Below are positions 1 to 64,000 of a stretch of DNA of 64,000 nucleotides, one piece after another. Source of the stretch: Cymbomonas tetramitiformis. Lineage: Eukaryota > Chlorophyta > Pyramimonadophyceae > Pyramimonadales > Pyramimonadaceae. The stretch covers positions 62,001-126,000 of the forward strand of contig LGRX02035220.1 in the NCBI GenBank assembly GCA_001247695.2. The letters are read 5' to 3'. Every line of letters starts with the position of its first letter. The stretch's first letter is position 1. A program made the position numbers and the translations under genes. The notes beneath the pieces are model-generated. The model saw nothing but the letters and a program-made list of their open reading frames with translations, made no database searches and was not told the DNA's origin.

Positions 1-3000
1 AGACGCGCCGCGTCACGCCCCTCTGCAGGCCCTCGATGCAGTGTCCAAGTCCACCCCGAACGACCGGTTGCACCACCAAAGCGCATCGTCCCACGTCGGC
101 ACGGCCACGCCGCACGGCGACTACCTAGGCTCGGCAGGGAATCGCGCGCTGCCACCTGGACAGCACAGAGGCAGCGAGTACTTCGGGGGGCAGAGACCGG
201 AAGCCGCGCAGGAGGAGGGGCCCCACCACACAGGCGGTGCACGTGAAGGAGCTCCCGGACGCTTGCCGGAAGTACCCTCTGTCGCAGAGGCACCCTACTC
301 GGCTCAGATCGCTCGAGTGCGCCGGGCAGGCGCTGCATGCCGTGGCCCCCTCCAGGCTGTACGTGTCCACGCCACACGCGCTGCAAACGTCCGCAGTGGT
401 GCCCCCGGTGGTGGAGGAGCTGGTGCCGGCGCGGCATTTGGTGCAGGCCTCGGCGTCGCTGCCCTCCGAGAACTGCCCCGCCGGGCACGCCGGGCACGTG
501 AAATCCACCGTCGCGGGGGAGCTGAGACCAGCCTCCTTGTCGCTCACGCCACCCCCCGCGACGCGGTAACGCCCCCGCGTGCAGGCGCAGGTCTGGTGCA
601 GAGTGTCCTCCGCACCGTCAGGGCACGCGACGCACGCGCTGAAGCCGCTTCCGCTGATGTATCCGTCAGCGCACGGCACGCAGGCGTCCGCGGCGGCCTG
701 GCCGGACAAGGTGTGGTACGTGCCCGCCGGGCATGGGGCGCAGCTCAGAGATCCGAGGGCGTCATTGTAGTGCCCGGGGTCGCACTGCACGCACCAGTTG
801 GCCGCGTTCCCGGAGCCTCCCCGCGTCGTGCCGAGGGTACCGCGAGGGCATGGCGAGCACGTGCCGGGCTCCGGCACGCCAGAAAGGTACTCGCCGAGAT
901 CACATTCCCGCACTGTGAGTGAGAACGCGCCCGAGATCGCCGAACCCTGCGCGACCCCATCCAGTCAGCGCCGCAGGTGTCACCCCTGCTGCACCAGGCC
1001 GTGTGCCTCTGGGCCGCAAGCAGATGCCACGTGTCACCCCTGCTGCACCAGGCCGTGTGCCTCTGGGCCGCAAGCAGAGGTCACGTGTCACCCCTGCTGC
1101 ACCAGGCCGTGTGCCTCTGGGCCGCAAGCAGATGCTACATGCGCTCCCCGCCGCAGCCAGCCTCAGAGATGTGCTAAACTGCCAGCGTGCTAGACCGGCC
1201 TCGGAACATGTTCTTGAGCTCGGTGAGAGAATATAAGAGTGAGAATTAGATACAGGGTTATATTCAGTGGTGAACGAGGGCACAGGGAAGGCAGCACCAG
1301 ATTCACCTTCACTTCAGAAACACACCATTCTCCGTGACTTGCGACCAGCGGCAGGGAGGCGCACACCGTGACGCCTTCGACTGCGGCTGCCACTCACTAG
1401 GTCAAGAGGAGGAGGCGTTTGGCGGATGCGGGTCGGGAGAGGGCGAAGGAAGAGGACAAAGGGATGCACCGAGGTGGCAGAGAGCACGTAGTCACGCTGC
1501 GCCCCATGGACCGCCAGGGAGCTGAAGGTGGCCACGCCTGTGTCCGCACCCACACTGCTCGCTGTGCCCCCAGTGTATGCAAAGTTGTAGCTGGACGAGT
1601 ACGTGGCGTCGCTGTATGCAACCTCCACGGAGCCCTCGAAGCCTCGGCGCACTGTCTGGTTGAATGCGTCCCGCACGCTCACGGTGAGCAAGGGGTCGAG
1701 CACCTCCCCGCTGTTGTGGCGCTCATAGGCCTGCTGGCTCACGCCTAGCATGAAGGGCCCCGTGGCCGCCACGTCGCCGTAGCCGCCGTTCGTCGCAGAG
1801 TTGCCAGACCAGTCTGCGCACCCCCAAGGCGCCGCGTACGCGGCGTGGCCGGCGGTGCCGTTCGGCAGCGGAAGGGGCTCCGAGGAGCCGGAGCAGTTCA
1901 CCGTCATGCCGTACATCTCCGCGCACGCCGTCGCGTTGCAGGCTAAGTTCCAGTACACCGCCCCTCCCCCGCCCTGCTCCGCCACGTTTCCTGTCATCGC
2001 CGTCGATGAGAGTGTGTGCGCATCGGGTGGCAGCGAGCCAACGCCAGCGTACACCGCTCCGCCCCACGTCGCCTGATTGGATGAGAAGGTGGAGCTCGTG
2101 ACTGCAAGGCTGCCGCGGTCCAGGGAGACCACTGCGTAGGCGCCCCCTCGCGCCCCTCGGTTGCTCGAGAAGGCGCACGCGGATATTGCCATGGCCGGGG
2201 CGTCTGCTTCTCTCCACGTTGCCTCCAGCAGCACCGCCCCACCGTCCCCAGACGCGGTGTTCGACGAGAACGTGGACCCGTTGATGAGCAGCGCGGACCC
2301 CCCCCGCGCCTCCTCAACGGATAGCGCACCCCCGTCGGTGGCCGTGTTCGAGGCGAACGTGCCCTGCTCCACCAGCACGTCGGTCTGGAAGGCGGACACC
2401 GCTCCTCCTCGCCCCGCCGCCGCCACGTTCTCCTGGAGGGTGCACCGCCGAAGCTCGAGCCCTCCGTCGGATGAGATACTCCGTGAGCTCTCAACGGCGC
2501 AGATGCCTCCCCCCGCGGTGTCTGCATGGTTGCGAGAGAACGAAGAGTCGGTGGCGGCCACGGATGAGAGCGCCGTATATAGAGCGCCTCCAGCAGCGGC
2601 GCGGTTGTCCGCGAAGGATACCGCAAAGAGGGCCACGCTGCCGCCGGAGGCCATAAGAGCCCCTCCCGTGTCCCCGGCAGAGCAGGCCGAGAACACGGAG
2701 TCGCTCACGGAGAGGTGGCCGTCCTGTGAGGCACCCGAGCCAGCGCGTGCCCCCCCCTCAGCATTGGCTGTGGTACCTCCGCGCCGTCGTCGTCTCGACC
2801 AGGGTTGGGAAGGGTTCCGACGTGCCGCGCCCTTCCCAGAGAGGCGGCGGAGCCGCCAATGCCGGAGCATGCCCTGCAGGGAGCTGATGGCATGGAGGCA
2901 CTCTCGAGTCCACCGCTCTCGCGTACACCGCGGTCAGAACTCCCGATCGCACGGCTGTCATGCGTGTCAACACGCTTGCAGCAGCCGCAGTCATCGTGGC

Positions 3001-6000
3001 AGGCGCTGTGGCGCCACGCTGGGGCTAGAGCGGCGCGCAGAGGCAGCGGAGGGCAAGCTGTAGGGGCCCGTGGCTTCCCGCCGGGCGACCTGAAGCACAC
3101 CGGCTTGGCGCTCCCATCCACAAGCTCGGGTGGACTGTGGGAGTCTGCGAACCGGCGAGTCTCAAGACAGCCCGGATACTGCTCGGGATGCATTGAATGA
3201 TGGATTCATGTTGGCCATCTCCAGCACCTGCCTCTGGCACTTGGAGTGGCAGCATAGGCGCGGGCGCGGTCTGCCTGCCATTAGTTGGCAGGGCGCCTCA
3301 TGAGCTAACAGTTCGATGACGACAAGCACGTGGACAGGGTGGTTCGATGGGAGTGTCGGGTCAACCATTGCGTTTTGGGTGATGAATCGCTTTGGGTGTG
3401 CATACCCGAGAGATGGGGTGAGGGATGGGGTCACACAGTCATCCTTGCACCTCTCACCAGGCGGGCCGCACCTCTGTGTACAGGGCGCCGCCGCGGCCGC
3501 CTGCGGAGCAGTTGGTGAAGCTGGCATTGGCGACGAGCACCTGGCACCACGCGTCGCGGATGAACAACGCGCCGCCGTCGCCCCTCACGGAGGTGTCCGT
3601 AAACGCCACGCCGGCCAGCTCCGGGCAGCCGCCAGAGACACCAGCGTAGTGCTCCACGCTGAGGGCGCCTCCTTGCTCGCCGCCGGTGAAGCCCTGCAAG
3701 GTGAGGTCCCTCAATTGCACGTGGCGGGCGCCCTGCAACACCACACCTCCCAAGGACCCCTCCGAGGGGACGAGCACGCTCCCGCCGGTGCCGGTTCCGG
3801 CGCCCCGCAAGGTGAGGTTGCTGCTTGCCCCAGAGTCCAGCACCACAGGCCGCGCCACTGCATACCGCCCCTCGACGAGCATCACCGTCTGACCCCGAGG
3901 CCCGGCCGCAACAGGTCCACCGCCACCAACCCCGATCGAAACCCATTCAGATGTCAGAGGTTGGTCATCAGGAGGCATTCATTAGGAGGGCAGCAACAAC
4001 CCCACCTTCGAATGTGGGGCTTGTGAACGAAGGCGCCCCCTACACACATGGATCTTAGTTACATGCGACTGCTATGTAGATAAAAGCGGCAAACTGGTCA
4101 CCGAGCCAGTTGGATTACGTGTGACACCGGTATCCGAGGTACACTACCCCCGCATCCGAGTGTGTGCGCATCCTGGGACCAACTCCTTTGGCATCACATA
4201 ATCATAGAAGATTGGCTGCACCATGTACCCTCGCCAGGGATCAAAGGATACAGAATGCCGTGTGAGCTTATCCTTGGACCGACTACTTTGGCACCCCGTA
4301 GCCACAGACGACCGGCTGCACTATGTACTGTGTGTATGTGTGAATGGTGTGTGAGCTTATCCTTGGACCGACTACTTTTTGGCACCCAGTAGCCACGCAA
4401 GACCCGGCTGCAGTATGCTTCACATGTATTGTATGTGTGAATGGTGTGTGTAGTAGCATCCTTGGACCGACTACTTTGGCACCCCGTAGCCACACAAGAC
4501 CGGCTACCGTATGTACTGTGTGTATCGCTGTGAATGCGGCGTGTGGCTATGCCATTGCTTGGTTGACTACTTTGGCTTTGTGCTCCACCTGAGCCCGGCT
4601 ACAGTATGTACTGTGTGTATGTGTGAGGAATGGCGTGTATGCTTATCCTTGGACCGACTACTTTGGCACCCGTAGCCACAAAGACCGGCTGCAGTATGTA
4701 CTGTGTATGTGTGAATGGTGTGTGTATGCTTTATCCTTGGGCCATTCTTTGGCACCCGTAGCCACAGACCGGCTGCAGTATGTACTGTGTGTATGTGTGA
4801 ACGACGTGTGTATGCTTATCCTTGGACATTCACTTTGGCACCCGTAGCCACATAAGACCGGCTGCACTATGTACTGTGTGTATGTGTGAATGGCGTGTGT
4901 ATGCTTATCCTTGGACCGACTCCTTTGGCACCCCGTAGCCACACAAGACCGGCTGCACTATGTACCCACGCCGGGGATCAAAGGATTCAGCACACACTTC
5001 GGGACACTCATCCGGATTCTCCGGAGCTCCCTAGTGAAGAATGGGACCCCCTAAGCCTCACTGAGCCTCACTGAGAATGCCGTGTGTGTGTGTGTGCACC
5101 GTATATAGATCTGTGCAACAAAGAAACTCGCGTATGTATAAGTGTGAGCTGCCGAGTAAGACGTGGGTTCAGAGGCACCTGGTAATCGAAGCTGTGCCGA
5201 AGGTGCACCCCGAGCAGAGATGCCAGCGAGGGACCCCAAACGCTGGTCGTGAGGACTCCCGTGGAATACAGCTCGCCACCTCCACCGTCGCCTTGGCTGG
5301 TCCACGTCAGCGCGGCACCGCCCTGAGAAAGGCAGTGGGACGCAAGGGTCAGGTTCGGGTACGTGTGGTGCGTAGTTGCGGCCAGTGGGATGTCGCTCCA
5401 GCTCACGGCTCCCCCTGCCGCGAGCTCGTCGAGCCGCAACAATTGAGCTGAGCGCCGGCCAAGCCGTTCCCCCCCCTCGTCCAACGCCCCCTCGTCCAAC
5501 ACCCGATCCACGCCCCGAATCCAGTCACTCACTTCGAGGCAGCATCAGCCCTCCGGCGCGCCTCTCAGCGGCGGCCATCAGACGCGCCTCCCAGCGGCGG
5601 CCCTCAAGTGCGCCTCTCAGCGGTGGCCCTCAGGCGCGCACAGGAGTGTAGGAGTGCAGGTGCGCACAGCGCCGTCTCGAGTGCACGCGCCGCTTCGTCT
5701 GCTGCGAGCCGGCGGCGAGAGGCGGCGCCGGCTGCGGCATCGCAGAAAGCCGCCTTCCCAGCGCCACTCCACGCTCAGCACCGCATCGCGTCGGTGCTCC
5801 GCACTCTGACCATGGCGGAAGCCTGGACGCCTGGACGCCCGGGTGCCTGGACGCATATGCGAATGTCCACCGAAGCATTCGGGTGACATTCACACATGCC
5901 TTCCCTCCCAAGTCCTTGAGGGCAGCTGCGGGAGGCCCGGGCACACCTGTGAGTGTGGTGGCCTCGGAGGTCCCTGCGCCGATGTACAGCAGAGTCATGG

Positions 6001-9000
6001 CAGACTCGCTAGACGCAAGCAGCTGCGCCCGTTCACGGCCCGCCAGCCGCTGTGTGCTCCGCGGGGCTGGCGTGCGCGTGGCGCGGGACGAGATGTCCAC
6101 GGTGTACAGCTGCGGGGGCAGCCACGCGGCGGTGCTTCCATTTACTCCCCCAAGCCAGTATAGGGAGGAGCCTACCACGGCCACCGCCACTAGGGCGCGC
6201 GGGGCGGTGTTGCGGTACTCCACCGACATGAACCAACTATCCAGGCTGATGCTGGAGTACCCAGGGGAGGCACACTCCGGCGTGCCCTCGGCGGCCGCGG
6301 TGTAGCCCCCTGCACCGCTCCAGCCCCATCGCAGCGTTACCCCACCGAGCTTGGTCTTCACTCTGCGTAGCTAGACCCCACCGAGCTTGGTCTTCACTCT
6401 GCGTAGCTAGACCCCACCGAGCTTGGTCTTCACTCTGCGTAGCTAGACCCCACCGAGCTTGGTCTTCACTCTGCGTAGCTAGACACCACCGAGCTTGGTC
6501 ATCACTCAGCGTAGCTAGACCCCACCGAGCTGATAGTCTCACTCTGCGTAGCTAGACCCCACCGAGCTTGAGCCTCACCTGCGTATGCAGACCCACCGCA
6601 GCTTGGTCTCTGCCTCGTGAGCTAGACCCCACCGAGCTTGGTCTTCACTCTGCGTAGCTAGACCCCACCGAGCTTGACCCCACCAACTCGGCCCTTCACT
6701 CAACATCCTCGGCATCGGATTCCACGAGTAAGAACGCACCAACGACGTGCAGCTTGCCCTGTCCGAAAGTGAGGCTGTGCCCAGCGCAACAGCACGTGGA
6801 GGCCTCCTCGCCAAGCACCGGTTGCATCGTCCATGCCGCCGCCGCCACGTCGTATATTGCCAGCTGGCATGTGTTCAGCGTGCTCGAGCCCTGCCGCCGT
6901 CACGAACACACCCCACGCCCTTCGGTGCCAGCAGTGCGCAAGCCGCCCCTCGACCTCGCCGCCAGGGGATGGGTCATACGCCAAGCCCTTATCCTTATCC
7001 GACTCGGTCCCGTGAAAGGATTCATCTCCACCCCACGATTCAAACGATTCATCGCCCCAAAGCGGAAAAAACTGCTCTCCCGACAGCAACGCCTCACTCT
7101 GGTCTCAACAGTAAGTCATGCCAGCAGCACTGAGCGAGCCCCGCAGGAGCCCACCTCTGCGAGCCGGGCGAGCATGTAGAGCTTGCCACCGTCCGCGTCC
7201 GCCGCCACCGCGAACCCTTCCGAGTGGTCGCACACTGCCATCGCCGACGGTGCCCCCACCAGCGCCGTCATTTGGTATCCCCCAGCAAGGGGCACAGAGG
7301 CCCCCATGAAGAGAGAAGGCGCTGCACCCTGCGCAGCCTCCGCAAGGCACCCGAGCACGTAGATATCGGAGCCCAGTGCGAGCACGTGATGCCGCAAGTT
7401 GGCAGTCGCCGAGGGGGCGTCTCGCATGGGCCCCGGGTCGACCCCCTTGAGGCGCGAGGCATTCAGGTCCTCGAAGATGCCCTCCGAATCACCGAGCAGA
7501 CCTAGCTCGTCAACGCGGTATGGGTAGGCCAGGAATTCGTCGTATGAGCTGCCCTCGGGCCTCCGGGCCGTCAATGGGAAGATCAACGGCTCGTAGCTGC
7601 TCCAGTCCCAGCCTCTGCGTCCACCCCACAATCGCAGCTCCCATCTCGCTGACTGCCGAACACCCTGTGGCACTACGGGGGTGCGCGAGATCCACCAGCA
7701 CAGCCCCAAGGCCAGACCCAGGCCAAGGCCCGAAACGCATGTCAGGCTCGACGCAGGGACGCCCTCCACCCAGTCCTTGCATAAGCCAGGCCCCCCTCGC
7801 TACAGCCTTCGAACCCTCGTAGGTCCACAGCGAGGCCGCATGTCCTCGTTTCGCAAAGCTGAAAAGAAAAACAATCAGTAGCCACAGGTGATCGGACATC
7901 CGCATGCGCCGGGCCCCGCGGAGGTGGCATACCCGGATCCGACCGGAGCGCTGCAGCCGGCGGTGCCGGACATGGAGCCGTAAAGCACAGCGGCGCAGCG
8001 GCGAGCGTCAGAGCAGGCGACGGTACGAGTGATGACATTGGAGGCGGTGTCGTAGAGGTGCAGACTGGTTGAGGTGACGATCCATAGCCGGTCAGCGGCG
8101 CCTGCGACGGCGGCCAGCCGAGTGTGGTGCGTCAGCCCAGACGCGCCCGCAGGGAGGGCGCAGCAGCCGAGGGACCCCGCGGACGACACACGCGCCCAGC
8201 CGGTGGACGCCGCGTCATACGCGAACATGGCATCGTCCCGCACAACGTACACCTTGTCGCCCACAGCGGCGTGGTTAGTGGCGCGGAGCCAGGCAAAGCA
8301 CCCGACGCTCCCGGCGGACACGGAGGAGCCACACCCGCAGCCGTCCACGCCGGTGAGGTCAGTCCACACCTGCTCGACCCGGCCGCACCATCTCTCTCCC
8401 TCGCCCAGAACCCAGCTGGGGACACACAGTCACAACGGATCTACCAGCATGCTGGCAAATGCCTGTCCCTGTGCAAATCCTCTCAACGGCACCGATGCCA
8501 ATGGGAACAGAGTCTAGCCCAACCACTGGCCCGTGCAGTGGGGGTGGAGGGCCCTACGAGAAATGCTAGAATGGAATCGAAGGAGGTTGGTGCACTTACT
8601 AGGGTTGTGATGTCGAATTGGAAGACGCGAGAGACGCAAGATGCAGCGGTGTACTCGGCCTCTGACACGGTATCGAGGTACACCAGCAGGAGCCTCGAGC
8701 CCGCAGCCACGAGCAGACCCCAGGATGGGCGCTCCACACCGCACATCCAGCCTGCCCGCACTGCGGTGTCGGCTTCAAAGCCGGAGTTCGTGTTGGAAGG
8801 CGCTGGGCCCGAGGTCGTCAGCGCCACCCACTTGTACGTTTGCAAGTCGAGCTGATAAAGCACAGCGTCGGAGATGCCATAGCCTCCTGCACTCCACAGC
8901 CACGGGCGTCAGCTGGAGGATCTGGAGCAGAAGCTGCCTCAGGCCAAGCTGGCAGGTGACTGCCACCTACCGACGCCTCCGCAATCTTGCCCCGGTTCCC

Positions 9001-12000
9001 GTTCCTGCCTGCAAACCTCCCGCTCGGAACTCGACAGGGGCTCATCTGCCTCCATCCGGATGATATTGACACTCAGGCGTTTTGAAAAGAGGGCTTGGCC
9101 GGTCACGCTTGAGCTCCCCGAGGCTCCCTTCCGAACCCGGGAGGCCTGGGCCCCGTGTTAGAGTCCCCAAACGGACCCCCTAAGCCCCGAGCCCTCATCC
9201 TCACCATTCTGCCAAGTGGCTCCCTCATCCCGCCAGATGCCCAGCGTACTCTCCAACAGACATGACGCCATCCTTCCAGCTTCGCGGGACCCCCCGAAAA
9301 ACCCGCTGCCGCCTACTCCCCTCCAACACCTCCCCGCCTGCCTGAACTCGGACTGAGACGGGTACGGCACCCCCGACCCATTCCCATGCCCCCGGACATA
9401 AGCCCCCACCAACCTGAACGATGGGTGTGTGGCTTATCCTTGGACCGATTTCTTTGACGTCCAATAACGATAGAAGATCGGTTGCACTATGTACCCTCAC
9501 CGGGGATCGAACGATTCAGCGCACACTTTGGGACACTTCTCCGGATTCTCTGGAGCTCGCTAGTGAAGAATGGGACCCCTAAGCCTCAGTGGGCCACCTG
9601 AGCCCACCTGAGCCCATCTGCAATTTAGGTTTGCCGTATCCTTGGACCGATTCCTTTGGCACCACATAACCACAGAAGCTCGGCTGCGCTATGTACCCTC
9701 ACCGGGGATCAAAGGATTCAGCGCACACTCCGTGACACTCATCCGGATCTTGCGGAGCTCCGTAGAGGCTGAGATCCTTTCAGCCTCACGGAGCGACCTG
9801 AGCGCTCTGCGACTGCTCCGCCCGCCGGCCGTGCAGAGCGCTGAGGCCCTCCCGCCGTCGCCCGCCTGCACGCACCCCTCGAGCTGCTCGAGCCACCAAC
9901 CACCAACCCTCTGTTGACAGCTGCCACCGCACGCCCCCGACTGCCCCAAAGCCTCGCCCTACACCCATCCACCCGTCCACCCACCCTCAACACGCTGCTC
10001 ATCGCGAAGGGACTCCCCAGGGGGGCTGAGGGTGACACCCCACAGCGATTCCTTGCAAAGCTTGACTTGAGCGCCGGACCGCCCAGCTGTGTCCGCAGCC
10101 CCCTGCCCCCGACACCCAGCTACTGGAGCCCAAGCACCGCGCGCCCTCGGGATAGGCTGAGAGCGTGAGGCATGCACCCTGGGTCTGCAACGTGCCTGCG
10201 ATTCTGTGCCTCCCTAGGGTCTCGACAAGTCCTCATCACTATTCGTAGCAGTGCAGCGAGCATCCTCACTGTGTGGGACGAGGAAAATCTGATGACACAA
10301 TGCCTGTTACCGTTGCAACCAGTTTTTAAGTGGTCACAATGGTCGGGATGGGCTGCCAGGCTCTGAGGAGCGCGCCAGGTCAAGACATCTTTTCACACGG
10401 ACACGCAGCGGCTTGCACATGTGGCGCGCCCTCAGTGAATGTGTTCCGCACACTTGGCGCGCCCTCAGTGAATGTGTTCCGCACACTTGGCGCGCCCTCA
10501 GTGAATGTGTTCCACACACTTGGCGCGTCCTCAGTGAATGTGTTCCGCACACTTGGCGCGCCCTCAGTGAATGTGTTCCGCACACTTGGCGCGCCCTCAG
10601 TGAATGTCCCATGTGGGCTGGAGCTTGCCGCGGACACTCACACGACTAGTGGTGGTTCCAAACGTCAAATCGCAGGTTGTTATTTTGGGCCGAATGCCTC
10701 AGGCTATCAGCGGGCAGAATCATTCCCGCGCATCTGCGGAATCTACATCTCTTCTCCATGGCAAAGAAACTACAAACTTCTTAAGTCCACCGTTGTCCTT
10801 GGAAGTTGTTTCACTCCTGCAAGTGCTGCATCCAGACTGTAGAACCATACACCATTAAGAGAGAGAGAGAGCGCATAAAAATTCCTCCCAAAAGCGCCAT
10901 CGAAGGAGCTCATATGGGTCCCACCACAGCCCCACCCTTGCATGCATGCCTTGGAGGGGGTCTGCCAGGGTCCCGCCACAGCCCCACCCTTGCATGCATG
11001 CCTTGGAGGGGGTCTGCCAGGTCCCCGCCACAGCTCCAGCCTTGCATACATGCCTTGGAGGGGGTCTGCCAGGGCCCTGCCACAGCCCCAGCCTTGCATA
11101 CATGCTTTGGAGGGGGTCTGCCAGGGCCCCGCCACAGCCCCAGCCTTGCATGCATGCCTTGGAGGGGGTCTGCCAAGTCCCCGCCACAGCCCCACCCTTG
11201 CATGCATGCCTTGGAGGGGGTCTGCCAGGGCCCCGCCACAGCCCCACCCTTGCAGGCATGCCTTGGAGGGGGTCTGCCAGGGCCCCGCCACAGCCCCACC
11301 CTTGCATACATGCCTTGGAGGGGGTCTGCCAGGGCCCTGCCACAGCCCCAGCCTTGCATACATGCTTTGGAGGGGGTCTGCCAGGGCCCCGCCACAGCCC
11401 CAGCCTTGCATGCATGCCTTGGAGGGGGTCTGCCAAGTCCCCGCCACAGCCCCACCCTTGCATGCATGCCTTGGAGGGGGTCTGCCAGGGCCCCGCCACA
11501 GCCCCACCCTTGCAGGCATGCCTTGGAGGGGGTCTGCCAGGGCCCCGCCACAGCCCCACCCTTGCATGCATGCCTTGGAGGGGGTCTTCCAGGGCCCCGC
11601 CACAGCCCCACCCTTGCATGCACGCCTGCACAAGGAAGGGCTACGCACCCTACCACGGCCAAACCCTGGCATGCACACCTGGACAGGTGTACTAGGTCCC
11701 CGCTCCGGCACCATCCTGGCGTGCCCGCCTGTAAGGGGGTGCTCATGCGCCGGCTCCGGGTCTTCATCACGGCCCCACCGTGGTATACTACCCTTTCGCA
11801 CCGACCCTTTCGCCGCGGGTCGCGATCCTTCGGGGACGCACCAAGAGTGAAGGCGCGCCCATCCTGTGTCATCGCCATCACGTTCGAGCTCCGTCGGCCG
11901 ACCTCGGCGCCCGAAGCCGCCGCGCCCCCGAACCACGTGCCAGAGCCGAAGTCGAATATCAGCGGCGAGGGTGCCGCGAGGGTGCTGTGGTGCGCGCCGC

Positions 12001-12211
12001 CGTAGTTCACCAGGAAGGGCCCCGCCTGCGCCGTGCCCTCGCGGTAGCCCCCCAGGAAGCTCTCGGAGGGGAGCGCCCCGCACACGCTCGAAGAATTCGC
12101 CAGGCCGCACCATCCCATGGACACGGCGCACACCGAGCGCGCGAGGTGACAGGTAAGTGCTGCCGCCAGCGCCAGGCTCCGCACGTAAGGCGGGATCCGG
12201 ATGCCGCGCAT
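1..12211 (-). CDS. Kelch / Pmp beta-helix / GCC2-GCC3 surface protein gene, multi-exon, 3' end outside window
   Basis: Large minus-strand gene assembled from exons whose splice phases mostly agree: 12211-11842, 8886-8600, 8369-7933, 7858-7155, 6863-6740, 6309-5947, 5447-5209, 3888-3472, about 2780-1488 and 946 to about 232. In order the product has a signal peptide, Kelch-type beta-propeller blades, Pmp-like right-handed beta-helix repeats, an Ig-like segment and cysteine-rich GCC2/GCC3 (ephrin-receptor-like) repeats. This layout predicts an extracellular or cell-wall-facing protein, possibly for adhesion or recognition; that is inference. Nearly every intron holds a minisatellite or dispersed repeat. 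The chain is continuous in phase from exon 1 to exon 8 except inside exon 4, where the frame changes, and the exon 8/9 junction is unresolved. It could be two genes, but the phase agreement and the usual order of these domains favour one. Confidence 0.7.
232..946 (-). CDS. Exon 10: GCC2/GCC3 (ephrin-receptor-like) cysteine repeats
   Basis: The acceptor CGCGCAG enters in phase 0 with GSAISGAFSLTVRECDLGEY, which continues the Ig-like strand and then starts cysteine repeats. Repeats of the form CxxCPxGTY/CxxCPxGxF occur at least five times (CSPCPRGTLG, CAPCPAGTYH, CVACPDGAED, CPACPAGQFS, CSACPAHSSD). The donor lies at about 231 and further exons must lie beyond the left edge. Confidence 0.65.
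977..1138. repeat. 54-bp minisatellite, three copies
   Basis: Three nearly identical 54-bp units beginning GTGTCACCCCTGCTGC lie in the intron between exons 9 and 10 of the Kelch/Pmp gene. The unit is a multiple of three, so it creates false open frames on both strands. Confidence 0.9.
1488..2780 (-). CDS. Exon 9: Pmp beta-helix repeats and Ig-like segment
   Basis: About 430 codons. Many Pmp_1-like rungs appear (DTGGALMAS, AAAGGALYTA, TDGGALSVEE, GDGGAVLLEA, TWGGAVYAG), commonly preceded by the short SxFSxN motif. After these comes an Ig/filamin-like stretch, LLTVSVRDAFNQTV and GVATFSSLAV. The donor GTGCTC follows the phase-0 codon of QRDY. The 5' boundary near 2780 (acceptor CCACAG) is not proven, because its phase does not fit exon 8. 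Confidence 0.6.
3472..3888 (-). CDS. Exon 8: start of Pmp-type beta-helix
   Basis: Starts after GGTCAG in phase 0 with TVMLVEGRYAV, a typical first beta-helix rung. Pmp-like turns follow: GGALSVEH, GDGGALFIRD and NASFTNCSAGGRGGALY, the pattern known from chlamydial polymorphic outer membrane protein repeats and their eukaryotic relatives. The 3' end is uncertain: GTGCGG gives phase 0, but a stronger GTGAGA lies 14 bases further on. Confidence 0.55.
4164..5060 (-). repeat. Array of a dispersed SINE-like repeat in intron 7
   Basis: About nine partial copies, spaced roughly 75-95 bp, of a sequence containing TTATCCTTGGACCGACTAC and TTTGGCACCCGTAGCC, ending in one full copy. Related copies occur at 9.4, 9.7, 20.4, 24.5, 24.7 and 25.0 kb. 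Read on the minus strand, full copies contain a tRNA B-box-like stretch and end in a CA-rich tail. The array sits between exons 7 and 8 of the Kelch/Pmp gene. Confidence 0.7.
5209..5447 (-). CDS. Exon 7: link between propeller and beta-helix
   Basis: The acceptor GCTCAG enters with CT and completes an alanine codon, followed by QLLRLDELAAGG and GGAALTWTSQGDGGGG. The donor is GTGCAC after a phase-0 codon. No specific domain is recognised. Its role as linker rests on position and phase agreement with exons 6 and 8. Confidence 0.5.
5947..6309 (-). CDS. Exon 6: Kelch blades
   Basis: The acceptor GGTGCAG enters with two bases that complete a glycine codon, giving VVG-GGY across the junction, a Kelch signature. 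SSLYWLGGVNGS and QLYTVDISSR follow. The donor GTGTGC leaves phase 1. A 36-bp minisatellite starts a few dozen bases upstream of the acceptor. Confidence 0.65.
6337..6690. repeat. 36-bp minisatellite, about nine copies
   Basis: Tandem units of GTAGCTAGACCCCACCGAG followed by CTTGGTCTTCACTCTGC, with decay towards the right, in the intron just upstream of exon 6 of the minus-strand gene. Confidence 0.9.
6740..6863 (-). CDS. Exon 5: short Kelch blade exon
   Basis: A 124-bp exon between acceptor CATGCCAG and donor GTGCGT. It begins LAIYDVAAAAWTMQPV and ends GKLHVVG, one compact Kelch blade. It enters in phase 0 and leaves in phase 1, matching exons 4 and 6. It is too short to stand out as an open reading frame. 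Confidence 0.6.
7155..7858 (-). CDS. Exon 4: Kelch region with an unresolved frame change
   Basis: The acceptor TTTTCTTTTCAG is strong and enters in the frame that encodes FAKRGHAASLWTYEG. The donor GTGGGC leaves in phase 0 from a different frame, the one encoding GSDIYVLGC and GGKLYMLARLAE. Both frames look propeller-like (LWGGRRGWDWSSYEP in the second). A one-base indel or a small unrecognised intron near 7,600-7,750 must link them; I could not decide which. Confidence 0.45.
7933..8369 (-). CDS. Exon 3: Kelch-like blades
   Basis: The acceptor CGAGCAG joins in phase 0 and the donor is GTATGC in phase 2. The product has alternating beta-strand segments such as DKVYVVRDDAMFAYDAAS and DRLWIVTSTSLHLYDTAS, which look like successive propeller strands ending in an aspartate-containing turn. 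Cysteines are frequent, which suits an extracellular protein. Confidence 0.6.
8600..8886 (-). CDS. Exon 2: Kelch blade
   Basis: The acceptor is TGCAG and the donor is GTAAGT. The exon reads in phase with exon 1 across a 2,955-bp intron. It encodes GYGISDAVLYQLDLQTYKW, the typical Kelch pattern of a Gly pair, a variable strand and an aromatic position, and ends phase 0 after QFDITTL. Confidence 0.65.
9431..9600 (-). repeat. SINE-like dispersed repeat copy
   Basis: This copy holds the clearest tRNA B-box resemblance on the minus strand, CGTTCGATCCCC. The other end has the shared TTATCCTTGGACCGA motif. It lies in intron 1 of the Kelch/Pmp gene. Confidence 0.55.
9630..9790 (-). repeat. SINE-like dispersed repeat copy
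   Basis: A second copy of the same dispersed repeat about 200 bp from the first, in the same orientation, with the GGGGATCAAAGGATTCAGC core and the GTATCCTTGGACCGATTCC end. Confidence 0.55.
10413..10612. repeat. 33-bp minisatellite, six copies
   Basis: Units of CGCGCCCTCAGTGAATGTG followed by TTCCGCACACTTGG, almost identical. Because 33 is divisible by three, all frames stay open, so open frames here are not genes. Lies in intron 1 of the Kelch/Pmp gene. Confidence 0.95.
10915..11640. repeat. 52-bp minisatellite, about fourteen copies
   Basis: GC-rich units containing GCCTTGGAGGGGGTCTGCC and CCGCCACAGCCCCACCC, each 52 bp. Variants alternate (CCCTTGCATGCATG or GCCTTGCATACATG), suggesting higher-order duplication. 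No unit contains a stop in most frames, which produces long spurious reading frames on both strands. Located in intron 1 close to the donor of exon 1. Confidence 0.95.
11842..12211 (-). CDS. Exon 1: signal peptide and first Kelch blade
   Basis: The start methionine is followed by a basic then hydrophobic stretch (residues 4-24, rich in Ala and Leu) ending near Ala-Arg-Ser-Val-Cys-Ala, a classical secretory signal. Residues 30-120 hold Gly-rich Kelch-like sequence with a WFGGAAASG motif and end in AFTL. The donor is GTGCGT and leaves phase 1. The next exon supplies GA to finish a glycine codon and then GYGISDAVLYQLD, rebuilding a Kelch Gly-Gly-Tyr turn across the splice. Confidence 0.65.
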
Positions 12212-14839
12212 TTGCTGCGAAGAGGCCCTGCACGCATGCTGAGCGAATTCTTAGTCGAGCTGGTCTACGGCCCAAGGGAGCATGGGCTCTTGTCGCGTCG
12301 CAACAGAATCGCCGCGCGGTAACAGCTCCGCGACGCGACGCGAGCCAGGGATATCTCGACCCGAGCGGAAGTGCACGGAAAACGAGCTGGCGCGAATATC
12401 ATCGCGGGCCTAGAACGAGCAAGGGGAAACGAGAACGACAAGGCAAGGAGAAGCTGCCGCCGTGGTCAGTCATGACCCATGGCTACGCATGTTTCCGCGT
12501 TCAGCCATCCCCTGGGCTATCGCGGTATCGAATCCTGAAAGCGCTGCATATAACAGGGATACGCCCGCACATGATCGGGATATTTGGGATGAGGAATGTT
12601 GGACTGCGATCTCCGCAGCGTGTGCATTAGAAGCTCTCCTTACAGGCTATGATTAAACCGACCGACTGTTACGTAGCTCTCCGCTCTCCGTATTCGGACA
12701 AGCGCAGTGGTGTGCGGCGACCGCGTACGTGATTGGCAGCATTGCGGTGCGCACCGCAGGTGTCGCTTAGCTTGGACAATGCAGCGAGTTGCGATGGACC
12801 GAATGTGTGAACGCCCAGGATAATCTGAGTTTGCAGTGCATTTGGTTCGGTATATTTCCTAAGGAATTGTTAAGTACTGTCCGCTGCGCGAGGGAACGAG
12901 AGCTCAGACGTCTCAGCGTAAAAGTCGCTTTCTGCGCATGACAACATACCCCTAGCCCGCTTAGTGCAGGCGCATACGGTTGGCACGTGTGACATTTGGT
13001 TGGATGGATGCTGAGGCTTAATGCGCCCCCGGAAATTTTTCCTTACTGAAACAGTGGCGCGAAGAGCTTCCCGCTCGCGCGAGGAAATGGACAGGGCGCA
13101 GTCGTGAACTCCTGAGAGCCGAAGATTCATCTAGAGGAGGGCAAACAAAATGCCGTAGTATTCCCTAGCCTGCAAAAAGCGTTCTCCATGGTTCTGCACG
13201 CGTAAAGTCCCACGTTTCGTCAAGCTTAATGCACACAAGAACGAAGGCAGCAAGATGGGATTACCAAAACCTTTCGCACGGTTTCGTTGCGGAAGGAGAA
13301 TGGCGGGTATTTCTGCTTATGTCGTAGTCAAAGTAGTGCATACGAAATGGGAAATGTATAGAATTCCCCATCATGGCAGAGCCCAAACGCTAGGTAAAGC
13401 TTACCGCAAGGCTCTGATATAATGAGTTTCAGTTTGAGTGACACTCTACTGTCTTCAGTCAAACCCGGTCGATCAAAAACAAATCTCAAGGTTTGCTGGC
13501 CTGCTAGAGCTCTACAAGTGAAGTGTCCACGAGGTAACGAGTCAAGTAGGCCTGTCGTGTGGAGTGTCGATGTCGTGCGTCTCTCTCAAGTCTCATGTCA
13601 TTTTGATCATGATCATAATTGAAATTCATTCTTGATTCTTATTCTACACATCACGATCAGACCGAGACGTCATCGTCAAGTCACAAGTGATGATTCCTTC
13701 TCTGGCTTTGAGGAATTCACGAGACCTCAGAATTACTGAATTAGAGCCTCCGGAAAGCGATTTTTCCGGATTTTTATTTTCTGTAATAGCAAATAGGTGT
13801 AATTGCTGTCTATCGAGAATCGCGCGATCGGCCGAAGCTCGTAACCTCTGGCAAGCGGCTTGCCAGGTACGAGGTACCTGAACCTCTATCCATCGCTGGA
13901 TTGGATGAGTCATGTCATGTCATCCGACGTTAGCTCAGCAGTTCACAGCTTCACACGACAGCGAAAGTTCTGAGTTCAGAACTTCAGAATCATGCCATCA
14001 TGGAGTGCCAGATGTAATAGTGCCTCACCAACGCAAGCTAACGCAAGAAGAGCTCTCACGTCAGCTGCTTTGGTTCTGGTTCGAATCCCAATCTGTATGT
14101 TTGAAGTTTCCCTGCCTGCAAGTGCAGAGTTGCAGACAACGGGCAATCATCCGATCAGATTTCGAAGAGGTTGCCCAACTACCCATGATCTCAACCTCTT
14201 TTCGTTGACTTAGGTTGTGCATTTCCGAGTTGTCCGCTCTTCGATGTTCGAAACGTGGAGCTCCAAAATAGATCGACTCGGAAACGAATGAAGCCTTTGC
14301 GTGGGTCATAAGATAAGGCGTGTGCCCACATTCTTGAAACTGCTTTGCTTGGTTACCATCTTGACTTCGAATGAAGTAACAGTTTATTAACGTACATGTT
14401 TGGACACAAGATGTAGACGGCATAGTTTCGCGACTTTGGAACTGAGTGCAAAATAGTTAGATGCTGTCTACATTGGCGGATAATTTCGCACCCGCGGATA
14501 ACTTTACCTGCTAGGATGCTTACGCTGCAAACAACTCGTAGACATACGAGCGCTGGGCATCCCAGTTTGAGTCTTGTTCCGATATGCTGACACGGATGGG
14601 TGTTGTCGGGGAAAGCAGTTTTCGTGGAATATCTCCTGCGCGTCTTGGTGAAAAATGTCCAGAGAGCCGCAGGTACCCCGTGATTTTCCCAGTCGTTTCG
14701 TCAAATTCCTTTCGACGGTATTGAAGAAGCCGTTTCCCGCCGAATAGTATTTGTTCATGCTTGACGTTCGTCCAAGTAGACAGTCTTCACGCTCCCGGAA
14801 TGGCTTTATGTAGCTACCAAGTACTCAAGCGCCCGGACC
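12212..14839. other. Intergenic region between divergent genes
   Basis: I see no convincing coding sequence, RNA gene or clear repeat here. Base composition falls from GC-rich near 12.3 kb to near balanced by 13.5 kb. It must hold the promoters of the divergent Kelch/Pmp and F-box/LRR genes, but no specific element can be named. Confidence 0.5.
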
Positions 14840-17800
14840 ATGTTCTTTACCCAGCAGGAGCGCAGATATCTGAACCGGCCCCACGCAGCCTTCAGTTGCG
14901 GGCGGCGCGATCCGAAGGAGGTGTTTATGGGTAATGAGGAGCTCTTCATCAATTGCCTGCAGTACCTCGGCAGCGCGCGCGACGTCTGCAAAACAATGGC
15001 AGTATCGAAGGCTTGGCAGAACTGTATCCACGGACCTGTAGGACGGCCTCTCTGGCAGTCAATTCGAGCCGAACCCGGAGAGAAGGTTGAGCAAGTCATA
15101 CAGATGATTCGTCTCGGTGCGCGGTGGGTCGAGCATCTGGACCTGCGCCGCTGCGATCAGATCACTTGGAAGCACATCGAGGATTTGGTAGAGCAGTGCA
15201 ATAATCTGAGAGTGATACGTTTGGGAATGGCGGTGTCCCTCTCTGTGGCAAAAAACATCGAAGTGTCGAAACTCCTTGTGGAGGCCCCCATTCAGCTGCC
15301 TCCACACGTCGGACGATCGACCTGGAACAAGGTCAAGACCCTCTTCAACGGCGCGCGAGGGCAGAGCTTTCGGCCCAGCGGCCTGAAGCTGGATGAAGTC
15401 GTGATGACACCCCTCTTGACCACTATCTTCGAAGACGTGGTGGACCTCATCGAAAGCAAAAACACGGCGCTGCAATCCTTAAGCTTTGCAGGTGCTTCCT
15501 CTCACATCTACAAGTGGGTAGCATGCCTTTCTGTAAATTCCTATCATGTTCAACGTCGAGGTCTCTCGCCGCCTTGCCTGCTCCGAGAAGCGATGATATA
15601 CCCAGGCGTGCAGGCTACCATGCCTGATCCCCGCTCAGTACTGAGTATAGTATAGTATGTGCTCCTCTCCTCTCTAGCTTTGTTGGGCGGAATGGGTTGG
15701 TATCGAATGCGAAGTCGTGTGACGTCGCCTGCTCCGAAACTTCTTTCAGCTCCAATAACAGTTGCGCCTGGCCTAGCTTGCTGTTCACCCGGAACTTGCG
15801 ACGCTGGAATATGATGGCCAGCTGTTGTAAGAGGGAGGCTCGGCTTATGGATGGGAGATTTGTATTGTTGCGCAGGCATCGGCATCGGGTCTTCCGGAGC
15901 ACATTCTTTGGCGCGCGTACTTGGTCCGCCTGATGACGCTCCTTTTAGCAGAACGTGGTGTCGCTCACTGACCACGCTGGACCTCTCAGGTGTGACGTCG
16001 TGACAACAGGGGCACCGTAAAGAATGCTATTGTATTTCCCTAGCGTGCCTCCATCAATGTGCAAGAATGAAGCCAAAGTTCCTTCGGTCCTGTTAGAAGG
16101 GGGGCAACGAAGAAGCCGAGGCGGGTGGTGCTGTTTCCTGGTTGTTCTCGTAAATAGCATACATTCGTAGTCTGCTGAATACATACGTGTTAGAACACGA
16201 CTGATGCACACCCGGTGCTTGGTGCCAAAGTCTAGGCACTCCAAAGTAGGATACATATGCATGTTTGTCTCGTGATGCCCAAACTTCAGTCGACGCCGGC
16301 CAAATGAGTGCACTGACGGCCTGTCCCCATCTCGGCCAATCGGTCTTCATTGGGTCTTCCCCTGCCAACTCATCGCAGCCAGAGCTTCCTCAAAGGGATT
16401 AAGATGATGAGGAGGCTCTCTGCTCCGAGCAGTGCCGGTCACTCTGAGCGGAATGCGGCGCAGGTTGTGGCCTTGGCCGTCGTGGCGTGGCGTCCCTGGC
16501 GTATGCGATGACTCCCAACACATGTGGGATGTGTAACACGTCACTCAACTCAGTCACGCTGACTGCGGGGATCCCACTGCCCGTCGGAGCACTGAGGGAG
16601 AACGAGATTACGGAGCTCGACCTTCGCGGCAAGGGCGCGCGCCCAAGAGACGCCATGCTTCTGTCCAGGATGCTGAGATTCAACACCTCGGTGCGCAGCC
16701 TGAATCTCTCAGGTACGTTCTGGTCAAGAGATGCCGATGCCGCTCGTATCAACGTCGTGGTCGGGACATTGCAGCATTGTAGTGGCATCATCTTGCTCGG
16801 AGGCATGCCATGCGCACTCTGATTTGCGCGGCGATGAGCCCTGCAGCGCTTGATGAAGTGATGAACAAGCGTTGACAAGCCTTGCCCCACGTGCAGGAAC
16901 GCGAGTGTGCTGGAGCCTCACAAGAAGGGTCAGCCAGGGAGGGAGGCATTTTGTAAAGGAGGAGTATGACCCTAGTGGCATGATGGACGTCGCTGCTGCG
17001 CTGATATTGAACTCCTCGTTAACAAGCCTTGATGTTTCAGGTGAGGCTGCATATGGCGCATTGACATACGAGGGTGAAGCACACCTGTATGCAGCAAAAT
17101 TGTCCGTTGCTTGGGCAATGTATGGTATATAGATGTATATGAAATATATACAACGTATATGTACATAACTATGCATGAAATATATACAACATGCCTATGT
17201 GGCGGTCGCCTCCGGCCTGCCAGCATAGCGACTGCAATGTGGTTACGTTCAGACTGACACTTTTGTGGCCATATAGGGCACGCATCGAATGGACTGCTGC
17301 TCAGGGGTCTGCGATTGGTCCACAACATGTTGCTGTCGTCCAGGCTGCTGTGTAGGTGGCTGTTATGACTTACTGCATGTGGATACCACATAGGTGGCCG
17401 CCCCGCGCTTCATGCGCGTGTAGGCTGATGTGTACGTAGGCGCATCATTCTCATATGCAGGCTGCCACGTTGCGCTGAATTTTCACGTGGTCAGCAGCGT
17501 AGGAATCGGCAAGCTATTTTGCCATTGCGCATACAGAAGGCTGAGCAGTGACCCCCACATAGCTTAGACTGCACATTGCTGGTTAAGATGCCATCAGCTT
17601 AGGCCAGCTTTAACTGGTGCCCACCTTGACTCGGTGAGGTTATGGAGCTGTCCTCAGGCTGCAGAATGGGCCGAAACGGTGTCAAGTTTTTGGCGAGTGC
17701 CCTCACTCCCAATCCAGACGATGACAACGCGTGCAATCACTCCTTGAACACCGTCACGGTGACCCACGGCATCGCACTTCCTGTTGGACATTTGCGGCGG

Positions 17801-20800
17801 AATGAGGTCACCGAGCTCGACCTCAGCGGAAAGGGATTGCGACCGGAGGATGCCACCATCCTAGCGGTGATGCTGATGTGCAATAACTCGCTGCGTACAC
17901 TCAATCTCTCAGGTCTGCCCCCGATATGGTGCCTTCATGCACGCTCAATCTCTCAGGTCTGCCCCCGATATGGTGCCTTCATGCACGCCCTCTCAATCTC
18001 TCAGGTCTGCCCCGGATATGGTGCCTTCATGCACGCTCGATCTCTCAGGTCTGCCCCGGATATGGTGCCTTCATGCACGCCTCGATCTCTCAGGTCTGCC
18101 CCCGATATGGTGCCTTCATGCACGCTCGATCTCTCAGGTCTGCCCCCGATATGGTGCCTTCATGCACGCTCGTTCTCTCAGGTCTGCCCCGATATGGTGC
18201 CTCTATGCACGCTCGTCTCTCAGGTCTGCCCCCGATATGGTGCCTTCATGCACGCTCGATCTCTCAGGTCTGCCCCCGATATGGTGCCTTCATGCACGGG
18301 TGTGTTGCAGGGAGAGGAGGAGCTTTCCAACCATAGAAAGTCTTACAAGCAAGATCAGTGCAAAGGGCGCTGGGCCGCTTGCAGGTCCCAACTAGAGCTT
18401 GCTAACACCTTTCATTTTTCAGTGCAAGTGCTGACACCGTTGCGTCATGCTGCTCTGCTCCGCACCAGGTAATTGCTTATGCGGGCTCGTCGGAGAGATG
18501 ACCGGAAAGGCGGTGGGCAAGAAGTCACGCGGCGTATACGATCCGAGTGGGATGACCGATCTCGCAACTGCGCTGATCAGGAAAAATCAATCGCTCACAA
18601 GCCTTGATATCTCAGGTGAGCTATCCCAATTCCCGTGGCATGAGTTGTCACCAGTGCCCTCGAATACATGCGGGCCCTCGCAGATGCTGCAAAGCAGCGC
18701 ATGCCTCCCACCTCCTCACAGCAGGTGCTGGGGAGGTATCGCATACACAGATAACTGGATTCGGCTCGACGGAGCTCGAACCTGGGCCACCGCCCTCACC
18801 CCAAAGGCGAATGGAGAGTGGAACCGCTCGCTCCGCGTGCTGAACGTGTGGCACAACAATTTCGACACCGCCGGAGCGACGGTGCTCTCGGACGCTGTGA
18901 GAGCCCGTGGCACTCCGACCAAGCTGTGCGGCGCTGCGCTTCTTGGCGCCGACGAGCTGAATCTGACCAACCGCTTAACCAAGGAAGAGGAAGTGGTGCT
19001 CCTCGCAAGCGACCTGACATTCATGAGCTCCTCCTTGAAGACGCTCAATCTCTCATGTGCGCGTCTTCGGCCCCTGCTTTGATCCCATTCAGCGTCTGCT
19101 GCTTCCCCAGGCGGATACTCAGCTCTTGGCTCCATGCTCCATGGCACTCACACGCTGCGCTTACACACTCCGTGCAGGGAATCATATCACCCCCAACGGC
19201 AGCCTGGAGGGCATTGTGGCGGCTCTCGCGCGTTGCACGCAGGGGAGGGCATTTGAGAGCTCCCTCAACAGCCTGGTGCTGCGGCACAATCACCTCGGCG
19301 GGGCATATGACTCCTGCGAGGCGTTCAGGGCCATGGGGACGGCCGCTGGAGGGAGCGCCAGTCTGCACACCCTGGACTTGGCATTCACCGGGATGCAGCC
19401 AGAGGACCTGAAAGCTTTGGTGCGTGGAGGCGTGCTTGACGGCGGACTACAGACCCTCAATCTCGAAGGTGCGCAGAGGCGTGCTTGACAGCGGACTGCA
19501 GACCCTCAATTTCGAAGCGGTGCGCGGAGGTGTGGCTGATGGCTGAGTGTGGACCCTCAATCTCGAAGGTACACAGAGGCGTGGTTGATGGCTGAGGGCA
19601 GACCCTCAATCTCAAAGCGGGCAGGGCTGAGGTGTGGCTGATGGCTGAGTGCCCTCGATTTCGAAACGAAGGCTGAGGCGCAGTTGATGGCTGAGGCAGA
19701 CCTCTGATTCGAAGGTGCGCGGAGAGGTGGAGCTTGATGGCTGAGGGCAGACCGATCTCAAGGTGCGGAGGCGAAGTTGGATGGCTGAGGGCAGACCCTC
19801 GATCTCGGAAGGTGCGCGGAGGCGAGTTGATGGCTGAGGGCAGACCCGATCTCGGAAGGTGCGCGGAGGCGTGGTTGATGGCTGAGGGCAGACCCTCGAT
19901 CTCGAAGGTGCGCGGAGGCGTGGTTGATGGCTGAGGGCAGACCCTCAATCTCGAAACGGTGCGTGGAGGTGTGGCTGATAGCTGAGTGTGGACCCTCAAT
20001 CTCGAAGGTGCGTGGAGGCGTGGTTGATGGCGGCCTGCGGGCGTGGACTACCCTTAACCATGCCTGGCCATTGTTAGCATATCAATATCGCGTTGCTGCT
20101 GCCACAGTTGGTCCTTGTGCGTCTGTGGCCCAAGCACGTCATTGCCCCGTGGGCTTCGTCGCTACCCTACCGGTTTGTCGATTCGATGCAGGGAATGAGG
20201 TGTGGGGAGTGGACTCGGAGCGAAGAGGAACCTGTGACCAATTCGGGATAATGGCGTTGGCGAAGGCCATGGCCGTCACCACCTCGCTTAGCGCTCTCAA
20301 CTTAGCAGGTGCGAGATCAGCATCGATGGGGGCTGCTAAATGCATACTTCAAGAATACACTTCTGAAGTGAGTGATTATCCTTGGACCGACTCCTTTGGC
20401 ATCACATAACCAGAAAGGATCTATTCGGGCATCCCCGGTGTAGCTTTCTGACGGGAACTGGCTTCTGAAGAGTGTTGCAGACCAGTCTGCCTTGCTGTGA
20501 GGAGAGGTAGAGGGTGGTTAAGTCCACACTCTGTGTCTTGTGTTGATGTTAGCAGTGTTCACTTCGGTGCCCAATTCAGTGTGGGTGTGTTGGCCTGTGC
20601 GTTTTCCGTTCAGTGACCGTTCCAACAGCACCTGCCAAACATGCTCTTTGCCTGCCTTGTCTCAATCTTAACAGGGCGCCCAAGACAATCAGGGGAAATC
20701 AAATCAAGTGCCCTGCGACTGGAGTTCCCCTCCCATCAATTTGCATTTTCCTTGCCCACCTTTAACTGAGCACCTGTGCCCATCACGGTACTATCTGAAG

Positions 20801-21158
20801 ACTCGAAGTCGTCAAATGTTTGAGCAGGATCCCTGTTGCAGAATCAGACGTCCGGAGGTGTGATGCGCAGGCAACCATCTCGGGCCGGAAGCCGCTGTGA
20901 TTTTGGGGGATGTCCTAACTCCGAGTGCAGAGGGCAAATTCAACACCTCGCTGAAGAGTCTTCTCCTCGGGAGAAACAAGATCGGGAGCAACCCGCGCAG
21001 TTCTCCCAAAGTGCTGCAATCGTTTGACCAGCTGCTCACCCAGAACAAGAACCTGCAGAGAGTGGATCTCAGTAGTAACTCTTTCGGGTTCAATGGCTGC
21101 GCAACACTGATCAAAAGCGGAGTGCGCAGCAGCTCGTTGAAGACACTCGACCTGCGAG
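14840..21158 (+). CDS. F-box / leucine-rich repeat protein gene, nine phase-1 exons
   Basis: Exons: 14840 (or 14927)-15491, 16464-16712, 16897-17040, 17658-17912, 18469-18615, 18751-19056, 19178-19468, 20192-20308 and 20871-21158. The first exon encodes an F-box-like segment (EELFINCLQYLGSARDVC, then VSKAW and LWQSI) and a first LRR. Each later exon has a length divisible by three, starts with two bases completing the Gly of an LRR and ends one base into the same Gly after motifs such as LNLSG, LDVSG, LDISG, LNLAG or LDLRG. LRRs are of the ribonuclease-inhibitor/RNI kind (CGLGRRGVASLAYAM, NNFDTAGATVLSDAV). F-box/LRR proteins usually select substrates for SCF ubiquitin ligases; that role is inferred. 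No stop is seen at the end of the last exon, so more exons may follow. Exon 6 ends in T instead of the usual G before the donor. Confidence 0.75.
17900..18297 (+). repeat. 44-bp minisatellite spanning the exon 4 donor, nine copies
   Basis: The unit is the last 13 bases of exon 4 (CTCAATCTCTCAG) plus the first 31 bases of intron 4, beginning GTCTGCCCC. Nine copies repeat the junction CTCAG/GTCTGC. Because 44 is not divisible by three, the array reads LNLSGLPPIWCLHAR, ISQVCPRYGAFMHA and RSLRSAPDMVPSCT in turn. Confidence 0.9.
19430..20030 (+). repeat. 49-50-bp minisatellite spanning the exon 7 donor, about twelve copies
   Basis: Units contain roughly the last 40 bases of exon 7 (ending CCCTCAATCTCGAAG) joined to the start of intron 7 (GTGCGCAGAGG). 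Copies are more diverged than those in intron 4, and several have lost the donor by small indels. Confidence 0.85.
20371..20410 (-). repeat. Truncated SINE-like repeat
   Basis: TTATCCTTGGACCGACTCC followed by TTTGGCATCACATAACC, matching one end of the dispersed repeat at 9.6 kb. It lies in intron 8 of the F-box/LRR gene. Confidence 0.5.
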
Positions 21159-23241
21159 GTGCGATAGTCATTGAGCCACCTCCTGTGCAAAACCCCGGCC
21201 TCTCTGCTGCCGTGTATTAAAGCCGTTTATTGCTGCCGTTTATTAGAGCGTGAGCGTGACGATTGTAGCCATGCCATTAATGCTTCTGGGGTGCAAAGTC
21301 GAGATTTCAATTTCCAAGACAAAATTACTGTGGCGACGATCTATCTAGATGGAAGCTAGCGCGCGTGGCATGATGCTTGTTGAGTTTCTCCGGGAAGGGC
21401 TTCCTCAGGGCATTGCTCTCGAACTCGGAACGAAGGCGCGCACTGTATGCACACAGCTGTACATGAGCTGCAACATGCCACTTCATTCAATCTGTTGACC
21501 TGAAGACAGGTACGATATCAAATGTAGTCTTTGCTCATGCCACCACATACTACCAACAACCGCGCTGCACTGCCTACTGAATGATATAGCATTCGCATCA
21601 TAATGGCAGATTGCACTACCGGCTATATCATATGATGGGTTGCTGTACTGCACATTTCTGCATCATCAAGTAGCACCTTCGCGTGTCTGCACAACGTAAG
21701 GATTGAACCGCAAGTATATAGCATTCATTATGCGTGCATGCTGGCTTGGTTGATGCTTGCCCCGTGCTCTCCGACAAAATGCACACCAGTTTGCTATGCC
21801 CCAGGCATCGTGAACTATTTCCATTTACGTTGTTCTGCAAATTTACTTCACCACAAGCCGCATCTCAAATTTGCACAGCAAAGTTTTGAACGTAGTGAGG
21901 CCCTGTTATGATGTTCTCATTTGTGTTTCTTTAGAATATGTCAGAATGCACTACGAGGATATTTAGTTATCACAAAGCAAATTTAACGGTGACTCACGGA
22001 TGATAATGGACTTTTGGCAGGGAGGTTAGCAGGCCTATTTGCGGCAACGATTGACAGACATGCATACACCGACTGAAAACATCGATCCTCAACAGAGTTA
22101 ATGGTGTGGGATTGTGGACGAGATGATGTCCATCAGGCGGTGGACTGGGGAAATACACCATACGGTACCTGTACAGATATGTGAATAATGCGATCCTGTG
22201 TATATGTGAATAAAAGGCTTGGGCGCCACGTTACTGCATGCAATTAGCAGGGACATTTTTGTAAATAGTGTACACCACAAGTAAAAGTCTTCGACACTTT
22301 TTTGTAAAGCATGTACTCCACCTAAAGTAAATGAATGAGTTTTAGACCAAACCGTGTAAAAAGCTGGGTATTTCAATGATGCGGTAACCAGCCGGGGAAC
22401 GTATGTGTGTTTATGATAGAGAGAGAAAAACACATAGTACACATCATAACGAGCCTGGCAAATTATCCTTGGTGAACAGCGAGGTGTGACACGTGCACAG
22501 TTTGGATAGGGAGAGTTCTTCATCGTGCCCATGGCAGTGCGTATATGATGTTCTTACCTGTTGCTGTTACTTCAATACTATCTATCCACCGCCACCTTCA
22601 GCAGCATAAACATCTCTAATTTACCGAAACAGCAGATTGGTCTTATTGAGTAGTATCATGCTAACTCAATATTTCAGAATTCTGTTAAGAGAGCACATTG
22701 CAACAAGTTCCAGCTTGATGGCTTGAGCTTCTTCGCCCTGATTTTCGGTGATCTGGTCTACTTGGATAATAATTATGCTGTTAATTATGCTGCTCGGATA
22801 AAAATTCTGCAATAAACAAAAACAGCAAATCCAGGATAAGCTTTTCAGCTATATTTAATATCAAAACTGCAAGGCCTTTTGTGTTCCGGGCTTATTGTGA
22901 TGCCACCAAGTCCTTATAGGAATAGTGCTACAATCTCTGCCAAATCTAGCATGCACTACTCTGAGTCGTGCGACTGCTTGTACGTGTGGCGCAAGGGCAG
23001 GGGGTGCCAGCAAGATTGACAAAACACCGGACTGTGCCAGAGATGTGCATCCAGATCGGGCAGTTTCCGAATGGCACGGTCACCCAACACAATTGTTATT
23101 CTATGTGAAGGTTCCTTGCCATTCGTTTGTTAAGGGGCTAATCGAGATGTCTTCCCAAGCTTAGAACATATGTTACGCGTTGCCAATGGGGACATCATAA
23201 TATCCGAGCTGCAGGAGTCATTCATGCGTCCATCACAGAGA
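21159..23241. other. Region without recognisable gene
   Basis: AT-richer sequence after the last recognised LRR exon. No further LRR exon, tRNA or tandem array is evident. It may hold the 3' end of the LRR gene and the 3' flank of the convergent DUF1802 gene. Confidence 0.4.
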
Positions 23242-26200
23242 TTACGGAAGACTTTTAGAAATCGCAGTCATGTTTGCAGCTGCCAGTTGTTGCCGCAAAC
23301 TTGCCTGTTCAACGGCAGCATGCACCCATTCTATCAGCATGGTCCCTGAGAACTCCTCATCAGCTTGCTCTCTGCGCTCTTGCAGGCCAAAGATGTTCGC
23401 AAGTGAAGTGTTGACGTGGCAGGGCCATCTGGGACGGGGCGTTCCCACCAAGGATAGAGACGAAAACTCGCAAAACCTGCGCAGCTGTGAGACGCAGCTT
23501 GATATCCTACATGCAACAAGTAAAGGGTGCACCTGAGATGAAGCGAATTGATCGTCGGACAGCACAGGATGGGAGTCATCAAAATGTAGCAGGGCGTCAT
23601 TACTTAAGTCGACCCACTGCCACCATCCAACACTTGATGTGAGGTCTAAGAACACCTGGCAACTTCCTATGACACTCGATGTGAGGTCTAAGAGCACCTA
23701 GCAACTTCCTATGGCAGTGGAGCACCGTGCCCGGCACCATTAAAGGCAGGTCAAACGTGGGCTAAGCCCCGAGCATGGCAGCGTCAAGAGTGATGAACAA
23801 AGCGGGCTACGCCTCAAGCAAGGCCGTGACAATTGTGCATGCTGCAGGCGACAAAGCGGTTTAAATCTGCATTTGCATATGGAGGGTAGCTTGCTTCATG
23901 TTCAAGGCCTTCTTACGCCCAGAGAAGCTCTACATACCGAGAAACAGCCCCAGAGCTCGGAGCGCGTCGGGAAATGAACAGGAGGCATGTTGTACACTCG
24001 CAGCTCCTGGTCGACCCAGGCACCCGACTCCATTCATCGCAGCCCTCAGTACTGCCACCAGGACCCCTCAACACGCACATGAATCCATGCATTGCAGCCC
24101 TCAGTACTGCCACCAGGACCCCTCAACACGCACCCGGCTCCATGCATCACAGCCTTCTCACTCCTGCCACCAGGACCCCTCAACACGCACATGAATCTAT
24201 GCATTGCAGCCCTCAGTACTGCCACCAGGACCCCTCAACACGCACATGAATCCATGCATTGCAGCCCTCAGTACTGCCACCAGGACCCCTCAACACGCAC
24301 ATGAATCCATGCATTGCAGCCCTCAGTACTGCCACCAGGACCCCTCAACACGCACATGAATCCATGCATTGCAGCCCTCAGTACTGCCACCAGGACCCCT
24401 CACCCATATCCTACGTGCCTCACTCACTCACTCACTCACTCACGGTTACTCTCTCTACTTAGTACGTGTAATAATGGGTTTTGACTTCTTTTGGTGACGG
24501 ATCTCCCGCTATAGAGAGAGGTGCATGCATGTGTGCTTATCCTTGGACCGATTTTTGGCAACAAAAACCCAGGCCACCAGATTCCCACAGAATAGCAGCT
24601 GCACTATGCACCGAAGATCAAAGGATTCAGCACACACTGTGAGTGTGTGCTTATCCTTGGACCGACTCCTTTGGCACACCATAGCCACAGAAGACCGGCT
24701 GTGTGTGTGTTTATCATTGGACCGACTCCTTTGGCACCCCGTAGCCACAGAAGACCGGCTGCATTATGTACCCACGTCGGGGATCAAAGGATTCAGCACA
24801 CACTTCGGGACACTTATCCGGATTCTCCGGAGCTTACTAGTGAAGAATGGGACCTCCAAAGCCTCACTGGGCCACCCGAGCCCCTCTGCATCCGCACCGC
24901 CGGCGCACTGCTGCCTTTTGCCTGAAGCCGGCTCATCCCCGCCCCTGCGTGTGTGTGTGTGTGTGCTTATCCTTGGACCGACTCCTTTGGCACCCTGTAG
25001 CCACAGAAGACTGCACTATGTACCCACGTCGGGGATCAAAGGATTCAGCACACACTTCGGGACACTCATCCGGATTTTCCGGAGCTCACTAGTGAAGAAT
25101 GGGACCCCCTAAGCCTCACTGAGCCACCCGAGCCCCTCTGCATCCGCACCGCCAGCGCACTGTTGCATTTTGCCCGAAGCCGGCTCATCCCTGCCCCCCG
25201 AGTTGCGCGAGCCATATCTCCACCACCAAGCCTACGCGCAGGACCACCCCTCTGCTCCTTGAGCCTCACTGGACCACCTGAGCCCCTGTGTAACTGCCCC
25301 GCCGGCGCACTGCTGTTGTGTCTCTGAAGCCGGCTCACCTCCGCCACTCGAGACACCTCTTCACCACCAAGCCCACATTCACGACCACCCCGCTGCCCCC
25401 TACCCGCCCCAGAGCCTGGTCTCAAGAGAGCTTGCCCACCCACGCCACGGCCAGAATCCCCAAGGGTTGTCCCAAGGGGCTGAGAATGATAAATTGGGCC
25501 GCTCTCATCCGAACCTGCGCCCCCGCCACCAACTTGCGCATGTAGCCCTCTACCCCCAACACCAACTCCACGTGCACGGCCTGGGAGTGCAGATGTGCAG
25601 GCAGCCGATGTGAAATGGTCAATGGAAGTGGATACCCGACAACGGAACACTTGAACAAGCACAAAATAACGCAGATGAGCCCGGAGGCGCGGCGTGGGCT
25701 CTCGTGGAGGAAGCACCATGATCGTAATAGGCTGCTCGGGGCGCCACCGGAGACGCGTCTGCACACCACACAACTACCCGTCTCTGTCAGGAATGATGGG
25801 TGCTATACCTGCCTGATACTGCCTGATACTGCCTGATACTGCCTGATACTGCCTGCCTGACACCGCCTGATATATTTGCTCCCTGGCCAATAAGGAACCC
25901 ACACCTGTGCTTTGTGCATCCCTCAGCTAAAATGTTTCAGGAGGATGGGTGGGTTGAGTGGGACAGGACGATGCCTGGATTAAAGGTGACAGGAAGTCAA
26001 CTGGGTGACAGCAAGATGACTGGGTTGAACGCGACAGGAAGATCACTCGATGGAACGTGACAGGAAGACAGCTGGGTGGAACATGACAGGGACACAGCTG
26101 GGTGGAATGTGATAAAGGGATGAATGGGTTGTATGGGACAGTAGGATGACTCAAATCTGTAACTGTTTGGTATGAAATCTTGAGTGACCGAAGAGCGGAG

Positions 26201-27353
26201 CACACCTGAAGGAATTCAGGGGCCCAGATGTGGTGGTCGGAGAGAGCAGCAAGGGCTTCGGCGGCATCCTCCGTCACCCAGGCACCCGTACAAACAGCCC
26301 AGCTTTTCACCTCAAGCTCCTCCGCAGGCTGGAACATCATCGCCTGCAACACAGTGCACGCCAGGCTGTTTGCAAGTCCGCACGACAGTTTTCCAACAGA
26401 AACAGAAGATGTGTAACAGCGCATGTGTAAGGCAAGTAAAGTACAAGTGAAAGCTGCAAATGCAATTCGAGCTTTGGCACGTCTCCCTGAAATCTAGCAG
26501 GGGAACACCTCGGAGAAACGCTCGGCAAAAGGTGGTCGCAGCAGCTCCGCCTGCATACTCCACGCGCACCGAGCACCCCTCAACTTGCTCCTGCCCCCGA
26601 CCGTGTACTCCACACGCACCGAGAACCCCTCAACTTGCTCCTGCCCCCGACCGTGTACTCCACGCGCACCGAGAACCCATCCACTTGCGTCCTTCCTTTA
26701 TCGGTGCAAAAGGGACATACCTCTGAGTGGAAAGCAGTCGGGAACAGCCCAAACTTTGAGGCTTTGATATCAAAGCCGGATTCCCGAATACCGCCTTTTC
26801 GCAGCAGAATAGTTTGCTGGCCCTCGGCTAGCGCTTCGCAAACTGCGGCCCATTCCTGCACCGAAAACAGTTTTTGGTCGCTGATACGATGGCTGATAGC
26901 AAGATGAGAGAAAGCACGCTATATCCTTAATCGCAAGCCCAATTTACGTTTTCTGAAAGAGCGTGAGGAATTCACGATATGTTCGGCTAGCTTTGATCAT
27001 ATTAGATTGTCAACAGAATTATCTGAGCCCCTCCTATGAAGTCAAGATACAGTCAGGCGTACAACAAAGAAGGTTACCTTTAAAGCATACGCCGGCTGCT
27101 GCTGCGAAGGCTGCGACGTGCCGCCGCAGCGAGGAGAGATGTGGTCGCGGTGACCTCGAGAAACGCTTACAGACGCCGAGGGCAAGCGATCCTCCGGTAA
27201 CATAGGAGACCAATTAGTATCTCGTGAAGCACGCGTTTTTTGAGATATTCCAAAGACCCCGTTCGTTGTGCGCGGACGTGCGGAAGTTATCGAGACGTTG
27301 GTGAAAGGTTTGATCTCGCTGTTGCGAAGGGCTCCACGATAAGAAAGACTCAT
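23242..27353 (-). CDS. DUF1802 family protein, six exons, probable plastid protein
   Basis: Exons: 27353-27078, 26855-26721, 26343-26206, 25758-25636, 23616-23533 and a last one from about 23460 to the stop. The first five join in phase 0. Exon 1 is Ser/Arg-rich with few acids, like a plastid transit peptide, and ends PAYALK. Exon 2 continues EWAAVCEALAEGQQTILL and RKGGI, the start of DUF1802. Exon 3 has EALAALSDHHIWAPEFLQ, exon 4 TRLRWRPEQPITIMVL, and exon 5 WVDL then HPVLSDDQF, all in the order known for the family. DUF1802 occurs in cyanobacteria and plants; its function is not known. Some sequence between exons 4 and 5 may be missing, and the last acceptor is unresolved. Introns carry minisatellites and SINE-like repeats. 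Confidence 0.75.
24020..24400. repeat. 55-bp minisatellite, about seven copies
   Basis: Units contain TGCATTGCAGCCCTCAGTAC and CACCAGGACCCCTCAACAC. It lies in the long intron between exons 4 and 5 of the DUF1802 gene. Confidence 0.9.
24535..25130 (-). repeat. Cluster of SINE-like repeat copies
   Basis: Three copies with the TTATCCTTGGACCGACTCC end; the copies near 24.70 and 24.96 kb are next to TG dinucleotide runs, which read as a CA tail on the minus strand. The two right-hand copies are near full length and include the block around GGGGATCAAAGGATTCAGC and GTGAAGAATGGGACC. They lie in the intron between exons 4 and 5 of the DUF1802 gene. Confidence 0.6.
25805..25855. repeat. 10-bp tandem repeat
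   Basis: Five copies of TGCCTGATAC in a row, ending in a shortened unit, within the DUF1802 intron. Confidence 0.85.
25940..26160. repeat. Degenerate ~28-bp tandem repeat
   Basis: Around seven diverged units built on GACAGGAAGACAGCTGGGTG, with the third DUF1802 intron as host. Confidence 0.7.
26555..26690. repeat. 54-bp direct repeat, about 2.5 copies
   Basis: Units with CCCCTCAACTTGCTCCTGCC and CGTGTACTCCACACGC in the second DUF1802 intron. Confidence 0.8.
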
Positions 27354-29047
27354 TGAGCAGGCTGTTGTGAATTTTCCCTGTCAAAATTTCAGCCTACCGT
27401 CTTACACCCCCGTCCACGACGCTACAAGTTGAAGCCCAGCCTTTGACTGCAGCTGTAGCAAGCCAGTATGACTCAGTGCGTATTGCCTGTCTCAGAAGGA
27501 AGAAATATGGATGCCCCTACAGTGTGCAAGCGACGAACCCCCGACTTTAATTTGCAGCGGATTTTGGGAATGGATGATATATGAAAGGTGCGCGCACGCT
27601 AAGAGAGGGGAGAGAGAGAGAGAGTCTTTCTTGTTCACGTCGAGAAACGGAGTTTTGAAACCACTTTAACAACGGATGCTTTGACCTCTCAAGACCTCTG
27701 GCTACAATTCTATACGTAGAAAAATAGGTATTCACCAATGAAAAAGTACCGTAGAATCACGTATCTTTACGCTTGAGGGCACGAGCAGCAAGTTTCCGTC
27801 GTCGAATTACCGCAATGATGTGCCTGGGCAACCAAACCTGAGGATGTGCAAGACAATTGAGGACCAGCAACAGAACAACAGCACTACGTATGGTCGTCGC
27901 TTAAACGAGAATGGGCAATACACAATGACGGAAAGTGATCAAGCAGGCAACCATCCAAGTGATGTGACCACACTTCCCTCTGGAATAGACTGTGGAACTT
28001 TCGGAGAAAAGAAGAGTTGATCTGCAAACAAATATTTATCCGCGTCTGAAATAATGAGGGGTTCACATAACCGAAAGCCCTAAGGATTCAACAGTCCAAA
28101 CCAAAGTCTGAATTGACAAAGAGTCACTCCGGGAGTGTACCAGGAAAAAGTACAATAATAGAGCGATGAGAACTGCGTCTGTTTGCTTCAGTTCAAGAAC
28201 TCGCGGTTGAAGGGAGTTCTCGAGTTGTGTGGCGTCTTCTCCAGGCACGCTGGGTTCCATTAAAAACTGCTGGAAACTGATTGCTTGACGATAAGCTCAC
28301 TTCTGCTTGACCCGGTCTTCTGGAAGCAGATCCCCGAAACTGAACATCCGATAGATTTATCCAAATAGCAATTTTCTGGTCCAGCCGAAAACCTAACCCC
28401 TCACGTAGGCGTTATGACAATGCACATTGACATTCCAGTACTCTTGTTCCCAGAGTTTCTCCGAGCGCGGCCGCTGCGCGGCCTGCGACACGCGAGGGTC
28501 GACGTTACAGTTGATCGAAGAGGCTCGGAGAAAGTATTATGGACCCCACAGAGTTACAAACCCTAAATGTCTATTTTCGTCCATAAGCTCTGGGGACAAG
28601 AGTACACATTCCAGCTTCGAGCTTGAGTGAGCTACGAGCTAGGCCAAGCGGAAGGGGTATAAACGAGTTTATACCCCTCGAATGAGCTAGGCCTACTGAA
28701 CTGTCACAGGCCCGAGCTTCGAGCTTCAGGGTAGAGACGCCGGCGCTCGATCGAAGGATCGCGATTTGATGTTTTCACCACTGGAAATCATGTTCCATCG
28801 CGAGTGTTTTTTTAATTTTCACTTCAGCTCTTCAAAACGTTCCAAGACGAGTTCGTCGAGAGGGCTGAAACGAGGCAAGCAGTATGACTCTACACTTATT
28901 GAGTTTTTTTGTAAAGAGAGGAGCACATGTAGAATTTAATACTGATGATAGTCTGAGGATCAACAGGAAATTTTCAAAAGTTGATTTAGTCAAGCGAGTA
29001 AAAAGCTGCTGGAAGTGACGCCCCGACTGTCATTCCTATAGTTAGGG
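27354..29047. other. Intergenic region
   Basis: No credible gene. The only clear structure is a short perfect hairpin at 28654-28677. It lies between the 5' end of the DUF1802 gene and the retroelement nest. Confidence 0.5.
28654..28677. other. Perfect 11-bp hairpin
   Basis: GGGGTATAAAC, two bases, then GTTTATACCCC. It is flanked by repeated GAGCT/AGCTC words. No function can be assigned. Confidence 0.6.
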
Positions 29048-29371
29048 TGTATGACTGTCACCGGTCCCGGAACCCTAGACCCCGAACATATAACGGGAAG
29101 ACTCGGTATTCCGTTTATCTATTCTGATTACCACACTGCGAGAACAGGTGTTCCGCTCGGTAAAACAAACTGGCTAAGCTCCCATAAACAGTCCGGCCGA
29201 GTGCTTTTATCATGCATCTCGGAAACCCGGATAATACGAAATAATGACTGACAGTACAGTATTACTGTACTGTCATCCTAGCTACTAGCGGAGTCACGGT
29301 TCCGATCAGAGACAGGTCAAGCTAGGGGCTATCAGAGCCCATAATAATAACCCTGAACCTAAAGTCCAGCA

Positions 29372-29743
29372 CACCACCCGGAGTTGTGACTGTAGCCAAT
29401 AGGGCTAGGCAAGCGGAGCTAACTAAACAGATAACAAACAGCACTTCACTGGAAACAGATATACTTTTAGCTGGGTGCCCGGGGACTTGTCCCGGCACAA
29501 CCCACCACTGCGGCTAAGGCTAATCACACCTCCAGGGTTTGAAATAAGCACTCAGCCACTGTAAAGCCGGTCGGCATAGCCGAGTTCAGCTGACGGATCC
29601 CAAGGCAGGAAGACATCCGAAGTAAGTTGAGATGAGACAGTCACCATGATTGTTGACACCACCAGACCCAAGTGGGTCAGGCGGATCCCAGAGTGGAGTG
29701 GCAAAATCATCAGATTGCAAAGCCGCTGAGGTCGATTGAGAAA
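29372..29743 (-). pseudogene. 3' remainder of the element B gag and untranslated tail
   Basis: Minus-strand sequence continues the gag of element B beyond the element A insertion (TTTCTCAATCGACCTCAGC, matching element A coding sequence near 33,300) and then the 3' untranslated part up to the LTR with its tail GGTGGTG. The insertion and later changes leave no functional frame. Confidence 0.6.
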
Positions 29744-30911
29744 AGAACTGCTGGACTTTAGGTTCAGGGTTATTATTATGGGCTCTGATAGCCCCTAGCC
29801 TGACCCGTCTCTGATCGGAACCGTGACTCCGCTAGTAGCTAGGATGACAGTACAGTAGTACTGTACTGTCAGTCATCACTTCGTATTATCCGGGTTTCCG
29901 AGATGCATGATAAAAGCACTCGGCCGGACTGATTATGGGAGCTTAGCCAGTTTGTTTTACCCGAGCGGAACACCTGTTCTCGCAGGTTATGCGCGTCACC
30001 ACTTCCCTAGTAATTCTGATGGCACAGCGCCTAGCTGTTGCCATGTTTGGCTAAGTTTTGACACAGAGATGGGGTGGGCGCCCCCTTAGGCAGTAGTTCG
30101 TCTTTCCGCGGTATGGCCTCTTTTTGAAGTGGAGATCAATTTATGGCACATTTTTCGGCAGCAGTATCGTCGCTTATTATGGCTTCTTTTTACGTTTCAC
30201 CTGGCCGGTGGAGAGGGCATTCCGCGTATTGTGGGTCGCAACCACTTTTAGCCAATCGGCTCATGACCTGTTTGATGTTGTTTTTACCGCTGAGACTTCT
30301 GCAGGATTGGCCGCTGCGTAATGCTTACTACTGTCGCTCCGTTAGCCCGCGACCCCATCTTGCCGTCATTTTTACTATGGAGACTCCGATTGGACCACGC
30401 ACACGCGCTAGAGCGCGGAAACTAGCAACCATTTTTGATGATGTTGGGGCGCTGAATGCGGCTACGCCATCGACTCCGCATTTGGCTTCGGGAGAGTCTG
30501 AGGCGTCCACTGCGGCAGCCGTACTTTTGCAGAGGTTGCGCAGGGATTCTTTCGATGTTCAGTGTGCCAAGACAGCAGCAACAAAAGTTCTGGGTGACAA
30601 AACTGCAAAATTTAAAGGCAGCGAGAATTCAGCTTCGGACATTTTTTCGCAATTGGTATCCGAGCTACAGCAGCTGTTCACGCTGCAGTCGCCTGCGTTT
30701 GCACCCTTGTTTGAACTGACAGCTGCTGACGCCCCTGTTCTGTCTGCTGCGAATGAGCTGTTATACGCTGTTGTCACGGATCGAAAGATGACAGACCCCC
30801 GCAGTCGCGATGTTGGTACGTCGTCGTCGATGTCACACGCATAGTCGATCATCGATCTGTAATAGTCCGATCTGTACGAGTACCACTGAAATGCGCGAGA
30901 GGATCATCATC

Positions 30912-30984
30912 CTCCGCGTAGCTCAGTTGGTTAGAGCGTCGCACTAGAGAAGCGAACGTCACGGGTTCAAATCCCGTCGTGGAG
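30912..30984 (+). tRNA. tRNA-like gene in left LTR of TRIM-1
   Basis: 73 nt fold as a class I cloverleaf: acceptor CTCCGCG with CGTGGAG (7 pairs including one G-T), D stem GCTC/GAGC, anticodon stem TCGCA/AGCGA (4 of 5 pairs), T stem ACGGG/CCCGT. A box TAGCTCAGTTGG and B box GGTTCAAATCC are perfect. The loop CTAGAGA would place AGA as anticodon, but AGA means serine and serine tRNAs have a long variable arm, so decoding is doubtful. Only three Ts follow. Confidence 0.65.
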
Positions 30985-31534
30985 CACTTTCGCCCCATGA
31001 CGATATATATGATTTGACCCGGCTCGTACCGTGAAATCCCCGCACCGATTTCAAACCCTAACATTGGTATCGAAGCGACGGTTCGGAAACCGCCTCAGAT
31101 GTAACGGCATAAGGCACACGATGTGACCTACGCTAAGATCGCGTATGCTCGGGCACGGCGATGTGACCTGCGCTACGATCGCGTATGCATGGGCACGATG
31201 TGACCCGCGCTGATGACGTGGATTCGGGCTGCATCCCAAGAACTGCGATGCACCTTCGGTGCGATGGGCTGCATCCCAAGAACTGCTACCCAGCTTCATC
31301 GCAGGCTGCCACGTCATCACATCTGAGGTCGGACCTCTGAAAAGTAACTCGACACGAATGTCGTGAGGTCACGACACTTTAAAGAGGGGAGCTATGTCAC
31401 GGATCGAAAGATGACAGACCCCCGCAGTCGCGATGTTGGTACGTCGTCGTCGATGTCACACGCATAGTCGATCATCGATCTGTAATAGTCCGATCTGTAC
31501 GAGTACCACTGAAATGCGCGAGAGGATCATCATC

Positions 31535-31607
31535 CTCCGCGTAGCTCAGTTGGTTAGAGCGTCGCACTAGAGAAGCGAACGTCACGGGTTCAAATCCCGT
31601 CGTGGAG
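31535..31607 (+). tRNA. tRNA-like gene in right LTR of TRIM-1
   Basis: Identical cloverleaf to the left LTR copy, with the same intact A and B boxes. As the second LTR copy it would be regenerated together with the first at each transposition. Confidence 0.65.
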
Positions 31608-33913
31608 CACTTTCGCTCCATGACGATATATATGATTTGACCCGGCTCGTACAGTGAAATCCCCGCACCGATTTCAAACCCTAACAGCTGTGCTGCTGCT
31701 GCTGACTGCGCCAGGGTCTCCTGCCCGTAATTGGGTAGAGGCTTCTGGTTCAGATGTTCCTGCCGATGGCAAACGTGCCACCCTCGAGGTGGTGCGTATG
31801 CTTGCGGATGTATCGACCCCGTTCGATGCATTTGCAGAGCTGCTTGAGGTTAGGATCTCTGATGAGCGAGACCCTGACTCTGACATTCGGCTGTTTAACA
31901 GCTGCCTTCGGGATGCACAGCGTCTACAGGCGCTGCCCGAGGACGCTGTTAAACGGCAATTCATCTCTGCGCTGTCTGGGCCGGCTTACGCCGCGCTGGT
32001 TGACTCGTTTGCTCGAGCTGACCAGCGTGCGGCTGTGAGTCTGCTCACCTTGCAGGCACGAGTCCGTGAGCAGTACCGCTGTGGGCGGCTCTCGGGCAAG
32101 CGCACTGCGGGGCGGCCCATGTCTGTTGCATCTTGCGCCACTGACACTGGCCTGTCTTCGGCCATTGATCGGCTCAGTGCTCAGTTGGTCAAGTTGCAGC
32201 GGGATGTGGATTCCCTTAAGAAGGGTGGCTCCAAGCCGCCTCATGGGAAACACACTCCGCGCAGCTTCCACCGACCTGGAGTGCAACCGCTTGCTCATTC
32301 CGCCTCTTCGGAGGTGGCTTTTGACAAGCGGTCTGGCACCTTTGTCCCAACGTGCAGGCACGAGAAGTGCCGCGCCGTTGGGTCGAAGCATTGGCTGAGT
32401 GAGTGTCCTCACAAGGACACTCGCCCGATGTCCATTTCGGCGTCCTACTGCCAAGCCGTCGAGTCTTATGACTCCGACGTGCTTGCCCTTCGTTTTCAGC
32501 GGTACTATGACGCTGGGGATGAGGGATCCATGGAGCACTTGTGTGCTCTCGTGGGGCAACCTGAAATCTGTGAGCTGTCTGCGCATTCCTTTGCTCCAGA
32601 GCCTACGGCTCTGCAGCAGTTCAAGGATGCTGCTGCCTCTGCTGAGTCTGCGCACCTGATGAGCACCTTTCCATTGGCCGTGTTGCATTTGCTGAGGTCA
32701 GCGGTCCGCTTGCTGGTGGTGTCGCTGAGCCGACCGCCAGCAAGCGGCTGCTGCCGAAGGCCTCTGCCCCCGTGCATGGTAAGCCGATTGACTTGCATGA
32801 GGTCAGCCGTGCCGCCTTCGTGCCGCCGTCTGCCTCTCTGGCTCTCGGCCCGGTGACTCCTGCTGACAGTTCATTCAAGACGTTCAACGCTGTCCACCCT
32901 GACTGGTTTGACATTGACCCTGAGCCTGTTGAGGTGTGTGATTCCGATGATGATGGGGAGGGCTCCTACTGCCCTCCTGGTGCCTGCCTGACTGAAATTG
33001 AGGGGGGTGCACCGCCGGCGGCTGCGGCATTTCGGCGGTTCGGGGTCCCCAGAGGCTCCAGGCCATTTGGCATCGGTGAGTTTGCACTCAGCCTTTTCAT
33101 GGTGGCTACGTTTCTCTTCAGTGCTACGGCGATGCCGACCCTCGTGGTCGGCGGTGGTGTCAGGGGCCTGGTTGAGCCCGGAGCCACTTACGGCTACGAT
33201 TCACTACGGTCTCATGAAGCACTACTGGATTATCTTTGCCCGCCTGTGGTTACTGCTGGTCCGTCATTGACACCGCAGGATGTAACACAGTTCTTTTCTC
33301 AATCGACCTCAGCGGCTTTGCAATCTGATGGTTTTGCCACTCCACTTTGGGATCCGCCTGACCCACTTGGGTCTGGTGGTGTCAGTACTTACAAGTTTTC
33401 ATCTCAACTTACTTCGGATGTTTTCCTGCCTTGGAATCCGTCTGCTGAACTCGGCTCTGCCGACCAGCTTTGCAGTGGCTAGAGTCTGCTTATTTCAAAT
33501 CCTGGTGGTGTGTAGGTGTGATTAGCCTTAGCCGCAGTGGTGGGTTGTGCCGGGACAAGTCCCCGGGCACCCAGCTTGAAGTATATCTGTTTCCAGTAAA
33601 GTGCTGTTTGTTATCTGTTTAGTTAGCTCCGCTTGCCTAGCCCTATTGGCTGCAGTCACAGCTCCGGGTGGTGTGCTGGACTTTAGGTTCAGGGTTATTA
33701 TTATGGGCTCTGATAGCCCCTAGCCTGACCCGTCTCTGATCGGATCGAACCGTGACTCCGCTAGTAGCTAGGATGACAGTACAGTAGTACTGTACTGTCA
33801 GTCATCACTTCGTATTATCCGGGTTTCCGAGATGCATGATAAAAGCACTCGGCCGGACTGATTATGGGAGCTTAGCCAGTTTGTTTTACCCGAGCGGAAC
33901 ACCTGTTCTCGCA

Positions 33914-35906
33914 AGAACTGCGTTACATCCCGCGGCGGCAATGACGAACCAACGGTAACCACAGGCGGGCAAAGAGAATCCAGTACCGCATCACCGGGAT
34001 GAACTGCACCGTAGCCGTAGGTGGCTCCGGGCTCAACCAGGCCCCTGACACCACCGCCGACCACGAGGGTCGGCATCGCCGTAGCACTGAACAGGAACGT
34101 AGCCACCATGAAAAGAGTGAGTGCAAATTCCCCGATGCCAAATGGCCTGGAGCCTCTGGGGACTCCGAACCGCCGAAATGCTGCAGCCGTCGGCGGTGCA
34201 CCCCCCTCAATTTCAGTCAGGCAGACACCAGGAGGGTAGTCGGAGCCCTCCCCATCATCATCGGAATCACACACCTCAACAGGCTCAGGGTCAATGTCAA
34301 ACCAGTCAGGGTGGACAGTGTTGAATGTTTTGAAAGAGCTGTCAGCAGGAGCCATCGGGCCGAGAGCCAGAGAGGCAGACGGCGGCACAAAGGCGGCACG
34401 GCCGACCTCATGCAAGCTAACCGGCTCACCATGCACGGGTGCAGAGGCCTTCGGCAGCAGCTGCTTGTCAGTGGTCGGCCCAGCGACACCACCAGCAAGC
34501 GGACCGCTGACCTCAGCAAATGCAACACGGCCAATGGAAAGATGCTCAGCAGGTGCAGACTCAGCAGAGGCAGCAGCATCCTTGAACCGCCGCAGAGCCG
34601 TAGGCTCTGGAGCAAAGGAATGCGCAGACAGCTCACAGATTTCAGGTTGCCCCACGAGAGCACACAAGTGCTCCATGGACCCCTCATCCCCAGCGTCATA
34701 GTACCGCTGAAAACGAAGGGCAAGCACGTCGGAGTCATAAGACTCGACGGCTTGGCAGTAGGACGCCGAGATGGACAGCGGGTGAGTGTCCTTGTGAGGA
34801 CACTCACTCAGCCAATGCTTTGACCCAACGGCGCGGCACTTCTCGTGCCTGCACGCTGGGACAAAGGTGCCAGACCGCTTGTCAAAAGCCACCTCCGAAG
34901 AGGCGGAATGAGCAAGTGGTTACACTCCAGGTCGGTGGAAGTTGCGCGGAGTGTGCTTCCCAGGGGGCGGCTTGGGGCCACCCCTCTTAAGGGAATCCAC
35001 ATCCCGCTGCAACTTGACCAACTGAGAACTGAGCCGCTCAATGGCCGAAGCCAGGCCAGTGTCAGTGGTGCAAGATGCAACAGACATGGGCCGCCCCGCA
35101 GTGCGCTTGCCCGAGAGCCGCCCACAACGGTACTGCTCACGGACTCGCGCCTGCAAGGTGAGCAGACTCACAGCCGCACGCTGGTCAGCTCGAGCAAACG
35201 AGTCAACCAGCGCGGCGTAAGCCGGCCCAGACAGCGCAGAGATGAATTGCCGTTTAACAGCGTCCTCGGGCAGCGTCTGTAGACGCTGTGCATCCCGAAG
35301 GCAGCTGTTAAACAGCCGAATGTCAGAGTCAGGATCCCTCTCACCAGAGATCCTAACCTCAAGCAGCTCTGCAAATGCATCGAACGGGGTCGATACATCC
35401 GCAAGCATACGCACCACCTCTAGGGTGGCACGTTTGCCATCGGCAGGAACATCTGAACCAGAAGCCTCTACCCAATTACGGGCAGGAGACCCTGGCGCAG
35501 TCAGCAGCAGCAGCACAAAGTATAACAGCTCATTGGCAGCAGACAAAACAGGGGTGTCAGCAGCAGTCAGTTCAAACAGGGGTGCAAACGCCGGCGATTG
35601 CAGCGTGAGCTGTTGTAGTTCGGATACCAATTGTGAAAAAATGTCCGAAGCTGAGTTCTCGTCGCCTTTAAATTTTGCAGTCTTATCACCCAGAACTTTT
35701 GTCGCTGCCGTTTTGGCACACTGGACGTCAAATGAGTCCCTGCGCAATCTCTGCAGAAGTACGGCTGCCGCGGTGGACGCCTCAGACTCTCCCGAAGCCA
35801 AATGCGGAGTCGTTGGCGTAGCCGCATTCAGTGCCCCAACATCATCAAAAATAGTTGCTAGTTTTCGCGCTCTAGCGCGTGTGCGTGGTCCAAGTGGAGT
35901 CTCCAT
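33914..35906 (-). pseudogene. Gag-like protein of element B, 5' portion
   Basis: Starts METPLGPRTRARARKLATI. It is collinear with the element A protein but has a nonsense codon (CAA to TAA) at about 34920, just before the zinc-knuckle region (CRHEKCRAVGSKHWLSEC). Beyond the stop the frame stays open to the insertion point of element A after DVTQF. The C-terminal remainder lies on the far side of element A. It has the same hydrophobic segment (FALTLFMVATFLFSATAM). Confidence 0.7.
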
Positions 35907-37156
35907 AGTAAAAATGACGGCAAGATGGGGTCGTGGGCTAACGGAACGACAGTAGTAAGTATTCTGCAGCGGCCAATCCTGCAGAAGTCTCAGCGGTAAA
36001 ACAACATCAAACAGGTCATGAGCCGATTGGCTAAAAGTGGTTGCGACCCACAATACGCGGAATGCCCTCTCCACCGGCCAGGTGAAACGTAAAAAAGAAG
36101 CCATAGTGAGCGACGATACTGCTGCCGAAAAATGTTCCAAAAACTGATCTCCACTTCAAAAGAGGCCATACTGCGGAAAGATGAACTACTGCCTAAGGGG
36201 GCGCCCACCCCATCTCTGTGTCAAAACTTAGCCAAACATGGCAACAGCTAGGCGCTGTGCCATCAGAATTACTAGGGAAGTGGTGACGCGCATAACCTGC
36301 GAGAACAGGTGTTCCGCTCGGTAAAACAAACTGGCTAAGCTCCCATAAACAGTCCGGCTGAGTGCTTTTATCATGCATCTCGGAAACCCGGATAATACGA
36401 AATAATGACTGACAGTACAGTATTACTGTACTGTCATCCTAGCTACTAGCGGAGTCACGGTTCCGATCAGAGACAGGTCAGGCTAGGGGCTATCAGAGCC
36501 CATAATAATAACCCTGAACCTAAAGTCCAGCACACACTCCGAATATACAGTCAAGCTGATATATTCAGCAGGTTATGGGCCCACCACGCTTCCACTGCGT
36601 TGAATAAGAAAAGGAAAATTGGCCATTTGCGGCCCATCCCTTGCTGCGCGATGTCCTGGCGACGTCAGAAACCACCATGGGGGACCTTAGCTTCACTTTT
36701 AATATGGTTTGGAGGTAGGAAACGTAAAAACTCAGTAACGGACGGTACATCACCGTGGATGGGTAGCTAGCTTTCTTGCTAGCTTGACCTATTTTGGCGG
36801 AGTGTGATGAATTCTCATGCGATTTCCACGGGAACACGTGCGTGAAGCTTGAAAACTTCACTCGCGTGGTCTAGTAAAGTTGTATCGGAACGTTTCCAAG
36901 CTGCCAAGCGCCCTCTTTATCGCCCTAAACAACATCATTTTCACCACGGAAATCGGAAAGGACTTGAGTCATGAGGAACGTAATTATTTCCCCCAACAGT
37001 CGCGGCGGGACCAGCCGCGTGCCCCGCGGGTCCAGCGGGGTACCGACAACGGCAGATTGGGGGGAAAACAGAGCGTTCCTTCGTGTGTCACTCCTCGGCG
37101 TCTACGTGGCACGGTGGGGATCCAGTACTCCGTACGGCACCAGAATCGCCATCAAT

Positions 37157-37227
37157 AGCCAGAGTAGCTCAACGGCAGAGCGCTCGTCCGGTATGCGAGA
37201 GGTCACGGGCTCGATCCCGGCCTGGCT
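37157..37227 (+). tRNA. tRNA-like sequence in left LTR of TRIM-3
   Basis: A tRNA-like cloverleaf with acceptor AGCCAG/CTGGCT, D arm GCTC/GAGC and anticodon stem CTCGT/GCGAG (last pair T-G). The T arm has two mismatches. A box TAGCTCAACGGC is good; B box GGCTCGATCCC has one change. The loop CCGGTAT would give GGT (threonine), but position 33 is C, not T, so translation use is unlikely. TTTTT follows within a few bases, a Pol III terminator. Confidence 0.5.
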
Positions 37228-37544
37228 CACCTTTTTCGGGCTTCTGGTCTAGCGGTACAGTTTCGGTTTCCCCATGAGGTTATGGGCCCACCACGCTTCC
37301 ACTGCGCATCGCGGTTGTGTGGTTGTGCCACGTAGACACTTCAGAGTGAGGTTGTGTCATGAGGAACGTAATTATTTTCCCCAACAGTCGCGGCGGGACC
37401 AGCCGCGTGCCCCGCGGGTCCAGCGGGGTACCGACAACGGCAGATTGGGGGGGAAACAGAGCGTTCCTTCGTGTGTCACTCCTCGGCGTCTACGTGGCAC
37501 GGTGGGGATCCAGTACTCTGTACGGCACCAGAATCGCCATCAAT

Positions 37545-37615
37545 AGCCAGAGTAGCTCAACGGCAGAGCGCTCGTCCGGTATGCGAGAGGTCACTGGCTC
37601 GATCCCGGCCTGGCT
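37545..37615 (+). tRNA. tRNA-like sequence in right LTR of TRIM-3
   Basis: Same as the left LTR copy except for a CGGG to CTGG change in the T arm. A T5 run follows. Confidence 0.5.
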
Positions 37616-37672
37616 CACCCCTTTTTCGGGCTTCTGGACTAGCGGTACAGTTTCTGTTTCCCCATGATTGAG

Positions 37673-38663
37673 TCATCTCCGATTTCCATGGGCGCTACTC
37701 GGATCCGAGCCGCAGCGCCGACTTGTGAACGTACTGAATACCTATCAATTATAACATCGTAAGGATAGATATGTAAAATTATTAAGGGATGCTTTACTAT
37801 CAAGCAGCATTGCAGGCCATACACACCGTTGAAAGCTCCTTTCAGAGCCGGAAGCAACCTTGCGTAGAATTCTCAACGAACGGCTGAGCTTTCGAGTTTC
37901 CTTGAACGTCTCCGAGATCGAGAGCTCATATGCATTCAATTTCAGATCGGCCAACCAGAAACGATAAATCCGTTTCCGGTTGACCTAGGTGCGTACCTAG
38001 ACGACAAGTATTTTGTCTGCGATATGCCGCATCAGTGATGCCATCTAGAGTGTTATATCGCCCACGACATACGCAAAACACGTAGTGATTTCTCTGGTCC
38101 GACTAGTTTCGCAAGTCTTTCGTTATAATTAGTAGCGATCGGCGCACGCTTATTTATGCGCGTGATCACACACACGCATTCGATGGCTACAATGTCAAAA
38201 CCAATATTTGAAAACAGTATGCCGTTTTTTGCCGGCGGATATACCCTTCCACCGGAAATCGCCGTTTCGACCGGCGGTAGCCGATATGTTCCGGCAAATG
38301 ACCATAATCGTTGCCGGTAACAGCACGCTAGATAACGGCAAATTCAATTTGGTTTAGTTCACATGAAATATCAACCCATCAAGATGAGTAAACCAACAGT
38401 TGTGTCAATTTTCGCGCAATCCGATATCTGCGTTTGAATATCAGCTAGCTTATGAGTATGAACTTATGGCATTTTAAAAGTGCTAAGATCAAGGGTCGGT
38501 ATCGATTGTACCAAAAGCCGATAATATGAATAGTCGTTATCGATACCATCGCTCTATCGGCGATAGTGCGTTGCACTCTCACTATCGCTGATTAATCGAT
38601 CATATACGCACCCGTATTAGCATGTTTGTTGTGTGCTATGTCATGCTACGTATATGTGTCATA
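37673..38663. other. AT-rich region without recognised gene
   Basis: No credible coding frame. It contains scattered CCGGC words around 38.2-38.33 kb and nothing I can classify. Confidence 0.4.
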
Positions 38664-38995
38664 CAGTAATAACTCACCTTTAAGAAAACCCGGCGATAAG
38701 AAACCGGCCAGCTTTGGGGGTACCGAAGTTGTCGAGAAAAGCCGCTGGTTTTTTGAGCTATGGAATCCTCGAAAATAAGAAATATGGGTCTTGGCGCCGC
38801 AGGCGGAAAATTTTGAAAAATGTCGCCTTTTTAAGTGTTTATCATTGGACTTTTAAGAGAATTGCTGGCCGATTGAAAGAAAATACTTGCTAATTCTTAC
38901 CGATTCCATAGACGAGCCGGCGGGGGGTACGCAAGTTGGTGGAATTAGCTGGCTGACCCCAAATCTCCGGTTTTCTTAAAGGTGAGTGATTACTG
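38664..38995. mobile_element. Tc1/mariner-like MITE
   Basis: Imperfect terminal inverted repeats of about 28 bp beginning CAGTAATAACTCACCTTTAA on the left and CAGTAATCACTCACCTTTAA on the reverse of the right end. A TA dinucleotide flanks each end, as Tc1/mariner elements require. At 332 bp it has no coding capacity and must be mobilised by another transposase. Confidence 0.7.
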
Positions 38996-39594
38996 TATGG
39001 CACTCCGCATGTGAATGACGAGCAATCGATATTATCGCACTGATACCAATAATCGAGTGCAACAAATTAAGTATCACTTGCAATCGATAGCAAAATTTAG
39101 AACCGATACCGGCCCATGGTTAAGATCACACATGTCGTGTGGCTAACACTAAGGATCGAATCGCAGAGACACAGCAGTTGCCGCACACACCAAGGTGGCT
39201 AACAATCGAAGACCAAGAGCCAGGCAAAGCACGGTATTGTTTTCTCCACGAATGTTGTTCCCACGTAAAAGAAACAAATAAACCGTACTTTCCGAATAAA
39301 TTTGAGAAGTCTAGTAAAAAAAGAAACAACCAAAAACCCCCCAGCTGAGCCACAAAATGAAAACCCGCTGGGGGTAGCTGTAATAAAGGAATCAAGCAAC
39401 CCACCCTGCGTCATTCATGCCGCGAGCAACGGATTCATAAAACTCCAGAAACCCCAGAGTTAAATCCTGCCAGGCTAGGCAACGACGTCGCCTGCGCACT
39501 GCAGCACGTACGTACCTCTCCATCTCGATAGCCCGAAGCTCGCGACGCATGTATACGTGCCAGTCGTAAGCACCATGAAACTCGCCGTCATCCG

Positions 39595-39933
39595 CTAGCT
39601 AGGTTGAAAGTAGTGCACGTCTCCAACGTGCCCCACATAAAAAGTGGGATCCTCTACATCTTCTGAGTAGTCGCTTTCCTCTGCTGATGAATAATTGTGT
39701 TCAAGTTCCACGTCGAGCGTGTCAGAGTGAGCAACTTCAAGAGACATATCGGTCTGGGCGGCATAATGGTCCAGGCGAGAGACAAAAGAATGGGAGCTCT
39801 CAACAATAAGCGGAGCAAGCACAACAACGTGTGCAACCTCAAATTCCCGTAACGTAGCCAGGCGACGAACTAGGGCCCTCAACTCGAAACGGTTGAGTGC
39901 CTCTAACCTCCCAAACTGATGATCCACCCCCAC
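39595..39933 (-). CDS. Hypothetical 112-residue open frame
   Basis: Begins with GTG or an internal codon. It contains a helical segment (LRALVRRLATLREFEVA) followed by an acidic Ser/Asp/Glu tail (SSAEESDYSEDVEDP). I do not recognise it. It could be a remnant of a mobile element or a chance frame. Confidence 0.2.
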   Translation of the reverse strand: MGVDHQFGRLEALNRFELRALVRRLATLREFEVAHVVVLAPLIVESSHSFVSRLDHYAAQTDMSLEVAHSDTLDVELEHNYSSAEESDYSEDVEDPTFYVGHVGDVHYFQPS

Positions 39934-39934
39934 C

Positions 39935-40200
39935 GCTCTTTCTTCTTTTGCCTTGCTTCCTCATACCCCGGGGGGTGGGCTCCTCCTTCCGATAATCGAT
40001 TTCCTACTTGCCGGGGGTTTTTCCCCTTTCCTGCTCCCCCTTCCTGATCTGTAATTTTTCTTTCCCTGATTGCCTTTTTCCTTGATATTCCCTTTTATCT
40101 GGTCCCTCTATATATTTTTTTATCTGTATATTTCTTCAGATCTTCATTTCTATTTTTTCCTGATCGCCTCTTCCTTTTTTATGATCGCTAGATTTTCTCT
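39935..40200. other. Pyrimidine-rich tract
   Basis: About 270 bp of strongly C/T-biased plus strand with runs such as TTTTTCCCCTTTCC, ending at the TRIM-2 insertion; a similar bias resumes after the element. No gene seen. Confidence 0.6.
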
Positions 40201-40284
40201 CATGCTCTTAGGGTTCTATAAATAGTGATGGGATTTTTCACTGTTTGAGATGGGTCGAGCGTAATCCATCGCGGCGAAAATGGT

Positions 40285-40356
40285 ATCCGCGACGGGACTC
40301 GAACCCATGACCTCCTGGTTGAATCACAGTCGCTCTACCAACTGAGCTACGCGGGT
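40285..40356 (-). tRNA. tRNA-like gene in the promoter-distal LTR of TRIM-2
   Basis: 72 nt with acceptor ACCCGCG/CGCGGAT (6 of 7 pairs), D arm GCTC/GAGC, T stem ATGGG/CCCGT, A box TAGCTCAGTTGG and perfect B box GGTTCGAGTCC. The anticodon stem is badly paired, so no anticodon can be read with confidence. TTTT follows a few bases downstream, a Pol III stop. Confidence 0.6.
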
Positions 40357-40883
40357 TGATGATGACATCGACCCGCATTCAGTGGTACTCATTCAGTTTC
40401 TGATATAATTACGGATCGCGATTCGGCAGCTTCGATGACGCACCAACATCTGATGACTGCTCGCGATCCCTAACATATCTCCCCACTTGAAATCATATCG
40501 TCACCTAACGATTCGTGTTCCAGTTCGTATCACAGTTCGGTCGATGTGATGACGTGGCAGCTTACTATGAGCCGAATTGCAGTTCTTGGGATGCAACCCA
40601 TCGCACCGAAGGTGCATCGCAGTTCTTGGGATGCAGCCCGAATCCACGTCATCAGCGCGGGTCACATCGTGCCCATGCATACGCGATCGTAGCGCAGGTC
40701 ACATCACCGTGCCCGAGCATACGCGATCTTAGCGTAGGTCACATCATGTGCCTTATGCTGTTACATCGGACACCGAATCTGCGAGCCGTTTACGAGAATA
40801 CCAATCTTAGGGCTCTATAAATAGTGATGGGATTTTTCACTGTTTGAGATGGGTCGAGCGTAATCCATCGCGGCGAAAATGGT

Positions 40884-40955
40884 ATCCGCGACGGGACTCG
40901 AACCCATGACCTCCTGATTGAATCACAGTCGCTCTACCAACTGGGCTACGCGGGT
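40884..40955 (-). tRNA. tRNA-like gene in the promoter-proximal LTR of TRIM-2
   Basis: As the other LTR copy, with small differences in the D loop (CAG to CCC context) and anticodon region. A and B boxes and the TTTT terminator are kept. Confidence 0.6.
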
Positions 40956-41079
40956 TGATGATGGCATCGACCCGCATTCAGTGGTACTCATTCAGTTTCT
41001 GATATAATTACGGATCGCGATTCGGCAGCTTCGATGACGCACCAACATCTGATGACTGCTCGCGATCCCTAACACATGC

Positions 41080-41970
41080 TTTCATCGCACTTTCCCCCTG
41101 CCTAGTTTGATTCAGATCGCTGACCGCGATATCCCGCTCGCTGATTGCTTCCGCGCTCTTCCTCTCACCATCCGACTTTCACTCCTTTATTCTCGACCGT
41201 TTTTCTTGCTATTTTCATGTTAGATATGGACGACACAAACGTAGGTTATAGGTTCAATATGAAACAAATGTCATAAGCACCACACACACACACACACACA
41301 CACACATCACCTGTTAAATACGAAATCCCCAGATTTGGGACGGCCCGGTCCCAAATTTCATTAATAGAATTCGAAAACGATTAGGAATTTTTGGGACCAG
41401 TGTCATACAATGGTGTATGTACAGTGTGTATGCGTATGTCTATAGCATCGTCCATCGGTCAGGGGGAGAGAGCGAGAGACGAGAGCAGCAGCGCACCTTT
41501 CATGATCCATAGGAGTTCCCAACTAACGCTGAGCCGTCCATTAGTTTCAGATCGTGAACATCGGAAGGTCCGAAGAGATTTCTGGGGAGCGACGAAGGAA
41601 TATATGTCGTATTTTGATCTCTAGCATGTCGGCTTTCAGATTCGGGAAATTGCCCGTGTTAAAAATTAACGGACCATTTTAAGTTGTGCCGCTCTAATGA
41701 TCCACAGCGGCAGCAGGTCGTATCGGGCAACAACCCAATAACTGTACAGCTGCTTCCTATGGGAATTGCATGCTGCTTAATGAGGTAATAGGCACTTGAC
41801 AACTGCCTATGGAATTCACACTTCCTTGAGGGGGGAAGAAGGTGGAACCATATATATACTTCACCTCATTATATCAATGTACAAAAATAATACATGTACA
41901 ATATATATATATATATCACACACACACACATCCTTTTTGAAGGTTTTGTTGGTGTGGTGTTTTATTTTAG
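41080..41970. other. Non-coding region with microsatellites
   Basis: Holds a CA run at about 41281-41306 and a TA/CA run at about 41900-41930. It ends in TTTTATTTTAG just before the gypsy gag start. No gene recognised; LTRs for the gypsy fragment were not found. Confidence 0.5.
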
Positions 41971-43610
41971 ATGGCAGAAGAACCATCAGATATACCAGCT
42001 ATCGATCTCGATCCTAATAACTGGTACTTTGACATTCTGGGTTCTTATGATCATTTCAGCAGATTCAAAATACCTTCATGGTTAAAGGGTTATGCTGACA
42101 CACAAACCCGATATGATCAGATAGGATATTTCGATGCCATCAGCAGAATGAAGACAGGCATGAGTCGGTATAGAGATCCAGAAACTGAGCCTAAGGAACC
42201 AGATGAGGATTACTCAGAGGATAATCCCCCGCCTGCATTTACAGATCCAGATGATGGTCAGGCCACCGCAGCATTAATTCCAGCCGCAATTGTCCCTAAG
42301 GTGAAAATGAATCCACCGAAGGAGTACAAAGTCGGACAGGATGCGGAGGTTTGGATGGAGACAGTAGACAGATATTTTCAGTTTACATATCCAGGTGCAC
42401 CAGATAAGGACCTCATCACAGTCTTCCTCACGTTCATACAGAATAATGACAGACACTACTTTCATGTCGTGGCTAAAACACCAGATGCCACGTATGAAGA
42501 TGTCATGAATACATTCCTCAGGCAGTTCGGAAATCCCCACAAGCGGTCAGTTGCCAAAAAGCATCTAATGGCACTGCAGCAGGGTAACCAGACTTTTGCA
42601 GATTACCTACGCACATTCACATCACTGACTTCTCTAGCATCAGTTGATTTGGATGATGTCTTGATCAAGGACATATTCGTCAGTAACATGGAATCAGACC
42701 TTCGGAAACAGTTTAATCTCAGATTTCTGACAGAGGATGAAAGGAATAACCTCAAGGTATGGCTTACGCGAGGTCGACTTTACACAAAACTTCGGAAAAT
42801 ATTTTTATTCGATAATCATGTCGCTTAAACCAATCTAAACATATTGCGCGCTCTGGGTATACAATTGACCCAGGCACTGAAAAGTTATGGCCGATACCGC
42901 TCGGTTACCTCCCATACTTAACCATACTTAAGCGCACACTTAAATCGCATTTATCTCACGATCTAGAAAATCGGAAGTTTTGTGTAAAGTCGACCTCGCG
43001 TAAGCCATACCTTGACCTGTCGTGGGCACAAACCACACAGGTTCTGCTCGATTTGAATTATGTAGTTCATTCGAAGCAGGCAGAGACCCTTCACTATAGG
43101 GGACAGAAGGAACAGTCGGGAGGCCCAGCCAGAAAAGACAAGGACAAGGGCCGTGGCAATACGCCATATGACAGAGCCAATCAGAATCAAGGCAACCAGA
43201 ATCAGAATGCCAACCATAATTCCCAGAAGAATAAAGGAAAAGGCAAAGGAAAAAGAAAAGGAAAGGGATCAGCATCATCTCCTTCCCAGCCTTGTCAACG
43301 TCGTGGTCGTACCAATCACGTCACAAAGGATTGCTTTTCTACCAAGACACCAGAAGGGAAACCCATAAAAGGCAATCCTCCAGCTCAGAATCCATACAAA
43401 GGACAGCAGCAACAGAATAATCAGGGTGGCAAAAGTGAGTCTAACAAACTCCTGAAAACAGTCAACACCCTGGTTAAGGAGCTCCAGAATCAGCAGAGCA
43501 TCAATGCAGCAGTTGCAGCTCCAGCTCCAGCTCCAGCATCAGCTCCAGCTCCTCAGGGAAACTCTCCGGGTACCGGGCAGGTACCAGTGATGAGGGCAGC
43601 CCGGGGATAA
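41971..43610 (+). pseudogene. Ty3/gypsy-type Gag, interrupted by a MITE
   Basis: Starts MAEEPSDIPAIDLDP. The middle part (VWMETVDRYFQFTYPGAPD, FLTFIQNNDRHYFH, LRQFGNPHKRSVAKKHL) has the retrotransposon Gag fold signature. The frame is interrupted at 42753-43014 and resumes in frame after removal of the insert and one target copy. A Lys/Gly-rich linker follows, then a zinc knuckle remnant CQRRGRTNHVTKDC in which the second cysteine is replaced by arginine. A stop occurs after VPVMRAARG. It would package element RNA if intact. Confidence 0.75.
42753..43014. mobile_element. 262-bp MITE with perfect 41-bp inverted repeats
   Basis: Ends are identical inverted repeats beginning CAAGGTATGGCTTACGCGAG and running 41 bp without mismatch. 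The flanking 4-bp duplication is ACCT (42749-42752 and 43015-43018). The interior is AT-rich and non-coding. Family not known to me; a 4-bp duplication is unlike the TA of mariners or the 8 bp of hATs. Confidence 0.85.
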
Positions 43611-43945
43611 ATCAGCCTGAAAATGCCACTGAAGCAAGTGGCCGGGTTGAGAGTATCTCAGAAGAAGTCCTTTCCAATCTGACACTACAGTTCCAGCAGA
43701 TGGATGCTCCCTCGGAACACATCGCACAGATGCAGTCACATACAGCATAGCTGAAATCACAGAAGAAGTTGTTGTTATACAAAGGGAAAGTATATGGACA
43801 GAGAACTCACAATTTGGTAGATCCAGGAGCTACATCGTCATTTATCGACAGACAGTTCGCTTCTCAGCTTGGTATATCACCAACAGACTCATCATCATTC
43901 TCAGTGGGATTGGCTGGAGGAAGCCAATTATAGTATGGCTATGCA
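43611..43945 (+). pseudogene. Gypsy aspartic protease remnant
   Basis: In-frame continuation after the gag stop, with further stops. LVDPGATSSFIDRQF matches the retropepsin active-site region, but the usual D-S/T-G triad is D-P-G. A following LGI segment fits the flap side. No reverse transcriptase or integrase follows; a TG microsatellite begins at about 43946. Confidence 0.6.
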
Positions 43946-44632
43946 TGTGTGTGTGTGTGTGCTTGTGAAGGGCAAGGCAGGTCACACAATGAGTGATTCG
44001 ACCTTTCACACATCCCTCGTGCGCACATTATACAATATAACCTCAGAACCTCAAGGTAACCGTAATTATAACCAGTCGCACAGATGGCTAATCATTAACC
44101 TGATAATGGCATGCAATGTAAGTGGATGTATGTGAGTGTATCAAATATGATATATCTACACATGCAAACACACACACACACACACACACCAATGTCAACA
44201 TGCAACTTGATTTTGCATGCACGTTATTCTTGATGGACAAACTGGTAAAATTTTCAGGATGGTAACTTTCATCTTTAAAGTTATCATTATTTCGAAGTTG
44301 TCAACTGGCCAGCTATATGGTAGTATACAACTATCGAAATTATCGATTATCGGAAATATCGAGAAAGAGCCTCGCTCTACACAAATATCACGGAGAGATG
44401 GGACCCCTGACCGTGAGCAGCCTGACAATGGCACCGGCTTACCCGGGCACTGTGCTAGTGGCTTCATGCCTTAGGAGTTGACTGGCCCTGCACTACAGTT
44501 TCGGATGCTGCATATGTAGGATGCCCCAAGTGGGCTTGACTTTTGGGTTTTCGGTGTATCCGAATGGCGCAGTAGAAAGTAGGATGTTCAGTTCCTGTAC
44601 TGCCTGTTCTTGGGAGCCTGACCGGTATGAGC
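43946..44632. other. Non-coding stretch with TG and CA runs
   Basis: TG run at about 43947-43965 and CA run at about 44167-44189. No gene recognised. Confidence 0.5.
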
Positions 44633-47600
44633 TGCTGGATGTGACACACCGTGTGTCACTTCCTGTTATCTGTACTAGTACTCCTCACAGTACGGGTGTC
44701 ACAGGTTTAGGGTTTCCGGCATAAAACCGAGACTAACTTATGTTTTATCTACACTCTTGCAAACCGAAAGTGAAAGCATTCTGACCGTAACACAATATAT
44801 AGTCGTAGCTATATATCTCACAGGTTATGGTGCGCCAGGCACCTTCCACTACTTTTGGTAGCATGATTGGCTAAACGCCTCCGCTTGGTGGGGCGTTGGG
44901 AGCCCCATTTGATGGTTGCGCTATGAGGACTCGCGGTTGAGGCACGCGTCGTTACGGAGTAATTGTGTTTATCGTTGCAGCGTACCCTACGTGATTTTCT
45001 GGATGTCCACGGGATTTTCGTTTTGACTGGAATTGATCACTCCTTGTCGCGGACTTCTTGCGCAACGTGTTCTTCGACTTCCACATTTCTACAATTGGGA
45101 TTTCACAGTTACGGACGTTTTGACTGCTTTTGCCATCACCATTTCCGCGAGTTCCTCCTCTCCGCGCCGTCGCCACCTTACCCCGACGTACCCACCTATA
45201 TAATTTTTTTATCATGAGTGTTTCTTCGCACGCTACGCCTCCCATGGGGGCTCACAACCGAATTCGTCTAGACACAATTTTTTCCCGAGACGTTGGGATG
45301 CGCTATCGGCCGACACCTGCGTCTCCAGCAGCGACTTTGACGGCCCCTGAGCGGACACGTGCCGTGGCCGTCCAGAATTCGTCATGGGACGTGGATTTGA
45401 TCAAGAGGACGTCTCGAGACGCTCTTGGCTCCAAGGATGCGTCATTCCGAGGTGACGAGTCGGACCGCAATGTACTATGGACATCGTTGGTGACGTCTTT
45501 ACAGTCGGCGTTTGAGCTGAAGGACGCCGCCAACGACACCCTCTTCGACTTGGCGGATGCCACCAACGCCATCCTCTTTACGACGTTGGCATCTTTGACC
45601 AAACCGCACTCACCCGCGAGGCGTTGGGTGGACGCTTCTGGACGTGCTTCCCCGCGGGATGGGAAGCGAGCCTTGCTTGAGGTTACGAAGCGGCTCCTTC
45701 CTCGTGTTCTCCGACCCCTTGGGAACTACGAAGAGTTGTGTGCTATCTACTTCGACTCCAAGCTCGACCCCGACCCGCTAATTCAAGATTTTGACGCCTG
45801 CTTGACCGCCATCCGCAACGCAGCCTCTGGTCCGCTCGACGACATGGTGGCCAAGAAGCAACTACTCGCGTCCCTCGACCCCATCATGTACGACAAGGTC
45901 ACGACTCCGCTTCGGCTCGACGTGGACTTGGCCAAGGTCGACCTCGAGGACATCTACGCCCACATCCTCGAGATTTGGGAGAGCGAGAACGGTGTTGGCC
46001 GCGCGAAGCAGCCTAAGCCGTCACCTCCGACTTCCCCGACTATGCTTTACTCTGGTGGAATTGACGTGAAGGGCCTCATCATGGAGTTCGAGAAGCAATT
46101 GGAGGCCGCCGCCTCGACTCTCGTAACGCTGAAGGACTCAATCGCGAAGGACGACGAGCCTCTTTCTGGATTCGCTGACTCTCACCGCCACCGCCAGCAG
46201 CCTGACGGTAAGCGGGGTGTCTCCTTTCCGCCCTCACGTTGGCGGGATGAACGCAACAGGAGGGACGATGGGAAGTTCCATGGACGGAGCAATCGTGTTG
46301 GAGGCTATGGCGCACGAAAGAGCTTCCGCTTCGCCGCAAGCCCGCTCAAGACCGACGGGAATTGGAGTCAGAACCACTACAAAAAGAACTCCGCCCACAA
46401 CATCTCGTTCCACGTGGCCTCCTCCGCCTTCGTCCCTGAGTGCGCGCGTTGTCCACCTGGACACTTCCACGACACCGCGAATTGCCCCACGGACGACATG
46501 GCATGCGCGGAGTGCGACTTGGTGACTGCCGACGAGAACGACGAGATTGTGTCCGCGTTCCAGACCGCCTTCGACGCCCAGGACGACGCCACCTTCGCTC
46601 GACTGTGTGGGCAACATGATCAACCCGTTGTTCGTCACGACGAGGAGCCCTTTACCTTCGCCGACGACAACAACATCAGCCTTCGGGCGCAGTACGCAGG
46701 CTTAATTCCTTCTCCGCCCTCTCTCCTTGCTACCCGCGTGCACGAGGCGCGCACGGCTCTCCGTGAGCTGAAGCAGGTGGCCGGTGGTGTTGAGTCGGCT
46801 CCGCAGCATTTTCCCATGGTTCATTTCGGCACGGCCACGCCCGCCGTGACCGACGAGAGCGTCGCGGAGCCTGAACCGCAAGTGACGGCCGAGAGCGACG
46901 AGAGCGCGCTAATCTTCCCGAAGCAGTTCGTCGACAACGAACCCCCCTTCGAGCAGTCCTTTATGGACGGCATGTCTGCGAAATTGGGCTTCTTCGAGCC
47001 CGAGCCGCAGGTTTCAATTCAATCCTTCAGCCCCCTGCCTCCGTACATTTCTTCCACGCATGATTCGGCTAGCGTCGCTGACTCAGAATCTGGCGACGAG
47101 GGATTACATGTGGACGCACCGCCACCCACTCCACGGGTTGGTGGTGTCCGGGCACCGCCGTCAATTGGCAGTCTCCTCACGGCAGCAGCACTGCCGGCTC
47201 TGTTCATGTGTGTTAGCATGGCTTTGCTCGACACCGTCACCGCCTCTACACTTTGTCTCAGATTCCTCCACGGGCGGTGGTGTCCGGGCAGTACTTCGAT
47301 TGTCAGAATTGCGCAAACTTCTTCCCTGACTCCGCCTTTCTGGACTCTGGACCCGCCGACCCCGACGACAACTTCAATCTGGACTCTGGTTCTCTGGGCT
47401 TTGACACTTTTGACTTCTTCAATCTGAACTTTGAGATTGACAACGGCAACTTCAACAGTGAACTCTACTTTGTAGACCGCTTTCAAAGTGGCTAGAGTTG
47501 TTTTGTGACTGCTGGTAGCTTGCTAGATCAGTATTGGGCCAAGATGCCTACCTGTGTGCACAGCTAGCTAGAGATTTGGGACCGCCCTGGCCAAGAGCAC

Positions 47601-47893
47601 GGGCCCCCTCTAGAATTATTTCCACCGCTTGAGATGGTGTGTTTTCAGACTGCAACAACCCTGCTCCACCCTAACTCTTCCTCCGTAATAGTCCAGGGTG
47701 GTGTGCTGGATGTGACACACCGTGTGTCACTTCCTGTTATCTGTACTAGTACTCCGTACAGTACGGGTGTCACAGGTTTAGGGTTTCCGGCATAAAGCCG
47801 AGACTAACTTATGTTTTATCTACACTCTTGCAAACCGAAAGTGAAAGCATTCTGACCGTAACACAATATATAGTCGTAGCTATATATATCACA
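44633..47893 (+). mobile_element. Element C: gag-only LTR retroelement
   Basis: LTRs of 190 bp (44633-44822 and 47704-47893), starting TGCTGGATGTGACACACC and ending ATATATCTCACA, with target duplication TGAGC (44628-44632 and 47894-47898). The primer site GGTTATGGTGCGCC begins at 44823. A CCAGGGTGGTG tract precedes the right LTR. It encodes only a Gag-like protein; total length 3.26 kb, the same size class as A and B. Confidence 0.92.
45214..47495 (+). pseudogene. Gag-like protein of element C with C-terminal frameshifts
   Basis: Starts MSVSSHATPPMGAHNRIRLD and stays open for about 670 codons. Homologous to the A/B protein (SPARRWVDASGRASPRDGKR against SPARNWVEASGSDVPADGKR in those copies). 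The zinc knuckle CARCPPGHFHDTANC has spacing CX2CX5HX4C. Asp/Glu-rich spacers follow, then a hydrophobic segment (SLLTAAALPALFMCVSMALL). After about 47,230 the conserved pieces fall in two other frames (GGGVRA, then the acidic end closing in DRFQSG), so at least two indels are present. Confidence 0.75.
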
Positions 47894-47996
47894 TGAGCGC
47901 ATGTGTACCACTCGAGCACGGACTTTTCTGCCGAAGCTGAGTAGGCATATGTTCCTTGTTTCGGCCACCTAGTTCCGGTCGCCACACTAGGTGGTG

Positions 47997-48179
47997 TGTT
48001 GGATTCGACATTGTGACACCTAAATCTGTCACCTGCCACTCCCTAGAGTAGTCTGGGTAACCGTCACCCGTAGGCCGGAACCTAGTACCCGATCTGTATA
48101 GTTCGGGGTATCCGTTATTCCTTGCATCATAATACGTTTGCCTTCTGATAAGTCAAACCCTTGAAGTTAAGGTTCAACA
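47997..48179 (+). mobile_element. LTR remnant of a D-like element
   Basis: Starts TGTTGGATTCGACATTGTG, close to the element D LTR start TGCTGGATTTGACACTGTG, and is preceded by the same CACTAGGTGGTG tail seen before the D LTR. Ends near GGTTCAACA. Element C seems to have inserted just upstream in the same older element. Confidence 0.6.
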
Positions 48180-49163
48180 TATATATATATATATATATAT
48201 TCAGACTGTTACATTTAGCATTCTATAACGGCCGCGATAAATGAACGTACATAAAGTTTTAATCGTAAACGATGTCCTGTATTTTTCGCATTTTGTCTTA
48301 CTGTTTATCACTTGTTGTCGATATCCCTTACATATCGATATATCAGAGTTTATGTCGATATTGGTATCTTTCGATGTCTACGATGTTATAACATATCACT
48401 ATCTGTCGACAAGTGTGTAGTGCACATCGGTATCTGTCAACAGGTCTTCAACACATATTGGTATCTGCCGACAAGTGCCTAGCACAGATCGGTATCATGT
48501 CGATGTCGATACTTCGTTATATCGAAAACTGTCGATGCCTGTTTTGGGAACCGATATGGTACCTTGGCGTCTACACGTCCCCCCCGTGGCTCACCCCTTC
48601 AACCACCTGGAAAGCGGACCAATAGCGACAACGACAATTGCATCTCCAAGTTGTCCATTGTGCGCTCTAAATTGGTTGTACCATGCGTTGCCTTCCATGC
48701 CGTCATCAGGTCGATGGACCAAACAGGTGTCACTGCTGGCGCGTTCTCCGTCGCTTTGAGGACGGTGTTAACTCCTATACTGGCTTTTACTCCGTTTTCT
48801 CAGTAGGATTAATGTCGATTTATCCCCCAATAACCGTTGGTTTGGACCTTTTAGACACCCCTACGCAGGGCATTCAATAGCCTAAATTGTGCTTGATGAT
48901 GTCAGGAATAATTTGGTTTCCACCACATACACATATGTCTGGATATACACATTTCAAAAGTTGAAACCTAGGCATACATGTTGTGGAAGTACCAAAATGT
49001 CATGGCCGCGTAGGTGATAGCGATATGCTCGATCCCGCAATATTGGGGATCTGTGAGGTTCTTCCTTCGCCGGCCTTTTGAGTCTGCACGGCCTCCTCGG
49101 TACTAAAAGGGTACGAGTATATGTGATGACGTCAGAGCCCCATCCGTTTACGTTTAGGGTGAG
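48180..49163. other. AT-rich region with weak repeats
   Basis: TA run at about 48178-48201, then diverged units of about 32 bp built on GGTATCTGTCGACAAGTG between 48370 and 48500. No gene recognised. Confidence 0.5.
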
Positions 49164-49355
49164 ATGGACCTGGGCAAAACGTTCGACGAGGCGCTCGACG
49201 AGACCGCGCCCAAGCAGGATCTCTACCAGGGGGATCCCGCGGACCCCTTGATAGTCTCTCAGCAAGAGGATAACACATACAACGACATGTTTGTGTTCGC
49301 GGTTGGGGCGACCCTGGTGTACGCTGTAGTACAAGTCTTGTTGATCACCAATTGA
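49164..49355 (+). CDS. Small hypothetical protein with C-terminal membrane segment
   Basis: 63 residues, MDLGKTFDEALDE at the start, an acidic polar half, and a hydrophobic end (MFVFAVGATLVYAVVQVLLI) that would span a membrane once, leaving a very short tail. The ATG follows GGTGAG. Composition looks coding, but there is no recognised family. It could be a tail-anchored protein or a chance frame. Confidence 0.35.
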   Translation: MDLGKTFDEALDETAPKQDLYQGDPADPLIVSQQEDNTYNDMFVFAVGATLVYAVVQVLLITN

Positions 49356-49480
49356 GCAGGTTGCGCGAATCCTTTTGCATATGCTCTCGCCAGACGATCC
49401 AGGCCGTCCTCCCGCAGTGCGTGTGAGGAAGTGGTGACATTCCTGTTCACCCCGCATTGTCGCGGTGGGAGCAAAATACG

Positions 49481-49510
49481 AACCGTCCTTCGGGACACCG
49501 AAGGACGGTT
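49481..49510. other. Perfect 13-bp hairpin
   Basis: AACCGTCCTTCGG, loop GACA, CCGAAGGACGGTT. It lies about 400 bp beyond the stop of the DusA gene (minus strand) and about 125 bp after the small membrane ORF. It could affect 3' end formation or be a trace of a mobile element. Confidence 0.6.
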
Positions 49511-49907
49511 CATAAAGGGCGGGTGTCTCAAAAGTGTCGTGGGGAGGCTTGGGCAGGTGAAGTTGCAAATAGCTCTGCGACTGCAAATCGGCGAATGATG
49601 AACATCAGTCATATGCCATACAACTGTCAAACAGCAATAAGATGAGCGTATTGTTCAAATTATTCATCGCACACAAGTTTACAGGTGGAGATCATGAGCA
49701 CAATGGTGGCTTGGTGATCTGGTCCGATGTCAAACGTAACTTTTGCGACTGCACCCAACACAACACAACCGTTCTATTGACTTACACCAGACTCTCTACG
49801 GTAGGACACAATATGGGTTCTGAATATGTCAAATATCTAGCACTTCTGATGTTTTGGCCTGGACGGGCTACCTTCTACAATGAGCTGGTGCAGACCGTCG
49901 ACTTCCA

Positions 49908-51074
49908 TCAACTCACACTTTCCGCACGATTCCTCTTGTGTTTATTCGTGACCTTCTTGCCGCATACTTTCTGTAGCGCTTTGCGCCAAATCCGGAAACA
50001 ACCCTGACCCGGAGATACGAGAGATAACTTCAGCCCGTGGTGGCGCATCAGGAGCGGCGTGCACGTCTCCAACATCAGCTCGGCGTCCCTAATCGCTCGC
50101 GCCTCGACCTCAACGTTACCCTCTTCAACGGCGACCTTTGCCTTTTCCTCCAACTCGTAGCAAATCAATGCCAGAGGCATAACGAGCTCCGCTAGCGTCC
50201 CGTTATCACGCTCCAAAGAGGCAAGGGAGTAATCCACGTAAGCGTCACAAACGGATTCAAGGCTGGTAGTCGAAGCCTCTCCGTAAAACTCCTCGTCCAC
50301 GCGCATCAGATCCAACGGACTCCTGAGGAACCACCGCCCTGCCATGATGCCCTTGATGGATTCGGCACAGTGCATGTTTGCGTCCTGCATACGGCAGATG
50401 CCGCCGTTCAGTGTTACGTTGAGGTCAGGGAAGTCGGCGGCTAGAGCGTGCACGAAGTCGTGTCGCAGCGGGGGCACTTCCCGATTCTGCTTAGGAGAGA
50501 GTCCACCCAACACAGCCTGACGTGCGTGCACTACAACGTGTGAGAGCACACCCGTGCGTGTCAACGTGCTAACGTAGTCATGCAAAACCGCATAGTCCTC
50601 ACTGTCAGGTGTATACGTCTCCTGAATCCCGATTCTGCACTTGACGGATATGGCAACAGATCCCCTCACACCTCCCGCAATGGATTCTATCAAGTTGCTA
50701 GTAAGCTCAGCGTCCCGCATCAGGCTCGCCCCATAGTCCGCTCCTCCCGTCTTTGTCGTTGGACATCCACAATTCAAGTTCAGCTCGTCGTAACCGTATG
50801 GCAGGCAAATCCGAGCAGCTCGAAACATCTCCTTCGGGTCGTTCCCTCCAAGTTGTAATACCTCTTGACCCTCTGTGCTACCCCGTTGGAGAAGCCTCCT
50901 TTGTTTAAGGGGATCTGCCTCGAGTATCGCCCCGGTTTTCTCCATCTCGCCCCACAGGACCGCATGCTTGCTCATGATCCGGCATATGGTGCGGAAATGT
51001 GCGTTGGTGTAGTCTCGCATGGGCGCAACGTGAAACGTGCGTTGGTGTAGTCTCGCATTGGCCGTTGTACTCAT
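49908..51074 (-). CDS. dusA: tRNA-dihydrouridine synthase, DusA type
   Basis: 388 residues, no intron. DusA-type enzymes use FMN and NADPH to reduce specific uridines in the tRNA D loop. Family motifs in order: VAPMRDYTNAHFR (residues about 16-28), EMEKTGAIL, QLGGNDP (74-80), LNCGCPTTKTGG with the catalytic Cys at about 104, KCRIGI, HARQAVLGGLSPKQNREVPP, LNGGI and GIMAGRWF. About 65 residues beyond the usual end are Lys/Arg-rich (KALQKVCGKKVTNKHKRNR) and could bind RNA. The annotated start gives an 18-residue extension containing a copied piece of the gene; the inner methionine at residue 19 is less likely because the conserved FHVAPM precedes it. No clear transit peptide. It is the most intact gene in the right half. 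Confidence 0.92.
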   Translation of the reverse strand: MSTTANARLHQRTFHVAPMRDYTNAHFRTICRIMSKHAVLWGEMEKTGAILEADPLKQRRLLQRGSTEGQEVLQLGGNDPKEMFRAARICLPYGYDELNLNCGCPTTKTGGADYGASLMRDAELTSNLIESIAGGVRGSVAISVKCRIGIQETYTPDSEDYAVLHDYVSTLTRTGVLSHVVVHARQAVLGGLSPKQNREVPPLRHDFVHALAADFPDLNVTLNGGICRMQDANMHCAESIKGIMAGRWFLRSPLDLMRVDEEFYGEASTTSLESVCDAYVDYSLASLERDNGTLAELVMPLALICYELEEKAKVAVEEGNVEVEARAIRDAELMLETCTPLLMRHHGLKLSLVSPGQGCFRIWRKALQKVCGKKVTNKHKRNRAESVS

Positions 51075-51339
51075 GTTTCTCTGATTAAGGGCCCCAAAGA
51101 TTATCTAATAAAAATGGGCAATCCCATGCTCAGGTCAGCCGAAGGCCTCATCGTGTCGTCACTCCAAGACTCATCCTACGCTAGGTTGGTTTCACACCAT
51201 AGTATCCCATTTCCGGATATCGATATCATATGCTCTCGTCTCGTCTGGTCTCTCTCGTCTCCGTCTGCCGTGCTGAAATAAATTCGAAATTCCGTTGAGG
51301 ACCCCTGCTCTTTATAAGGACGAACCCGGGCAAATTACT

Positions 51340-52015
51340 TGTTCCAAACTCCAGATGTGGTCCTGGAGGGAAATTACAATTCCCAACTCCAGAGGAGTTG
51401 TGGTCCTGGAGGGAAAATTCAATTCCCAACTCCAGAGGAGTTGTGGTCCTACAATTACACCGCTCAGATTCAGCCACCCCTCCACTCACCCGGCCATGGT
51501 GGCTGCTTCTCCATCTTCTAGAGTTTTTTATTGCCTAGCACTTAGCTTTTTCTCTAGATGTCACCCTGCTGAAAAGCGGGCTGAGCCCTTTTGTGGGCGC
51601 GCTATAGCAGAGGGAGTAGCCCCTGGTGTTTTCACTAGCCTGCTTTGCAGCAGGGATACCGCACTCTCAGGACTTTGTCCCCCGGCTTTGCTAGCGTAAA
51701 TGTTTTATTATTATTATTATTATTAATTACAATTCCCAACTCCAGAGGAGTTGTGGTCCTGGAGGGAAAATTCAATTTACGAAAACAATTCCCAACTCCA
51801 GAGGAGTTGTGGTCTTGGAGGGAAATTCCCAACTCCAGAGGAGTTGTGGTCTTGGAGGGAAATTTCAATTCCCCAACTCCTTGAGTTGGTGGTCCTGTTC
51901 ATCACACAATTACAATTGTCAATTACAATTCCCCAACTCCTTGAGTTGGTGGTCCTGTTCATCACACAATTACAATTGTCAATTACAATTGTCGATTACA
52001 GTTGTCGATTACTAA
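51340..52015. repeat. Palindrome-bearing dispersed/tandem repeat
   Basis: Units of about 41-50 bp hold the palindrome CAACTCCAGAGGAGTTG, followed by TGGTCCTGGAGGGAA, at about 51,380, 51,425, 51,735, 51,790 and 51,830. A variant CAACTCCTTGAGTTG is repeated at about 51,875 and 51,935, with ATTACAATTGTCAATTACA between. The block between 51,500 and 51,700 is unrelated sequence. Confidence 0.8.
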
Positions 52016-52077
52016 TTAAATCAAAGCGCGCATCGCGACGGCGCCCCCACCCCGCGCCATCTGGTGGATATATAGTT

Positions 52078-54135
52078 TGGCGGTAATATATATCTAACTG
52101 GAGTGATAAACCATGAGTTAAGGGTTACGTGATCAGAACGGTAAAGTGTGTCTTGATAAAGAGAGAGATAACATAAATACCTAACGGGTGTTTCCCGTCT
52201 ACCGGTGACGGTCACCCAGCCTACTATAGGAAGTGACATGTGACAGTTTCGGGTGTCACAGTGTCAAATCCAGCACACCACCTAGGGTGGTGACCGGAGC
52301 TAGTAGCGAAACGAAGCAACAAACTCCCTACTCAACTTCAGGAGGAAACTGTAGCACAGCTGGTGGGGGCCTGTACAATACTCTTGGTCAGGGCGGTCCC
52401 AGTTCACAGCAAAGATTATCAGATACAGCTGTTAGGTGCTAAAACCCTAAACACAACTCAAATTCAGAGAGCTCCTCCGCACATCTAGGAAGCTAATCTC
52501 TAGCTAATCTCTAGGCAGGCACGGCGTAAGCAATCTCAGCCACTAGAGGCCTCCGGGACTGGCCGGCCAGCCCGGAGCAGCGTGAGGGTGAGGTAGTCGC
52601 CGGCCCCCGGGGCCGGTGGGAAATCATGCGTAGATGAAATTGAGGAATTGTCGATCTCAGCCGCGGAGTCCCCAGAGCTTGGCGCCTCGTCCTCGGACGA
52701 GTACGGCGGTGGCGAGTAAGGTGGTGAAGGTGGAACTGGTGGATCGGGATCCACGAGCTCTGGCGGCAGCGGGAGAGAGCCGTGGGAGCGGAATCCCTGT
52801 CGTAGCGCCCGATACCGCGCCTGCCTCCGCGACGGTATAGCACTCGGCACCGCACCACCCACTGCGTCGCCAAGATCGTCATGAAACGGCGCAGGTGGTG
52901 AAGTTTCCGCAGTTGGGACTGCGGAAGCAGTCCACGCAGCACCACCGACCGGCGGAGCCGTGCATGCGCGTGCATCGGCACCACCGACACCGGAAACGGT
53001 GTGCGGTGCGGCGGTAGCACAAATCACGAAAAGTGCACGCACCAAAGATGAGGTAAGTAAAGACCCACCAAAGCCTGGAATGCCCCTCCCACAGCCGTAC
53101 CGTGGCTGCGGCAGCGCAACCGAGGCATGCTCGTCGTCGTCGTCGTCGTCGCTCGTGATGTAGGTTGCGGGCTCGTCGTAGCCCATCACGCCCTCCGGTG
53201 CCTCGACCGCGGAGAGCAAGTTCATGCTTACGGGCGGCTCGTCGGGCGCCCTCTATGCAATCCCCGTGCTCTCGATGAAGTCGGCAAATGTGCGGGTGAC
53301 GGGAGGGCAAAAGGGGTTAGGCGGACCGGTCCATTCCTCGTCGGATTCAACCGACGCGGGTGGGGAGTGCGTGACCGGCTCCGACACCACCGGCATGTCG
53401 GCGGTGAAAGTGTTGACGCTGAAAGTCGATGCCCCAGCCGTGCGTGCCAACTCCGAGAACTCAGTGACGGCGGACACGAGGGCCTCACCGTCCTCCTCGC
53501 AGAACGAGCACGCGGAGAGGTCGGCGAAGATGTCCGGCTTCCCGCCCGCGAGCATGCAAAGGGCGTCAAACTCTTCGGCGTCGTCGTGGTCGATGGCATG
53601 TTGAAACTTCGCGGCCAACACCGAGTTCTCGGCCTCCTCAGCGAAAGCGTAGGCCGAGAGCCCGGTCCGGCCCCCGTTCGGGCAGTCCCGATGCCAATGC
53701 CGCGCCTTGCCCTTCGCGCACACCTGATTTTGGCAATACGGCACGGTTGCACCGGTGTCGCGGTGAAAGGCAACCTTCTTGCAGACGGATTGAGACCAAT
53801 TGCCCCCCTTGGGAAGGGGCGTGGCCGCGAAGCGGGTCTTGACGCGGCGGTCCGGCTTGTCCGCGCGGGGAGTGTACCCGCGCGTGGACGGCTCGGACCG
53901 GTCGGGTGCGACAAATGCGGCCAATTGCCGCTTCAAGTCGAGGACCATCGTCCGCAAGTCCGCGAGCTCACCGGGTCCACCGGAGTCATCGGCGTCCCCC
54001 TCCATGAAATGCGTGCCGTGAGAGTACCGATGTGCGGACGCCGTGGCGGTGCCCGCCCGCACCAGGGAAGAAGGCTTACCGTGAGAGGCCGGCCCGGGGC
54101 CGTTTGAAGTCAGCCCGGGCCGGTTGCGGGCCGCT
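52078..54135 (-). mobile_element. Element D: gag-only LTR retroelement, 5' truncated
   Basis: The 3' LTR runs from 52275 down to about 52078 (TGCTGGATTTGACAC... on the minus strand). The internal part ends CCCTAGGTGGTG. Coding sequence runs up to 54135, where it meets an unrelated satellite. No 5' LTR is found. The last 73 bp of the truncated coding end are repeated exactly at 57999-58071. Confidence 0.75.
52536..54135 (-). pseudogene. Gag-like protein of element D
   Basis: Lacks its N-terminus. LDLKRQLAAFVAPDRSEPS precedes the zinc-knuckle variant CQNQVCAKGKARHWHRDC (CX4CX6HX4C). One in-frame TAG at about 53255 interrupts the frame; beyond it the same frame continues through an acidic cluster (DDDDDEHAS), a hydrophobic segment (SLLTSSLVRALFVICATAA) and a Pro-rich end closing in SSG. 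GC-rich compared with its surroundings. Confidence 0.7.
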
Positions 54136-54411
54136 AGGAATACGAACAAAAACAATTCTTCAAGGGGAATTTATAAAAACGAAGGAAAACCGCTCATTAA
54201 CCTAATGAGCAGTTTTGGCACACTTTCAGGAATACGAACAAAAAATATTCTTCAAGGGGAATTTATAAAAAAGAAGGAAAACCGCTCATTAACCTAATGA
54301 GCAGTTTTGGCACACTTTCAGGAATACGAACAAAAAATATTCTTCAAGGGGATTTTATAAAAAAGAAGGAAAACCGCTCATTAACCTAATGAGCAGTTTT
54401 GGCAAACTTAC
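54136..54411. repeat. Satellite array with palindrome, about 2.5-3 copies
   Basis: Units of about 88-90 bp contain GGAATACGAACAAAAA and the palindromic GCTCATTAACCTAATGAGC. The array begins exactly at the element D break and ends at the donor of the neighbouring minus-strand exon, so it lies in that gene's intron. Confidence 0.8.
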
Positions 54412-54951
54412 CGGTCTGTCACATATGAAGAACATAAATATGAATCTTGAGTCACAAGTTCTGGTCCCGCTCTTCATAAGATCTCTTATCATCCATTCTT
54501 TACGATCTTTTTGAGACAAGTTCCAAAACATTTCGCGTTGAGCAGCTAAAGCTGATGTGTGAAACATTAACGAGCAAAACGATTTGCACTTGCACCGATA
54601 AGTTGCAATACTTTCCATGTCTGATTGTGAAAGGTTTCGTTCTTTGATTGATATTTGACTCTTAACTTTGGGTTTTCTTTTTACTGATGTGTAAACTGCT
54701 CGCTCTTTTCCGACCTTAGTACTTTTCCCATTCAGCACACTTTCACTCTTTTCGTCACCCACGGAATGTGAACTAAAGCTTACTTCAAGGCTTTGCGTTA
54801 TCTCATTGAAGTCAACACTTGTTATCTTTCGCGAACTAGACTCTTGCGTGTTTATTGTGTCATTAGAGTCCGATGAGCGCTGAGTCGCGCGAGAGTCGCT
54901 AGTCTTTTGCAAGTTTGCAGTCATTGGAGTTTCTGCGCTTTTCGAGTGCAT
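54412..54951 (-). CDS. First exon of an unidentified gene with a cysteine motif
   Basis: About 180 codons, Ser/Thr-rich N-terminus with MHSKSAETPMTANLQKTSD, then a Lys-rich stretch, then YRCKCKSFC and a helical segment (REMFWNLSQKDRKEWMIRDL). Cys-Cys followed by a conserved FWxLxxxxRKxW-like helix resembles N-terminal parts of several uncharacterised transposon-linked proteins, but I cannot name the family. It ends at a strong donor, CCG/GTAAGT. The remaining exons are not found; the gene is cut off by the element D junction. Confidence 0.45.
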
Positions 54952-55597
54952 TGGCGTTTCAACGCACGGAAAGCATAATATCTCATCGTCGCAAACTGTT
55001 TTGTATAGCGATGAGCGAGGAGCGTTAACTGGCGATGAGCGAAATACGTCTGTTTATTTCTATTTCTATGATATCGTCTTCCTTCTGGGTGTAGTATATT
55101 GCAGGCTGTGAAAGGTCAATAACTTCGTCGATAGCTTCGTCAGCTATTCGCCAGAACGGCCCCATCAGGAAAATAGTTCAAAAATCTTATGAAGCCAATT
55201 TCCGTGAAATGAAAACGACGACAGTTCATTCCGAGTTTCGTCAGGGGCGACAGCCGATGACTTTGAATTTGAATATTACGGTCGGTCATATTAAATTCAT
55301 CGGATCGATCGACCAAACTTTGTCCAATAACATCACTCTGTACTCAAGTTCGCGGATCGAGTGCAGATGTCATCAATCGAAATCGAGATCTTGAATGCAG
55401 ATTCGAGTTCTTTGTCGCGTTCGGCCCGTCCAATAAAATACTTCGATTTGCAATTCTCAGATTTTGATGACGAGAGAACAAAACTTATTGAAACTCAATA
55501 AACTCGACCAGTCTTCCTCACAATCCAAAACCTACTTTGCATAACACCGCTTACAGCTCATCGCCCTTTTTGTTTTACTTTTTCGTGAATTAAAATA
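54952..55597. promoter_or_regulatory. Shared upstream region of two divergent genes
   Basis: About 650 bp between the starts of the minus-strand exon and the MYND gene. No frame or repeat of note. It presumably holds both promoters; no element is identified. Confidence 0.35.
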
Positions 55598-57422
55598 ATG
55601 GCAACTTTGGATCAATTTCGCGCATTAATGAGCGCAGGAAGCATACTACAGCTACCCAACAAGCAGTGGGCAGTTGAGCGCGTACCTTCTTTAGACGGCC
55701 ATGTGCTGCGAGTAAAAGTTTTTCTCGCAACAGCCGATGGGGAAACAGTTCACAAAAGTTTGCCTATTTTGCCAGCAAACGCAGATGAGAACCTTCGTAT
55801 CTCTTTCGCTGGCGCTGCGTCAACCGCCAACGGCAATACCCCGCTGTACGTGCTGGCGGCGTCCGAACGCCCTCATGAGTATAGCGCTGTCCGTCTAGAC
55901 GCTGAAAATATGCTGATTAGCAGCGTGGCGCCTACTTACACAGTGCGCAAGAACAGGCTGGATGAGCTGGTTACACGCTCAGCGTCCAAAGTTCCTGCTG
56001 CTGCTTACAGTTCTTTTCTGAATGAAATGTGGCGAAATTCCGAGAACCGAGACTTCTGGAAGTCTGCTGAGATATCTGGTGAAGAGTACAGTCTCTTGGA
56101 CGAATCAATCGATACGGAGATGGGTGGCACCGGAGTACTTCCAACCGCGGTAAGTTCAAACATTTTTAAAAATCCTGTGATATTTTGTTCAATTATTTGT
56201 CATTTCTTTAATTATTAGTGTGTCTTAAAAAACTTGAACAAAAAGCCTATTTAGCCTAATGAGCAGTTTTGCAAACTTTCTGGCCTTCAGGTTTTTTTAC
56301 AGTTTGTATGATAACTACTGTCATTATATGACATGTGTGACTGTTTTACCCGAGAAATTCGATGACTTACCAAAACTTGAACAAAAAGCCTCATTAGACT
56401 AATGAGCAGTTTTGCAAACTTTCTGGCCTTTACGATTTTTTTTACAGTTAGTATGATACCTACTGTCATCATATGACATGTGTGACTGTTTTACCCGAGA
56501 AATTCGATGACTGACCCAAACTTGAACAAAAAGCCTCATTAGCCTAATGAGCAGTTTTGCAACCTTTCTGGCCTTTACGATTTTTTTTACAGTTAGTATG
56601 ATACCTACTGTCATCATATGACATGTGTGACTGTTTTACCTGAGAAATTCGATGACTGACCCAAACTTGAACAAAAAGCCTCATTAGCCTAATGAGCAGT
56701 TTTGCAACCTTTCTGGCCTTTACGATTTTTTTTACAGTTAGTATGATACCTACTGTCATCATATGACATGTGTGACTGTTTTACCCGAGAAATTCGATGA
56801 CTGACCCAAACTTTAACAAAAAGCCTCATTAGCCTAATGAGCAGTTTTGCAAACTTTCTGGCCTTTACGATTTTTTTTACAGTTAGTATGATACCTACTG
56901 TCATCATATGACATGTGTGACTGTTTTAACCGAGATATTCGATGACTGCCCCAAACTTGAACAAAAAGCCTCATTAGCCTAATGAGCAGTTTTGCAAACT
57001 TTCTGGCCTTTACGATTTTTTTTACAGTTAGTATGATACCTACTGTCATCATATGACATGTTTGACTGTTTTACCCGAGAAATTCGAGGACTGACCAAAA
57101 GGTCTCATTAGCTTAATGAGCAGTTTTTCTTTTTTTTCCTTTACTGCAGGATTCTGGCACAACCGACTTTAATTCACCAGTAAAGCTTCCCAATGGCTGG
57201 ACCGCATGCTTCACACAATCTGCTGTTCGGAAGGCAAACAAAGATCGTTTCGGGAAGTCCTCGGTGTCAGCACACCAGTGTCTGTGTATAAATTGTGGTA
57301 AACAAGGAGAAAAGCGGTGTGGCGGCTGTCACCAAGCAGTATACTGTTCCCATGATTGTGCGAAGCAGCACTGGAAGTCGAGCCATCGACAGGAATGTAG
57401 TAAATCAAAACTAAAGAAGTAG
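55598..57422 (+). CDS. MYND zinc-finger protein, two exons
   Basis: Exon 1 is 55598-56149 (184 codons, donor GCG/GTAAGT), exon 2 is 57150-57422 (acceptor TTTACTGCAG). Both meet in phase 0, giving 274 residues. The N-terminal part is of unknown fold (MATLDQFRALMSAGSILQLP). The C-terminus, CINCGKQGEKRCGGC then VYCSHDCAKQHW, SSHRQEC, has the full set of Cys/His of a MYND finger, a protein-interaction zinc domain found in chromatin and signalling proteins. The intron is filled by a palindromic satellite. An alternative downstream exon at 57664 would also join in phase. Confidence 0.75.
56225..57125. repeat. 145-bp satellite in the MYND intron, about six copies
   Basis: Units contain TTTACAGTTAGTATGATACC, ACATGTGTGACTGTTTTACC and the palindrome CTCATTAGCCTAATGAG. 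Spacing is 145 bp. The same palindrome appears in the 54.1-54.4 kb array and at about 57,510 and 57,600. Confidence 0.92.
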
Positions 57423-57663
57423 GCATACAATTACATTGACAACCGTAATTGATCAAGACCGATGTTAAATAAAATATGTACCATTAGCTTGTAATGTAAA
57501 ATATGTCTCATTAGCTTAATGAGCAGTTGTGCAAAGTTTCTAACCTTTGTGATTTCCCCTTAACAGTTTTATAATGAATATGAGTGTTGTTTCGAATTGC
57601 TCATTAACCTAATGAGGTGTTATCTGTTAGTGACTAACTTTGTACTTTTATATTACAATATAG

Positions 57664-57998
57664 GTACCATTGACACCTGCAGCAGAAAGCGATCTGGCTG
57701 CTAATCGTGGTCCGGGCGGCTCATTGTTGGCTTACGGGCCTGGAGAGACAGCGAAGGCGGCCAAAGAACAGAATGCTGAGCAAGCAGCGCAGAACTGGCA
57801 GTCCTTGCTCACTTTGCCGAAACAGCGGCGTTCAATATCTCATTCTAATACGATTCGGTATCAGAATGAGTATAACCACCGGTACCCCAGAGTCGTTAAC
57901 GCCAAAGACGTCAAGGGGTGTACCTTCAACATACCTATCCAGTACATTATACAGGCTGAGAACTACGAGCGCATCAGGGATGAGGATCGTGCGCAAGT
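57664..57998 (+). CDS. Exon of unknown protein, cut by a 73-bp repeat
   Basis: Follows an acceptor ACAATATAG. It encodes VPLTPAAESDLAANRGPGG and a basic, Tyr-rich end (NTIRYQNEYNHRYPR, then YIIQAENYERIRDEDRAQ). Not recognised. It either splices to exon 1 of the MYND gene or begins a separate gene continuing at 58.34 kb. The frame is broken where the element D-derived 73-bp segment begins. Confidence 0.4.
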
Positions 57999-58330
57999 CA
58001 GGGAAGAAGGCTTACCGTGAGAGGCCGGCCCGGGGCCGTTTGAAGTCAGCCCGGGCCGGTTGCGGGCCGCTCGATTGTTGGATGCGGGCCGTCTCTCAAG
58101 GGTCCCGATTATGAAAAATTTCGTGAAAATTGTGTGATTTTTATGTCCTTGCCATACTTAAAATTTTGCGCCTGCGGCGGGCAAATTTGAGGATTGGCCG
58201 GGCTGGCCGAAAGCGGGCCAGTAAAAAATCCAAATGCCGGCCGCTTCGAAAAAAGAAAGCCTTCTTCTCTGGCGCAAGTCGTGAACTTGAAAGAGAGCAT
58301 GGCTTGGAACCCACACTCTTTTCAGAACAC
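57999..58330. other. Segment with an element D gag piece
   Basis: The first 73 bp match 54063-54135 exactly. The rest, up to CCTCCCTAG, is not clearly gag, though the minus frame is open for a further 20 codons. It probably interrupts the plus-strand gene. Confidence 0.5.
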
Positions 58331-58339
58331 CTCCCTAGC

Positions 58340-59862
58340 TAGTGTACGTTATATGGGCGGACTCTGGGGAGCACCTCACAAGCGCGGAGGAGTTTGACCC
58401 CAGTAAGGTGTACGACGGCGTATATCGTTTCGTGTGCTTCGGGCACCAACATAGCCTCACCGCTCGGCGGGAGCTTCACCAAGAACAACCAGATAACGAA
58501 GCTTTTCAGCAGATCGAGTGCAAATTGTATTTTAATCTACAGTCTGACATGGTCCGATTTTTGGCTGACGAGCAGAACACCGTCGACCAGAACGTGAAGG
58601 GCAAGTCGCACCAGCAAATCATAAAATCCATGCGAACGGGCATGCAGGTGATTTCTGAGAAAACAATGTAACTTATCCATCTTTGTCACTTAAAGCTCTT
58701 ACTTACTTAAAGTAAAAGAATGTTACTAACCGTAATTTCTCGGCAAACCATGCAGGCATCGAAGGGCCCTCTCCACAAACTCTATTGGCATTGTGGCATC
58801 ACGGAATGGGACGTTCAGGCCCAAGACTGGACGGAGGACGGCCTGGTGAAGCAGTTGGAAAAGCACGATCCCAAGACTTTCAAGCTTCCTGCAAAGAAGA
58901 ATAGGAAGCATGTCTACGAGAAGCTGTCGAAGGGGGACTGGGCCAATGTGAACGATTGGGAGCTTTTCGGGGGAGGCGTTGACAATGGCAAATGGTTCCC
59001 GGTCTGGTACTTTTTGACATCGGCTCAGCAGTTGCAGATTAAGGCGGAGGTGTTGCAAATGAATCACATCTCCTACGCCAACGAATACGCAACGAATTGG
59101 TCGATGGCTACAGTGCGTCAGGAGACTTGGGACCAGATTGTTAGAATCATGCATGCGTACGAATTGCGTATTCTGAAGGGGCAGACTAAGACCCCCACCA
59201 AGGAGTCGGGTAAGAAACGCAAGACCTGGACTCCGGAGAGTGAGATCGTTGACATGACTACCGAGACGTCTGGGGCGGAGGAGGCGTTGAAGGATGTAGG
59301 TGCCGACCTCAAGAAGAAGAAGTCGGGTGGCAAGGCCAGGTCTAGGCGTGTTCCTCGAAGCGCCGGTAACACGTTGAGTGTCGGTCAGCCGGCACAGCCT
59401 TTGCAGCAGGCGATCGTGAAGGAGAGCGAGAAGAAGGAGTTGAACATGTCCTTTTTCCAGACGATGCTCGGGTTTCACTCGGACGTGGAGGTTGATTACT
59501 TGAACGGCGCTCTGAAGAAAATCCTGACCACTGAGATCACCATCGCAGAGGCGATTGAAACCCTGAAGAGGTTCAAGGCCCAACGCAACGTTCAGGCCTG
59601 GATCGTGTCGCAATCTGGGGTGGAGAATTGGACTGCTTTTGAGAGGAAATACGGTGAGATTTGGGCTTGCCAGGAGTCCATCGAGCGATGCATCAAGGCG
59701 GTGAAACAAGGTAAAAGTGGGCGAGGGGGGAGTCAGCTCACGGTTCCCAAGGCCATCGTCCAATTCGTCGCAGACTGCAACACGTGGCTTTCCCGGTGTC
59801 AGGCCGGAGAGGGAGACCTCGGGCGGCTGCCCGTCAACTACGTCCCCAATACAGTTAATTAA
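58340..59862 (+). CDS. Unidentified two-exon protein (58340-58646, 58753-59862)
   Basis: The first exon reads VIWADSGEHLTSAEEFDPS and ends RTGMQ at donor CAG/GTGATT. The second begins ASKGPLHKLYWHCGITEWD after acceptor CCATGCAG. They join in phase 0. The second exon has about 370 residues: a Trp-rich N-terminal half (WELFGGGVDNGKWFPVWYFL), a Lys/Arg-rich middle that could be a nuclear signal (GKKRKTW, KKKKSGGKARSRRVPR) and a helical C-terminal half. No family recognised. It lies directly upstream of the methyltransferase-like gene, on the same strand, 120 bp apart. Confidence 0.5.
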
Positions 59863-59985
59863 GGTGTGCGTTCTTTCAACATTCTTTGTTGTAATAGTCG
59901 TGCTCCTCATGTAGTTGCATGTTTTATTGCGCTAGAAATTTTGGGTCATTCAAATATTAACAAGCGGTTTGTGGTATAATAATAG

Positions 59986-61131
59986 GTGGCACTTCCCTCC
60001 CCCCTTGTGGAGGATGGTAAGGAGGCAGAGTTTGAGAAAGAGTTCGAGTGGAAGACGGTTCAAACCGGCTACATGATCTACAAAGACGAGTTGACGAAAC
60101 TCGAGAATGTCCCGAAGATGAATTACGTGGGGACAATACTGGACGTTATTTACGACTTCGATACGGAGCTGTCAGAGCACGCGTTATCCGAGCCCGACCT
60201 GATCAAGTTCATAGATGCCTTTGCGGCGCTCACCACCTCGCCGGACTGGACAATATTGATATTTTGTGGGTTTGCTCAGCAGACTGGGTTCCTGAAGATC
60301 CCGGAGAGCAAATGCAACGGTGGGGCCCAGCGCATATGGTGGCGCAAGGAGAACCAGGATGTAGGTGCCAACAAAGCCATCCGGTACAATGTCCTCGAAG
60401 CGGCTGTCATCGGGTTCCAAATGGCGGACCAGGAGTCCGGGGAAAAATCCACTCGCAAAGCATGGATGTGCGACTTCGACTTCTCGACGAAGGATGCGGA
60501 GGCGGGCTCGAGGGCGAATGTGTTGGAGGGGTATTCTGTCGTCAAGCAACCCTTCCGAGACGATGGGAAAGTGGTATGCGCTCACCAGAAGCCCCAGCAC
60601 CTGCTAATCGAGCTCATCAACTGCCACATGATGGGACCCGCACCTTTCGCCCGGTTAAACAACGATTCGTCACCCAACTGGATCTTGGATGCGGGGTGTG
60701 GGGTCGCGACGGCCACAATGGCAGCTCTCCGGTGCGGCTTGAACGCTGTCGCGTTCGACTCCGACCAAGACATGGTGAATGCAGCCAGTCAGCGGATTGG
60801 GAACATTAACGACGAGCCTAACGGCGATACGGAATGCATGTCACTCGAGGAAACGGCGAAGCTCAAAGAGGAAGCACGCATAGAGGAGGAAAACCTCAAA
60901 AGGGCGAAAGAAATCGCCGACTGCGCTAAGGACATGAACGAGTTGGATGATGAGGACGGTGAAGAACCCGCTGAAGATCCGGCTGAAGCCGGCACGGATT
61001 CTGAGCAATCCGAGGCAGGAGAAGGAGAGGAAGGAGAAGGTGGAGATGAAGAGGAAGAAGAAGAGGCAGGAGAAGGCGCACCAGGAGACAACGATACCCC
61101 CGCACCTGCCGGAGACACACCAGCCGAGTAA
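59986..61131 (+). CDS. DNA N6-adenine/N4-cytosine methyltransferase-like protein
   Basis: About 380 residues following an acceptor TAATAATAG, so an upstream exon or non-ATG start is likely. Order of motifs resembles beta-type amino-methyltransferases: a motif IV position reading ILDVIYDF (family DPPY), a helix (DLIKFIDAFAAL), WTILIFCGF, IWWRKENQ, then HQKPQHLLIELI and the SAM-binding NWILDAGCGVATATMAALRC with AVAFDSD. HxKP followed by LLxxLI and then the SAM loop is the classic permuted order. The catalytic DPPY is changed to DVIY, so activity is doubtful. The last about 90 residues are Glu/Asp-rich. It is convergent with a transposase gene and could be cargo of the same element; this is inference. 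Confidence 0.55.
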   Translation: MALPSPLVEDGKEAEFEKEFEWKTVQTGYMIYKDELTKLENVPKMNYVGTILDVIYDFDTELSEHALSEPDLIKFIDAFAALTTSPDWTILIFCGFAQQTGFLKIPESKCNGGAQRIWWRKENQDVGANKAIRYNVLEAAVIGFQMADQESGEKSTRKAWMCDFDFSTKDAEAGSRANVLEGYSVVKQPFRDDGKVVCAHQKPQHLLIELINCHMMGPAPFARLNNDSSPNWILDAGCGVATATMAALRCGLNAVAFDSDQDMVNAASQRIGNINDEPNGDTECMSLEETAKLKEEARIEEENLKRAKEIADCAKDMNELDDEDGEEPAEDPAEAGTDSEQSEAGEGEEGEGGDEEEEEEAGEGAPGDNDTPAPAGDTPAE

Positions 61132-61249
61132 ATAGTGCACGCCGTGCCAAATGCCTGTCTTGAACCTGGAATGAACGCAGATACCGCGTAGATTGTGGTC
61201 GCAGAGCTAACACCCTACAGATCTGCAACCCTTGGGAAAGCTTTCCCTA

Positions 61250-62045
61250 CGTTTCTAGACGGGTTCAATACACGTGTTGAACACGTATTGGAGGCATATT
61301 GGAGGCATATTGAAGACGGTATGCTAATATCTGGACATTCCAATACACGTGTAACATATTGGCCAAACTATTGAACCGCGATCAGCCTGGACACAGCGAA
61401 AATGAGTATGCTAGCATGGGCACCCAAATGGTGTCAGACTCACCCACTAGCACTTGGTATCATCTAAGGAAGGGTCTAGCGTTATGGGGACAAGTTTTCA
61501 CGGCATTTGGACGCGTATCGCAGAAGTCGGTTCTGGGGGGCTTTTTGAATTGGGGCCCCGATGTATTGAAATAAGGCAAAACGATTGGAGGGGTGTTCAA
61601 TATGTCTGCAACCGCCTGCAACACACGTACTGAACATGTGTTGAACACATGTTGAAACATTCACGCATAAGGAATCGTTCAATACATGTGCAATATGTCT
61701 ACAATCAGATGAATCATTCAACACGTTTGCAATATATGTGTTGAACACATATTGAAACATTCCCTCATGCAGAATATCTTTAGTACATGTGCAATATGTC
61801 TACAATCAGATGAATCATTCAACACGTTTGCAATATATGTGTTGAACACATATTGAAACATTCCCTCATGCAGAATATCTTTAGTACATGTGCAATATGT
61901 TTACAATCAGAGTGAATTATGCAACACATGACTGCATGGGGTAAAGGGGTAAGACCCCCCTGCTGCTCACATATTGCATAATACTTACAATATGTCCGCA
62001 ATACGTATCTGGTATATTACAGGTATATCAAATGTGTACAGAGGC
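61250..62045. repeat. Array of CAATATGT/ACACGTGT motifs between convergent genes
   Basis: Diverged repeats of TTCAACACGTTTGCAATA and GTGTTGAACACATATTG, with one unit of about 120 bp duplicated at 61,690-61,890. Many short inverted pairs of CATATTG and CAATATG. Similar words fill the introns of the transposase gene. It resembles subterminal repeat regions of CACTA elements, but termini were not found. Confidence 0.65.
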
Positions 62046-62049
62046 ACTA

Positions 62050-64000
62050 CTATGCGTCATCACACTTTCTGCAGTACCACATTCCAGTGGGGATGTCGGT
62101 GAGCCCTGCGCATCGCACGTGCATAGCCTCTTTGCAGCCTGCCCTCTCACACAGAAGGAGCTCGCCACCGACTCTACACTTCCCGCATGTGTCAAAGTGA
62201 CCATCACTACCTACGGGCCTATCAACGAGTGCAAGTTTCTCCATATTGCGGTCGCTCGTATCAAGTATCACCGCTGAATCCATGCAGGGGTGTTTGACTA
62301 TCACTACTTGCGCTTGGACTTGATTGGCCAGTAGGTAGGGCTCTCGGTTGTCCATAGTGTACTTGGAGGTGTCCCATGGGTTGACACCTTGTCCACGCCG
62401 AGGATGGAGTTCTTCAGCTTGAAGCTTGCGATCTGAGCTTCCGTGGGCACGGGTAGCCAATCACACTTTAAAAAAGTGTAGAGCACACCGCCAATGCTAA
62501 CCCGCAGAATGGCGTTGATGATACCATACCTGCGCACGAAATGTTCAATGTTTTTGTAATATACGTACAACATATCCTCAATATGTTGGGGACGTATTGC
62601 ATATATGTTGCAGAGATATACGAAAAGGCAAAGAAGCATGCAAACTGGTGGTTGAGGTCGTACCTGTCCTCCCACTCGTCATCGGCATCGGCATCATTCT
62701 TGGGGAAGGATGCGCGGACGAAACACTGGGTTGTCACTTTCCCTTTGTCCCCGTCTCTAGTGCGATAGAAGACACCGCCGATGTTCACCTTGTTGTACTT
62801 GGAACACATGGGTTCGGGACCCATCATGAGCGACTTCTCGTAAGCCATGTATTGACGACCAAGCCATCCTTCAGGGTCCTCCAATGGACCGAACGCGATC
62901 GCGGGCACGCCACCCACCTCTTGTCGGTACCTATTTGCATGTTTAGAGCGCGCGGCATTCTCCCTGTGATGACAACATATTCTTAGTATACTTACAATAT
63001 ATGATAAACATACAGAAACAAGTTGACAATATGTTGCAGGTATACTACAGATAGTACATGCGTGCGAGCTTGCAGGTTGCACCTCCGCCGGAACAGGTCG
63101 TACTCAGCATGTTGTTGAAAAAGCTTTCGGTAAGCGGGAATACTCGCTCGCATCCAGCGGGTCAGTTGGTCAATCTCCAAGGACGTTAGCTCCAATGGCT
63201 TGCCCTTGTCCCCGAAGGTAGTGACCACGATGCCGGGAGCGGGGCCCGCCATCAAAGCCCGCGGGACACGGCCGGCAGTAGCTCTTTCTCGGTTCAAGAG
63301 CATGGTCAGGATGCCTCGTAGGGAGCGCAAGGTTTTCAACCTTAGATAGCCGTTCATGATGCTTGCCACGGGGAACGCATTGTTCTTCACCCACCTAGCT
63401 AGCTTGCCATTCATGGACTCGAAGGCATACATCCACCATTCACGCACAGGTCCGAATCGCAGGAGCAGATCGGCCCAGTGCCAGATTTTATGGGTGTTGA
63501 TTGCAAGCCACTGTGGAGGACCATTCGCTTCCAAGTCCTCAAAGAAAAGTCTGGTCTGCTCTCTCAAATACTCCATATCCTGCACGTACGAATCAATACG
63601 TTTGTAACATATATTCAACATACCTGTGACATGTGGAACTCATATCACACCAACATTGAATACGTACCTGAGGTTCTATGGAATGCGCAGTGCATTCCCG
63701 TATGGTGATAGTCAGTTTGGACACAATGTCCTGCAGCGCATTGTCGACTTCACCATCATCGCGAGGCCAAGAGGACAATACCGCCAACAACTTGGACTCG
63801 AAAGCCTTCAAAGCCGCATGCGCCTTGAGGTGCTTTGCGTATTTTGCGCCGTTGGAGGCGGTTGAGGTGCGCAACAAATGCTTATGCCCATCGCCCCACC
63901 GGGTGACTCCCCGCAACTCCTTCAAGAAGGCGAGTGCTGTTTCCCGAGAACGTAAGGTGGTCGAAGCCTTCGGACGCGGTGGGATCCCCCATGGACCGTT
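62050..64000 (-). CDS. CACTA/EnSpm-type transposase tail with DUF4218, DUF4216 and PHD finger; 5' end outside window
   Basis: Exons: from the right edge to 63668, 63579-63083, 62964-62664 and 62529-62050, with agreeing phases (0, 2, 2). The second exon has HKIWHWADLLLRFGPVREWW and MYAFESMNGKLARWVKN, matching DUF4218 of TNP2-like transposases. The third has GGVFYRTRDGD; the fourth RYGIINAILRV, FLKCDWLPV and, in another frame, NPWDTSKYTMDNREPYLLAN, matching DUF4216. The C-terminus CGKCRVGGELLLCE, then HVRC and WYCRKC, is a complete C4HC3 PHD finger, which usually reads histone tails. A frame change near 62,390 (two extra or one missing base) separates the DUF4216 halves, so this copy is probably inactive. 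The DDE catalytic core should lie beyond the right edge. Confidence 0.75.

Follow-up and report, generated by a model that had tools for sequence, protein, structure and literature searches.

The window, meaning the whole stretch of DNA analysed here, comprises 64,000 nt of contig LGRX02035220.1 (GCA_001247695.2, positions 62,001 to 126,000, forward strand) of Cymbomonas tetramitiformis, a marine prasinophyte. It contains three short elements, each with paired LTRs that are 97-99% alike and each flanked by a TSD of 5 bp. TRIM-1 (30772-31686, forward strand, 915 bp) has LTRs of 292 bp at 30772-31063 (5', TG...CA) and 31395-31686 (3'), which are 99.3% identical, with 2 substitutions between them; its TSD, GCTGT, is read from the sequence at 30767-30771 on the left and at 31687-31691 on the right. 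TRIM-3 (36969-37667, forward strand, 699 bp) has a 5' LTR of 309 bp (36969-37277) and a 3' LTR of 311 bp (37357-37667), 97% alike and separated by 6 substitutions and a 2-bp gap, and its TSD is TTGAG (36964-36968 and 37668-37672). TRIM-2 (40206-41074, 869 bp) lies on the reverse strand, with LTRs of 270 bp at 40805-41074 (5') and 40206-40475 (3') that differ by 4 substitutions in 270. Its TSD (40201-40205 and 41075-41079) reads CATGC on the forward strand and GCATG in the sense of the element. Together the six LTRs make up 2.7% of the window. The coordinates given for the elements in a preliminary description of this DNA proved exact to the base, and the LTR pairs and 5-bp TSDs it reported hold for all three.

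TRIM-1 is nested in a gag element, and a related gag element (B) in the same window is without TRIM-1, representing the empty site. At the place matching the TRIM-1 insertion, element B carries one 5-mer, TTTGT, which has 2 differences from GCTGT. When 20 ORFs of the window were tested against Pfam, the only retroelement family detected was Retrotrans_gag, at 41971-42825; no match to reverse transcriptase or integrase was obtained among these 20. The matches of the neighbouring gag protein were nearly all named Cymbomonas (34 of 35), and the top one was 100% identical with 81% of the query aligned.

The three elements had been described as encoding nothing. No protein was recognised in them, as that claim would have it, but open stretches of up to 103-105 codons occur in each, and the search for homologues, made with the 105-codon chance frame of the TRIM-1 interior alone, returned none. 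None of 100 shuffled versions folds as well as the TRIM-1 interior (z -3.0), a value obtained for one sequence that holds near-tandem repeats.

A candidate primer site and purine tract can be read in each element, as previously claimed, although their quality is uneven. We compared the primer sites with a plant initiator tRNA-Met (iMet) sequence, which may differ from the alga's own iMet. In TRIM-3 the primer site (37278-37307, forward strand) is the complement of the 5' half of iMet up to the anticodon loop, matching at 29 of 30 bases; its first 29 bases recur as an exact repeat at 36571-36599. The TRIM-1 site (31064-31085, forward strand), beginning TTGGTATC, fits the 3' end of iMet moderately, with 7 exact bases and 16 of 21 over a longer stretch, while the TRIM-2 site, TTGGTAT (40798-40804, reverse strand), matches the same end at 6 bases, a weak fit. 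The purine tracts, read by eye, are clear in TRIM-1 (AAAGAGGGGAG, 31381-31391, forward strand), nearly clear in TRIM-2 (AAGTGGGGAGA, 40478-40488, reverse strand, with one T) and weak in TRIM-3 (GAGTGAGG, 37344-37351, forward strand).

The claim that both LTRs of each element hold a tRNA-like part was borne out by Rfam, which placed a tRNA match above the gathering score in all six. The matches lie at 30912-30985 and 31535-31608 in the 5' and 3' LTRs of TRIM-1 (forward strand, 58.4 bits each), at 40883-40955 and 40284-40356 in those of TRIM-2 (reverse strand, 41.4 and 46.8 bits), and at 37158-37227 and 37546-37615 in those of TRIM-3 (forward strand, 33.9 and 32.1 bits). There was no further Rfam match at the gathering score anywhere in the window. 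A scan at E up to 1 over 36900-41150 gave the four tRNA matches of TRIM-2 and TRIM-3 alone, TRIM-1 being outside this range and scanned at the gathering score. The only tRNAs that ARAGORN called in the window are the four in the TRIM-1 and TRIM-2 LTRs. The A box agrees with the consensus in all six LTRs (TAGCTCAGTTGG in TRIM-1), and the B box in the four of TRIM-1 (GGTTCAAATCC) and TRIM-2; the view that both boxes are kept thus stands for these two elements but not for TRIM-3, whose B box does not fit in either LTR. Exact patterns (one iMet-like stretch and three element pieces) found no match in viral contigs, a set from which the genome that the window comes from may be excluded. A phage collection gave a single weak match: one phage, represented by 2 records, aligned over 16% of the query at 79.5% identity, and the coordinates of the two aligned pieces fit the two tRNA-like parts.

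The T4 and T5 runs reported right after the tRNA-like part were confirmed as TTTT in TRIM-2 and TTTTT in TRIM-3. TRIM-1 has only TTT at this place and no T4 run anywhere, and the 3' LTR of TRIM-3 has a further TTTT at its start, 5' of the tRNA-like part. As to the cloverleaf, damage had been said to concentrate in the anticodon arm. This describes TRIM-2, where 3 of 5 anticodon-stem pairs form, and TRIM-1, where the acceptor stem (7/7) and T stem (5/5) are fully paired and the single unpaired position falls in the anticodon stem (4/5). It does not describe TRIM-3, whose anticodon stem is paired at 5 of 5 positions and whose misfits, in the Rfam alignment, lie in the T arm and the acceptor stem; its B box is damaged as well. 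A serine tRNA body carries a long variable arm, and a selenocysteine tRNA body is longer than 76 nt. ARAGORN labels the TRIM-1 part 'Ser(AGA)' at 74 nt without a long variable arm and the TRIM-2 part 'SeC(TCA)' at 76 nt, so that anticodon and body disagree in both.

These observations bear on whether ordinary tRNA genes or tRNA-derived SINEs could have entered the LTRs by chance after integration. Insertion of a SINE into an LTR is the origin that Kojima 2024 proposes for related elements, but before their spread, not after it (PMC10886601). In all three elements, however, the tRNA-like part occupies matching positions in the two LTRs and was copied along with them; it therefore predates the last round of transposition. 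The disagreement of anticodons and bodies and the lack of any tRNA match elsewhere in the window, by Rfam or ARAGORN, also speak against chance tRNA genes, which we reject as extremely improbable.

The elements fall into two unrelated families, TRIM-1 and TRIM-2 forming one and TRIM-3 the other. The LTRs of TRIM-3 are otherwise unrelated to those of TRIM-1 and TRIM-2, the best blastn match (E = 0.012) consisting of the T arm and the T run. TRIM-1 and TRIM-2 share an internal core of 189 bp (31098-31286, forward strand, and 40579-40767, reverse strand), the best-scoring stretch of their alignment, in which 185 of 189 columns are the same (98%), compared with 437 of 743 in the rest of the alignment. 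Because the core is 98% alike but the LTR parts outside the tRNA-like part are only 55% alike, the alignment suggests that TRIM-1 and TRIM-2 recombined recently. Such an exchange would most simply arise by template switching between co-packaged RNAs.

Elements of this kind have already been published. Under the name 'Helenus', Kojima 2024 (PMC10886601) described TRIMs whose LTRs contain tRNA-derived sequence, and suggested that this sequence serves as a Pol III promoter. The hosts are fungi, animals and one land plant, Selaginella standing alone among Viridiplantae in the host table of that paper. Like Helenus, the elements described here are shorter than 1000 bp, have a tRNA-derived sequence in both LTRs together with a putative primer site and purine tract, show the misfit between anticodon and body that is reported for many Helenus families, and occur as several families in one genome (PMC10886601). 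Their 5-bp TSDs agree with those of fungal and plant Helenus, whereas animal Helenus has 4-bp TSDs. Of the A and B boxes conserved in Helenus, the first is seen here in 6 of 6 LTRs and the second in 4 of 6. The TRIM-3 primer site is of the iMet anticodon-loop type that dominates in fungal Helenus; TRIM-1 and TRIM-2, in contrast, seem to be primed from the 3' end of iMet, with the moderate and weak fits given above. A near-identical internal core beneath divergent LTRs is not met in the available part of the Helenus description, and the chlorophyte host is likewise a difference (PMC10886601). Since the host table has one plant, this host, with its two unrelated families, is what the present elements add. 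We consider it very probable that the nuclear genome of C. tetramitiformis carries, in these three copies, two families of Helenus-type TRIMs, and that this, with the mechanism outlined below, is the best explanation of the whole.

The preliminary description had proposed a parallel to Cassandra based on tRNA-derived Pol III promoters. Miniature LTR retrotransposons with such a promoter remain the best reading, but the system is not new, being Helenus (PMC10886601). Cassandra elements, TRIMs of land plants, hold 5S rRNA in their LTRs, and their transcription is reported as shown (per Kojima 2024, PMC10886601). The likeness lies in a small-RNA-derived Pol III promoter, putative here, in both LTRs of a TRIM; the differences are tRNA instead of 5S rRNA, and transcription that is inferred here. 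Membership of Cassandra was rejected: Rfam found no 5S match at the gathering score in the window, and tRNA instead. With tRNA-derived SINEs (SINE2) the elements share a tRNA head as a putative Pol III promoter, but unlike SINEs they have LTRs, primer sites and integrase-type 5-bp TSDs (in part from PMC10886601); with LTR pairs in all three, they do not belong to SINE2.

The elements would be parasites of the LTR-retrotransposon machinery, with no recognisable protein of their own. Their reverse transcription would be primed by tRNA-Met and their integration carried out by proteins of an autonomous element. The half-tRNA primer site of TRIM-3 resembles Copia-type priming, and judging only from this and the 5-bp TSDs, the helper is probably of the Copia kind. 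The tRNA-like part is probably an internal Pol III promoter. On this model, transcription would begin immediately upstream of the tRNA-like part of the 5' LTR, run the length of the element and end downstream of the one in the 3' LTR, making this part (about 80 nt) the terminal repeat R used for the strand jump. Transcription by Pol III is predicted here, as it is a proposal for published Helenus too (PMC10886601): both boxes fit the consensus in 4 of 6 LTRs, and T4 or T5 runs follow the tRNA-like part in TRIM-2 and TRIM-3. Other features suit it less. Since these runs stand behind the tRNA-like part of the 5' LTR as well, Pol III would be expected to terminate there in most cases; TRIM-3 has its further TTTT ahead of the tRNA-like part of the 3' LTR, and the 3' LTR of TRIM-1, an element with no T4 run, offers Pol III no terminator. 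A ATATATAT stretch 3' of the tRNA-like part in the TRIM-1 LTR means that Pol II could be at work. Were the genomic RNA made by Pol II from a conventional promoter in the LTR, the tRNA-like part would be a passenger or a source of short, terminated tRNA-like RNAs, a reading that would also suit the off-consensus B box of TRIM-3. On the other hand, TRIM-2 and TRIM-3 have, by eye, no TATA-like stretch at the matching place, and two families with otherwise unrelated LTRs both have a tRNA-like part.

When TRIM-1 is aligned with TRIM-2, 33 of 38 columns are the same in the D and T arms, compared with 124 of 225 in the LTR outside the tRNA-like part (p = 0.00014), while the anticodon arm agrees at 4 of 19, below the level outside (p = 0.007). 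This pattern lends weak support to selection for transcription, as had been suggested, and it argues against a Pol II passenger. Against such selection, TRIM-3 shows the opposite pattern of damage, and the whole tRNA-like part (49 of 74 columns) is no better kept than the columns just before it (29 of 41). What is more, A and B boxes are common to all tRNAs, and descent from different tRNAs would therefore give the same likeness. A comparison of substitution rates had been proposed as a check; run on the LTR pairs, it made no constraint visible. Over the three elements, 3 of 12 substitutions fall in the tRNA-like part (217 of 871 sites), with no depletion relative to the rest (3/217 vs 9/654 sites, p = 1), as a passenger would predict. 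Weighing both sides, we regard Pol II transcription as possible but doubtful. It may also be that the tRNA-like part does not serve as a promoter but has some other role: it could be a landing mark in Pol III-targeted integration, signal packaging or dimerisation, or form a hairpin of the R region. The fully paired acceptor and T stems of TRIM-1 mean that the fold could be the thing kept, but between TRIM-1 and TRIM-2 it is the box regions and not the anticodon arm that are kept, and we think such a role improbable.

With an internal Pol III promoter preferred on balance, a broader idea may be put forward tentatively: two unrelated chlorophyte TRIM families would each have adopted a tRNA-derived Pol III promoter as R, and modules would be swapped by template switching, giving LTRs with different tRNA units over one common core, promoter and packaging parts recombining freely between families. 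The near-identical core beneath divergent LTRs is a definite example on which recombination between packaged RNAs could be tested. The present elements extend TRIMs with putative tRNA promoters to Chlorophyta and support the idea of repeated uptake of Pol III promoters by LTR parasites. Helenus-type elements inflate tRNA counts in rust fungi (PMC10886601), and in Cymbomonas, whose genome is large and repeat-rich, they may likewise raise the tRNA count.

The three TRIMs, miniature LTR retrotransposons with a tRNA-like part in both LTRs, lie where the preliminary description had placed them, and their LTR pairs and 5-bp duplications were confirmed. In TRIM-1 (30772-31686, plus strand) the 292-bp LTRs differ at 2 positions and the duplication is GCTGT; in TRIM-2 (40206-41074, minus strand) the 270-bp LTRs differ at 4 positions and the duplication is GCATG; in TRIM-3 (36969-37667, plus strand) the LTRs measure 309 and 311 bp, with 6 substitutions plus one 2-bp gap between them, and the duplication is TTGAG. 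The longest open stretches are 105, 103 and 105 codons in TRIM-1, TRIM-2 and TRIM-3, respectively, and a protein search with that of TRIM-1 found no homologue. In TRIM-3 a 25-nt inverted repeat (80%) pairs the LTR upstream of the tRNA-like part with the interior end (37088-37112 and 37325-37349).

TRIM-1 is hosted by element A, a gag-bearing LTR element (29749-33913, plus strand; LTRs 29749-29984 and 33674-33913), which is itself hosted by the related element B (about 29137-36532, minus strand), both delimited by self-comparison; their two longest pieces are 94.4-94.6% identical in the same comparison. At the place corresponding to the TRIM-1 insertion, B is uninterrupted and carries a single 5-mer, TTTGT, with two differences from GCTGT. 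Because a related copy runs through the matching site with one 5-mer, the TRIM-1 insertion is clean and of the integrase type. For TRIM-2 and TRIM-3 no empty site was found.

All six LTRs score above the gathering threshold of the Rfam tRNA model (58.4, 58.4, 46.8, 41.4, 33.9 and 32.1 bits); no other Rfam match in the 64 kb reaches its gathering threshold, and ARAGORN detects four of the six tRNA-like parts. When the 5' LTRs of TRIM-1 and TRIM-2 are aligned, 33 of 38 columns match in the D and T arms but only 4 of 19 in the anticodon arm, which is below the LTR background; tested against the remainder of the LTR, beyond the tRNA-like part, these counts give p = 0.00014 and p = 0.007, respectively, values that treat alignment columns as independent and serve only as a guide. 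This much is in keeping with the earlier proposal of selection for transcription. However, the proposal is only partly borne out, because the whole tRNA-like part (49/74) is conserved no better than the preceding stretch (29/41), the outermost part of the LTR being worse (49/103); the anticodon stem of TRIM-3 is fully paired (5/5) and a consensus B box is absent from this element; and the tRNA-like part holds 3 of the 12 substitutions between LTRs of one copy, the share that its length predicts. The misfits of TRIM-3 in the Rfam alignment lie in the acceptor stem and the T arm, where a deletion makes the stem-pairing slices rough. The low anticodon-arm agreement would fit loss of decoding and, since the boxes are common to all tRNAs, would fit equally well units that originated from different tRNAs.

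The three elements fall into two families. TRIM-1 and TRIM-2 form one, with 74.6% identity across 777 bp; TRIM-3 has other LTRs, whose best match to those of the pair spans 41 bp in the region of the T arm and the T run (E = 0.012). The likeness of TRIM-1 and TRIM-2 is patchy: an interior core, defined as the best-scoring stretch of their alignment (31098-31286 versus 40767-40579), agrees in 185 of 189 columns and the remainder in 437 of 743; in the 5' LTRs, once the tRNA-like part is set aside, the figure is 124 of 225. Since divergence in the core (2.1%) only modestly exceeds the 0.7% and 1.5% that separate paired LTRs within a copy, the two elements came to share the core not long before these insertions. 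We infer sharing by recombination between co-packaged RNAs; alternatively, strong selection may have kept the core alike. Imperfect 40-bp tandem repeats occur within the core in the same register in both elements.

The start of the TRIM-3 interior is complementary at 29 of 30 bases to plant initiator tRNA-Met (iMet), D arm through anticodon loop, which points to half-tRNA priming, a mode known from Copia elements. The interiors of TRIM-1 and TRIM-2 start with TTGGTAT, whose exact fit to the plant iMet 3' end extends over only 7 and 6 bases. An exact 30-base match to the last LTR base and first 29 interior bases of TRIM-3 lies at 36570-36599, adjoining element B and outside any recognised element; it may be a remnant of another element with the same primer. 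GGTTATG likewise opens the interiors of gag elements A, B and C. A half-tRNA iMet primer is the commonest type in fungal Helenus, TRIMs with tRNA-derived LTRs, according to the available part of PMC10886601.

Cymbomonas is a chlorophyte of the Pyramimonadales. The gag protein of B has 35 protein matches, 34 named Cymbomonas tetramitiformis and one a metagenome entry, the top match being 100% identical across the 81% of the query aligned; the neighbouring dihydrouridine synthase has a EukProt entry as best match (100% over 91%). Elements A and B are nested gag-only members of one family on opposite strands (29137-36532; 5-bp TSDs AGAAC and GTGTG), with no pol seen among the ORFs tested, and many of their relatives in Cymbomonas are annotated 'hypothetical protein'. 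A third gag-like LTR element (44633-47893), with 97.9% similarity between its 190-bp LTRs, a 765-aa ORF and the TSD TGAGC, has an interior that opens with GGTTATGG and gave no Pfam match. At 10770-12275, short repeated peptide units make up long open frames on both strands. The assembly, as described in the available part of PMC10675990, spans 914 Mb with 68% interspersed repeats; 'Copia' is absent from the text of that paper, where the single occurrence of 'trim' concerns trimmed reads. The word 'tRNA' is likewise absent from PMC5741210, whose available passages show no TRIM element.

A Helenus-like reading accounts best for the three TRIMs, and their identity as Helenus is, in our judgement, probable. 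Pol III would start in the 5' LTR, read through the element and terminate in the 3' LTR once past the tRNA-like part, which would act as R, the terminal repeat for the strand jump. We are less sure that genomic RNA comes mainly from Pol III than of the Helenus identity, but judge it somewhat likelier than not. Several features are difficult for this mechanism: in TRIM-2 and TRIM-3 the tRNA-like part is followed by T4/T5 runs in the 5' LTR too, the 3' LTR of TRIM-3 opens with an extra TTTT, and no T4 run occurs anywhere in TRIM-1. Pol III would either read through at some frequency, or the genomic RNA would be made by Pol II.

In the available part of Kojima 2024 (PMC10886601), Helenus elements have the same build as the three Cymbomonas TRIMs, are hosted by fungi, animals and a single plant, Selaginella, and are grouped with Ajax and with Cassandra, the 5S rRNA counterpart of land plants, as TRIMp3; the paper also notes that TRIMs in general are known from green algae. 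Neither that text nor a search of open-licence literature, at the level of title and start of abstract, yielded chlorophyte elements of this type. The three TRIMs thus represent the already published Helenus type, apparently in a host phylum new to it, Chlorophyta.
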